Part shown: one piece after another, positions 1-38,295 of the stretch
How positions within the stretch are numbered: position 1 is the first letter of the stretch
How the letters are laid out: each line of letters opens with the position of its first letter
Virus record (IMG/VR): IMGVR_UViG_3300045286_000087
Span: 1-38,295 of that record
Direction: 5' to 3' (one strand)
From: a virus
DNA: 38,295 nt
Notes under the pieces: generated by a model
Databases searched by the model: none
What the model saw: the letters and a program-made list of their open reading frames with translations, nothing else
Told to the model about the DNA's origin: nothing
Made by a program: the position numbers and the translations under genes

Positions 1-76
1 TCGGTATATTGAATCGCTGCAGGTTGAGTATCAGAATCTGACCGGGCAGAGATACCCCGAGCCCGCGTGCCGGTAA
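1..76 (+). CDS. C-terminal end of the membrane protein at 37867-38244 (duplicate copy)
   Basis: Reading from base 2 gives RYIESLQ and continues to a TAA at 74-76. It is the same sequence as the end of the gene at 37867-38244, present here only because the contig ends overlap. It should be counted once on the closed circle. Confidence 0.93.
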   Translation, partial: RYIESLQVEYQNLTGQRYPEPACR

Positions 77-127
77 ATCCGGAAAAGGAGGAGCGATGGT
101 TACGGTTTTGGTGCTGATTGCGTCCCA
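1..127. repeat. Terminal direct repeat, left copy (assembly overlap)
   Basis: Bases 1-127 are identical to 38169-38295. The repeat begins inside the last codons of one gene and ends inside the next, so it does not respect gene borders. An exact 127-base overlap is what a k=127 de Bruijn assembler leaves on a circular or circularly permuted molecule. I read it as an assembly overlap of a 38,168-bp circle and not as a biological terminal repeat, although a short exact terminal redundancy cannot be excluded from the sequence alone. Confidence 0.93.
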
Positions 128-227
128 CCTCGTGGCCGGCGGTGCCGGCGCGTACGGGTGGTATCGGTTCGGAACCCGCGTCAAGGCCGACGCGAACCTG
201 ATCCGCGACTCTGCGAAGAAGCTCTGA
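96..227 (+). CDS. Small single-TM membrane protein (43 aa), lysis block
   Basis: A 43-residue protein starting MVTVLVLIASHL. The AAGGAGGAG at 84-92 is a strong ribosome binding site 3 bases before the ATG. Residues 2-22 are hydrophobic and small (V, L, A, G), enough for one membrane span or an uncleaved signal anchor. The rest is short, charged and ends in KKL. It lies 19 bases after a larger membrane protein and one base before the holin at 229, so a lysis-related role (holin partner or spanin-like anchor) is likely by context only. No catalytic residues are visible. It is too short for family assignment. Confidence 0.7.
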   Translation: MVTVLVLIASHLVAGGAGAYGWYRFGTRVKADANLIRDSAKKL

Positions 228-228
228 C

Positions 229-780
229 ATGAGCGACTTTGGCGACCAGGCGAAGTCGATCATCGCGACCTACGCGCCGACGATCGGCCTCGCTCTCGGA
301 GGCCCGCTCGGCGGGCTGGCCGGCGGCCTCCTCGCCAAGGTCTTCGGGGCCAAGAACGCCGACGGCTCCGTCAACCCGGCCGATCCGAAGGCGATCGAGA
401 AGGCGATCCTCGGCCAGGATCCAGCGACGTTCCTCGCGCTGAAACAGGCCGAGAACGAACTGACCGAGCACATGCGGCAGTTCGACATCACCGAGGAACA
501 GCTGCAGTACCAGGACGTCGACAGCGCTCGCAAGCGTGAGATGGCGGTCAAGGACTTCACGCCGATGGTCCTCGCCTACCTCCTGACGCTCGGGTTCTTC
601 GGCCTCGTCGTGCTCCTGATCGAGATCACGATCCCGGCCAGGAACGAGCCAGTCGTCTACGCGCTCGTCGGCACACTCGGCACGGCGTGGACGATGGCGA
701 TCGGGTACTACTTCGGGTCGAGCAAGGGAAGCACGGACAAGACGGCGGGCCTGATCGCGGCCCTCCAAAGCCGGAAATAG
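229..780 (+). CDS. Holin, GTA 3-TM type (183 aa)
   Basis: Probable holin, which permeabilises the inner membrane at lysis. The protein has a Gly/Ala-rich hydrophobic N-terminus (about residues 15-41), a charged helical middle (45-108) and two clear membrane spans (about 112-134 and 142-162), ending in YYFGSSKGSTDK and a short polar tail. This architecture and the FGSS-type ending are characteristic of the phage and gene-transfer-agent holin family with three TM segments. The ATG follows the 43-aa gene by one base. No endolysin of a classical type (lysozyme, amidase, peptidase) is adjacent. The closest candidate lytic-associated gene is the DUF5675-like protein at 37406, which is next door on the closed circle. 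Confidence 0.8.
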   Translation: MSDFGDQAKSIIATYAPTIGLALGGPLGGLAGGLLAKVFGAKNADGSVNPADPKAIEKAILGQDPATFLALKQAENELTEHMRQFDITEEQLQYQDVDSARKREMAVKDFTPMVLAYLLTLGFFGLVVLLIEITIPARNEPVVYALVGTLGTAWTMAIGYYFGSSKGSTDKTAGLIAALQSRK

Positions 781-791
781 GAGCACGCGTC

Positions 792-1550
792 ATGCCTTAC
801 GACACTGGTGTAGCCCTTCAGCTGCAGAGCGGCCTCGCGGTCGGCATCCCGTCCTCGGGATCGGTCGCGGCGAACGGAGCGCTGACGCTCAATACCGCGC
901 TCCCGCTGACGCTGCAGAACGCGTGGCTCTACTTCCCGGCGGGCGCCGTGTACGCGGGCAGTCCCGCGGGCTTCTACTTCTGTCAGATGACGAGCGGCAC
1001 GGCCGGCACGATCTTCGGCAACTACTCCGCGGCGGGTGTCGCGTTTGCCGATCAGACTGGGCCGGGCTCGGTCACCCAGGGCCGCGGCGTACCGGGGCAG
1101 CCGTTCGCGGCGGCGTTGCAGCCGATCGTGGCGGCGGGCCCGGGCTCGTACACCCAGGTCACGGCGGCCGTCGCGCTCCTGACGATCCCGATCCCGGGCA
1201 ACCTCCTCGGCCGGAACGGCTGCCTGCGCTTCGACGGCATCGTGAGCGTGCCGAACAACGGCAACAACAAGACGCTGAACCTCACGTACGGGTCGGGCGG
1301 CCTGATCAATGCGAACGTGACCTCCGTCAACGGCGTGCAGCTGTACAAGACGATGTATAACCGCGGCTCCGCGAACGTCCAGGTCACGACGAACGGCGGC
1401 CTCTTCTCGACCGGCACCGTGACGGCGGCGAACGCGCAGATCTCGGTCGACTCGACCCAGAATCAGAACCTCGCGTTCAACGCGACGCTCGCGAACGCGG
1501 CCGACTACGTGATCCTTGAGGCGTTCTCGGTGGAGGCGCTTCAGGCGTGA
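792..1550 (+). CDS. Beta-rich structural protein, possible fibre or decoration protein (252 aa)
   Basis: No family recognised with certainty. The protein is rich in Gly, Ala, Ser, Thr, Asn and Val, has almost no charged residues and no cysteines beyond two, and alternates like beta-strands throughout. That composition is typical of phage capsid decoration proteins, fibres and receptor-binding heads. The start at ATG 792 has GGAG at 780-783 and begins MPYDTGVALQLQ. A longer in-frame reading from 687 would run through the holin gene and is unlikely. The stop overlaps the GTG of the next gene (GTGA). Its position between the holin and the convergent operon suggests a late virion gene. A role in host recognition is inference. 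Confidence 0.7.
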   Translation: MPYDTGVALQLQSGLAVGIPSSGSVAANGALTLNTALPLTLQNAWLYFPAGAVYAGSPAGFYFCQMTSGTAGTIFGNYSAAGVAFADQTGPGSVTQGRGVPGQPFAAALQPIVAAGPGSYTQVTAAVALLTIPIPGNLLGRNGCLRFDGIVSVPNNGNNKTLNLTYGSGGLINANVTSVNGVQLYKTMYNRGSANVQVTTNGGLFSTGTVTAANAQISVDSTQNQNLAFNATLANAADYVILEAFSVEALQA

Positions 1551-2128
1551 GGCTGACCGACCTCGAGCCGCGCTTCGTCAAGTGGCTCGGGCCGGGGGAG
1601 CGCGGCTCCTGTCAGTACGTCGACTCGATCGCGGAGGCGGACGGGATCTTCTTTCTGTGTCCGCTGTGCTTTCTGGTGAACGGCGGGCCGATCGGTACGC
1701 ACGGCATCAAGTGCTGGGAGCCGAACGTGCCGCTCGACGTGCCGCCGGGTCCCGGCCGGTGGAACCTGACCGGCAGCGGCTACCACGACCTCTCGCTCGT
1801 GGCAGGCAGTTCGTCGATCGCGCTCAGAGGCGGGTGCGCGTGGCACGGGTACGTGCAGAACGGCGAGGTCCACACGGGCCTCGAGCCGGAGAAGGTCGAG
1901 GCGGAGCGGCGGCGCATCGCCGCGTGGCGAGCAAACCGAGGAGGAACGATGCCAGACGAGACTCAGGCTGCACCACCGGCCGAAGCGCCGGTCGTTGACG
2001 AGTGGGCCGGCTACCAGCCGACGGCGCGGCTGCGCTTCGTGAAGCGCGACGAGCTTCGGATCCTGCAACAGCGCTGGGACCACCACGAGGGCGCGCAGCG
2101 CTGGCGCGACGTGCCGCTCGAGGACTAG
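1547..2128 (+). CDS. DUF6527-like phage protein with a C-terminal small-protein module (193 aa)
   Basis: The N-terminal part (1-115) resembles small phage proteins of the DUF6527 type: CPLCF near residue 38, GTHGIKCW near 50-57, then a hydrophobic strand, and GGCAWHGYVQNGE near 95-107. Cys and His residues suggest metal binding. The C-terminal 59 residues (from M135) carry ILQQRWDHHEG and WRDVPLED, a pattern common as a stand-alone small phage protein. An internal in-frame ATG at 1949 has a strong GAGGAGGAA ribosome binding site, so two products may be made. The GTG start at 1547 overlaps the upstream stop. The last bases overlap the stop of the convergent minus-strand gene at 2125. Function unknown. 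Confidence 0.75.
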   Translation: MRLTDLEPRFVKWLGPGERGSCQYVDSIAEADGIFFLCPLCFLVNGGPIGTHGIKCWEPNVPLDVPPGPGRWNLTGSGYHDLSLVAGSSSIALRGGCAWHGYVQNGEVHTGLEPEKVEAERRRIAAWRANRGGTMPDETQAAPPAEAPVVDEWAGYQPTARLRFVKRDELRILQQRWDHHEGAQRWRDVPLED

Positions 2129-2316
2129 GGCGGGCGGTACAGCCAGAACTTACGGCCGCCGGCCACCACGACATCGTCCCGCCGTACGGGGTGGAGGTTG
2201 TCGCGGGGGAGCGGCGGCTCGTCGTGCCAGTACCAGCCGCCGGGGCAGCATGCGGCCGTCGCACCCGCATTGACTACCCGCAGCGGCTGGCCGCAGATCC
2301 CGCAGTAGTCAGTCAC
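2125..2316 (-). CDS. Small Cys-rich (zinc-ribbon-like) protein (63 aa)
   Basis: Begins VTDYCGICGQPL, with CxxC at residues 5-8 and a second CC pair at 23-24. This could bind one zinc ion. The rest is short and basic with aromatic residues (WYWHDE, KFWLY). The GTG start at 2316 lies just inside the end of the upstream 46-aa gene (8-base overlap), as in the rest of this operon. It is the last gene of the leftward operon, and its stop overlaps the stop of the convergent plus-strand gene. No terminator hairpin is visible between them. Function unknown. Confidence 0.6.
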   Translation of the reverse strand: MTDYCGICGQPLRVVNAGATAACCPGGWYWHDEPPLPRDNLHPVRRDDVVVAGGRKFWLYRPP

Positions 2317-2449
2317 GGCGCTGGATCCGGCGGGCGAGGCGGGCGGCCTTGAATGCCTTCCGCTGCCGGGCGACGTTGCGGTTGAACCACGGCTGATTGC
2401 GACCCGAGTCCCCGACCCAGGCGGACTTGTTCTTGCGGTGCTGCGGCAT
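2309..2449 (-). CDS. Small basic protein (46 aa)
   Basis: Starts MPQHRKNKSAW and is dominated by Arg and Lys, with the C-terminal half ARQRKAFKAARLARRIQ forming a probable amphipathic basic helix. Such short basic early proteins often bind nucleic acid, but nothing specific is recognised. It starts one base after the upstream gene's stop and overlaps the next gene by 8 bases, which supports it as a translated member of the operon. Confidence 0.55.
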   Translation of the reverse strand: MPQHRKNKSAWVGDSGRNQPWFNRNVARQRKAFKAARLARRIQRRD

Positions 2450-2450
2450 C

Positions 2451-2567
2451 TCAGGCTCCGGCCGCGCAGATGGCGGCGATCAGAAAGAAGGCGAGGGCGG
2501 GTCCGAACGCGCTGGCGAAGAGGCACAGCACGCTCAGGACCACGCACAAACCGGCGAGGAACCTCAT
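2451..2567 (-). CDS. Very small membrane protein (38 aa)
   Basis: The whole protein is hydrophobic (MRFLAGLCVVLSVL, then FFLIAAICAAGA), enough for one long or two short membrane spans around a Gly-Pro turn near residue 22. CAGGAG lies a few bases upstream of the ATG at 2567. The ATG overlaps the stop of the YbcO homologue (ATGA), so the two are translationally coupled. Function unknown. Small membrane proteins in early phage operons may act in exclusion or lysis control. Confidence 0.6.
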   Translation of the reverse strand: MRFLAGLCVVLSVLCLFASAFGPALAFFLIAAICAAGA

Positions 2568-2875
2568 GGTCGTCTCCTGTAGGGCCAAAGGTCGAGCTTG
2601 TCGATCGCGGCGATCGTGCGCGCCATCCCCTCGAGGTGGCAGAGCCGCACGAAGTCGCGCTCGAGTTCGGTGTGGGACCGTCGGTCGATCGCGTCGTGGC
2701 ACGCCGAGCAGGCCCAGGCGGCGAGGAGATCGGGCGACTTCATGCCGATCCCCGACTGGCCGGCGAGCCGGTAGTGGGCGAGCACCGTCGTCTCCGGGTT
2801 GTGGTTGCAGATCCCCGGCAGGCGGACCATGCACTCCCGGCCGCGGGCGAGCTTCTGTAGGGCGGAGAGGTTCAC
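2564..2875 (-). CDS. YbcO/DUF1364-family nuclease (103 aa)
   Basis: Clearly related to the YbcO (DUF1364) family of lambdoid phages, small zinc-containing proteins with an HNH-like fold regarded as endodeoxyribonucleases. Family hallmarks in order: RGREC (residues 11-15), PGICN with C23, NPETTVLAH ending at H34, and the block CSACHDAIDRR starting at C56. The cysteines and histidines C15, C23, H34, C56, C59 and H60 are the likely zinc and active-site set. Length fits the family. It starts at GTG 2875, overlapping the upstream stop (GTGA). In lambdoid phages YbcO lies in the nin region with recombination genes. Here it is in a leftward early operon without a recognisable recombinase. Confidence 0.85.
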   Translation of the reverse strand: MNLSALQKLARGRECMVRLPGICNHNPETTVLAHYRLAGQSGIGMKSPDLLAAWACSACHDAIDRRSHTELERDFVRLCHLEGMARTIAAIDKLDLWPYRRRP

Positions 2876-3060
2876 TCGGCCTGCCTCCGCAAGAAGATCG
2901 GGATCCTCTCGTCGGGCTCGTCGCGCTGGGCCGTGATGATGCACTTGATCTCCCCCGGCGCGACCGGGTGGGCCTCGATCGTGACGATCATCTTGTGTTC
3001 GGCGCACCAGGCCGAGATCTGTTCGGCCGTCATGGCCGGGTGGAGTGTGACTGGCGACAT
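2872..3060 (-). CDS. Small unknown protein (62 aa)
   Basis: Starts MSPVTLHPAMTAEQ after a strong AAGGAGGA site, and ends in a GTGA overlap with the YbcO homologue. It is a mixed alpha/beta-looking protein with the strand-like stretches MIVTIEAHP and EIKCIITAQ and a charged C-terminus. No family is recognised. Coupling to YbcO suggests co-expression in early infection. Confidence 0.65.
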   Translation of the reverse strand: MSPVTLHPAMTAEQISAWCAEHKMIVTIEAHPVAPGEIKCIITAQRDEPDERIPIFLRRQAE

Positions 3061-3224
3061 GCTTCCTCCTTCATTTGCTGACGGACGAGCGCCAGGTAGG
3101 CGGCCTCGGCCCTCTCGAGATAGATCGCGGCGGACGCGTCATCCCCTCGTTTGCGCGCCTCCTCCACGCGCTTGCAGAGGAGAGTGACGCGCCGCGCCAC
3201 GAAATCGGTGACGTTACCGGCCAT
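3030..3224 (-). CDS. Small helical protein (64 aa)
   Basis: Starts MAGNVTDFVARRVTLL. Residues 5-55 are predicted as long charged helices (KRVEEARKRGDD, then AAIYLERAEAAYLALV), possibly a coiled-coil or helical hairpin. It overlaps the next gene by 31 bases and the previous one by 11, longer than usual here. The ribosome binding site is weak (GAGAG). Probably real because it fills the operon exactly. Function unknown. Confidence 0.55.
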   Translation of the reverse strand: MAGNVTDFVARRVTLLCKRVEEARKRGDDASAAIYLERAEAAYLALVRQQMKEEACRQSHSTRP

Positions 3225-3567
3225 ATCCGAGCTCTCTTCGGACGTCGTTCTCGTCCGGCTCAGGCGGAGCGGGGGCCGTGAACGAGCGGCTCGCCAGGAT
3301 CTTGCGGCTGACGCGGCGGGCCTTCACGTGGCCGTGGCACGCGCTCGCGCGGCCCTTCGAGTGCTCGGCGGCCTGCCGGGCGACGTAGAGGGCAACGGCG
3401 TCGACGTCGATCGACACCTCGATCGTGTCCTCGACGTCCTGCAGCTGGCGGGCGCGTGACAGCGGGCGAGTCCCCCAGCCGCCCCCAGGGCTCAGGCGGG
3501 CGACGTCGGCGGCATCCGCGGTCGCGACGCGCGAGGTCTTGATCAGCAGCGTCCGGAAGGTCTTCAT
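3214..3567 (-). CDS. Unknown protein (117 aa)
   Basis: Starts MKTFRTLLIKTSRV, with the ATG overlapping the stop of the upstream zinc-finger-like gene (ATGA). The middle has an acidic strand-rich stretch (DVEDTIEVSIDVDAVAL) followed by a basic region with ACHGHVKARRVSRK, then a Pro/acidic tail. The basic half may contact nucleic acid. No known family is recognised. Confidence 0.65.
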   Translation of the reverse strand: MKTFRTLLIKTSRVATADAADVARLSPGGGWGTRPLSRARQLQDVEDTIEVSIDVDAVALYVARQAAEHSKGRASACHGHVKARRVSRKILASRSFTAPAPPEPDENDVRRELGYGR

Positions 3568-3857
3568 GGCGCGGTGTGGCTCCGGGCGTGGTTGAGCAGT
3601 CGGAGCGTCGAGCCGATCGACGGCAGGCCGCGCTCCGGGTACTTGAGGGACCAGCCGACGTTGCACGTGCGACAGCGTAGCAGCCAGCCGTCGGTCGCCT
3701 TCGCGACCTTGTAGTCGCGGACGATGGTCGGCGGCAGATGGGCGGGGCACGCAAGGTTCTCGGAGTCTCCCTCGATCAGGAGGTGGTCGAGCATGCGCTG
3801 GCCGCAGTTCCGGCAGCCTCGGCCGCGATCGGCGCGCACCCAGACGAGATCGTTCAT
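3564..3857 (-). CDS. Zinc-finger-like protein (97 aa)
   Basis: Two metal-binding clusters are visible: C15-x2-C18 with C37 and H40, and C62-x2-C65 followed by H90 and H94. The protein starts MNDLVWVRADRGR and is otherwise small and basic. Double zinc modules of this kind occur in phage-encoded DNA-binding or host-takeover proteins, but no specific family is identified. It is coupled on both sides by ATGA-type overlaps. Confidence 0.68.
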   Translation of the reverse strand: MNDLVWVRADRGRGCRNCGQRMLDHLLIEGDSENLACPAHLPPTIVRDYKVAKATDGWLLRCRTCNVGWSLKYPERGLPSIGSTLRLLNHARSHTAP

Positions 3858-4309
3858 GGCAATGTCCTCGGTGGGAACTTCTGTAGGAGCGTCTTGCGTC
3901 CGTCGGCGGAGCGTCCCTTGATGTGCCAGCCGGCGGCCTTGAAACAGAACCCGGGGTTCGTCGAGCGGATGCGGCGGTCCCAGACGTACGTCAGCATGCC
4001 GTCGGGGCCGATCGACCGGCCGCTCGTGACGAGCACGTGCTCGGCCTCGAGGATCAACTCGCTCGAGAGGCGCGGGCCTTCGTTGCGGAAGATGGTGCAC
4101 GTCCAGCCGTCGAGGCCGTTCATGGACGCGAGGCCGGACGCGGGGTGCGGGCGCCACCATCCGAAGACCGCGCGCTCGTCGTCCGACAGCAGGATCAGCG
4201 TCTCCCCAGGCGGCATGAACTGCGGGGACCCGATCTTCCGACGCGAGTAGTGGCGGTCGGCGAGGGCCGCCGACCGCGGGTCGAACTTGTTGACGATCGA
4301 CCACGTCAC
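3854..4309 (-). CDS. GNAT-like conserved phage protein (151 aa)
   Basis: Matches from memory a family widespread in phages of high-GC proteobacteria, marked by ADRHYSRRKIG near residue 17, QFMPPGE near 30, VFGWWRP near 48 and GLDGWTCTIFRNEGP near 65, with a distal YVWDRRIRS and KAAGWHIKGRSADGR. The alternating strands and helices resemble a GNAT acyltransferase fold, but the acyl-CoA signature RxxGxG is not evident, so activity is uncertain. The start is GTG 4309, whose GTGA overlaps the upstream stop. Its place in the early operon suggests a host-interaction or DNA-metabolism role, unproven. Confidence 0.72.
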   Translation of the reverse strand: MTWSIVNKFDPRSAALADRHYSRRKIGSPQFMPPGETLILLSDDERAVFGWWRPHPASGLASMNGLDGWTCTIFRNEGPRLSSELILEAEHVLVTSGRSIGPDGMLTYVWDRRIRSTNPGFCFKAAGWHIKGRSADGRKTLLQKFPPRTLP

Positions 4310-4500
4310 GCACCGGGCTCCGTGAGCAACACAACGGCCTCGGCAGTCGTCAGCGGCTGCAGGTCCGAGACGTTCCAGTCACGGATCGCATCGTCGGAGA
4401 GGCGGCGCACGGTCATCCAGCCGTGAGCGTCTGGGGCCGCCTGCCGCTCGACGACCGAGCCGTAGCGAGTGCGCCAGTACAGGGCAACTTCATCCGTCAT
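4306..4500 (-). CDS. Small unknown protein (64 aa)
   Basis: Starts MTDEVALYWRTRYG at ATG 4500, chosen over a GTG at 4518 because it overlaps the upstream methyltransferase-like gene's stop as ATGA, the pattern used throughout this operon. The C-terminal half is a helix-rich DLQPLTTAEAVVLL. No family recognised. Confidence 0.65.
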   Translation of the reverse strand: MTDEVALYWRTRYGSVVERQAAPDAHGWMTVRRLSDDAIRDWNVSDLQPLTTAEAVVLLTEPGA

Positions 4501-5177
4501 GGTCTGATCACTCCCCACTGGGCCGCGATAGCGGCGGCAAAACCCGGGTACGTACGCGCACGATCAATACCTCGCGTCGGTGACGGGCCGAGCCGGTTCT
4601 GGCCGCTGTCGGTCTGGTTAGCCCAGCGCGGCCTCCCATTGACATAGCGAGGCGGGACGGGTCGGGTCGGCACGAGTGGCGGCAGATTCCGCGTCCAAAG
4701 GCAAGTCGCCTTCGATGCGTCATCACCGAACCAGTGCGGTTGAACGATCTGCGGCTCGGGCCAGTATAGGTAAGGCACGTGCGGCCCCTCGCCGACGCCT
4801 TTGATGATCAGGCGCGCGTACCGGAGCATGATCGGGTTCTCGATCGCCATCCGTTTGATCGGCGCATGCCAGATCCGGCGAATGAAGCGGGCGCCATCGG
4901 CCATCTTTCGCCATCGCTCCGGATCGGGGCCGTTGGCTTTCTTTCCGCCGCGGTAGAGGCGAAGGGCCGAAGAGTTACAGACGAACGTGCAGGGCGGGTG
5001 AGCGATCACGAGGTCCCACGACTGGTCGAGGACGTCAAACACGTCGCACTGCAGGTGGTAGTCGACGCGACCGTCCTCGCACGGCTCGAGGTCGCACGAG
5101 TAAGCGTGGACCCCGGCTAGCGCATTGAATGCCTCGCGCAAGATTCCGGAGCGCTCGCAGGCGATCAGGACTCTCAC
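4497..5177 (-). CDS. C5-methyltransferase-like protein of a common phage family (226 aa)
   Basis: Resembles C5-cytosine DNA methyltransferases in its Rossmann-like N-terminus (VLIACERSGILREAF, residues 3-17; DLEP near 29), a HPPC motif at 60-63 corresponding to the catalytic PPC loop, and AIENP at 111-115 corresponding to motif VI. The C-terminal RARTYPGFAAAIAAQWG resembles motif X. It lacks an obvious QxRxR motif VIII and is short for a full C5 methyltransferase. The family is abundant in phages and often annotated as a DNA methylase, but enzymatic activity is not certain. The start is GTG 5177, just inside the upstream gene. It may protect phage DNA or act in base modification. Confidence 0.78.
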   Translation of the reverse strand: MRVLIACERSGILREAFNALAGVHAYSCDLEPCEDGRVDYHLQCDVFDVLDQSWDLVIAHPPCTFVCNSSALRLYRGGKKANGPDPERWRKMADGARFIRRIWHAPIKRMAIENPIMLRYARLIIKGVGEGPHVPYLYWPEPQIVQPHWFGDDASKATCLWTRNLPPLVPTRPVPPRYVNGRPRWANQTDSGQNRLGPSPTRGIDRARTYPGFAAAIAAQWGVIRP

Positions 5178-5374
5178 AGCAACGGCTCGCCGCAGTACTG
5201 TTCGACGACGGCGCGCAGGCCGCAACCGGACCGACGGGAGTCGACCTCGAGGGAGCGCGGCGTCGACCGGATCGAGTGCTCGCGCCATAGATGCTCCGCG
5301 TGGACCTCGCGGGCCAGCATGGCGCGCGCGTCGAGGCGATCTCCTTCGAGCATGGCGTCGAGGATGGTGATCAT
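5174..5374 (-). CDS. Small unknown protein (66 aa)
   Basis: Starts MITILDAMLEGDRLD at ATG 5374, which overlaps the upstream stop (ATGA). An earlier start at 5404 would intrude further into the upstream gene and is less likely. The N-terminal half is helical with LDARAMLAREVHAEHLW, followed by a basic, Ser-rich segment with one Cys near residue 47 and one near 60. No family recognised. Confidence 0.62.
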   Translation of the reverse strand: MITILDAMLEGDRLDARAMLAREVHAEHLWREHSIRSTPRSLEVDSRRSGCGLRAVVEQYCGEPLL

Positions 5375-5562
5375 GCCGAGACCCTCACCTCGACCGAGGT
5401 GCACTCGCGCAGCGAGGTCGCGAGGTTCTCGGCGTGCTTCTCGTCGACGCAGTCGAAGACGACCACGTCACCGTCGACGGTTTCCATTTCGACATTCCAC
5501 GCGACGCTGTTGTCCGAGAGGATCTCGGGGGTCACGCGCACGAAGTCGGGGGTCTCGGCCAT
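5371..5562 (-). CDS. First gene of the leftward operon, unknown (63 aa)
   Basis: Starts MAETPDFVRVTPEIL with CAGGAGAG about 9 bases upstream. It is acidic and strand-rich, with NVEMETVDGDVVVFDC in the middle, and ends in EVRVSA. It is the first cistron after the divergent control region and should be the earliest leftward product. A small acidic protein at this place could be a regulator or a DNA-mimic-type inhibitor, but the sequence gives no specific support. Confidence 0.7.
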   Translation of the reverse strand: MAETPDFVRVTPEILSDNSVAWNVEMETVDGDVVVFDCVDEKHAENLATSLRECTSVEVRVSA

Positions 5563-5593
5563 GTGGTCTCTCCTGTCTGAACGTGGGTAGATC

Positions 5594-5612
5594 CTAACGT
5601 GTCGAGCGTTAG
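5594..5612. promoter_or_regulatory. Operator-like site O1
   Basis: CTAACGTGTCGAGCGTTAG, a perfect inverted repeat with arms CTAACG and CGTTAG. With one more base on each side (5593-5613) the arms are 7 bp. It aligns without gaps to O2 (5637-5655) and O3 (5658-5676). It overlaps the -10 and transcription start of the leftward promoter, so binding here should repress the minus-strand operon. The likely ligand is the YdaS/Cro-like protein encoded at 5691. Confidence 0.75.
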
Positions 5613-5639
5613 GTTACTGTGAACTGCGTCACAGGTCAA
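5611..5639 (-). promoter_or_regulatory. Leftward early promoter
   Basis: On the minus strand, TTGACC (5639-5634) and TAACCT (5616-5611) are separated by exactly 17 bases, giving a sigma-70-like promoter with a good -35 and a weak -10. It would start transcription near 5604, inside O1, and read into the gene at 5562. The weak -10 and the palindrome filling the whole spacer suggest that an activator is needed. Confidence 0.5.
5617..5634. promoter_or_regulatory. CRP/FNR-type palindrome within the promoter spacer
   Basis: CTGTGAACTGCGTCACAG is a perfect 6-6-6 inverted repeat. Its core TGTGA-N6-TCACA is the CRP consensus. It fills the spacer between -35 and -10 of the leftward promoter. CRP bound there would be expected to block polymerase, so it may be a repressor site, or a site for another CRP/FNR-family or phage regulator. 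Chance occurrence is possible, but a perfect 12-base match at this position is unlikely. Confidence 0.5.
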
Positions 5640-5655
5640 GCGTCTCGAACGCTAG
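5637..5655. promoter_or_regulatory. Operator-like site O2
   Basis: CAAGCGTCTCGAACGCTAG, with a perfect AGCGT-N5-ACGCT core at 5639-5653. It aligns without gaps to O1 and O3. Its centre is 43 bp from O1 and 21 bp from O3, close to four and two helical turns. It overlaps the -35 of the leftward promoter. Confidence 0.7.
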
Positions 5656-5657
5656 AC

Positions 5658-5676
5658 ATAGCGTCCCGGACGGTAG
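5658..5676. promoter_or_regulatory. Operator-like site O3
   Basis: ATAGCGTCCCGGACGGTAG, an inverted repeat with one mismatch (TAGCGTCC/GGACGGTA). It aligns with O1 and O2, with conserved A3, CGT 5-7, CG 10-11, CG 14-15 and TAG 17-19. It lies 15 bases before the ATG of the regulator gene, where binding would give autorepression. Confidence 0.65.
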
Positions 5677-5690
5677 TACCATCCGGGGCC

Positions 5691-5930
5691 ATGACACCGA
5701 TCGAAGCCCTCCGGGCGTGTATTCAGGCCGCCGGCTCTCAGCCGCGGTTTGCTAGGGCCCTCGGCCTCAAGAGCCAGGGGACGGTCTCCGGGATGGTGCG
5801 GCGAGGCTATATCTCGCAACGGCACGTCCTAGAGGCGGAGAGGCTGTGGGCCGTGTCACGGCACGATCTCCGGCCTGATCTCTACCCCCGGGAGCGGGCG
5901 GCTCCTGCGGCCTCCCAGGCGGCCGCGTGA
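5691..5930 (+). CDS. YdaS/Cro-like HTH regulator (79 aa)
   Basis: A Cro-like helix-turn-helix protein of the YdaS type, found in prophages and in toxin-antitoxin-like loci. The N-terminus MTPIEALRACIQAAGSQ is followed by the HTH (about residues 14-42) with FARALGLKSQGTVSGMVRRG, and a signature VSRHDLRPDLYP near 55-66. The tail is Ala/Pro-rich. The ATG at 5691 has only GGGG before it. It faces the leftward operon across a control region with three operator-like sites, the arrangement of a lambdoid immunity switch, so autoregulation and repression of the leftward promoter are likely. No CI-like repressor with a cleavage domain is seen, so whether this phage makes a stable lysogen is open. Confidence 0.8.
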   Translation: MTPIEALRACIQAAGSQPRFARALGLKSQGTVSGMVRRGYISQRHVLEAERLWAVSRHDLRPDLYPRERAAPAASQAAA

Positions 5931-6250
5931 AGTTCGCGGTCGGAGAGGTGGCGCTCCTCGTGACGATGGGCCTCGACGATCCGATCGTCTGGCCGTTGCA
6001 CGGCCGGGAATGTGAGGTCGTCCGGCAGGAGGGCCAGTGCCCGGTGTGCCGGCACATCACCTACGAGATCGACCTCGGAGACCGGCTGCGGTTTCGGCAC
6101 GTGCCGGAGTGGGCGCTGCGGAAGCTCCCACCGCCGAACAGTCCGGAGCGCTGGGAGAACTGTGTGTGGAGGCCGCAGGAGACCGACGCGTCGATCGGCG
6201 CGCGTCTCCGGGAGAAGGTTAGGCGGGCGCTCGAGGAGATCGGGCCGTGA
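5927..6250 (+). CDS. Conserved small phage protein (107 aa)
   Basis: Starts at GTG 5927, overlapping the regulator's stop (GTGA). Contains CPVCRH near residue 38 (one CxxCxH metal-binding-like site), a strand-rich N-terminus MKFAVGEVALLV, PEWALRKLPPP near 60 and WENCVWRP near 75. Proteins with this pattern are frequent in early regions of phages of high-GC proteobacteria. Function unknown. It is probably expressed with the regulator. Confidence 0.7.
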   Translation: MKFAVGEVALLVTMGLDDPIVWPLHGRECEVVRQEGQCPVCRHITYEIDLGDRLRFRHVPEWALRKLPPPNSPERWENCVWRPQETDASIGARLREKVRRALEEIGP

Positions 6251-6435
6251 TCTACGCCGCGCTGAATCCGAACCTCGACGCTGCGCCGCTTGAGCGTCTA
6301 GCGAAGAGCCGGTGCGCCGCGCTCGAGGAGATGGCCGGCATCATCCGGGACGGCGTGAGGAAGATGCCGGCCGAACAAGCGATCGAGTACCTCAACGCGG
6401 TCCTCCCGATCTGCCTTTCGATGATGTTCTGGTGA
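6247..6435 (+). CDS. Small helical protein (62 aa)
   Basis: Starts at GTG 6247 in a GTGA overlap. Almost entirely helical and hydrophobic-amphipathic (LERLAKSRCAALEEMAGI, then EYLNAVLPICLSMMFW). The last 16 residues could enter a membrane. No family recognised. Confidence 0.6.
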   Translation: MIYAALNPNLDAAPLERLAKSRCAALEEMAGIIRDGVRKMPAEQAIEYLNAVLPICLSMMFW

Positions 6436-6439
6436 TCGC

Positions 6440-6637
6440 GTGAGTCGCTACTGGCAGCACGAGGAGCCTTTGACGTGTCCCAAAGGGACAAGGATGTACT
6501 GGCTAGGCTCGTGCTATTGGATCTGTCCGAGAGGATGCTGCAATCGCGTTTACGTTCAGTTGGAACCCACCGAGCAGAACTTAGCGTGCGCGGCGCCGGG
6601 TCTCGAAAATGAGAAGGCCCGGACTCGCTGCGCTTAG
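6440..6637 (+). CDS. Small Cys-rich protein, tentative (65 aa)
   Basis: Reading from GTG 6440 gives MSRYWQHEEPLTCPKG with eight cysteines (including CYWIC and CNRVY nearby). The base composition is visibly less GC-rich than its neighbours. The last 9 codons and the stop lie inside the terminator hairpin at 6613-6650, which is unusual for a real gene but fits tight phage packing. It may be a recently acquired gene or a non-coding spacer. Confidence 0.4.
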   Translation: MSRYWQHEEPLTCPKGTRMYWLGSCYWICPRGCCNRVYVQLEPTEQNLACAAPGLENEKARTRCA

Positions 6638-6650
6638 CGGCCGGGCCTTC
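6613..6650 (+). terminator. Terminator hairpin
   Basis: Arms GAAGGCCCGG and CCGGGCCTTC pair perfectly (10 bp) around an 18-base loop that itself contains CGCT/AGCG. No U-run follows, so Rho-independent action is uncertain. It separates the regulator operon from the next transcription unit at 6752. Confidence 0.6.
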
Positions 6651-6707
6651 GGGTCGAGGGGCATTGGCGCATATTGGGCGTACCTCCTCTCGGTGCATGG
6701 ATTCTAT

Positions 6708-6736
6708 TTGCGACGTGTCAAGTAGTCAAATACGAC
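6708..6736 (+). promoter_or_regulatory. Possible promoter for the 6752 gene
   Basis: TTGCGA (6708-6713), 17-base spacer, TACGAC (6731-6736) in an AT-richer stretch after the terminator and just before a GAGGAGGA ribosome binding site. The hexamer matches are moderate (4 and 3 of 6). Confidence 0.4.
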
Positions 6737-6751
6737 AGAGGAGGACGACCT

Positions 6752-7054
6752 ATGGCGGAGAAGGAACGACTTGTGGCGATGATTCGTGGCGATACGGAGC
6801 CGACGGAGCAGGGGCACCTCGGGCAGATCAGCGACCGGCTCAACTCGTGCCTGTCGGGTGTGCACTCGAGCCTGAGCAGGCTCGAGCGGACCGCCGACTC
6901 GACGATGGGACCGGTGCCGGCAACAGCGAGAAAAGCCGCGCCGGATCGCGAGGGGGAGCCGCCGATGGTCCGGAAGCTCCTCTCGCAGACCGAGGACCTC
7001 GCGATGCTCAGCCAGTGGCTGTCGTCGCTCGCGGATCGCTTCGAGAGGCTGTGA
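6752..7054 (+). CDS. Coiled-coil-like small protein (100 aa)
   Basis: Starts MAEKERLVAMIRGD with GAGGAGGA 9 bases before the ATG. Two helical parts (about 22-50, with SDRLNSCLSGVHSSLSRLER, and 75-100) flank a Pro/Ala linker. Heptad-like Leu spacing suggests a coiled coil or helical hairpin. It is a single-gene transcription unit between two hairpins. No family recognised. Confidence 0.65.
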   Translation: MAEKERLVAMIRGDTEPTEQGHLGQISDRLNSCLSGVHSSLSRLERTADSTMGPVPATARKAAPDREGEPPMVRKLLSQTEDLAMLSQWLSSLADRFERL

Positions 7055-7069
7055 AGGGTAGACAGCAAA

Positions 7070-7091
7070 ACGGACCCGTTGTAGGGTCCGT
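7070..7091. terminator. Terminator hairpin, possibly bidirectional
   Basis: ACGGACCC-GTTGTA-GGGTCCGT is a perfect 8-bp stem with a 6-base loop, 16 bases after the stop at 7054. The plus strand is followed only by CTT. On the minus strand it is followed by TTTT, so leftward transcription would be stopped better. Confidence 0.7.
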
Positions 7092-7405
7092 CTTACCGGC
7101 CGCCGCCAAGCGGTTCGGGATGCGTCGCCGCGCAAGCCCTCCTCGGGCCCGCATTCTACCGCATTCCGAGCGTCTTTTCGTGTATCCGGTCGCTGTACGC
7201 GGACGGTCAACACCAGCGCGTGCGGCGTCGGCCCGACTGGGGGATCCGCCAAACGGGCAGCGCTACGGGTTACCGGGGAGGGCGCGGCGGCGTCGAGAGG
7301 CGAAAGCAACCCCGGAGCGTTACTGGCTCCATACGGTCACGCCCGTCTCTCCCGGCCTCGAGTCGGGACGGGACGGGTGCGCCCTTCACCACCGGTCAAA
7401 ACGCG
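7092..7405. other. Gene-free stretch with structured repeats
   Basis: About 310 bases without a convincing gene on either strand. It contains a doubled CCGCATTC (CCGCATTCTA/CCGCATTCCG near 7150-7167), a CCGGGG...CCCCGG inverted repeat enclosing a GAAA-capped mini-hairpin, and CCCGTC...GACGGG further on. The open frame running through it into the next gene is Arg/Gly-rich and looks like a shadow. It may hold a promoter, a small RNA or an origin. None is proven. Confidence 0.4.
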
Positions 7406-7729
7406 ATGTTTAAGGTTTCGCGAGAGTGGATCGACCAGTTCTGCACAGAGGCAGGAGGGTGGACGCGCGACCAGCTGGAAGTGATCGGTATCGAATGGCC
7501 GCCGATCAAGGGATGGAAGGCGAAGGCGATCGGGCGGGAACTGACGGACGAGCAGCGTCTTCGGTTCGAGTCTCGGATTCCTGCAAAGGAAGTATCAGCA
7601 CCGGAGTCTGACGCCGAAGGCGTCAGAAGCGATTTTCGGAAGCTCGTGCGGATGATCCTCTCGAAGCGCCACCACTACGGAGAGCTCGTCGTGGAGGCCG
7701 AAGACCTTCAGGCGAAGCATGGGCTGTGA
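7406..7729 (+). CDS. Conserved small phage protein with GGWTR...WPPxKGW motif (107 aa)
   Basis: Starts MFKVSREWIDQFC, then GGWTRDQLEVIGIEWPPIKG and IGRELTDEQRLRFE, a module very common in small early proteins of phages of high-GC Gram-negatives. The C-terminal half is basic and helical (FRKLVRMILSKRHHYGEL). There is no clear ribosome binding site before ATG 7406. The frame is open further upstream, but that part is low-complexity. A perfect 9-bp hairpin lies inside the gene at 7607-7627. Function unknown. Confidence 0.68.
   Translation: MFKVSREWIDQFCTEAGGWTRDQLEVIGIEWPPIKGWKAKAIGRELTDEQRLRFESRIPAKEVSAPESDAEGVRSDFRKLVRMILSKRHHYGELVVEAEDLQAKHGL
7607..7627. repeat. Perfect intragenic hairpin
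   Basis: TCTGACGCC-GAA-GGCGTCAGA, a perfect 9-bp stem with a 3-base loop. It lies at the junction between the conserved module and the basic tail of the surrounding gene. Confidence 0.6.
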
Positions 7730-8055
7730 GGTACGCATGGGCCCTCAAGAAGCGCTGGCGGTGGTATCGGTGCCGGTGCGTCGAGTGCGATCGTCGCCTT
7801 CGCTCGAGGACCTACCCCGACGCATGGAGCCGGCCGCGGAAGTGCTTTTGTGGGTCGACGCGATGGCGCGTCGACTGGTATCGAACGACGGGGACGGAAG
7901 TCCGCAACCGAACGTGTCGCTGCAGCGGCTACCATTACCCGCACCGGGTACGGTCACCGAACTGCGACTACGGTCCGAAAATGAAGCGCCGGCTCGAGGA
8001 GGGCGGGCATGAAGTGGAAACAGATCGCGCCGGGGATCTACGTCGCACCGGCTGA
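7726..8055 (+). CDS. Zinc-binding-like phage protein (109 aa)
   Basis: Starts at GTG 7726 (GTGA overlap). Cys/His clusters: C16, C18 and C21 (CRCVEC), C40 and C42 (CFC), and CRCSGYHYPHR with a following C near residue 80, suggesting two zinc sites. The GYHYPHR segment is recurrent in small phage proteins. The last 16 codons overlap the next gene in another frame and may be non-conserved. Very basic and aromatic, possibly a nucleic-acid binder. Function unknown. Confidence 0.65.
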   Translation: MRYAWALKKRWRWYRCRCVECDRRLRSRTYPDAWSRPRKCFCGSTRWRVDWYRTTGTEVRNRTCRCSGYHYPHRVRSPNCDYGPKMKRRLEEGGHEVETDRAGDLRRTG

Positions 8056-8224
8056 CGGTGCGGTTCAGTTCTCGGTCGTCCAGGTGAACCTGCCGGGCAT
8101 GACCGCGTGGGCCGCCTACCAGACGACGCGCCGGCATCCGAAGAACCTCGGCACCTTCGGCACCGACAAGCTCGCGCGCTCGGCGTGCGAGACGGAGGCG
8201 TCGAAGCTCCCGCCGACTGACTGA
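8009..8224 (+). CDS. Small unknown protein (71 aa)
   Basis: Starts MKWKQIAPGIYVAP with GAGGAGGGCGGG just upstream. Beta-strand-like (IYVAPADGAVQFSVVQVN) with WAAYQTT and a charged helical end. No family recognised. Confidence 0.65.
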   Translation: MKWKQIAPGIYVAPADGAVQFSVVQVNLPGMTAWAAYQTTRRHPKNLGTFGTDKLARSACETEASKLPPTD

Positions 8225-8248
8225 CAACAACCGCTGGGGGAGGAGATC

Positions 8249-8401
8249 ATGGACGACTTCGACGACGAAGGGTGGAAGGGCATGGAGCCGGGATCGCTCC
8301 GGCCGCTCGTGCTGATCGTGTTGCTGTTCTGGGTGCTGATCTTCGCGGCGGTGTACTTCGTCGCGCGCTACGTGCCGCCGAGCCTGCCGCATGTGGGTTA
8401 A
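8249..8401 (+). CDS. Small single-TM protein (50 aa)
   Basis: Starts MDDFDDEGWKGMEPG after a strong GGGGGAGGAG site. An acidic N-terminus is followed by one hydrophobic span (about residues 18-40, LRPLVLIVLLFWVLIFAAVY). It overlaps gmhA by 11 bases, so it is co-translated with the heptose cassette. A role as membrane anchor is possible but not shown. Confidence 0.7.
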   Translation: MDDFDDEGWKGMEPGSLRPLVLIVLLFWVLIFAAVYFVARYVPPSLPHVG

Positions 8402-8939
8402 GAACCTCGACCGGCACCTCGACATCGTCGCGCGGCTCGTCGGGCACCTCGAGCACGCCTTCGACCCGGCCGCGACGATGCTTGCGGAGGCGCTCGTCGC
8501 CGACCAGAAGATCCTCTTCTGTGGCAACGGCGGCAGCGCGTGCGATGCGATGCACCTCGCGGCCGAGCTCGTCGTACGGTTCAGGAACGACCGCAAGGCG
8601 TACGCCGCGATCGCGCTCTCGGCGGATTCGGCGATCGTGACCGCGGGCGGCAACGACTACGGGTACGACCGCGTCTTCGCTCGCCAGGTGGAAGCCTACG
8701 GCCGTCCGAACGACGTGCTCGTGGCGCTGTCGACGAGCGGCAAGAGCCGCAACGTCCTCGAGGCGATCCTGACGGCCAGGCACCGCGGCCTCAAGACGAT
8801 CGGCCTCTCCGGGAAGCGGGCGATGGGCTGCGACGTCGACATCCAGGTCCCGAGCGAGGAGACGGCGCGCATTCAGGAGGCGCACATCCTGATCGGGCAC
8901 CTCCTGATCGAGGAACTCGAGGAGCGACTTCCGTCGTGA
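8391..8939 (+). CDS. gmhA: GmhA, sedoheptulose-7-phosphate isomerase (182 aa)
   Basis: First enzyme of heptose synthesis: converts D-sedoheptulose-7-phosphate, drawn from the host pentose phosphate pathway, to D-glycero-D-manno-heptose-7-phosphate. Full-length SIS-fold protein with CGNGGSACDAMHLAAEL (residues 44-60), the phosphate-binding STSGKS at 114-119, RIQEAHILIGH (160-170) and GNDYGYDRVFARQVE near 87-101. The catalytic Glu (E59) and His (H170), equivalent to Glu65 and His180 of E. coli GmhA, are both present. Length matches cellular enzymes (about 190). It opens an overlapping cassette with hldA, hldC and gmhB. A related SIS protein of other specificity is possible, but the neighbours make GmhA very likely. 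Confidence 0.93.
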   Translation: MWVKNLDRHLDIVARLVGHLEHAFDPAATMLAEALVADQKILFCGNGGSACDAMHLAAELVVRFRNDRKAYAAIALSADSAIVTAGGNDYGYDRVFARQVEAYGRPNDVLVALSTSGKSRNVLEAILTARHRGLKTIGLSGKRAMGCDVDIQVPSEETARIQEAHILIGHLLIEELEERLPS

Positions 8940-9799
8940 GGCCCGAGGACGTACAACATCCGATCCGTACCGGCGAGACCGTAGTGCTCGAGGGTCCGGT
9001 CGTGGTAGGTGGGAGGGTGCCAGCTGTGAAAGCGCGCGGCCTGTTGCGGTTACTGGGGATGGAGGAGAAGGACATGGACCCGTACGACGTGAACGAACTC
9101 GCGAGAACCGAGGACCCGATCGAGCACGAGCCGCAGCTGCCGCCGCACACGGGCCGGCCGGGCGAGTCGGTGGAGGACTTCGAGCGGCGCCGCGTCGCGA
9201 GCGTGCCGGCGAAGGCGCTCGACGTGCGGGACCACGGCGCGGTCGGTGACAACGCCTTTCGGCGCGACCTCCCGGTGCGCGTGGTCGTCGACGAGGCGTT
9301 GCAGCGGGCGGTCGGGCCGGTGCGCGAGGAGATGGCGACGCTACGCCAGGCGATCGAGGAGCAGAACCGCACGCTCAAGACGATCGACGCTCCGCTCGAG
9401 GCGATCGCCGACAGCCACGAGCGGGCGGCGACGAGCTTCGAGGCGCTTCGGCACGACATCGACTCGATCAGCACACGCCTTGCGGGCGTCGAGGGAGTGA
9501 TCGACACGGCAGGGCTCATGAAGGCGCACGGCGAGTCCGCGCGCCTTCTGCAGGACATCTCGCGCGAGGTCCGCGAGCAGCTGAAGGTTACGCGCGACAG
9601 CCTCGTCGAGATCGTGCGCGTGCTGTCGAAGATCAACGCCGACGCGATCGAGGCGACGAAGAGGGCGCAGGACAAGATCAGCCAGGGCCCGCGGGAGGTG
9701 GTCGTGATCGGTGCCGAGGGGAAGGATCTCGCCGAACTCACCGCGGCCGACCGGCGCAAGCTCCTGCGTCGTCTGCAGTCGAAGAGGCGCAAGCGGTGA
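8936..9799 (+). CDS. Long coiled-coil protein inside the heptose cassette (287 aa)
   Basis: No known family. The N-terminus (about 1-45) is strand-like (ETVVLEGPVVVGGRV). Then comes an acidic linker, and residues 115-265 form long charged helices with heptad-like Leu/Ile spacing (AVGPVREEMATLRQAIEEQ, LLQDISREVREQLKV). The end is very basic (RRLQSKRRKR). It starts at GTG 8936 (GTGA). An alternative start at ATG 9074 has a better ribosome binding site, GGAGGAGAAG, and would give 242 residues. Both ends overlap heptose genes, so it is made with them. It could scaffold the enzymes or serve as a virion substrate. Both are guesses. Confidence 0.72.
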   Translation: MRPEDVQHPIRTGETVVLEGPVVVGGRVPAVKARGLLRLLGMEEKDMDPYDVNELARTEDPIEHEPQLPPHTGRPGESVEDFERRRVASVPAKALDVRDHGAVGDNAFRRDLPVRVVVDEALQRAVGPVREEMATLRQAIEEQNRTLKTIDAPLEAIADSHERAATSFEALRHDIDSISTRLAGVEGVIDTAGLMKAHGESARLLQDISREVREQLKVTRDSLVEIVRVLSKINADAIEATKRAQDKISQGPREVVVIGAEGKDLAELTAADRRKLLRRLQSKRRKR

Positions 9800-10617
9800 G
9801 CCTGAAGCGTCTGATCGAGCGCTGGCAGGGGAAGACCGTCTTCGTGTTCGGCGACCCGATGTACGACGTGTACCACTGGGGCCGCGTCGATCGCGTGTCG
9901 CCGGAGGCCCCGGTGCCGGTGCTCGTCGAGGAGGCCGTCGAGACGCGACCAGGCGGCGCGTACAACGTCGCTCAGAACCTCGCGATGCTCGGCTGTCGGG
10001 TGACGCGGAAGTTCCCGCCGGAGCCGTGGACGGTGAAGCGTCGGTTCATGTGCGGCCGGCACCAGCTGCTACGCGTCGACAAGGACGCCGAGGCCGTGTG
10101 CCGGAGTCTCTCGGTCGAGGAGTGCGGGCGCTTCGACGCGATGGTTGTCAGCGACTACGGCAAGGGCTGGGTCGACGCGGGCGCCTGCTACGTGCTCGAG
10201 CAGGCGGCGCGCGACAACGCGGCGCCGGTCGTGGTCGACCCGAAGGACCCCGACTGGCGCAAGTACCGGTTCGCGTCCGTGATCTGTCCGAACCGCAAGG
10301 AGTGGGAGGCGGCGCTCTACGTGCCCGACTGCGCGATCCTCGAGAAGCGCGGCGAAGAGGGCATCAACATCCGGACCGGAGGTATCCTCGGCCATGTCGA
10401 AACAGTTCCGGCAGTCGCGCGGCACGTCTACGACGTCACGGGAGCGGGCGACACCGTCGTCGCTGTTGTTGCGGCCTCTCTCGCTGCGGGTGGCGATCTC
10501 AGAAGTGCTGCGAGCCTCGCAGTACTCGCAGCAGGCCATGTGGTCGGTGAGGTCGGGACTACCGCCATTGACGCAGCTACCCTATCCCGGCTCGTCGACG
10601 AAGGAGGCGCGCGATGA
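9796..10617 (+). CDS. hldA: HldA-type D,D-heptose-7-phosphate kinase, compact (273 aa)
   Basis: PfkB-family kinase matching the N-terminal domain of HldE (RfaE domain I): phosphorylates heptose-7-phosphate at C1 to the beta-1,7-bisphosphate. Seen in order: VFGDPMYDVYHWGRVDRVSP (residues 17-36), APVPV, RPGGAYNVAQNLAMLG (51-66), VVSDYGKG (117-124), VVVDPKDPDW (145-154), CPNRKEWEA and the catalytic DVTGAGDTVVA (213-223, base D219). About 45 residues shorter than the E. coli domain, with losses after residue 70 and around 175, so a compact version. Starts at GTG 9796 in a GTGA overlap. The family choice (PfkB, not the GHMP HddA) points to ADP- rather than GDP-heptose. Confidence 0.88.
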   Translation: MSLKRLIERWQGKTVFVFGDPMYDVYHWGRVDRVSPEAPVPVLVEEAVETRPGGAYNVAQNLAMLGCRVTRKFPPEPWTVKRRFMCGRHQLLRVDKDAEAVCRSLSVEECGRFDAMVVSDYGKGWVDAGACYVLEQAARDNAAPVVVDPKDPDWRKYRFASVICPNRKEWEAALYVPDCAILEKRGEEGINIRTGGILGHVETVPAVARHVYDVTGAGDTVVAVVAASLAAGGDLRSAASLAVLAAGHVVGEVGTTAIDAATLSRLVDEGGAR

Positions 10618-10820
10618 CGAAAGAGGAGATGCGGGCGCTGCTCGGTAAGGCGATGGATATCTTCGACAAGGAGGCGCCGGGAGCAACCATCGGCGTCGTC
10701 GTCATCCTGACCGACGGCAGTGCCTACGAGATGTGCACGAACCTCAAAACGGAGTTCTTGGCCGAGGCGTGTCAGCAAGCGGCGAACCGCGCCAGGAGCA
10801 GCGCTCCGCAGCCGTCATGA
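10614..10820 (+). CDS. Small unknown protein between heptose genes (68 aa)
   Basis: Starts MTKEEMRALLGKAMD after AAGGAGG. Alpha/beta-looking with TIGVVVILTDGSAYE in the middle and a helical, Ser/Pro tail. Coupled by ATGA to both hldA and hldC. Could be a small partner of the enzymes. No family recognised. Confidence 0.65.
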   Translation: MTKEEMRALLGKAMDIFDKEAPGATIGVVVILTDGSAYEMCTNLKTEFLAEACQQAANRARSSAPQPS

Positions 10821-11221
10821 AGATCGGGTTCTGCAACGGGTGCTTCGACGTCTTCCACGCGGGGCACCGGTATTTCCTCGAGAAGGCGCGCGAGCATTGC
10901 GACTACCTGATCGTCGCGATCAACAGCGACGAATCGGTGACAAGGCTCAAGGGCGACGGGCGTCCGAAGTGGGTCTGGGAGAGGCGGTCGGACGAGGTCA
11001 TGGAGACCGGCCTCGTCGACGCGGTGATCCCCTTCGAGGGCCTCGAGCACTGGCTGATCGGGCAGATCAACCCCGACGTCGTGATCAGGGGCGCCGAGTA
11101 CCGCGACGCCGACGTGGCGCACGACCGAAGCCTCCCGGGCCGGCCGCCGTACGAGCGGGTGTACATTGACCGCATCCCCGGGTTCTCGACGACTGAGGAG
11201 ATCGCACGATGCCAGGACTGA
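10817..11221 (+). CDS. hldC: HldC-type heptose-1-phosphate adenylyltransferase (134 aa)
   Basis: Cytidylyltransferase-fold nucleotidyltransferase matching RfaE domain II: transfers AMP from ATP to heptose-1-phosphate, giving ADP-heptose. The HxGH nucleotide-binding motif is in GCFDVFHAGHRYFLEKAR (residues 8-25; H14, H17), followed by VAINSDESVTRLKGDGRP (33-50), INPDVVIRGAEY (84-95) and GFSTTEEI (122-129), all as in HldE. Length fits a stand-alone HldC. Here kinase and transferase are separate genes, as in HldA/HldC bacteria, not fused as in E. coli. Starts at ATG 10817 with an ATGA overlap. Confidence 0.9.
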   Translation: MKIGFCNGCFDVFHAGHRYFLEKAREHCDYLIVAINSDESVTRLKGDGRPKWVWERRSDEVMETGLVDAVIPFEGLEHWLIGQINPDVVIRGAEYRDADVAHDRSLPGRPPYERVYIDRIPGFSTTEEIARCQD

Positions 11222-11706
11222 AGGCCGCGTTCCTCGACCGCGACGGCACGCTGATCGAGAACAAGGGCTTCGTGAACTCCGTCGGCGATCTCCTGCGCTG
11301 CGGGTACATGGAAGGCGCGATCGAGGCGTGCGGCCGGCTGACGCACGCGGGCTACGAGCTTGTCCTCGTGACGAACCAGGGCGGCGTCGGGATGGGCCAC
11401 CTCACGGTCGACATGCACGCCGCGATCATGGGCGAGTTCCGGGCGCACCTCCGTCGGATGGGGGTCTCACTGACGAGTATGTACGCGTGCATACATCGTC
11501 CCGACGAGGGCTGTCAGTGCCGCAAACCCGCGCCGGGCATGCTGTTTCGGGCGGCGAGAGAACTCGGGATCGACCTCTCGAAGTCGATCATGATCGGCGA
11601 CCGCGAGGAGGATCGGATCGCGGGACTCGCGGCGCGGTGCGCCTTCAGTTGGAAGCTCCCCGACGGCGGCTGGCCGGCGCTTGACCTTTCTCCGGCGCTC
11701 GTCTAG
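11209..11706 (+). CDS. gmhB: GmhB, heptose-1,7-bisphosphate 7-phosphatase (165 aa)
   Basis: HAD-family phosphatase that removes the 7-phosphate between the kinase and adenylyltransferase steps. The nucleophile and acid Asp are in FLDRDGTL (D10, D12), with TNQGGVGMG (55-63), the zinc loop with C94, H96, C102 and C104 (HRPDEGCQCRKPAPGML), and IGDREEDRIAG (129-139). The CxCRKPxPGM and zinc cysteines are typical of GmhB rather than generic HAD or histidinol-phosphatases. Somewhat shorter than E. coli GmhB (191). Overlaps hldC by 13 bases. It completes a four-enzyme path to ADP-D,D-heptose. The epimerase HldD is not encoded anywhere in the genome. Confidence 0.92.
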   Translation: MPGLKAAFLDRDGTLIENKGFVNSVGDLLRCGYMEGAIEACGRLTHAGYELVLVTNQGGVGMGHLTVDMHAAIMGEFRAHLRRMGVSLTSMYACIHRPDEGCQCRKPAPGMLFRAARELGIDLSKSIMIGDREEDRIAGLAARCAFSWKLPDGGWPALDLSPALV

Positions 11707-11709
11707 CGT
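11681..11709 (+). promoter_or_regulatory. Possible promoter before the late genes
   Basis: TTGACC (11681-11686), 17-base spacer, TAGCGT (11704-11709). Good -35 and weak -10. It would start near 11716, immediately upstream of the parS-like palindrome and the packaging genes. Low confidence. Confidence 0.3.
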
Positions 11710-11726
11710 GTGGGTCGCTTGATTAT

Positions 11727-11740
11727 GTTCCACGTGGAAC
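11727..11740. promoter_or_regulatory. parS-like palindrome
   Basis: GTTCCACGTGGAAC is a perfect 14-bp palindrome equal to the core of chromosomal ParB-binding parS sites of the GTTYCACGTGRAAC type, including the variant used in Pseudomonas. It lies in the 47-base gap between gmhB and the next gene, outside any coding sequence. No ParB or ParA is encoded, so a host ParB would have to bind it. A phage transcription-factor operator just after a promoter is the alternative. Confidence 0.65.
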
Positions 11741-11753
11741 GCGGAGGCCCACG

Positions 11754-11996
11754 ATGAACCCGACGGCAATGCACCGGATCGCGCACCGCGGCTGTCACCA
11801 GTGCGCGCCGGGGCCGTGGCACTCGGTGCCGAACGTCACGGGCGACTACGATCTAGACGCGACGATCATGCATCGCGGCAACCGCGATCTTCCGAATCGC
11901 CTCCGCACGCACCTCCTGATGCCGAAGGTCGGCACCGGCACGTACGGCCAGCGCACGGGCTACCGCAGCCGTCACGGCAATCATGGCGACGACTGA
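11754..11996 (+). CDS. Small conserved phage protein upstream of terminase (80 aa)
   Basis: Starts MNPTAMHRIAHRGCHQC after GCGGAGG. HRGCHQCAPGPWHSVPN near residues 11-27 and PKVGTGTYGQRTGYRSRHG near the C-terminus match small proteins often found just before terminase genes. The Cys and His residues could bind a metal. Function unknown. Confidence 0.6.
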   Translation: MNPTAMHRIAHRGCHQCAPGPWHSVPNVTGDYDLDATIMHRGNRDLPNRLRTHLLMPKVGTGTYGQRTGYRSRHGNHGDD

Positions 11997-12189
11997 TCCG
12001 GAGGCGGTCTACCGGGCCGCGCTCGAGGCTGGCGATCATCCGACGGCGCTGCGCGCCGTGTACATGGCGGGCCTCGCCGATGGTGCGGCCTCGGCGACGG
12101 GCGGCGGTCATGTGTCGGTCGACACGCTCAAGGAGGCCCGGGCAATCCTTGACGCAGAGATCGCGCACGAGGAGGCGGGCGGTGCCTGA
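11983..12189 (+). CDS. Small unknown protein (68 aa)
   Basis: Starts MATTDPEAVYRAALEAGD, entirely helical and acidic, with DTLKEARAILDAEIAHEE near the end. It overlaps the previous gene by 14 bases and the next by 8. The ribosome binding site is poor. No family recognised. Confidence 0.55.
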   Translation: MATTDPEAVYRAALEAGDHPTALRAVYMAGLADGAASATGGGHVSVDTLKEARAILDAEIAHEEAGGA

Positions 12190-12349
12190 ACGACCCAGCG
12201 ATGCGAAGCGGTTCACGAAGAAAGCCAACACCCCGAAAAAGCGGCGGCTCCACGCCGCGGTCCGCAACCGGATCCTCGAAGAAGGCGGCAGCGAAGGCAA
12301 AGCCGCGCGCATCGCGAACGCCGCGGTCCGCGACTACCGCACCGAGTAG
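12182..12349 (+). CDS. Small basic protein overlapping the small terminase gene (55 aa)
   Basis: Starts at GTG 12182. Lys/Arg-rich with TPKKRRLHAAVRNRILEE and EGKAARIANAAVRD, a pattern repeated in small phage proteins near packaging genes. It lies almost wholly inside the 5' end of the small terminase reading frame (149 shared bases), in another frame. Its sequence looks conserved, whereas the overlapping N-terminus of the terminase gene looks low-complexity. Confidence 0.55.
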   Translation: MPERPSDAKRFTKKANTPKKRRLHAAVRNRILEEGGSEGKAARIANAAVRDYRTE

Positions 12350-12923
12350 ACCGGTCGGGCGTCCGACGCTCTACGATCCCGAGTGCCTGAAGGCGGTCCG
12401 CGCGCTGGCGGGCGTCGGGGCGACCGAGTACGAGATCGCGCACTTTCTCGACATCAACGAAGCCACGATGTGGCGGTGGAAGATCGACCACCCCGAATTT
12501 TGCAAGGCGCTCGAGGTGGGAGAGGCGGCAGCGAAGGCGCGCGTCGGCAGGGCCGTCTTCACGCGTGCGCTCGGGTTCACGAAGAAGGAGAAGCGCGTCG
12601 CGCTCGCCTTCGGCGTGCCGGTCGAGTACGAAGTGGAGGTCTACTATCCGCCGGAGCCGGGCAGCGCGAAGCTCTGGCTCCTCAACAAGGATCCGGAGAA
12701 CTGGCGCGAGAAGCGCGAGGTCCAGGTCTACACTCCGGAGGGCCAGGCGGTCCGCACGTACAGTCCGACGAGGGAGGAGCTCGTTAAATCGTACGATGAG
12801 CGCATTGCTAAAGCCGCAGAAGCGTCCGCTGATTCCGATCCCGACGCTGCTAGCGATCTGGGACGAGACGGACAAGAAGTCGACCGACCCGGAGGCAATG
12901 AGGAGTTTGTGCCTCTCCGATAG
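12201..12923 (+). CDS. Terminase small subunit (HTH DNA recognition) (240 aa)
   Basis: Probable small terminase: recognises phage DNA and loads the large subunit. After a basic Ser/Arg/Ala N-terminus (1-50), residues 51-130 read GRPTLYDP, GVGATEYEIAHFLDINEATM and WRWKIDHPEF, the HTH core of this terminase type, followed by VGRAVFTRALGFTKKE and a KLWLLNKDPENWREK segment typical of the family. The only start in frame is ATG 12201. No alternative lies closer to the HTH, so the basic tail is either real or the gene uses a rare start. The 3' end overlaps terL by 128 bases, in another frame. Confidence 0.8.
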   Translation: MRSGSRRKPTPRKSGGSTPRSATGSSKKAAAKAKPRASRTPRSATTAPSRPVGRPTLYDPECLKAVRALAGVGATEYEIAHFLDINEATMWRWKIDHPEFCKALEVGEAAAKARVGRAVFTRALGFTKKEKRVALAFGVPVEYEVEVYYPPEPGSAKLWLLNKDPENWREKREVQVYTPEGQAVRTYSPTREELVKSYDERIAKAAEASADSDPDAASDLGRDGQEVDRPGGNEEFVPLR

Positions 12924-14391
12924 GTACTATCTTCTCGTCAAGGTTCTCGGACGTCACGACTGCCTGCACCCTTGGATCTACGCACGCTGCCGCGAGGTGG
13001 AGGCGGAGCCCGATGGGTACTTGGATCTATGGGCGCGCGAGCACTACAAGAGCACCGTGATCACCTTCGCGGGCGCGATCCAGGAGACGCTTCGCGACCC
13101 TGAACTGACCGGCTGTATCTTCAGCCACACGAAGCACATCGCGCGCGGGTTCCTCCGTCAGCTGAAGCGCGAGTTCGAGTCGAACGAGACGCTGAAGGCG
13201 CTCTTCCAGGACGTGCTCTGGGCCGAGCCCGACAAGGAGGCGCCGCTGTGGAGCCTCGACGACGGCATCATCGTCAAGCGTCGCAACAACCCGAAGGAGG
13301 CGACGTGGGAGTGCTCGGGCCTCGTCGACGGCCAGCCGACCTCGAGGCACTACCGGCTCCGCATCTACGACGACGTCGTGACGCGCGAGAGCGTGTCGAC
13401 TCCCGAGCAGATCGAGAAGACGACCTCGGCGTGGTCGCTCTCCGATAACCTCGGCACCGAGGGCGGGCGCGTGTGGATGGTCGGCACGCGCTACAACTTC
13501 GCCGACACCTACGACACCGTCATCAAGATGGGAGCGGCCACGCCTCGCGTCTACCCGGCGACGCACGACGGCACGGCGGACGGTCGGCCGGTGCTCCTGT
13601 CGCCGAAGGCGTGGGCGCTGAAGAAGCTCCGGCAACTCGAGGCGGACATCGCGTGCCAGCAGCTGATGAACCCGCTCGCCGGGACGCAGCGGTTCTTCAA
13701 CCCCGACGACATCCAGGTCTACGAGGTGCGTCCGGCCGTGCTGATGGGATACCTCCTCTGCGACCCGGCGCGGTCGAAGAAGAAGGACAGCGCGAACACG
13801 GCCATGATCGTGATCGGGATCGACCACGAGGGCAAGAAGTACGTCCTCGACGGGCTCGATCACAAGATGGACCTCCTCGAGCGGTGGACGAACCTGCGCG
13901 ACCTTCGCAACACGTGGTCGAAGATGCCGGGCCTGATCGGCCTCAAAGTCGGGTATGAGACTTACGGCGCGCAGGCCGACATGGACTTCTTCAACGAGCG
14001 GATGCGGATCGAGAACTGCCGGTTCGAGATCGAGGAGCTTGAATGGCCGAACGACACGCCAGGCTCGAAGGACGACCGCGTGCAGCGGCTGGGACCGGAC
14101 CTCAAGATGCATGCCTTCTACGTGCCGCACCCGACCGACTACGACGAACTGACGCCGCAACAGGTGCGGATGATCGCGGCCGGCTACGAGTACCGGCTCG
14201 CGCAGAAGATCGAGCCGCTCGACGAGCACGGCCAGCGCTACGACCTTACCGAGCGGCTCCGGCTGCAGATCGGGTTCTACCCGTTCAGCGGCCGGAAGGA
14301 CCTCATTGACGCGACGGCGCGCATCTACGACATGGACCCGAGGCCGCCCGTGTGGGTGGACTCCGGTCCCATCGAGCCCGACGAGGTGTAA
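12796..14391 (+). CDS. terL: Terminase large subunit (531 aa)
   Basis: Packaging ATPase and nuclease that cuts concatemers and drives DNA into the head. Visible: degenerate Walker A in WAREHYKST (79-87), Walker B in RIYDDVV (189-195), coupling-type GTRYNF (230-235), and a nuclease domain with an Asp in LLCDPARSKKKDSANTAMI (320-338), then GYETYGAQADMDFF and DLIDATARIYDM. Length and the KST-type P-loop fit podovirus terminases. The start at ATG 12796 (MSALLKPQKRPL) lies inside the small terminase gene. Circular permutation of the assembly suggests headful packaging. Confidence 0.93.
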   Translation: MSALLKPQKRPLIPIPTLLAIWDETDKKSTDPEAMRSLCLSDRYYLLVKVLGRHDCLHPWIYARCREVEAEPDGYLDLWAREHYKSTVITFAGAIQETLRDPELTGCIFSHTKHIARGFLRQLKREFESNETLKALFQDVLWAEPDKEAPLWSLDDGIIVKRRNNPKEATWECSGLVDGQPTSRHYRLRIYDDVVTRESVSTPEQIEKTTSAWSLSDNLGTEGGRVWMVGTRYNFADTYDTVIKMGAATPRVYPATHDGTADGRPVLLSPKAWALKKLRQLEADIACQQLMNPLAGTQRFFNPDDIQVYEVRPAVLMGYLLCDPARSKKKDSANTAMIVIGIDHEGKKYVLDGLDHKMDLLERWTNLRDLRNTWSKMPGLIGLKVGYETYGAQADMDFFNERMRIENCRFEIEELEWPNDTPGSKDDRVQRLGPDLKMHAFYVPHPTDYDELTPQQVRMIAAGYEYRLAQKIEPLDEHGQRYDLTERLRLQIGFYPFSGRKDLIDATARIYDMDPRPPVWVDSGPIEPDEV

Positions 14392-14601
14392 ATGGCACGC
14401 CGCGACCTTTCCGAGAGCGAGATTCGCGAACTCAAGCGCATCGTCGCCGACATGGGCGCCGGCAACTACACGGCGGTCAACATGCCGCGGGCGGCGGTGC
14501 GGGCCTCGGATCTCATTGAAAGGCTAGCGGGTGAGGTGTTAGCCTTGCGCGAGCGGGAGTCGTGGTCCCGGCAACTCCACGAGATCGAGGGAGAGTTCTG
14601 A
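14392..14601 (+). CDS. Small helical protein (69 aa)
   Basis: Starts directly after the terL stop (MARRDLSESEIRELKR). Helical and charged throughout, with ERLAGEVLALRERESW. The stop overlaps the next ATG (TGATG). No family recognised. Confidence 0.65.
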   Translation: MARRDLSESEIRELKRIVADMGAGNYTAVNMPRAAVRASDLIERLAGEVLALRERESWSRQLHEIEGEF

Positions 14602-14798
14602 TGCCCGCCCCTCCGCTGTCTCCAAAGCTCGGGAAGCCGGTCACCAGCCGGCAATTCTCGTGGAAGGAGATGGTCATCCGGCAGTGGGGCAGCCAGTACG
14701 CGGCGCCGGATCATGGCGTCTACGTGTGGTCGAACGGGCGGAGCTTCGACTCGACGGACCTCGGCACGACGGGCATTTACCGGAGGCCCGGTCCGTGA
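14601..14798 (+). CDS. Small unknown protein (65 aa)
   Basis: Starts MPAPPLSPKLGKPVTS at ATG 14601, in a TGATG junction. Contains FSWKEMVIRQWGSQYA and WSNGRSFDSTDLG. No family recognised. A longer frame from 14562 would overlap the previous gene more and is unlikely. Confidence 0.6.
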   Translation: MPAPPLSPKLGKPVTSRQFSWKEMVIRQWGSQYAAPDHGVYVWSNGRSFDSTDLGTTGIYRRPGP

Positions 14799-15043
14799 GC
14801 GACAACGTCGTCAACCTCGGGGCGGTGCGCCACCTTCGCAGCGTCGAGCGGCAGGCGCACGAGGCGATCGAGGAGATCCGCCAGGCGACCCGCGTCGTGA
14901 CGGCTCCGATGATCGGCTGCGGCGGCTGCGAGGGTACGAAGTTCGAGCTCCTCGACGACGGCGGCGTCGTCTGTGCCGGCTGTCACACGCTGATCGTCAA
15001 CCTGCAGTGGTTCGACCGGAACTCGAGGCCGCCGGCCGCATGA
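14795..15043 (+). CDS. Small zinc-ribbon-like protein (82 aa)
   Basis: Starts at GTG 14795 (GTGA). A helical N-terminus is followed by a four-cysteine ribbon, CGGCEG near residue 48 and CAGCH near 66, with a beta-hairpin between. This is the spacing of a zinc ribbon. Common as a small accessory protein near terminase. Function unknown. Confidence 0.68.
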   Translation: MSDNVVNLGAVRHLRSVERQAHEAIEEIRQATRVVTAPMIGCGGCEGTKFELLDDGGVVCAGCHTLIVNLQWFDRNSRPPAA

Positions 15044-15426
15044 GCAAGCAAGACTCCGGCCTCGTCCTGACGACCGTCCGAGGCAACGCGGACGAGCAGT
15101 CGGACATGGACATCGCGCGCCACGTGGCGGCGTGTCTCAACCGCCACTACCCCGGGCACCCGTTCGTGGTCGACGTCCAGGGCCGCGGGATCATCCTCCG
15201 GCACATGGAGATCAGCATCCTAGCCGGGGCGTACTTGCGCCGGCAGGGCTTCGGGTTCCTGATGCCGCGTGACAAGATGGGGACGCCGAAGGAGATCGAG
15301 GCTTCGGCGGTGCGCGCGGGCGGTGCGATGCTGGAACTCTTCAAGCTCCCGCGGGGCCAGTGGACGGGAGCGCTGCCGCAGATCCCGGACGACTGGAAGC
15401 GGGGGCAACAGAGGGGGTTCGGATGA
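15040..15426 (+). CDS. Unknown protein (128 aa)
   Basis: Starts MSKQDSGLVLTTVRG in an ATGA overlap. Alpha/beta pattern: ARHVAACLNRHYPGHPFVV, a strand-turn-strand RGIILRHMEISIL, then a helical LRRQGFGFLMPRDKMG and a tail with WTGALPQIPDDW. Could be a small virion-assembly or packaging accessory protein. No family recognised. Confidence 0.65.
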   Translation: MSKQDSGLVLTTVRGNADEQSDMDIARHVAACLNRHYPGHPFVVDVQGRGIILRHMEISILAGAYLRRQGFGFLMPRDKMGTPKEIEASAVRAGGAMLELFKLPRGQWTGALPQIPDDWKRGQQRGFG

Positions 15427-15668
15427 GCAGCGACTTCAAGGTGACGCCGATCCCGGTGCCGGCGATGCTCGAGCGCGAGGAGATCGACCGCATCGTCTCG
15501 GACCTTCAGAAGCGCCACAAGGGGAAGGGGATCCGCGCGATCGCGGTCGCGTACATTGACGACGAGGGCAACACCTACTCGGCCGTCTCGGACTCGACCA
15601 CGATCTCGCAGCTGTGCTATTTCACGGCGGTCTTTCAGGCCGACGTCGTGCGGTTCCTGTCAAAATGA
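15423..15668 (+). CDS. Small unknown protein (81 aa)
   Basis: Starts MSSDFKVTPIPVPAML in an ATGA overlap. Helix DRIVSDLQKRHKG is followed by the strands IRAIAVAYIDDEGNTYSAV and a helical end. No family recognised. Confidence 0.65.
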   Translation: MSSDFKVTPIPVPAMLEREEIDRIVSDLQKRHKGKGIRAIAVAYIDDEGNTYSAVSDSTTISQLCYFTAVFQADVVRFLSK

Positions 15669-15856
15669 CGAACCTCGAGGACCGTCTGTATCTGGCGCTC
15701 CTCGGCGCGCGGCCGATCGTCTCGGCCCAGGCGAACGTCAACGGCGCGACGATCAAGGTCCTGCAGCTGATCGACCGCGTGACTGCAGAGTACAAGGCGC
15801 AGAAGAGCCAAGAGGAGACGCAGGAGGAGCGTCCGGAGATCGAGCATGCCCCTTGA
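15665..15856 (+). CDS. Small helical protein before portal (63 aa)
   Basis: Starts MTNLEDRLYLALLGARP in an ATGA overlap. Mostly helical with an acidic, Gln/Glu-rich tail. It overlaps the portal gene by 11 bases. No family recognised. Confidence 0.6.
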   Translation: MTNLEDRLYLALLGARPIVSAQANVNGATIKVLQLIDRVTAEYKAQKSQEETQEERPEIEHAP

Positions 15857-18062
15857 GAACGCCCCGAACTCTCCGATGCGTCCGCAGCCTCCCGCGATCG
15901 AGGACCCGCCGCCGTCGGGCGGCGTGATGAACGCCATGCGACCGCAGCCGCCGGCCGTCTACGACCCGCCGGAGGGCGAGTCGCCGAAGTGGCGCATCGG
16001 CCGTGAGGGCCGCGATCCCGACCAGGCGACGCGTCGGTGGTCGCCGGACGAGGACATCGAGACGGGGGACGATCACGAGGAGGAACAGCCGGCCGAGGAT
16101 CAACCTGACTGGGAGCGGCGCGCGAAGGATGCGGAGCGGTTCTCGACGACGTACCTCGACTCGAACTATCGGGGCCAGTGGGACGACTCGCTGCGCGCGT
16201 TCAACAACCAGCACCCGTCCGACTCGAAGTACAACACCGAGAACTTTCGCAAGCGCTCGCGCTTCTACAACCCCGCGCCGCGGACGATCATTCGGAAGAA
16301 CGAGGCCGCCGCGTGCATGGCGTTCTTCTCGAATCAGGATCTCGTCTCCGTGCAGGCGATGAACCCGGCGGACGCGAAGCAACGGCTGTCGGCGGACCTC
16401 AATAAGCAACTCCTGCAGTGGCGCCTCACGAACACGATCCCGTGGTTCCACGTGCTGATGGGCGGCATCCAGGACGCGCAGACGATGGGCGCGTGCGTCG
16501 CTCACATCTTCTGGGACTACCAGGCGGCACCCGGCCCCGGCGGCCGTATGGAGGTCGTGAAGGACCGGCCGTGGGTGGATCTGAAGCCGCTCGAGAACTT
16601 CCGGTTCGACCCGTCGGCGAACTGGATGGACCCGGTCAACACGTCCCCCTACTGGATCGAACTCGTGCCGATGTACGTCGGCGACGTGCGCGAGAAGATG
16701 CGCTATCCGGACCCGAAGGGCCGGAAGTGGACCGAGTACGACGACGCCGACCTCCTCGAGAACGAGAACCCGGACGACTCGACGCGCTCGGCGCGGCTCG
16801 GCCAGGCGCAGGACCCGAACCAGGAGAAGCGCACGATCTCGGACTACGAGGTCGTCTGGGTGCGCTACCACATTCATCGGTGGCGCGGCGGTGACTGGGC
16901 CTTCTGGGCGCTCGGCAACGGGAAGCTCCTGACGGAGCCCGAGCCGCTCCGCAAGACGGTCTTCCACGGCATGCGGCCGTACGTGATGGGCCTCGCGCAT
17001 ATCGAGACCCACAAGGTGGTGCCCTCGAGCGTGCCGACCCTCGTGAAGCCGCTCGAGGACAAGATCAATGCGATCGAGAACCAGCGCAACGACAACGTCC
17101 TCTTCGTGCTCAACAAGCGCTACAAGGTCAAGCGCGGCACGAACGTCGACACCGCGAGCCTCGTCCGCAACGTGCCGGCCGGCATCACGCACGTCGACAA
17201 CATGGAGGACCTCGAGGAGATCACGTGGCAGGACGTCACTGCCTCGTCGTACCAGGAGGCCGACCGGGCGCGGAACTCGTTCGACGATCTGATCGGCAAC
17301 TTCAACCCGATGGCTATGGCGCAGATGGGCGCGCCGCGGGTGTCGACCGATACGGTCAAGATGCTCAATCACTCCCCGTCGGTGCTGACCGACTACATGC
17401 TGACGTGCTTCGCGATCACGTTCGCGCAGCCGGTGCTGAAACAGCTGATCCTCCTCGAGCAGTACTACGAGACCGACTCGAACATCCTCGCCATTGCGGG
17501 CGAGAAGTCGAAGGCGTACCAGAAGTACGGGATCGACCAGGTGACCGACGACATGCTCGACCACCAGCTGACGACCACGGTAAACGTCGGCATGGGCTCG
17601 ACGGACCACCTCGCGAAACTGCAGCGCTTCATGAGCGTCGTGCAGGCGTTCGCGGTGGTCGCGGCGAAGCCGCCCCCGGGCGTCAACCTCGCCGAGGTGT
17701 GGAAGGAGTTCATGGCGCTGGCGGGCTACCAGGACGGCGAGCGCTTCTCGACCGGCCAGAATCCGGAGATGGTGCGCCTCGAGCAGGTCAACAAGCAGCT
17801 GATGATGAAGGTCCAGGAACTGATGCGGCACCGGCAGGACAAGCGCGACTCGAACGTCGTCAAGCTCGTAACGTCCCGCGAGGCGAACCAGACGCGCGAG
17901 CGCATCGCCTCCATGCAGCACGGCGGCAAGCGCGAGCTTACGTACGCTCAGCACCTCCTCGACCAGGACGATATGGTTCTGCAGCGGCTACTCGCCAAGG
18001 AGGGCGCCGAGGAGCAGCAGCAGCAGCCCCAGCCGCAGCCTAGTGCCCCGGCGGCGGCATGA
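15846..18062 (+). CDS. Portal protein (738 aa)
   Basis: Dodecameric ring at the unique vertex, the entry for packaged DNA and joint to the tail. Identified by size, position after terL and before a scaffold/capsid pair, and portal-like features: a Pro/acid-rich N-terminal arm (1-90), an alpha/beta body with SRFYNPAPRTIIRKNEA, LMGGIQDAQTMGACVAHIFW and LKPLENFRFDPSANWMDPVN, long helices in the second half (residues 480-690), and a Gln-rich C-terminus (EEQQQQPQPQPSAPAAA). The size and overall plan fit P22-type and related podovirus portals. A shadow frame on the minus strand opposite is an artefact of GC-rich codons. Confidence 0.88.
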   Translation: MPLENAPNSPMRPQPPAIEDPPPSGGVMNAMRPQPPAVYDPPEGESPKWRIGREGRDPDQATRRWSPDEDIETGDDHEEEQPAEDQPDWERRAKDAERFSTTYLDSNYRGQWDDSLRAFNNQHPSDSKYNTENFRKRSRFYNPAPRTIIRKNEAAACMAFFSNQDLVSVQAMNPADAKQRLSADLNKQLLQWRLTNTIPWFHVLMGGIQDAQTMGACVAHIFWDYQAAPGPGGRMEVVKDRPWVDLKPLENFRFDPSANWMDPVNTSPYWIELVPMYVGDVREKMRYPDPKGRKWTEYDDADLLENENPDDSTRSARLGQAQDPNQEKRTISDYEVVWVRYHIHRWRGGDWAFWALGNGKLLTEPEPLRKTVFHGMRPYVMGLAHIETHKVVPSSVPTLVKPLEDKINAIENQRNDNVLFVLNKRYKVKRGTNVDTASLVRNVPAGITHVDNMEDLEEITWQDVTASSYQEADRARNSFDDLIGNFNPMAMAQMGAPRVSTDTVKMLNHSPSVLTDYMLTCFAITFAQPVLKQLILLEQYYETDSNILAIAGEKSKAYQKYGIDQVTDDMLDHQLTTTVNVGMGSTDHLAKLQRFMSVVQAFAVVAAKPPPGVNLAEVWKEFMALAGYQDGERFSTGQNPEMVRLEQVNKQLMMKVQELMRHRQDKRDSNVVKLVTSREANQTRERIASMQHGGKRELTYAQHLLDQDDMVLQRLLAKEGAEEQQQQPQPQPSAPAAA

Positions 18063-18634
18063 CTTCCGAAGTCGCGAAGTCGTTCCCGATCGTGGACGTC
18101 CGTACGATCCGCCGGCTCGAAATGTGGAAGATCCCGCACGCCGAGCAGCGCTACGACACGGTCGGCGATTACCAGACGTTCGATTACGGGACGCACTACG
18201 TGTTCTCGATCTCGGACCTCAAGGACTGGCGGAAGGAGGCGGCGGTGTTCCTGCACGAGTTCGTGGAGGCGATGCTGTGCAAGGACCAGGGCATCACGAT
18301 CGAGCAGATCGACGCGTGGGACTTCGGGCATCCGGACTCGGATGATCCGGGCGCGTTGCTCGACTGCCCCTACGGGCGGCAGCACAAGATCGCGGAGGCG
18401 CTCGAGCGGTTCTTCGTTCGGGAGCTAGGGTTGAGGTGGGAGGAGCACGAGGAGGCATGTCGTGCGGCCGGTGAATCTAGACCCAAACGACCCGATGGTG
18501 AGGTCGGCGGTATTCGGGCAACAGGTGCAGGACTTCTTGACGGGTCCGATCGGGGACTACCTCCTCTCGCTGGCGCGGAAGGAGGAGGAGGATGCGATCT
18601 CCCGGCTCAAGAAGGCGGACCCGTTCAAGCCTGA
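18059..18634 (+). CDS. Unknown protein with HExxE-like motif; 3' third overlaps next gene (191 aa)
   Basis: Starts MTSEVAKSFPIVDVRT in an ATGA overlap with portal. Residues 1-134 look like a real globular phage protein: FLHEFVEAMLCKDQGI with HEFVE near residue 65, AWDFGHPDSDDPG and QHKIAEALERFFVREL. The HExxE pattern may bind a metal but does not complete a zinc-protease signature. The last 57 residues overlap the following gene in another frame and become low-complexity Gly/Ala/Arg, so the functional protein probably ends near 18460 unless a frameshift is used. Confidence 0.65.
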   Translation: MTSEVAKSFPIVDVRTIRRLEMWKIPHAEQRYDTVGDYQTFDYGTHYVFSISDLKDWRKEAAVFLHEFVEAMLCKDQGITIEQIDAWDFGHPDSDDPGALLDCPYGRQHKIAEALERFFVRELGLRWEEHEEACRAAGESRPKRPDGEVGGIRATGAGLLDGSDRGLPPLAGAEGGGGCDLPAQEGGPVQA

Positions 18635-18773
18635 CGAGATCCTGTACATTCAACTCGAGATCAGGTGGGCCGAGCACTTCCAGGTGTGGCTCGGCAACGC
18701 GGTACAGGACGGACTGAACGCACAAGCGGCCCTCGAGGGCGAGCGCGATATGGAGGACGAAACCGATGGCTAA
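18462..18773 (+). CDS. Small unknown head-region protein (103 aa)
   Basis: Starts at GTG 18462 after CACGAGGAGG, reading MRPVNLDPNDPMVRSAV. Helical, with VQDFLTGPIGDYLLSLARKE and a charged end. It lies between portal and scaffold and could be a small head-completion or scaffold partner. It overlaps both neighbours. No family recognised. Confidence 0.65.
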   Translation: MRPVNLDPNDPMVRSAVFGQQVQDFLTGPIGDYLLSLARKEEEDAISRLKKADPFKPDEILYIQLEIRWAEHFQVWLGNAVQDGLNAQAALEGERDMEDETDG

Positions 18774-19887
18774 GACGCCCGACGAGATCGCGGCCGAAGA
18801 GGACGCAGCGAAGAAGCACCGCGAGGAGCTCGCCAAGCAAGCGAACGCGAACCGCAACAAGGAGCGCGTCGATCGGCTCGGCCAGATCGCCGACAACGCC
18901 GACCGCATCAAGGAGGAGGAGGACGAACTCGAGGACATGACCGACGAGGCGTGGGCTCGGGCGCAGCGGCAGGACCAGGACGAGCCGCCGGAGAAGACCG
19001 AGAAGCGGCGCGTCGCGAAGGACGAGGACGAGGATGCGACGCTCGAGGAGAGCGAGTCCGAGCGTGCGGTGCGTCGCCAGGCGGAGCGCACCGATCGCGA
19101 CATGGACGAGGCGCGCGAGGCGGGCGCCGACGACATCCGCAAGCGCGACGACGGCACCGTGGAGTACCGGCTCGAGAAGAACGGCGAGGTCCGGTGGCTG
19201 ACGCTGTCGGAGCTTCGGGAGGCGGCCGGCGAGGTTCCCGACGAGCGCGAGGACTTGACGGAATCCGAGCCGCGCGGTAGAACGGCTGCGACTCGTGCTC
19301 CCTCCCCTACCGAGGCCGAAAGGCGGGCGGCGGCGGAGGCGGCCAAGGCGGCCCGGAAAGCTAAGCTGAAGGACCTCCTTGCTCGGGTGAGCATGGGTGA
19401 TGAGGCAGCGATCGACGAACTGGCAGAGCTTCAGGCAGGGATCTCGGACGTCACGTCCGACAACCTGCAGGAACTGGTGATCCAGACGGTTGACGCTCGA
19501 GTAGAGGGGAAGACGTCGTTTGATCGTGCGGTCGAGTGGTTCGAGTCCGAGTACCGAGAGGAGCTTGCCAGCCCACGCCTGAAGAAGATGGCCGCCCGCC
19601 TCGATCGGGAGTATGCGGATGAAGATCCGGCTCTCAATCCGAAGGCCCGACTGAAGAAGGTCGGAGAGGAGCTACGGTCATTCAGGCGCGAACTTCTGGG
19701 CGAGCAGGACACCCCGGGCGGACGTCGGAACGTCGACAAGCAAGAGCGCAAGCGGCAGCTGTCCCCGGTCCGTGAAGCCTCCGGCCGTCCGCGGCAGGAG
19801 TCGGAACCGGATGAAGCGGGGTCCGTGCAGGACGCGATCCAGAACATGGCGCGCTCTCGCGGGCAGGCTCGGGCGATCAAACACTAG
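18766..19887 (+). CDS. Scaffolding protein (373 aa)
   Basis: Highly charged, Glu/Asp/Lys/Arg/Ala-rich, without cysteine, and predicted almost wholly helical: the hallmark of phage scaffolds that shape the procapsid and leave it. The acidic stretch EEEDELEDMTDE near residue 50 and the basic end (ERKRQLSPVREASGRPRQE, then ARSRGQARAIKH) give the polarity seen in P22-like scaffolds, whose basic C-terminus binds the coat. Position directly before the coat gene confirms it. No protease domain is seen. Confidence 0.85.
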   Translation: MAKTPDEIAAEEDAAKKHREELAKQANANRNKERVDRLGQIADNADRIKEEEDELEDMTDEAWARAQRQDQDEPPEKTEKRRVAKDEDEDATLEESESERAVRRQAERTDRDMDEAREAGADDIRKRDDGTVEYRLEKNGEVRWLTLSELREAAGEVPDEREDLTESEPRGRTAATRAPSPTEAERRAAAEAAKAARKAKLKDLLARVSMGDEAAIDELAELQAGISDVTSDNLQELVIQTVDARVEGKTSFDRAVEWFESEYREELASPRLKKMAARLDREYADEDPALNPKARLKKVGEELRSFRRELLGEQDTPGGRRNVDKQERKRQLSPVREASGRPRQESEPDEAGSVQDAIQNMARSRGQARAIKH

Positions 19888-19900
19888 GGGCCACACGCAG

Positions 19901-19922
19901 AGGTGGCTCCGCGGAGTCACCT
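19901..19922 (+). promoter_or_regulatory. Hairpin over the capsid ribosome binding site
   Basis: AGGTGGCTC-CGCG-GAGTCACCT: 9 base pairs (one G-U) and a CGCG loop, ending one base before ATG 19924. The only Shine-Dalgarno-like GGAG (19913-19916) lies in its loop and 3' arm. As RNA it could hide the site and tune coat synthesis. As DNA it is a near-perfect 22-bp palindrome. Confidence 0.6.
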
Positions 19923-19923
19923 C

Positions 19924-20913
19924 ATGGCAGGCCAGGTCTGGGCGGTTTCCTCTCTCGGCGGCTACTTCTACAGCCGGCAGCTGTCGAACGTGATGCGCGC
20001 GGCGGTACAGCCGCTCGTCAAGTTCCGGCAGTTCGCGGATGTCCACGACATCTCGCAGCAGGGCAAGAAGAAGGGCGACACCTTCACGTGGGACGTGTTC
20101 TCGGACGTCGCGACCGCAGGCGGCATCCTGACGGAAACGAACACGATGCCCGAGACGAACTTCACGATCGTCCAGGGCACGCTGACCGTCACCGAGGGTG
20201 GCAACTCGATCCCCTACTCGGCGAAGCTCGACAACCTGTCGAAGTTCCCGGTCGAGGACATCATCAAGAAGGTCCTCAAGAACGACGCGGTCAAGTTCTT
20301 CGATCGCCTCGCGTGGGGGCAGTTCAACCAGACGCTTCTCCGCGCGATCCCGGTCGGTGGCAACAGCGCGAACGCGATCGTCCTGTACACGAACGGGACC
20401 GTCACCGGCACGAACAACATCGCCTACTCGAACGCGCACGCGAAGGCGATCTGCGACGCGATGAAGGAGCGCAACATCCCGGCGTACATCGCCGACGACT
20501 ACTACGCGCTCGGCTGGCCAACGACCTTCCGCACGCTCAAGAACGCGCTCGAGGCGATCCACCAGTACTCGGACACCGGCTTCAACCTGATCATGAACGC
20601 CGAGATCGGGCGGTACGAGAACACCCGGTACATCGAGCAGACGAACGTCGCGAAGGGCATCGGCACCACGGGCGTCTCGACCGCGAACGGCGGCGACATG
20701 GTCGCGTGGGTCAACGGCATGTCCGACTGGATCTTCTTCTTCGGCAACGACACCGTCGCCGAGGCGGTCGTGGTCCCGGAGGAGATGCGCGGCAAGATCC
20801 CGACCGACTACGGCCGGTCGAAGGGCATCGCGTGGTACTACCTCGGAGGCTTCGGCATCGTCCACACGCTCGCGACGAACGCGCGCATCGTGAAGTGGGA
20901 CAGCCAGGCGTAG
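19924..20913 (+). CDS. Major capsid protein (329 aa)
   Basis: Coat protein, by position after scaffold and before virion proteins. It begins MAGQVWAVSSLGGYFYS, with LVKFRQFADVHDISQQGKK and GDTFTWDVFSDVATAGG near the start, strand-rich TIVQGTLTVTEGGNSIPY, and a helical KFPVEDIIKKVLKNDAVKFF segment resembling the spine region of HK97-fold coats. Length is suitable for a small-headed podovirus. ATG 19924 is preferred over GTG 19903, because it has GGAG upstream and starts with a typical coat N-terminus. Two hairpins follow the gene. Confidence 0.88.
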   Translation: MAGQVWAVSSLGGYFYSRQLSNVMRAAVQPLVKFRQFADVHDISQQGKKKGDTFTWDVFSDVATAGGILTETNTMPETNFTIVQGTLTVTEGGNSIPYSAKLDNLSKFPVEDIIKKVLKNDAVKFFDRLAWGQFNQTLLRAIPVGGNSANAIVLYTNGTVTGTNNIAYSNAHAKAICDAMKERNIPAYIADDYYALGWPTTFRTLKNALEAIHQYSDTGFNLIMNAEIGRYENTRYIEQTNVAKGIGTTGVSTANGGDMVAWVNGMSDWIFFFGNDTVAEAVVVPEEMRGKIPTDYGRSKGIAWYYLGGFGIVHTLATNARIVKWDSQA

Positions 20914-20921
20914 GACACTCT

Positions 20922-20937
20922 GCGGCCTGACGGCCGC
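20922..20937 (+). terminator. Hairpin after the capsid gene
   Basis: GCGGCC-TGAC-GGCCGC, a perfect 6-bp stem, 8 bases after the capsid stop. First of two tandem hairpins. Confidence 0.5.
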
Positions 20938-20947
20938 TCCAACGGGG

Positions 20948-20973
20948 GCCCGGGGGACCTTCTCCCCCCGGGC
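20948..20973 (+). terminator. Terminator-like hairpin after the capsid gene
   Basis: GCCCGGGGG-ACCTTCTC-CCCCCGGGC, 9 bp of G/C pairs around an 8-base loop. It is not followed by a U-run. It may attenuate transcription so that coat mRNA exceeds the downstream message, or protect its 3' end. Confidence 0.6.
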
Positions 20974-21035
20974 TTGGCGCGGGAGGACGCCGAACCCACA
21001 ACAACGCGGGAGAGGTCCGTGATCAGGAGCATTCG

Positions 21036-21563
21036 ATGAGCACCGGCACGCAGAAAAACATGGCGTACGACCATCCGTCGTACACCACGCGTCAGTCCTT
21101 CGCCTACGGTCCGAACGCGGCCGGCTCGGCGGGTGTGACGAGCAAGTTCGTCACGCACGCGGCCCTCCTCCTCTTCGGCCTCAACTACTACGTCGTCACC
21201 GCGGGCACGTCGACGTACACGTTCACCCAGGGCGGCACCTCGACCGTCGCGGTCGCGGCCACCCAGGCGTCGGTGATCGTGATCACGAACACGGCGACCC
21301 CGGGCGCGACGGTGGCGCTCGCGACGACCACGTACGGCCCGTACACGGTGGCCGGCAACTTCCTCACCTCCGGCACCCTGACGAACCAGGTCGGCCAGAA
21401 CGGGCAGTTCCAGCTGAACACGAACACGGGCACCGCGGGCATCGGCGGCGTCCTCGTGCCGGCCGGCTCCCAGGTGTACGTCGTCAACGGCACGGATGCG
21501 ACGGCGGTCGTGGACTACACGATCGACTACCAGATCCAGCCGCTGGCGAGCGTCCTCGCCTAA
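21036..21563 (+). CDS. Ser/Thr-rich beta-structured virion protein (175 aa)
   Basis: Starts MSTGTQKNMAYDHPS with CAGGAG upstream. From residue 50 it is built of Thr/Ser/Val/Ala/Gly strands (YVVTAGTSTYTFTQGG, STVAVAATQASVIVIT) with no Cys. This resembles capsid decoration or fibre-like proteins. The high Ser/Thr content also makes it a candidate acceptor if the phage glycosylates its virion. Function inferred from position after the coat gene. Confidence 0.65.
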   Translation: MSTGTQKNMAYDHPSYTTRQSFAYGPNAAGSAGVTSKFVTHAALLLFGLNYYVVTAGTSTYTFTQGGTSTVAVAATQASVIVITNTATPGATVALATTTYGPYTVAGNFLTSGTLTNQVGQNGQFQLNTNTGTAGIGGVLVPAGSQVYVVNGTDATAVVDYTIDYQIQPLASVLA

Positions 21564-21616
21564 CGCAACCGAAGGGGCGGGACCGCACACCGCCCCATGC
21601 TCAGGAGACACAGCAC

Positions 21617-22084
21617 ATGGCGAAGGTTCAGCAGGGCTCGGGACAGTGGGAGTCGCCGCAGGTCGAGCCGAAGCAGCTGCGGACGCCCGTCAAGGGCGGG
21701 AAGATGCCGTCGCAGCACGACGTCATCGAGTCCGCGAACGCGCGCGGGCAGATGCGGCACGACATGAAGGGCCAGCAGCTGGCCGATGTCGGCGTGCTGC
21801 CGGACTCCGATCGCATCGTCAACGACGAGCGCGTCGGCATCCACAACCACGACTACCTCGTCAAGAAGAACCTCGAGTTCGGCGTGACCGCGAACTTCAA
21901 TTCGCTGCCGCCCGGCATGGACATCGAGGACCAGGAGAATTGCGACATCCGCCGCATGGAGATGAAGGCGTACGAGGGCGGCCTCGGCTATCCCGGCGAC
22001 GGCTGGAACGACAACCCGCGCGGCTACGAGAAGGACATGGGCCGGCCGTCCATGACCAACTACCGCGGCGGCAAGGCGACCTAG
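21617..22084 (+). CDS. Virion-region protein with LPPGMDIEDQE motif, copy A (155 aa)
   Basis: Starts MAKVQQGSGQWESPQV with CAGGAG upstream. Polar and low in hydrophobics, so probably disordered or elongated. It contains FNSLPPGMDIEDQE near residues 94-107, nearly identical to a segment of the next protein. No family recognised. The shared motif suggests a common binding partner, perhaps the capsid or the tail adaptor. Confidence 0.7.
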   Translation: MAKVQQGSGQWESPQVEPKQLRTPVKGGKMPSQHDVIESANARGQMRHDMKGQQLADVGVLPDSDRIVNDERVGIHNHDYLVKKNLEFGVTANFNSLPPGMDIEDQENCDIRRMEMKAYEGGLGYPGDGWNDNPRGYEKDMGRPSMTNYRGGKAT

Positions 22085-22109
22085 CGCGGTTCCGACAGAG
22101 GAGTCGCAC

Positions 22110-22574
22110 ATGGTCGGCATCGTCCAGGAGAAGTTCCAGCACGACTACCCGCAGCAGCCGAACGACGACGCTGCGGGGCGTGGCTGGCTGTCTGACAAGG
22201 CGGCGCGGGCGAAGAAGAACATGCCGGGCTTCGAGGGCCGGCAGGGGCGCGACGGATCGACGGGCAAGAATGCCGGCGATCGCGACTCGCGCCTGTCCGA
22301 CGAGGCCGCGCAGTTCAACACGCTGCCTCCCGGGATGGACATCGAGGACCAGGAGGTCACGGATCAGCGGCGCTTCGCTACCGTGATGGCCGGCGAGAGC
22401 GATGTCTCGCAGGACTACAATCCGGAGTCCGTCCGAACGGGAGCGCGGCGTCTCAAGATGCGCGCGACCGACGACGAGTACTCGAACGCGCACGTCGACG
22501 CCTTCTACGACGAGATCGTCGTCGACGGTGACACGGGATTCACCGAGCGCAACAACACGCTCGACCGGATGTAG
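22110..22574 (+). CDS. Virion-region protein with LPPGMDIEDQE motif, copy B (154 aa)
   Basis: Starts MVGIVQEKFQHDYPQQ with GAGGAG upstream. FNTLPPGMDIEDQE near residues 69-82 repeats the motif of the preceding protein with a Ser-to-Thr change, while the flanks differ. Acidic, polar and probably elongated. The order and equal length suggest an old duplication. No known family. Confidence 0.7.
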   Translation: MVGIVQEKFQHDYPQQPNDDAAGRGWLSDKAARAKKNMPGFEGRQGRDGSTGKNAGDRDSRLSDEAAQFNTLPPGMDIEDQEVTDQRRFATVMAGESDVSQDYNPESVRTGARRLKMRATDDEYSNAHVDAFYDEIVVDGDTGFTERNNTLDRM

Positions 22575-22576
22575 GC

Positions 22577-22897
22577 ATGCCGGCGCCGCTCTACCAGAAC
22601 AACGGCCAGTACACCCTCACCTCGACGGCGGGCACGACGACGCTCAACCAGGCGGCGGGTGCGGCCCAGCCGGGGATGTTCTACGGCGGGCAGTTCAACC
22701 AGAACGGCACGAGCTTCACCGCGACCTACTACGACATCGTCGGCACGAACACGAACCAGATCACGGCTACGCAGACGGCGAGCGGTGTCGGGCAACAGAT
22801 CCTTGCGGGTCCTGCGGGCCTCGGCGTCCGCTACCGTGGTACGCTCGTGCTCGTCACGGGCGGCACGCCCGGACTCGTAAGTTCTCTCTGGGACTGA
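22577..22897 (+). CDS. Small beta-rich virion protein (106 aa)
   Basis: Starts MPAPLYQNNGQYTLT 2 bases after the previous stop, with only weak upstream purines. Gly/Thr/Asn-rich strands (TSTAGTTTLNQAAGAAQPG, GTSFTATYYDIVG) suggest a small decoration or tail-spike-like protein. No family recognised. Confidence 0.65.
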   Translation: MPAPLYQNNGQYTLTSTAGTTTLNQAAGAAQPGMFYGGQFNQNGTSFTATYYDIVGTNTNQITATQTASGVGQQILAGPAGLGVRYRGTLVLVTGGTPGLVSSLWD

Positions 22898-22906
22898 GGA
22901 GGAGTC

Positions 22907-23305
22907 ATGGCCCAGGTACAGAAGAAGGCGAAGGTCGTCCCGGATCGGTTCCTGCCGGACGGGACGCGGCTCTTCAACCCGACGAAGCCGCACGGCGTCG
23001 TCTACTACGACGCGGCCTACGGCGAGTGCCCGACGCGCTTCGTTCAGGAGCTCGACGGCCGCGAGGTCCACTACGCGGCCGACGGCCGTCCGGTCGGCTA
23101 CGAGCCGGGCAAGCCTCTGCCGCCTCCGGTCGACGAGGTGCAGGCCGAGAACGAGTCGCTGAAGAGTCGCATCAAGGACCTCGAGGGGCAGAACACGCGC
23201 ATCCTCGCGCTCCTCGAGAAGCTCACCGGAGAACCGAAGCCGGCCGCGCAGCCGGTGCCTGCCGCGGAGGGGCGCCCCGGTGGAGCCGCTCCCGGCAAGA
23301 AGTGA
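22907..23305 (+). CDS. Virion-region protein with C-terminal coiled coil (132 aa)
   Basis: Starts MAQVQKKAKVVPDRFL with GAGGAG upstream. The first 80 residues look globular (GVVYYDAAYGECPTRFVQEL). Residues 80-108 form a heptad-rich helix (VDEVQAENESLKSRIKDLEG), followed by a Pro/Ala tail. Trimeric coiled coil is possible. Its end overlaps the next gene by 26 bases. Function unknown. Confidence 0.65.
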   Translation: MAQVQKKAKVVPDRFLPDGTRLFNPTKPHGVVYYDAAYGECPTRFVQELDGREVHYAADGRPVGYEPGKPLPPPVDEVQAENESLKSRIKDLEGQNTRILALLEKLTGEPKPAAQPVPAAEGRPGGAAPGKK

Positions 23306-23822
23306 GCCGCCGAGCCTCGTCGGTCCTCAACACCTAGCCGAGCTTGTCGCTGCGGCCCGGAGTGCTCCTCCGGGCTGTCTCGTCGAGGTCGGGGTCTACC
23401 AGGGTGGGTCCGCGTGGGCGCTGTACCAGGTCGCGCTCGAGCAGGGCCGCGACCTCTGGCTGTACGACACGTTCGAGGGGATTCCGTACGCCGACGAGGG
23501 CGACTCGCACAAGGCGGGCGACTTCGTGTACACGGACGTCGCGCAGCTGCGGCAGCTGATGCCGAAGGCGCGGATCATCAAGGGCGTGTTCCCGGAGTCC
23601 GCCGACCTTCGGATGGATCGGATCGCGCTCGCGCACCTCGACGTCGACCAGGGCCGCGCGTACCGCGAGGCGATCGGGTTCCTGCGGCCGAGAATGGTCG
23701 CGGGCGGGATCATGCGCTTCGACGACTCGCCGGTCATCCCGGCGGCTCGTCTCGCGTGCGAGAAGATGTTCGGAGCCGATCTGCGCCTGAGCGCGGAAGG
23801 CAAGCACTACGTCGTGATCTAG
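23280..23822 (+). CDS. TylF-like O-methyltransferase (180 aa)
   Basis: SAM-dependent methyltransferase resembling the macrocin-O-methyltransferase (TylF) family. The SAM site is in LVEVGVYQGGSAWALYQ (residues 35-51), the acidic loop is LYDTFEGIPYADEGD, and the metal-binding-type segment is HLDVDQGRAYREAIGFLRP, then GGIMRFDDSP. Shorter than TylF (about 250), mainly at the N-terminus. GTG 23280, with a GGAGGGGC upstream, is the only reasonable start. TylF-type enzymes methylate sugar hydroxyls, which fits the next gene, a methyltransferase-glycosyltransferase fusion. It may act on a phage-made glycan. Confidence 0.78.
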   Translation: MEPLPARSEPPSLVGPQHLAELVAAARSAPPGCLVEVGVYQGGSAWALYQVALEQGRDLWLYDTFEGIPYADEGDSHKAGDFVYTDVAQLRQLMPKARIIKGVFPESADLRMDRIALAHLDVDQGRAYREAIGFLRPRMVAGGIMRFDDSPVIPAARLACEKMFGADLRLSAEGKHYVVI

Positions 23823-23833
23823 GGGAGGAGCCT

Positions 23834-25588
23834 ATGGTCTGGAAGAAGGACGACCCGCAAGGGAACGAGGCCGGCAAGATCCGGTGGGAGATCGTGAAGT
23901 GGACCCGCGGGCGCGGACTCGACATCGGCGCGGGCCTGTACCGCACGTTCCCGCACTTCATCACGGTCGACAACAATATCGACGCGGTGCTCTTCGGGCA
24001 CCCGATGCCGCGGCCGGACATCCCGGTCGAGGACGGCGCGAAGCTCGATTGCGTCGCGTCGGCGAGCATGGACTTCGTATTCTCGAGCCACATGCTCGAG
24101 CACGTGGAGGAGGAGAACCTCGTCAAGTGTCTCAAGGAGTGGATGCGGGTGATCAAGCCGAAGGGCTACCTCGTCCTCTACCTCCCCGACGCGGACGAGT
24201 ATCCGAAGGTGGGCGAGCCGGGCGCGAACCCGGACCACAAGTGGAACGTCACGTACCTGCGGGTGTGCGATCTCATGAAGAAGACCGGGGTCGGCTGGGA
24301 CCTCGTCGACTTCCAGAAGCGCAACGCCGACAACGAGTACTCTCTGTACTTCGTGTTTCGCAAGGAGCACGAGGGGCACGCCTTCAGCTACGACGCGCCG
24401 CGGCCGGTCGGCAAGACGGTCGGCGTCGTGCGGTACGGGGCGTACGGTGACCTCATCCAGGCGGCGTCGGTGTGCGCGGCGCTGAAGCGCGAGGGGTGGC
24501 ACGTCACGCTCTACACCGCGAACCCGGGTTACGAGGTCATCCAGCACGACCCGAATATCGACGAGTTCTACATCCAGGACCGCGACCAGGTGCCGAACCC
24601 GGCCCTCGGCGAGTTCTGGGCGTACCACGCGAAGAAGTACGACCGCTGGATCAACCTGTCGGAGACGGTCGAGGGCGCGCTCCTGACGATGGCGGGCCCG
24701 GGCCGGATCGTCGACACGTACCCGCCGGCCGTGCGGCACCAGCTGTGCAACCGCAACTACCTCGAGTATCAGCACCTCGTCGCGGGCGTCGAGTACGACC
24801 CGGACGATCGCTCGATGAAGTTCTACCCGACCGAGCAGGAGAAGGAGTGGGCGAAGGCCGAGCGCAAGGCGTACGGGCAGTTCCTGATCGTCTGGGCGCT
24901 CTCGGGCTCGTCGGTGCACAAGCACTGGCCGCACCTCGACGCGGCCGTCTCCGGCCTCCTGATCGACTTCCCGGAGGTCGAGATCCTCTTCGTCGGCGGC
25001 AAGGACGGCGTCGTCCTCGAGCAGGGCTGGGAGAAGGCGGCGCGCGTGCATCGGCGCTCGGGCAAGTGGGACATCCGACAGACGCTGTCGTTCGTGCAGC
25101 TGGCCGACGTCGTGATCGGATCGGAGACGGGCGTGCTGAATGCAGTCGCGCACTCGGAGATGCCGAAGGTCGTGTTCCTGTCGCACTCGACGCAGGAGAA
25201 CCTGACGCGCGACTGGGAGAACACTCACTCGCTCGCGAGCGTCGGCACCGTCTGCAAGGGCCGAGGCAACGACGAGGCGCCGGCCTGTCACCAGCTGCAC
25301 CACGGCTGGGCGCGCTGCACCGAGGCTCCCGCGCCTCCGGACACCGAGCACCTCTACGAGCGCAAGGGCTCCGGCGTCGCGCAATGCATGTGGGACATCG
25401 GCGCGCAGGACGCCTACAAGGTGATCTGGCACGTCGTGCAGTGGCGCCTCGAGGAGTACGCGAAGCGGGCGGGCCTGCCGCCTCCGGGCGTGACGCACCT
25501 CACCGAGGAGCAGATGGCGGCGCTCCGTCAGACGCTGCCGGGGCACGTGGCGAGCCCGGAGCAGGCGATCGAAGCGCTCGAGGAGTAG
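23834..25588 (+). CDS. Fusion: class I methyltransferase + GT9 heptosyltransferase-like (584 aa)
   Basis: Residues 1-180 form a Methyltransf_11-type SAM domain: GLDIGAG (28-34), the acidic VDNNID, SSHMLEHVEEE (84-94) and KPKGYLVLYLPD. Residues 195-470 match the GT9 (ADP-heptose heptosyltransferase) fold: VGVVRYGAYGDLIQAAS (196-212) like the GDxL N-terminal motif, ALSGSSVHKHW (355-365) and the acceptor/donor motif VIGSETGVLNAVAH (427-440), equal to the DTGxxHxAAA of heptosyltransferases. The C-terminal part has four cysteines (474, 485, 495, 518). With the ADP-heptose cassette at 8391-11706 this is the likely transferase. GAGGAG precedes ATG 23834. Fused methylation would cap the sugar or modify the acceptor. 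Confidence 0.82.
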   Translation: MVWKKDDPQGNEAGKIRWEIVKWTRGRGLDIGAGLYRTFPHFITVDNNIDAVLFGHPMPRPDIPVEDGAKLDCVASASMDFVFSSHMLEHVEEENLVKCLKEWMRVIKPKGYLVLYLPDADEYPKVGEPGANPDHKWNVTYLRVCDLMKKTGVGWDLVDFQKRNADNEYSLYFVFRKEHEGHAFSYDAPRPVGKTVGVVRYGAYGDLIQAASVCAALKREGWHVTLYTANPGYEVIQHDPNIDEFYIQDRDQVPNPALGEFWAYHAKKYDRWINLSETVEGALLTMAGPGRIVDTYPPAVRHQLCNRNYLEYQHLVAGVEYDPDDRSMKFYPTEQEKEWAKAERKAYGQFLIVWALSGSSVHKHWPHLDAAVSGLLIDFPEVEILFVGGKDGVVLEQGWEKAARVHRRSGKWDIRQTLSFVQLADVVIGSETGVLNAVAHSEMPKVVFLSHSTQENLTRDWENTHSLASVGTVCKGRGNDEAPACHQLHHGWARCTEAPAPPDTEHLYERKGSGVAQCMWDIGAQDAYKVIWHVVQWRLEEYAKRAGLPPPGVTHLTEEQMAALRQTLPGHVASPEQAIEALEE

Positions 25589-25591
25589 ACG

Positions 25592-26593
25592 ATGGCACTC
25601 TCGGGGACGTGGGCCTTTACAGTCGCGCGCGACGACATCATCCGCCAGGGGATGATGAACCTCGGGCTCCTCGAGGAGGGGGAGCAGCCGACGGCGACCG
25701 AGATCGCGGACTGTTCCCGCGTCCTCAACATGATCGTCAAACAGCTGGCCGGCAACCTCGAGAAGTCCCCGGGCTTCAAGATGTACCAGCGGCAGCGAGG
25801 CGATCTCTTTCTCGGCTACACGAAGAGCGTCTATAACCTCGGGCCGACGGGCGACAATTGGGCGGCGTCGACGACCGGGCTCGTCTACCCGCAGTCGTTC
25901 AACCGCCAGACGCTGACCGCGGCGGCGGCCGGCGGGCAGCCGACCTTCGCGGTCGGCGTCGGCAATACCGCGAGTTTCAACGTCAACGACTTCTGCGGCG
26001 TCGTCGTCGGCGCCGACATCTTTTGGTCGACGGTGCTCTCCGTCAACCCGGGCGCGGGCACGGTCACGCTCAGCACGAACCTCTCGGGACCCGCCGCGAT
26101 CGGCGCCTACGCCTACAACTACACGCTGAAGGCGCAGCGGCCGATGAACATCAAGACGGCGCTCCTCCGTGACTCGAACGGCACGGACACGCCGCTCTCG
26201 CTGATGACCGTCGAGCAGTACGAGGCGCTTCCCACGAAGCAACAGCCGGGATTCGTGCAGGACCCGACCGCGTGGTACTACGAGCAGCAGCTGACGAACG
26301 GGCAGTTCTATATCGACTGTGTGGGGGCCCAGGACGTTACGAAGACGATCCATATCGTGTACCTCCGCGAGTCGATGGATCTCAACATCGGCACCGACAA
26401 CGCGGAGTTTCCGCAGGAGTACCTCCTGCACCTCTCGTGGACGCTGTCGCTGCAGATCTGCGGCATGTTCGACGCCGATTGGACGCCCGACCGGCAGGCG
26501 GCCTATAGCGTCGCGGTCACGCGCGCGGCCGAGGGTGCGGAGCCGGAGCGCTCGGCGGACTTCTTCCAGGTGGACGACCCGGACGGCTACTGA
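25592..26593 (+). CDS. P22 gp4-like tail adaptor / DNA stabilisation protein (333 aa)
   Basis: Starts MALSGTWAFTVARDDIIRQG and continues with a helical bundle (EGEQPTATEIADCSRVLNMI, KQLAGNLEKSPGFKMYQR), the pattern of gp4-type tail accessory factors that close the portal after packaging. The middle is strand-rich, with TVEQYEALPTKQQPGF near residue 210 and NIGTDNAEFPQEYL near 266. Its place directly before the gp10-like gene is the order of P22 (4-10). Length is larger than P22 gp4 (166), so an insert or a tail-tube-A-like relative is possible. Confidence 0.8.
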   Translation: MALSGTWAFTVARDDIIRQGMMNLGLLEEGEQPTATEIADCSRVLNMIVKQLAGNLEKSPGFKMYQRQRGDLFLGYTKSVYNLGPTGDNWAASTTGLVYPQSFNRQTLTAAAAGGQPTFAVGVGNTASFNVNDFCGVVVGADIFWSTVLSVNPGAGTVTLSTNLSGPAAIGAYAYNYTLKAQRPMNIKTALLRDSNGTDTPLSLMTVEQYEALPTKQQPGFVQDPTAWYYEQQLTNGQFYIDCVGAQDVTKTIHIVYLRESMDLNIGTDNAEFPQEYLLHLSWTLSLQICGMFDADWTPDRQAAYSVAVTRAAEGAEPERSADFFQVDDPDGY

Positions 26594-28047
26594 TGCGAAG
26601 CGTCCCCATGTTCGGCGCGGGCGTGTACGGCAAGAGTGCCGTCGTCACGCGTCAGCGTCGGGTCAATTGCTACTACGAGCTCCGACCCGACGGCGACAAG
26701 GGCCTGAAGGCGGTCATCTTCGGAACGCCCGGAGCGAAGCTCGCGACGGCGGTCGCGGGCGGCAACCCGATCCGCGGCATGCAGGGCACCGACACCGCAC
26801 TCTGGCTCGTGCAAGGGGCGCAGTTCAAGCAACAGATCCCGGGCTTCTCGACGAACTTCACGGCCGGCATCGGCACGTCCGCGGGTCCCGTCAGCATCGC
26901 CTCGAACCCGGGCGGCTCGCAGGTGGCGATCGTCGACGGTCAAAACGGCTGGGTCTACTCCCCGGGCGCGAACACCTTCGTCCCGATGCCGAGCCTGTCG
27001 TGGTTCGTGCCGGGGTCGCAGACGATCACGAACGTCGGCGGCTACTTCGTGGCGGAGATCGCGGGGACGAACGAGTTCGCGGTCTCCAACATCAACGACG
27101 CGACGACGGGCAGCGGGCTCTCGTTCGGCGCGGCCTCGGCGTACCCCGACATCGTGAAGGCGGTTGACCAGCTGTCGGGCAACCTCGTCGTCTTCTCTTC
27201 GACGCACATGGAGTTCTGGCAGAACATCAACGGGCCGCCGCCGGGGCAGCCGTTCGGACAGATCCAGTCGGCGACGAACCGGTGGGGCCTCGCGGCGGTC
27301 TTCTCGCGGGTGGCGATTGGCGACTCGCTGATGGCGCTGTGCCAGACGACCCAGGGCGTGCGGCGGGTCGTGCAGATCACCGGCTACGCGGCGCAGCCGA
27401 TCAGCGACGAGATCGACTGGATCATCAACCAGGACGGGTTCTATTACCAGGACGCGGTCGGCCTCTCCTACCAGAAGGACAAGCACCCCTTCTATCAGCT
27501 GACCTTCCCGACCATGAACCGGTCGTTCCTCTACGACCTCTCGACCGGGATCTGGGGCGAGGCGCAGACGGGGCTGACGGCGCAGTACGCGCAGCGTCAC
27601 ATCGGCCAGTACAGCACCTACTTCAACGGCCAGGGCATCGTTTCCGACTACTCGTCCTCGAACCTCTACACGATGTCGGACCTCCAATTCACCGACAACG
27701 GGTCGATCATCCCGCGCGAGATCGTCACGAAACACCAGTACAAGTCCGGGAACCGGTTCCGGGTGCCGGGCCTCTATCTCGACATGGAGACGGGCGTCGG
27801 GACCTCGGGCGGCGGCGCTGGCTCGAACCCGACGATCATGCTCGAGTGCTCGAAGGATAGCGGGCGCTCGTGGTTCCCGATCCGGTATCTGCCGCTCGGC
27901 GCGATCGCGGCCTACCCGACGCGGGTCGTGGCGCGGCGCTTCGGCCGCGGGCGCGTCTTCACGTGGCGCATCCGCTGCACCGATCCGGTAAAGTTCGTGC
28001 TGACCGACGGCGCGATCCGCGTCAAGGGACTCAAGGAGACCTTCTAG
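26593..28047 (+). CDS. P22 gp10-like tail protein (484 aa)
   Basis: Stabilises packaged DNA and joins the gp4-like ring to the tail needle or spike. Length equals P22 gp10 (about 472) and the fold pattern fits: repeated strand blades with GSQVAIVDGQNGWVYSPG, SGNLVVFSSTHMEFWQN (like gp10 STIEYF), ISDEIDWIINQDGF, FLYDLSTGIWGEAQTG, IPREIVTKHQYKSGNR and a C-terminal CSKDSGRSWF...WRIRCTDPVKFVLTD. The gene starts in a TGATG junction. The N-terminus reads MFGAGVYGKSAVVTRQRRVN, where gp10 relatives list their own genomic origin. Confidence 0.88.
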   Translation: MRSVPMFGAGVYGKSAVVTRQRRVNCYYELRPDGDKGLKAVIFGTPGAKLATAVAGGNPIRGMQGTDTALWLVQGAQFKQQIPGFSTNFTAGIGTSAGPVSIASNPGGSQVAIVDGQNGWVYSPGANTFVPMPSLSWFVPGSQTITNVGGYFVAEIAGTNEFAVSNINDATTGSGLSFGAASAYPDIVKAVDQLSGNLVVFSSTHMEFWQNINGPPPGQPFGQIQSATNRWGLAAVFSRVAIGDSLMALCQTTQGVRRVVQITGYAAQPISDEIDWIINQDGFYYQDAVGLSYQKDKHPFYQLTFPTMNRSFLYDLSTGIWGEAQTGLTAQYAQRHIGQYSTYFNGQGIVSDYSSSNLYTMSDLQFTDNGSIIPREIVTKHQYKSGNRFRVPGLYLDMETGVGTSGGGAGSNPTIMLECSKDSGRSWFPIRYLPLGAIAAYPTRVVARRFGRGRVFTWRIRCTDPVKFVLTDGAIRVKGLKETF

Positions 28048-28319
28048 TGCCGACCGGGCCCGCACCTCTGAACGCCGACTTCGCCGAGCAAGGCGGTCCC
28101 CGCGGCGGGACGCGCATGTCGCGGGAGTGGCGCGCGTGGCTCGACCGGCTCAACCGGACGATGATCAACGTCGGAAGCTCCGGGACCTCGACCGCGCGGC
28201 CGACGAACAACCTCTACCCGGGGCTGTGCTTTTTCGATACGACGCTGGGGAAGCCAGTGTTCGTCAAGACCGTCGGCCCGCCGATCGTGTGGGTCGACGC
28301 TACCGGTGCGATCGTTTAG
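28047..28319 (+). CDS. Small virion-region protein (90 aa)
   Basis: Starts at GTG 28047, sharing its G with the previous TAG. REWRAWLDRLNRTMINVG near residue 26 and PGLCFFDTTLGKPVFVKTVG near 58 match small proteins often placed between tail adaptors and ejection genes in podoviruses. The C-terminal part (DTTLGKPVFV) resembles a strand motif found at the base of tail fibres. Function unknown. Confidence 0.65.
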   Translation: MPTGPAPLNADFAEQGGPRGGTRMSREWRAWLDRLNRTMINVGSSGTSTARPTNNLYPGLCFFDTTLGKPVFVKTVGPPIVWVDATGAIV

Positions 28320-28331
28320 GGGAGGAGAGGC

Positions 28332-29015
28332 ATGAAGCATTTTCAGTGGTTGGGCGACTTCAATCCGGTCCCGTTGCTGCACGAGATCACGCGGCAGCCG
28401 GATCTGTGGCAGGCGGACACGTACCTCCGGGACTACCCGCAGGGGCCCTTCGGTGACACGGAGACGATCTTCTTGCGGTTCCCGCCGGCCAGCGTGACCG
28501 AACTCGAGCGCGGCGAGCGGGACCAGCACGAGTGCGTGTGGATGGAGGGCTCGCTGTTCCTGCCGTCGGCGCGGGCGATGATCTTCGCGCTGATGGGGAT
28601 GGTGCAGGGCGAGCGTCTCGGCCGGGTGATGATCAACAAGCTCAAGATGGGCGGGCGGATCTACCCGCACGCGGACACTCCGGCGCACGCCGACTACTGG
28701 CAGCGCTATCACGCGGTGCTGCAGTCGTCGAAGGGCTGCAACTTCCGCTGTGGCGAGGAGACGATCCACATGGAGGCCGGCAACCTCTACTGGTTCGACA
28801 ACGCGCTCGAGCACGAGGTCGTCAACAACGGTGTCGACGACCGGATCCACATGATCGTCGACATCCGGTTGAGCCGGCCGGCGGTGCGCGGCCTCACGCC
28901 GCAGCGCATGACGCCCGACGATCAGTCGGAGCCGAAGCACGCGGCCGACGGCGATCCGCAGGTGGAGGAGGCGCTCGAGGAACTCGAGCTTGCGAATCCG
29001 GGCGGGTCCGCATGA
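28332..29015 (+). CDS. Aspartyl/asparaginyl beta-hydroxylase-like dioxygenase (227 aa)
   Basis: Fe(II)/2-oxoglutarate dioxygenase of the Asp/Asn beta-hydroxylase type. The iron ligands are visible: YPHAD (H113, D115) and the distal H161 in LEHEVVNNG, with an Arg at 171 (DDRIHMIVDIRL) for 2-oxoglutarate. All three metal ligands are kept, so it should be active. The C-terminal 45 residues are acidic and disordered. Phage members of this family lie near tail genes. Substrate could be an Asp/Asn residue of a virion or host protein. Coupled by ATGA to the GNAT gene. Confidence 0.82.
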   Translation: MKHFQWLGDFNPVPLLHEITRQPDLWQADTYLRDYPQGPFGDTETIFLRFPPASVTELERGERDQHECVWMEGSLFLPSARAMIFALMGMVQGERLGRVMINKLKMGGRIYPHADTPAHADYWQRYHAVLQSSKGCNFRCGEETIHMEAGNLYWFDNALEHEVVNNGVDDRIHMIVDIRLSRPAVRGLTPQRMTPDDQSEPKHAADGDPQVEEALEELELANPGGSA

Positions 29016-29467
29016 TCACGTGCCAGGTTGAGCCGTTCCCGCCTTTCCTCGAGGAGGTGAAGCCGATGCTTCCCCTCCACTGGGAGGAGCTCGCGCTCAA
29101 CAAGGACCGGGTCCCGCTCGACCCGCAGTACGACGTGTACCTCGACCGCAACGCGCGCGGCGAGGTGCTCGTCGTGACGGTGCGGGAGGACGGCGTCCTC
29201 GTGGGCTACTTCGTCGGGTTCGTGGCGCCGGGCCTCCATTACCGGACGTGCCTCACCCTGACGATGGACATCTTCTGGGTCCACCCCGATCATCGGGGAG
29301 CCGGGGCCGGGATCGCGCTCTTCAAGGCGGTCGAGGCGGAGGCGCGGAGGCGCGGGATACAGCGTATGTTCGTCGGGTCGAAGCTCCACAAGGACGCTTC
29401 GTGGTTGTTCGAGCGGCTCGGCTATGAGGAAGTCGAGCGGTACTTCAGCCTCTGGCTCGGAGGGTAG
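29012..29467 (+). CDS. GNAT-family N-acetyltransferase (151 aa)
   Basis: Acyl-CoA-dependent acetyltransferase. The motif A signature is in FWVHPDHRGAGAGIALFKAV (residues 88-107), R95-x-G-A-G-A-G being the pyrophosphate-binding loop, followed by FVGSKLHKDASWLFERLGYE (120-139) as motif B. Substrate unknown: amines of sugars, proteins or small molecules. It lies with the dioxygenase between tail-adaptor and ejection genes, so a virion-modifying role is possible. ATG 29012 overlaps the dioxygenase stop. Confidence 0.85.
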   Translation: MITCQVEPFPPFLEEVKPMLPLHWEELALNKDRVPLDPQYDVYLDRNARGEVLVVTVREDGVLVGYFVGFVAPGLHYRTCLTLTMDIFWVHPDHRGAGAGIALFKAVEAEARRRGIQRMFVGSKLHKDASWLFERLGYEEVERYFSLWLGG

Positions 29468-29471
29468 GTCT

Positions 29472-30173
29472 ATGGTCGCTGCGGCAGTCATCGGTGCGGG
29501 CGTACTCACGGCGGGCGCTACGGCCTACTCGGGCAGCCAGGCGTCGAGCGCGACCTCGTCGGCCTCGAACGCCGCGATCGCGGCTCAACAGCAGGCGCTG
29601 CAGCAGCAGGCGCTTCTGTCGAAGCCATACCGCGACCTCGGGACGAACACGATCCCGACGTATCAGGACCTCCTGACGGGCGGCGGCAAGGGCGCGGCCG
29701 GCATCCAGCAGACGCTCGAGAGCCTCCCCGGCTACCAGTTCACGCGGGACCAGGGGATCGAGGCGGCGAAGCGCGCGAGCCCGAACCTCTCCGGCAACCA
29801 GGTGATCGCGGCCGAGACTTTCGGCGCGAACCTTGCCGACACGACCTACTCGCAGAGGCTGAACGAACTCCTGCAGCCGATCCAGCTGGGGCAGGCGGCG
29901 GCGGCCGGCCAGGCGGCGAACGTCGGCACGTCGGCGAGCAACATCGGCAACATCGGCATCAACCAGGGCCAGACGACCGCGGCGATCGACGCGAACACGA
30001 TCGCGGGCATCACGAAGGCGGGCAGCAACGCTTTCAACCAGTACCTGACGTACCAGACGCTTCAGAGTCTCAACAATCCCGCGAGCACGCCCCCGATCAC
30101 CTATGGCGGCGGCTACCAGGTGCCGATCACTCCGGGCGTTAACGCGCCTCCCGACACCGTCATCCCGACTTAG
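29472..30173 (+). CDS. P22 gp7-like ejection protein (233 aa)
   Basis: Starts MVAAAVIGAGVLTAGAT (a hydrophobic, membrane-inserting N-terminus) and goes on with Ala/Ser/Gln-rich helices (ATSSASNAAIAAQQQALQQQ) and the signature-like QRLNELLQPIQLGQAAA and GNIGINQGQTTAAID found in podovirus DNA-transfer proteins next to gp20- and gp16-type genes. Such proteins leave the head with the DNA and form the periplasmic channel. The C-terminus is Pro/Thr-rich. Confidence 0.8.
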   Translation: MVAAAVIGAGVLTAGATAYSGSQASSATSSASNAAIAAQQQALQQQALLSKPYRDLGTNTIPTYQDLLTGGGKGAAGIQQTLESLPGYQFTRDQGIEAAKRASPNLSGNQVIAAETFGANLADTTYSQRLNELLQPIQLGQAAAAGQAANVGTSASNIGNIGINQGQTTAAIDANTIAGITKAGSNAFNQYLTYQTLQSLNNPASTPPITYGGGYQVPITPGVNAPPDTVIPT

Positions 30174-30181
30174 GAGGTGTC

Positions 30182-31669
30182 ATGGCATTCGATCCTTCGG
30201 TCATTCGGGAGATCGGCGAGTCGGGTCCGGACGTCACGGGCTCGATCGCGAAGGGCCTCACGCTCGCCGATCTCTACGACCAGACGGCGATCCGTCGCGG
30301 CGCGATGCGGGAGAAGGCGCAGGAACAGAAGGACATGGAGTTTGCGAAGGGTGTGCTGTCGAAGGCCGACCTCACGAACCCCGAGGCCCAGAACCGCGCG
30401 CTCGCCGAGATCACGAAGCGCTCCCCGCAGCTGGGGATGCGGCTGATGAAGGACTTCCAGTCGGCGGCGGCGGGCAAGGCCGAGAACGACCGCGCGCAGC
30501 TGGAACTTTACCAGGCGAAGAACGAGATCATCGGCACGTCGCTCGTCGAACTCAAGACGAAGCACGACCAGATCGCGGCCCAGTATCAGCAGCAGTTCCC
30601 GAAGGCGACGCCGCAGGAGATCGAGCGCGTCGTGCACGACCAGATGCAGAACGACGTCCTCTCGCGGATCGAGCAGATCTCGAAGGCGACGCTCCCGAAC
30701 GGGCAGCCGGTGCTGAACGAGCAGGACCGTCAGCAGCTGAAACAGGGCCTCGGCGGCGGCTACAACCGGCAGTTCGTCGACGCGCTCGTGGCGCGGTCGC
30801 AGCAGGCCCGCCAGGTGCTGGCACAGAAGCTCGGCGAGCAGAAGGAGCAGCGGGCGGAGCGCAAGGAGGAGCGGGACGAGCGGCGCCTCGAGCTTGCCGA
30901 GCAGGGCGCAGCGTTCCGGCGGAAGAATGTCGAGGAGGGCCTCCTCGAGCCGGAAGACGCTCGATTCATGGCCGAGCAGTACCTTGCGGGCGACAAGTCC
31001 GTGATGACCGGCCTCGGGCGCGGGGCCCAGGGCGCGAAGAACATCATCACGGTCCGCAAGGCGATCCGGGAGGTGGCGACCGAGCGGAAGATGTCGCCGA
31101 CCGACCTCGCCGCGAAGCTCGCCGAGTACAACGGCTACGTCGCCGAGCAGCGGGCGCTCGGGACCCGCCTCGCCAATATCGAGACGGCGTCGACCGAGGC
31201 GCGGAAGATGATCGGCATCGCGCGCCAGGCGTCGGCTGACTACCCGCGCACCGGGCCGCTCCACTGGGAGAAGCTCGCGCAGCTGAAGGACACCGAGATC
31301 CAGGACCCGAAGCTCGCGAAGCTCAAGGGTGCCGTGGCAGAGGTCGTCAACACGTGGGCGCGGGCGATCTCGCCGAGCGGTGTGCCGACGGTCGCGGACA
31401 AGGAGCACGGCTATGCGCTCCTCAACGCCGCGCAGTCGAACGAGGCGTTCAACGCGCAACTCGATCAGTTCCAGGCCGCGATCGACGCCTCGCTGCAGGC
31501 ACCGACCGAGGTGAAACAGGCCCTACACGACGCCTTCGTGCGCGGACAGGGCGGACCAGGTTCCCCGGCCCCGGGCGGTGCTACCCCGCCGGCTCCTCCC
31601 CCCGGGGTGGCGCCGTCCGGGGCCGGCGGGACTCCTTCGAAGGTCGTGCACTGGGACGATCTCAAGTAA
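30182..31669 (+). CDS. Ejection protein, gp20-like (495 aa)
   Basis: Second ejection-type protein: long, charged and almost wholly helical, rich in Gln, Glu, Lys and Ala. It starts MAFDPSVIREIGESGPDVTG after a TAGGAGGTG. Features: AEITKRSPQLGMRLMKDFQS, the coiled coil EQKEQRAERKEERDERRLEL (residues 219-238), KARRAFR-like helices further on, and a Pro/Gly linker with the C-terminal KVVHWDDLK. It lies between gp7-like and gp16-like proteins, as in P22. Confidence 0.75.
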   Translation: MAFDPSVIREIGESGPDVTGSIAKGLTLADLYDQTAIRRGAMREKAQEQKDMEFAKGVLSKADLTNPEAQNRALAEITKRSPQLGMRLMKDFQSAAAGKAENDRAQLELYQAKNEIIGTSLVELKTKHDQIAAQYQQQFPKATPQEIERVVHDQMQNDVLSRIEQISKATLPNGQPVLNEQDRQQLKQGLGGGYNRQFVDALVARSQQARQVLAQKLGEQKEQRAERKEERDERRLELAEQGAAFRRKNVEEGLLEPEDARFMAEQYLAGDKSVMTGLGRGAQGAKNIITVRKAIREVATERKMSPTDLAAKLAEYNGYVAEQRALGTRLANIETASTEARKMIGIARQASADYPRTGPLHWEKLAQLKDTEIQDPKLAKLKGAVAEVVNTWARAISPSGVPTVADKEHGYALLNAAQSNEAFNAQLDQFQAAIDASLQAPTEVKQALHDAFVRGQGGPGSPAPGGATPPAPPPGVAPSGAGGTPSKVVHWDDLK

Positions 31670-33730
31670 ATGGACGTCCAACTCCCCGACGGCACGATCT
31701 TGCAGGGCATCCCGGACGGGACGACCCGGTCGGAGATCGCCGACAAGCTCAAGGCTTCCGGGCGGCCGGTGCCGGCTGAATGGCTGCGCGAGCCGTCTAT
31801 GGCCGAGAAGGCGGTCAAGAAGGTCGTCGAGCACCAGAAGGGCGAGGTCGAGACTGCCGCCGCGCTCGCTACGGGCGCCGTGGCGACGCCGATCGCCGGC
31901 CTCGCTGGCATCGCTCAGGGGGTCAAGAACATCACCGCACCGGTCTCCGGCGGCCTCTGGGAGGCCGGCATGCCGGCGGCCGACCGGGTGCGGCAGGTGC
32001 AGGAGGGGCTCACCTACCAGCCGAAGACCGAGGCCGGGAAGCGCTACACGGGCGCGATCGGCGAGGCCCTCTCCTACGTCGGCGACAAGCCGGGCGGGGC
32101 GGTCGGGGAGTTGGCGACCGATGCCGCGACGAAGCTCGGGGCCTCTCCCGAGGTGGCCGGCGCGATCGGGGCAACCGCGAACACCGCGACCCAGGCCGCG
32201 GCCCAGCTATTGCTCGCCAAAGGGGCGGGCGTGGCCGGCAAGGCGGTCGCGGCCGCTGTGAAGCCTGCGGCCAGGGGGGCGGGCGCGGCGGCCCAGACGG
32301 CCGCGCAGACGGCGGAGACCTATGCCCGGGGCCTCGGGATCGACTGGGCGGCGGCGCCTCAGACGTTCAAGGACGCGCTGACGAACATCGCGCAACAGGG
32401 CACCGACCTCTCAAAGCTACCGCCCGAGGCGGTCAAGCGCGTGGCGCGGGCGGAGCGCCAGGGCGTCACCCTCACCCGCGGCCAGGCGACCCGGGACCTC
32501 GGCGACCTTCAGTCGGAGGAGAACCTCCGGCTCGCCGCGGCGGGCAAGCCGCTCCGGGAGCGGATGGCCGGCCAGGACACGGCGCTTCACGAGCGGCTCG
32601 GCGCGATCCGCCAGGAGGTCGCTCCCGGCTCGAAGGTGGGCTCGACCGCGGACGTCGGGACGGTGCAGCTGGCCGCGAGGCGGAAGCTACAGGCGGTCAA
32701 GGCCGCCGCGAACGACGCGTACACCGAGGCCCGCAAGCAAGGGGCCTTCATGACGCCCGTAGACCCCGCGCCGCTCCTGAAGTGGCTCGAGGGATCTCCG
32801 GCGCGCACCCGCAACGTCGGCTGGGTGGCGCGGGCGGTCGAGGACTACGCGAAGCCGACCGGCGGCAAGAAGATCACGATCCAGGACATGGAGGACCTCC
32901 GGTCCGAGGTCTCGGCCGCGGCCGGGGAGAGCGGGCGGAAGGGGTTCTTCGCCGGCCAGGCGAAGGCGGTGATCGACGGCATCCTCGACCGCGCCGACTC
33001 GAACGTGTACCAGGCCGCGCGCGGCAAGTGGAAGGCGTACAAGGACGAGTTCTCGGCGCAGAAGTCGGTGCGCGACCTCACCTCCGAGCTCGCCGGCACG
33101 ACGACCCGCCGCATCGCGCTCGAGGACACGCTAAAGCGCGTCATCAACGGCCCGACCGAATCCCTCGCCGAGATCCGCAAGTCGCTCACGACCGGCGGGA
33201 CGAAGCGTACGCAGCAGCTGGGACGGAAGGCATGGGCTGATCTGCAGGCCGGGGTCATCGAGCACCTCCGGGAGATCGCGGCGGGCCGGAGGCGCGTGCC
33301 GGGCGAGAATCAGCAGCTGCACTTCAACGCCGCGTTCCTCGACGAGTTCGAGAAGCTCAACCAGTCCGGCAAGCTCGACGTGCTCTTCGGCGAGAAGGTC
33401 GCGGCCAAGATGCGCGACTTCGCCGACACGGTCCGCGACACCCGCACGACGCCGCAGCAGCGCATCGTCGGGCCGTCGACCGCGAACAAGTTCGTCAAGC
33501 TCATGGAGGACGTCGGCGGGTTCGTGCTGAAGCTCCCGGGCATCAAACAGGTCAAGGAGGCCGTCACCGAGACGCGCAACGTGCGGAAGGCGATGGAGAC
33601 CCCGGTTTCCGAGAAGGTGAAGCCGCCGCGGACGATCAGCGCGCGCGAGCGAAAACTGCGCCAGGCGGCGAAGCCGGCGGCGGGCGCCGCGGTGACGACG
33701 GGCGCGCAGACGTACCAGGGGGACCAGTGA
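31670..33730 (+). CDS. Large ejection protein, gp16-like (686 aa)
   Basis: Third ejection-type protein. The N-terminus MDVQLPDGTILQGIPDGTTR followed by SEIADKLKASG is a widespread small module at the start of large internal phage proteins. Ala/Gly-rich hydrophobic stretches follow (about residues 60-90 and 170-215), suited to membrane insertion, and then a long helical part to the end. No transglycosylase or peptidase motif is visible. The gene begins right after the previous stop and overlaps the ATP-grasp gene by 4 bases. Confidence 0.75.
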   Translation: MDVQLPDGTILQGIPDGTTRSEIADKLKASGRPVPAEWLREPSMAEKAVKKVVEHQKGEVETAAALATGAVATPIAGLAGIAQGVKNITAPVSGGLWEAGMPAADRVRQVQEGLTYQPKTEAGKRYTGAIGEALSYVGDKPGGAVGELATDAATKLGASPEVAGAIGATANTATQAAAQLLLAKGAGVAGKAVAAAVKPAARGAGAAAQTAAQTAETYARGLGIDWAAAPQTFKDALTNIAQQGTDLSKLPPEAVKRVARAERQGVTLTRGQATRDLGDLQSEENLRLAAAGKPLRERMAGQDTALHERLGAIRQEVAPGSKVGSTADVGTVQLAARRKLQAVKAAANDAYTEARKQGAFMTPVDPAPLLKWLEGSPARTRNVGWVARAVEDYAKPTGGKKITIQDMEDLRSEVSAAAGESGRKGFFAGQAKAVIDGILDRADSNVYQAARGKWKAYKDEFSAQKSVRDLTSELAGTTTRRIALEDTLKRVINGPTESLAEIRKSLTTGGTKRTQQLGRKAWADLQAGVIEHLREIAAGRRRVPGENQQLHFNAAFLDEFEKLNQSGKLDVLFGEKVAAKMRDFADTVRDTRTTPQQRIVGPSTANKFVKLMEDVGGFVLKLPGIKQVKEAVTETRNVRKAMETPVSEKVKPPRTISARERKLRQAAKPAAGAAVTTGAQTYQGDQ

Positions 33731-35061
33731 AGATCCTCCTGATCGAGCACGAGGACGCGGGCTGCGGGCTCGCCTTCGCGCTCCTCTGTCTCAAGGCCGG
33801 CCACGAGGTGCGGTACTACCTGCGGAAGGAGAACAACCAGGCGATCGGCGACGGATTCAAGGGCCTCGTGAAGGTCGCGAACTGGGTCACGTCGGCGCCG
33901 TGGGCGGATCTGATCGTGTGCACGGGCAACGACGAGTACATCCCGAAGCTCGAGGCCCTCCGCAAGCGCGGCGTCCGGGTGTTCGCGCCGAGCGTCGCCT
34001 CGACCCGGCTCGAGATCGACCGCAAGGCCGGGATGGCGTTCCTGAAGAAGGCCGGGATCGACGTGCCGCCGTACCAGACGTTCCGGACCCTCGCCGAGGC
34101 CGAGGCGTACGTCCGCAAGAAGCCGGAGCGCTACGTTTTCAAGACGCTCGGCAGCGAGGAGGACAAGAGCCTCTCGTACGTCGGCAAGTCACCGGCCGAC
34201 ATGGTCGCGCGTCTGCAGCGCTGGCAACGCCTCGGGCTCAACCCGAAGGGCGAGGTCATGCTGCAGGAGTTCGTCAAGGGCGAGGAGTTCGGCGTCTCGC
34301 GCTGGCTCGGGCGCGAGGGCTTCGTTGGCAAGTGGAACGAGCACTTCGAGCACAAGAAGCTCATGTCCGGGAACTGCGGCCCGAACTGCGGCGAGGCGGG
34401 CACCGTCCAGAAGTACGTTGACGACTCCCTCCTCGCCGATACTGTGCTTGCGCCGCTCGAGAAGGCCCTCGTCGAGATCGGGCACCTCGGGGACGTCGCG
34501 GTCAATTGCATCGTCGCCGAGGACGGCACTCCCTACCCGCTCGAGTTCACGTGCCGCTGGGGCTGGCCGCCGATGAATATCATGCTCGCCACCCACAAGG
34601 GCGACCCGGCGCAGTGGATGTTCGACGCGTGCGAGGGCAAGGACACGCTGCAGGTATCGACCGACGTCGCGTGTGGCATCGTGATCGGGCAGCCCGACTA
34701 TCCCTACTCCCACGCCGAGACCGAGGAGGACCGCAAGAAGCTCCTCGACATCCCGATCTACGGGCCGACCTCGGGCAACCGGCGGTACGTGTTCCCGCAG
34801 TCGGTGAAAATGGCGAAGCTCCCGACGATGAACGGCGACCAGGTCGTCGAGAAAACCATGTGGGCGACGTGCGGCGACTACGTCGCGGTCGTCACCGGCA
34901 CCGGTAGCACGGTCAAGAAGGCGTGCAAGCGGGCCTACAAGGTGATCGACGAGATTGAGATCCCGGACATGCTGTATCGTGACGACATCGGCGAGAAGCT
35001 CGAGGAGGAGCTTCCAAAGCTGCAGGCGAAGGGGTTCGCGACCGAGTTCCGGTACGGGTGA
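33727..35061 (+). CDS. ATP-grasp ligase, PurD-like (444 aa)
   Basis: Related to phosphoribosylamine-glycine ligase (PurD) and other carboxylate-amine ligases: the N-terminal Rossmann domain (MKILLIEHEDAGCGLAF), an ATP-grasp middle with ERYVFKTLGSEED, MLQEFVKGEEFGVSRWLG and GPNCGEAGTV (cf. the PurD GPNTGGMG), and PLEFTCRWGWPP, the counterpart of the metal-binding EFNARFGDPE. The second metal ligand is changed (TCRWG instead of NARFG), so substrate or chemistry may differ. There are no other purine genes. It sits between ejection proteins and the tailspike, hinting at modification of a virion component or amino-acyl transfer. GTG start overlaps the previous gene. Confidence 0.78.
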   Translation: MKILLIEHEDAGCGLAFALLCLKAGHEVRYYLRKENNQAIGDGFKGLVKVANWVTSAPWADLIVCTGNDEYIPKLEALRKRGVRVFAPSVASTRLEIDRKAGMAFLKKAGIDVPPYQTFRTLAEAEAYVRKKPERYVFKTLGSEEDKSLSYVGKSPADMVARLQRWQRLGLNPKGEVMLQEFVKGEEFGVSRWLGREGFVGKWNEHFEHKKLMSGNCGPNCGEAGTVQKYVDDSLLADTVLAPLEKALVEIGHLGDVAVNCIVAEDGTPYPLEFTCRWGWPPMNIMLATHKGDPAQWMFDACEGKDTLQVSTDVACGIVIGQPDYPYSHAETEEDRKKLLDIPIYGPTSGNRRYVFPQSVKMAKLPTMNGDQVVEKTMWATCGDYVAVVTGTGSTVKKACKRAYKVIDEIEIPDMLYRDDIGEKLEEELPKLQAKGFATEFRYG

Positions 35062-35064
35062 CGC

Positions 35065-37404
35065 ATGACGCAGCTATACCTCTCCCCCGTCGGTTCGATC
35101 ATCCAGGCGCTGTCGAACCTCGGCGTCGTGCTGGCCGGCGGGTCGGTCTCGATCTACCAGGCGGCCACCTCGACCCCGATCACGACCTACGTCGACTCGA
35201 CCGCGGTCGGCATCAACACCCAGCCGATCGCGCTCAATAGCGCGGGGCGGATGGTCTCCGGCATCGGGGCCCTCGTCTCGGTGTGGGTGCCGGCGAACAC
35301 GCCGCACCGCTGCGAGATCAAGGACTCGACCGGGACGCTCGTCGCGGGCGGCACGCCGCTCGATTTCCTGTACGGCATCAACGACCCGACCTTCATCGGC
35401 ATCGGCATCACTCCGGGAGAGATCGCGGCGGGCCTCACGGCGGCGAACCTCAACCTGCAGTACCTGCCGGGAGACCTCCGGCGCTACCAGGCGGACAACA
35501 CCGGCACGAACGATTCGAGCACGGCGATCCAGAACGCGTTCAACGCGAACGTCTACGTCTTCGGCGGCGGAGCCGGGAACGTCTACAAGTACGCGAGCAA
35601 CATCGCGCTCACCAGGGACATCGTCTTCGACGGCCAGGGCTGCACGCTCCGGCCGGTCACCTCGGCCGAGATGTTCCGCAACCTCCCCGCCGCGGACATC
35701 ACGACGACCGCGACGATCGCACTCAACGGCTCGCTGACCGTGACGGTCGCGAGCGCGACGGGACTCGCGATCGGCCAGGAGGTCGTCCTCAACAGCCAGG
35801 GCAACAACCTCCCGTACTTCTGGGCGGTGATCAAGAACATTGCCGGCCTCGTGATCACGCTCGACCGGCCGATCGGGCCCGTCGACTACATCAACAACAC
35901 GAACTCGACCGGCACCTTCGCGTGGCAGGCGACGCACGCCTACGTGTACGGGGATTTCGTCACGAACGGCGGCAACATCTACTTCTGTGCGATCCCGGGC
36001 ACCTCGGCCGGCGCGGGCGGTCCCACGGGCACGACCTCGAATGTGGCGATCCCGGACAACGGCGTCACGTGGGTCTACTGGGGCGCGGTCAATTTCCTCG
36101 TTTACAACTCCGCGTCGACGCTCGCCGAGCGCTGCTACTTCAGGAACGTCGACTGGGACGGCTCGCTCTTCACGGCTCCGGGCGCTAACGGCATGACGGT
36201 CCGGGCGGGCCTCTACAAGTCGGTCCGCATGGAGGACATGCGCTTCCGGAACTTCTCGGTCAACGCCAACAATCAGCCGGTTCTCCTCGGGTGCTACTGG
36301 GGCCTCGACTGCAAGGTGCGCGGCAACCTCTTCGAGGAGAACCAGCTGTGGACGACGGGCGGCGCCGCGGGCGAGCACGTCGACATCCAGGGCTATCGGA
36401 CGGCGGTCTTCGAGGCGAACACGGTCGACGGGTCGGGCTTCGGCTGCGACATCACGTACTGCGACATCGCCTCGGTGACCGGCAACGTGCTGCACGGCCG
36501 CAAGAGCTACGAGCGCTCGGTGCCGACGGCGCTACCGTTCTCGGCTCGTGGCATCAAGGGCACGCGCTGCGGGGACATCGCCTTCTCGAACAACGTCGGC
36601 ACCGACTACGAGTCCCCCTTCCGCACCGACCAGGGCATCCGCGCGACCTTCAAGGGCAACAAGATCAGGAACGCCGACGTCGTACAGGGTGCCTTCACGA
36701 ACACGTCGGGCATCGCGCTCAATTGCTCGTCGGGCTATAACCCGATCCAGCGCTACTACACGATCGAGGGCAACACGATCGAGAACGCGGGCGGCGCGGC
36801 GATCGGCATCAACTCGGGCGTCGGCGTCTTCAGCGGCCGGCACGTCATCAAGGGCAACGTGGTCCGCGGCTGCAATGCGGCGGGCATCTACGTCACCGAC
36901 TCCGACAACGTCATCGAGGGCAACCGCGTCGAGAACTGGGACCGGTCGGCGACCGGCTGGGGTGGCATCCACCAGACGGCGGCCGGCCAGACGATCGTGC
37001 ACAACCGGTTCAACCACGAGACCGACGCGACCCGGTACTGCATCAACACGCTCACCTACTCGACCCAGAACAAGACGTGGGAGATCTGGCCGAACATCGT
37101 CGAGAGCGCGAACCCGTTCATCCAGGGCGGCTATGTCGCCGAGAACATCTTCAACACGACGATCGCGAGCGGCACGACGACGCAGGTACTGACGCACAAC
37201 CTCCTCGACGCGACGCACTTCACGCCCGACGCGACGATGGTGCAGCTGACGCCGACGACCGCGGTGCCGACGAACCATCCCCGCCAGGTGGCGGCGACGA
37301 CCTTCACGGCGACGCAGTTCACGGTCGCAACGGACGCCGACCCGGGAGCGGGCGGCCTCGCGGTCGCGGTGCGGATCAGGGTCCCGCAGCCGTTCAAGTA
37401 CTGA
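35065..37404 (+). CDS. Tailspike, beta-helix with capsid/tail-binding N-terminus (779 aa)
   Basis: Receptor-binding tailspike, possibly a polysaccharide lyase or hydrolase. The N-terminus, with GGSVSIYQAATSTPITTYVD (residues 26-45) and GINTQPIALNSAGRM (49-63), is the head-binding domain style of P22-type and K-type spikes. From residue 145 the parallel beta-helix (pectate-lyase-like) starts: NTGTNDSSTAIQNAFN, then repeated rungs such as VRGNLFEENQLWTTGG, NTIENAGGAAIGINSG and GIYVTDSDNVIEGNRVENWD. The acidic rung residues needed for hydrolysis cannot be assigned by eye. Its polysaccharide is probably O-antigen or capsule of the host. Confidence 0.85.
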   Translation: MTQLYLSPVGSIIQALSNLGVVLAGGSVSIYQAATSTPITTYVDSTAVGINTQPIALNSAGRMVSGIGALVSVWVPANTPHRCEIKDSTGTLVAGGTPLDFLYGINDPTFIGIGITPGEIAAGLTAANLNLQYLPGDLRRYQADNTGTNDSSTAIQNAFNANVYVFGGGAGNVYKYASNIALTRDIVFDGQGCTLRPVTSAEMFRNLPAADITTTATIALNGSLTVTVASATGLAIGQEVVLNSQGNNLPYFWAVIKNIAGLVITLDRPIGPVDYINNTNSTGTFAWQATHAYVYGDFVTNGGNIYFCAIPGTSAGAGGPTGTTSNVAIPDNGVTWVYWGAVNFLVYNSASTLAERCYFRNVDWDGSLFTAPGANGMTVRAGLYKSVRMEDMRFRNFSVNANNQPVLLGCYWGLDCKVRGNLFEENQLWTTGGAAGEHVDIQGYRTAVFEANTVDGSGFGCDITYCDIASVTGNVLHGRKSYERSVPTALPFSARGIKGTRCGDIAFSNNVGTDYESPFRTDQGIRATFKGNKIRNADVVQGAFTNTSGIALNCSSGYNPIQRYYTIEGNTIENAGGAAIGINSGVGVFSGRHVIKGNVVRGCNAAGIYVTDSDNVIEGNRVENWDRSATGWGGIHQTAAGQTIVHNRFNHETDATRYCINTLTYSTQNKTWEIWPNIVESANPFIQGGYVAENIFNTTIASGTTTQVLTHNLLDATHFTPDATMVQLTPTTAVPTNHPRQVAATTFTATQFTVATDADPGAGGLAVAVRIRVPQPFKY

Positions 37405-37405
37405 C

Positions 37406-37870
37406 ATGGACCTCTACCTCATTCGGGACGAAGAGGCGCCGGATCACACCTTCGGCACGCTCCACGTCGCGAACCTCGTCCTGCAGACGATCGAGCTACC
37501 GTGGGTCCCGGATCCGGGCGGTGCGCCGTGCGGTCATCCGGACACGTCGTGCGTCCCGCTCGGCAAGTACGAGCTCGTCCGGCACTCGAGCCTGAAGCAC
37601 CCGCAGACGTTCGCGCTCGTCAATCCCGAGCTTCGGATCCTGCACGAACCCGGGGACCTCCCCGAGGTCGATACGGCCCGGTGGGGGTGCCTGATCCACC
37701 CGGACAACGTCACGGCGACGTTACTAGGATGCATCGGGCCAGGGTTGAGTCGGGGCCTCTTGGACGGGAAGCCGGCGGTCCTTCAGTCGCGGGTCGCCTT
37801 CGAGCAGCTGATGGCGGCGGTGCCGTGGGTGGACGGCCATACCCTGACGATCGAAACGGTGAAACAGTGA
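37406..37870 (+). CDS. DUF5675-like lysis-block protein (154 aa)
   Basis: Matches the DUF5675 pattern: FGTLHVANLVLQTIELPW (residues 16-33), CVPLGKYELVRHSS (49-62), LRILHEPGDLPEVDT (76-90) and GCLIHPD (94-100), with the LQSRVAFEQL end. The family is common in phages and in type VI secretion loci. Conserved His/Asp/Cys residues suggest an enzyme, possibly acting on peptidoglycan, but no activity is established. Position before two membrane proteins and the holin supports a place in lysis. Confidence 0.8.
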   Translation: MDLYLIRDEEAPDHTFGTLHVANLVLQTIELPWVPDPGGAPCGHPDTSCVPLGKYELVRHSSLKHPQTFALVNPELRILHEPGDLPEVDTARWGCLIHPDNVTATLLGCIGPGLSRGLLDGKPAVLQSRVAFEQLMAAVPWVDGHTLTIETVKQ

Positions 37871-38244
37871 GCGAAGAGGATGTCTCCGGACCCCTCAAAC
37901 TGTTGTCGCTGGCGTTCGGACTCTCCCCACGGCAGCAGGGGCTTATCCTCCGGATTCTGTGGGTGACAATCGTGTCAACGCACATTCTGTGGGCCTGCGG
38001 TCTCCTCGCCTTCATGGGACTCAACTCGCCTTGGGCCAAGGCCGAGGACGTCTCGCAGCTGATCCACAACGTGGCGCTCGCGACCAAGCTCACCCTGAGC
38101 CAAGAGCTACGGGACCAGTACGCCATCGTGTGCCACACCCAGGACGTGGCCGCTCGAGCGGCTCTCCTTCGGTATATTGAATCGCTGCAGGTTGAGTATC
38201 AGAATCTGACCGGGCAGAGATACCCCGAGCCCGCGTGCCGGTAA
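37867..38244 (+). CDS. Membrane protein of the lysis block (125 aa)
   Basis: Starts at GTG 37867 (GTGA overlap): VSEEDVSGPLKLLSLAF. One or two membrane spans at about residues 25-51 (LILRILWVTIVSTHILWACG), followed by a helical C-terminal domain (VSQLIHNVALATKL, LLRYIESLQVEYQNL). Topology and position fit a holin-like or inner-membrane spanin-type component, but no family is recognised. The last 76 bases recur at the start of the window because of the terminal overlap. Confidence 0.75.
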   Translation: MSEEDVSGPLKLLSLAFGLSPRQQGLILRILWVTIVSTHILWACGLLAFMGLNSPWAKAEDVSQLIHNVALATKLTLSQELRDQYAIVCHTQDVAARAALLRYIESLQVEYQNLTGQRYPEPACR

Positions 38245-38295
38245 ATCCGGAAAAGGAGGAGCGATGGTTACGGTTTTGGTGCTGATTGCGTCCCA
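38169..38295. repeat. Terminal direct repeat, right copy (assembly overlap)
   Basis: Identical to 1-127. It closes the contig to a 38,168-bp circle. See the left copy. Confidence 0.93.
38264..38295 (+). CDS. Start of the 43-aa membrane protein (duplicate copy)
   Basis: ATG at 38264 equals ATG 96. Only the first ten codons are present here before the window ends. Count once on the closed circle. Confidence 0.9.
   Translation, partial: MVTVLVLIAS

Follow-up and report, generated by a model that had tools for sequence, protein, structure and literature searches.

A methyltransferase-GT9 heptosyltransferase fusion in the virion gene block of an uncultured phage family, with linked ADP-heptose genes

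A phage record of 38,295 bases, analysed in full and referred to here as the window, encodes within its virion gene block a fusion of a SAM methyltransferase with a heptosyltransferase domain of family GT9 (MT-GT). The enzyme has two domains with recognisable folds and conserved catalytic residues, and its gene is linked to heptose genes and lies near the capsid gene. Tentatively, and with somewhat less than even confidence, we propose that a widespread, uncultured phage family makes ADP-D,D-heptose and coats its capsid with methylated heptose, using an enzyme that derives from GT9 independently of the TibC/AAH family. The gene and its immediate surroundings are as follows.

23280 to 23822, plus strand: TylF-type O-methyltransferase gene, directly 5' of MT-GT (PF05711, 7.0e-14)
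23823 to 23830, plus strand: Shine-Dalgarno-like GGGAGGAG ahead of the MT-GT ATG
23834 to 25588, plus strand: MT-GT gene, SAM methyltransferase and GT9 heptosyltransferase fusion, 584 aa (open reading frame, alignment A1, model m185611885350)
25592 to 28047, plus strand: two head-completion genes directly downstream of MT-GT (25592 to 26593; 26593 to 28047, head closure Hc3, phrog_578, 8.1e-73)

The reading frame is intact, running through 584 codons from an ATG at 23834 to a TAG at 25588, and is separated by 11 nt from the end of the TylF-type methyltransferase gene and by 3 nt from the first head-completion gene. It is not a chance open reading frame, since at least 89 homologous stretches exist in IMG/VR and dN/dS is 0.05-0.30 in six informative pairs; by this comparison MT-GT is under purifying selection. 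The 80 IMG/VR relatives that were compared are 41-71% identical, and no close relative was found in 50,697 deposited phages. The bacterial viruses that carry MT-GT form a large group that is still uncultured. The terminal 127 bases of the window copy the initial 127 (1-127 and 38169-38295), so the assembly is self-closing. Relatives have repeats of 113, 123 or 127 bp; these lengths resemble assembler word sizes and therefore probably reflect a closed circle, not a biological repeat.

Within the protein, the domains and candidate catalytic elements are placed as follows.

23834 to 24373, plus strand: class I SAM methyltransferase domain, N-terminal, residues 1-180 (Pfam Methyltransf_11; 3dli)
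24401 to 25471, plus strand: GT9 (GT-B) heptosyltransferase domain, C-terminal, residues 190-546 (structural matches; PF01075 in 11/35 homologues)
24449 to 24451, plus strand: Asp206 of GDLIQ (35/35; aligns with the GD motif of E. coli WaaF/WaaC)
24920 to 24922, plus strand: Lys363, candidate donor-phosphate lysine (35/35; aligns with the WaaF Lys)
25124 to 25132, plus strand: Glu431-Thr-Gly, counterpart of the WaaC/WaaF DTG/DSG motif (Glu431 in 35/35; E. coli alignment)
25253 to 25387, plus strand: four-cysteine insert C474, C485, C495 and C518, candidate metal site before the last helix (35/35)

Methyltransf_11 (Pfam) matches residues 65-115 of the window protein (6.8e-9), PF08241 is found in 35/35 homologues, and the motif I glycines and motif II acidic residue of class I SAM methyltransferases are likewise present in all 35. 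In a comparison of structure models, residues 3-177 align with 3dli at Z 16.2, the top score among SAM methyltransferases. For the C-terminal half, PF01075 (GT9) falls below threshold on the window protein alone but gives hits in 11 of 35 homologues (best 2.5e-10); the MT-GT of L138 reaches 27.0 bits at a cut-off of 22, and 9 of 16 GT domains are recognised by the NCBIfam model for LPS heptosyltransferase I (best 1.3e-7). The assignment is settled by the AlphaFold2 model (m185611885350, built from 35 sequences; pLDDT 88, pTM 0.84), according to which the C-terminal half has a GT9 fold. Residues ~190-540 match 3tov (Z 24.0), WaaF (1psw, Z 22.7), WaaC (Z 20.0) and TibC (Z 19.7), the first three scores marking a GT-B fold of WaaC/WaaF type across 265-291 residues. 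The two halves are not fused in every phage: L068-L077 and L080 encode them in two genes with about 600 nt between, and L081 in two neighbouring reading frames, which confirms the two-domain reading. The original prediction of a methyltransferase joined to a GT9-type domain is thus borne out by the Methyltransf_11 match, by the C-terminal domain modelling as GT9 and by the split-gene relatives; the elements it named (LDIGAG, SSHMLEH, GDLIQ, SETGVLNAVAH and the cysteines at 474, 485, 495 and 518) all lie where it had placed them.

Invariant positions across the 35/35 aligned relatives are G26, G32, G34 and D46 in the methyltransferase half and D206, K363, E431 and N436 in the GT half. Asp206 corresponds, through the GD motif, to WaaC Asp13, the catalytic base of that enzyme, and N436 occupies the place of H in WaaC DTGLSH. 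MT-GT resembles WaaF and WaaC (CAZy GT9, PF01075) in its GT-B fold and its GD, Lys and [DE]TG motifs (Z 22.7 and 20.0), and some cellular GT9s share its four-cysteine insert. In contrast to WaaF and WaaC, MT-GT carries a fused N-terminal methyltransferase, is phage-encoded beside a capsid gene, has E431 and N436 in place of D and H, and is only 12-14% identical to them over the structural alignment.

The position of the gene points to the particle as its target.

19903 to 20913, plus strand: major capsid protein gene (phrog_1357, 3.5e-14)
21036 to 21563, plus strand: small Ser/Thr-rich (24%) protein, candidate decoration protein and acceptor (composition, post-capsid position; alignment A4, 21 relatives)

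The major capsid protein of the window is 58-93% identical in most MT-GT phages. In the main clade, with its phrog_1357-type head, MT-GT is flanked by the major capsid gene on one side and head-completion genes on the other; in an unrelated lineage with an HK97 protease-capsid fusion (phrog_617; L138, L139, L121), it directly follows the capsid gene. The capsid is therefore the common denominator of two unrelated lineages. The small protein contains 20-27% Ser/Thr in most relatives, and its gene comes after that of the capsid in the majority of the main clade. No such gene lies between the capsid gene and MT-GT in the HK97-type phages, which favours the capsid protein itself as acceptor. MT-GT also follows the capsid gene in prophages, found in Paraburkholderia rhynchosiae WSM 3937, Aromatoleum anaerobium LuFRes1 and a Polaromonas MAG. 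In the A. anaerobium prophage (L136:7100-9097), the capsid gene is split by a group I intron (RF00028, 62.3 bits, 8115-8399).

Other genes of glycan type occur around MT-GT. TylF-type methyltransferase genes are also nearby in G019, G034 and L134, and in L134 (3367-6058) such a gene precedes a tandem MT-GT pair whose second copy reaches the contig end. Between the capsid gene and MT-GT, an Armatimonadetes MAG (L137) encodes a 499-aa fusion of an MptE-like domain (PF01973) with a methyltransferase, and L131 has a sequence that reads as GT2-like. The window virion block further contains Asp/Asn beta-hydroxylase-like (28332-29012), GNAT acetyltransferase (29012-29464) and PurD-like ATP-grasp (33727-35058) genes, which are syntenic in several relatives and possibly serve further virion modification.

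A capsid-block site in two unrelated lineages and in prophages would be unexpected for an exclusion gene, and the neighbours of MT-GT are small virion genes, not LPS genes. These observations make it unlikely that MT-GT alters the host LPS core by placing heptose or methyl-heptose on lipid A-core and so blocks re-infection or prepares release, even though seroconverting phages, which alter the O-antigen, provide a parallel, the nearest characterised enzymes (WaaF and WaaC) are LPS heptosyltransferases, and the four-cysteine motif is common to cellular GT9s.

Modification of the virion by heptose would call for a donor, for which the window holds a candidate pathway.

8391 to 8939, plus strand: gmhA, sedoheptulose-7-phosphate isomerase (TIGR00441, 2.3e-56)
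9796 to 10617, plus strand: hldA, heptose-7-phosphate kinase, short form (TIGR02198, 1.4e-60)
10817 to 11221, plus strand: hldC, heptose-1-phosphate adenylyltransferase (TIGR02199, 2.1e-28)
11209 to 11706, plus strand: gmhB, heptose-1,7-bisphosphate 7-phosphatase (NF006506, 7.4e-38)

Bacteria normally use the sugar nucleotide ADP-heptose to build LPS. All four genes of the ADP-D,D-heptose pathway are present in the window; their scores lie under the NCBIfam curated equivalog cut-offs, so the pathway is called putatively active. The HldD epimerase of the ADP-L,D-heptose pathway, correctly predicted to be missing, was found in 0/21 MT-GT records. The donor is thus probably ADP-D,D-heptose, as for TibC/AAH.

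The predicted co-occurrence with heptose genes also holds among relatives. At least one ADP-heptose gene is present in 16 of 24 MT-GT records that were read from end to end and had been chosen without regard to heptose genes, and in 6 of the 7 with terminal repeats, the exception (G034) belonging to another head lineage. Most of the eight records without a heptose gene are truncated or lack terminal repeats, and some MT-GT phages encode just one or two of the four steps. As background, the 50,697 deposited phages include 11 records with a gmhA-like and 55 with an hldC-like gene. Counted in reverse, MT-GT is present in the records of 19 of the 80 gmhA loci from IMG/VR phages. A search of IMG/VR with the hldA of the window alone gave no match; one with a gmhA alignment did. 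PF01075 is weak on gmhA-bearing records because this model is insensitive to the MT-GT family. The cassette is ordered gmhA-hldA-hldC-gmhB or, elsewhere in the genome, hldA-gmhA-hldC-gmhB; kinase and adenylyltransferase share one open frame in G073 (an HldE-like fusion), and in L269 the TGA that ends MT-GT and the ATG that begins gmhA overlap as ATGA. Co-occurring records are kin, so the counts overstate independence. On the gmhA tree the MT-GT label changes about six times, but only one of these changes is required by the branches with the best support. The diversity of arrangements and the ATGA overlap are nevertheless hard to explain without a functional tie. The same two features, together with the strength of the co-occurrence, make it quite unlikely that the GT9 domain modifies a protein with another sugar nucleotide while the cassette serves LPS upkeep or immune or defence signalling, an explanation to which the eight records without heptose genes and the replacement of the DTGLSH histidine by N436 lend some weight.

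The heptose cassette is absent from the P. rhynchosiae, A. anaerobium and Polaromonas MAG prophages. Each of these genomes has single gmhA and hldC matches on contigs other than that of the prophage, so the betaproteobacterial host could supply the donor. An Acidobacteriaceae MAG contig (L130) carries a phage similar to that of the window (capsid 91%, MT-GT 65%), and the MAG genome to which it belongs (G036) contains no hldC and no strong GT9 match. On the weak basis of MAG binning, the hosts of window-type phages may include bacteria whose LPS has no heptose.

The four cysteines had been taken to place MT-GT with the TibC/AAH protein heptosyltransferases. They are conserved in 35/35 aligned relatives, with a spacing of C-x10-C-x9-C-x22-C in the window protein and C-x2-C-x9-C-x10-C in divergent members; most members have an eight-residue insert between the first and second cysteine. 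In TibC, iron is held by Cys 339, 342, 358 and 370 (PMC4358343), spaced C-x2-C-x15-C-x11-C. Cellular GT9 proteins in the host genomes of this set have a four-cysteine motif at the corresponding position, among them CSPCFARVCPLGHTRC and CAPCFARECPLGHTRC (at least nine examples, a lower bound and not a rate), and by alignment the motif is absent from E. coli WaaF, WaaC and WaaU; it therefore marks a subset of GT9s, not protein heptosyltransferases. The Aah/TibC model (TIGR04414) matches 0/18 MT-GT records, even at E 10. The cysteines were consequently rejected as proof of a TibC/AAH enzyme, and the label of TibC-like protein heptosyltransferase is not established by sequence. What the motif backs is membership of GT9 and possibly a metal site; it does not indicate specificity for protein. 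By family-model and domain tests, MT-GT is a GT9 member outside the TibC/AAH family. The original prediction thus stands as regards the GT9 fold, the conserved cysteines and the heptose genes, the three points on which it had offered itself for refutation, and as regards the lack of HldD; its step from the cysteines to the TibC/AAH group is not supported.

Given as a special case of virion heptosylation, with which its probability overlaps, a true TibC/AAH-type enzyme would have an iron finger, an oligomeric ring and a beta-structured Ser/Thr-rich acceptor. TibC shares with MT-GT a GT9-like fold, aligning at Z 19.7, and four cysteines before the last helix (PMC4358343), and a small Ser/Thr-rich protein is encoded after the capsid gene. 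WaaF and 3tov are structurally closer than TibC, however, the cysteines occur in other GT9s and differ in spacing, TIGR04414 has no match at E 10, and neither an autotransporter nor the TibC-style N-terminal beta-barrel accompanies MT-GT; a Rossmann-type methyltransferase occupies the place of the barrel. Such an enzyme is very unlikely. Phage DNA, or a host protein such as RNA polymerase, is a highly improbable target, as MT-GT sits in the head gene block and a non-exhaustive look recognised no nucleobase-modifying partner nearby, although DNA-decorating phage glycosyltransferases are known (as cited in PMC12619734).

On balance, it is probable that MT-GT heptosylates and methylates the capsid, or a protein bound to it, late in infection. 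Under this reading, MT-GT would be a virion-modifying enzyme produced at that stage. The products of the heptose genes would synthesise the donor, and the GT9 domain would transfer heptose with the assistance of Asp206. The fused SAM methyltransferase would then methylate that sugar or the neighbouring protein, a step in which a separate TylF-type methyltransferase may often aid, leaving a methylated, capped heptose on the particle surface. Such a coat might serve particle stability, shielding, attachment or protection from defence. Gene position suggests the capsid as the site of modification; late expression as well as donor, acceptor, order of steps and effect on the phage are what we infer. 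Characterised GT9 relatives act mostly on LPS, which counts against the virion reading, as do the lack of heptose genes in the terminally complete G034 and the missing TIGR04414 match.

Parallels exist among phages. In the mycobacteriophage Corndog, the capsid block includes genes for an O-methyltransferase and a glycosyltransferase (PMC4351075); glycosylation of mycobacteriophage capsids has been reported (as cited in PMC12619734). Corndog-type phages and MT-GT phages alike combine these two activities in the virion block with the capsid as suspected or reported acceptor. By analogy MT-GT may work like such a protein glycosylation module and like a heptosyltransferase. The Corndog-type genes are separate, however, and belong to phages whose hosts have a mycobacterial envelope, and neither a GT9 fusion nor an ADP-heptose cassette is described for them. 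Single heptosyltransferase or HldE-like genes are borne by a huge phage (PMC10747093), and the search of deposited phages found heptose-type genes in cyanophages. These also represent phage-encoded heptose transfer or donor synthesis, but are read as LPS-related or metabolic and are not linked to a capsid-adjacent MT-GT.

No report of phage protein heptosylation or of a virion-linked ADP-heptose pathway was found in the literature searched, outside which most subscription papers lie. If correct, our proposal would describe the first phage system, within that literature, to contain both a donor pathway and a transferase for protein heptosylation. Prophage copies in two isolates (WSM 3937 and LuFRes1) make heptosylation testable. 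As ADP-heptose normally serves LPS, virus assembly would be tied to that pool, and the recurrence of MT-GT next to capsid genes that are not related to each other suggests strong selection on the surface chemistry of the capsid in these phages.
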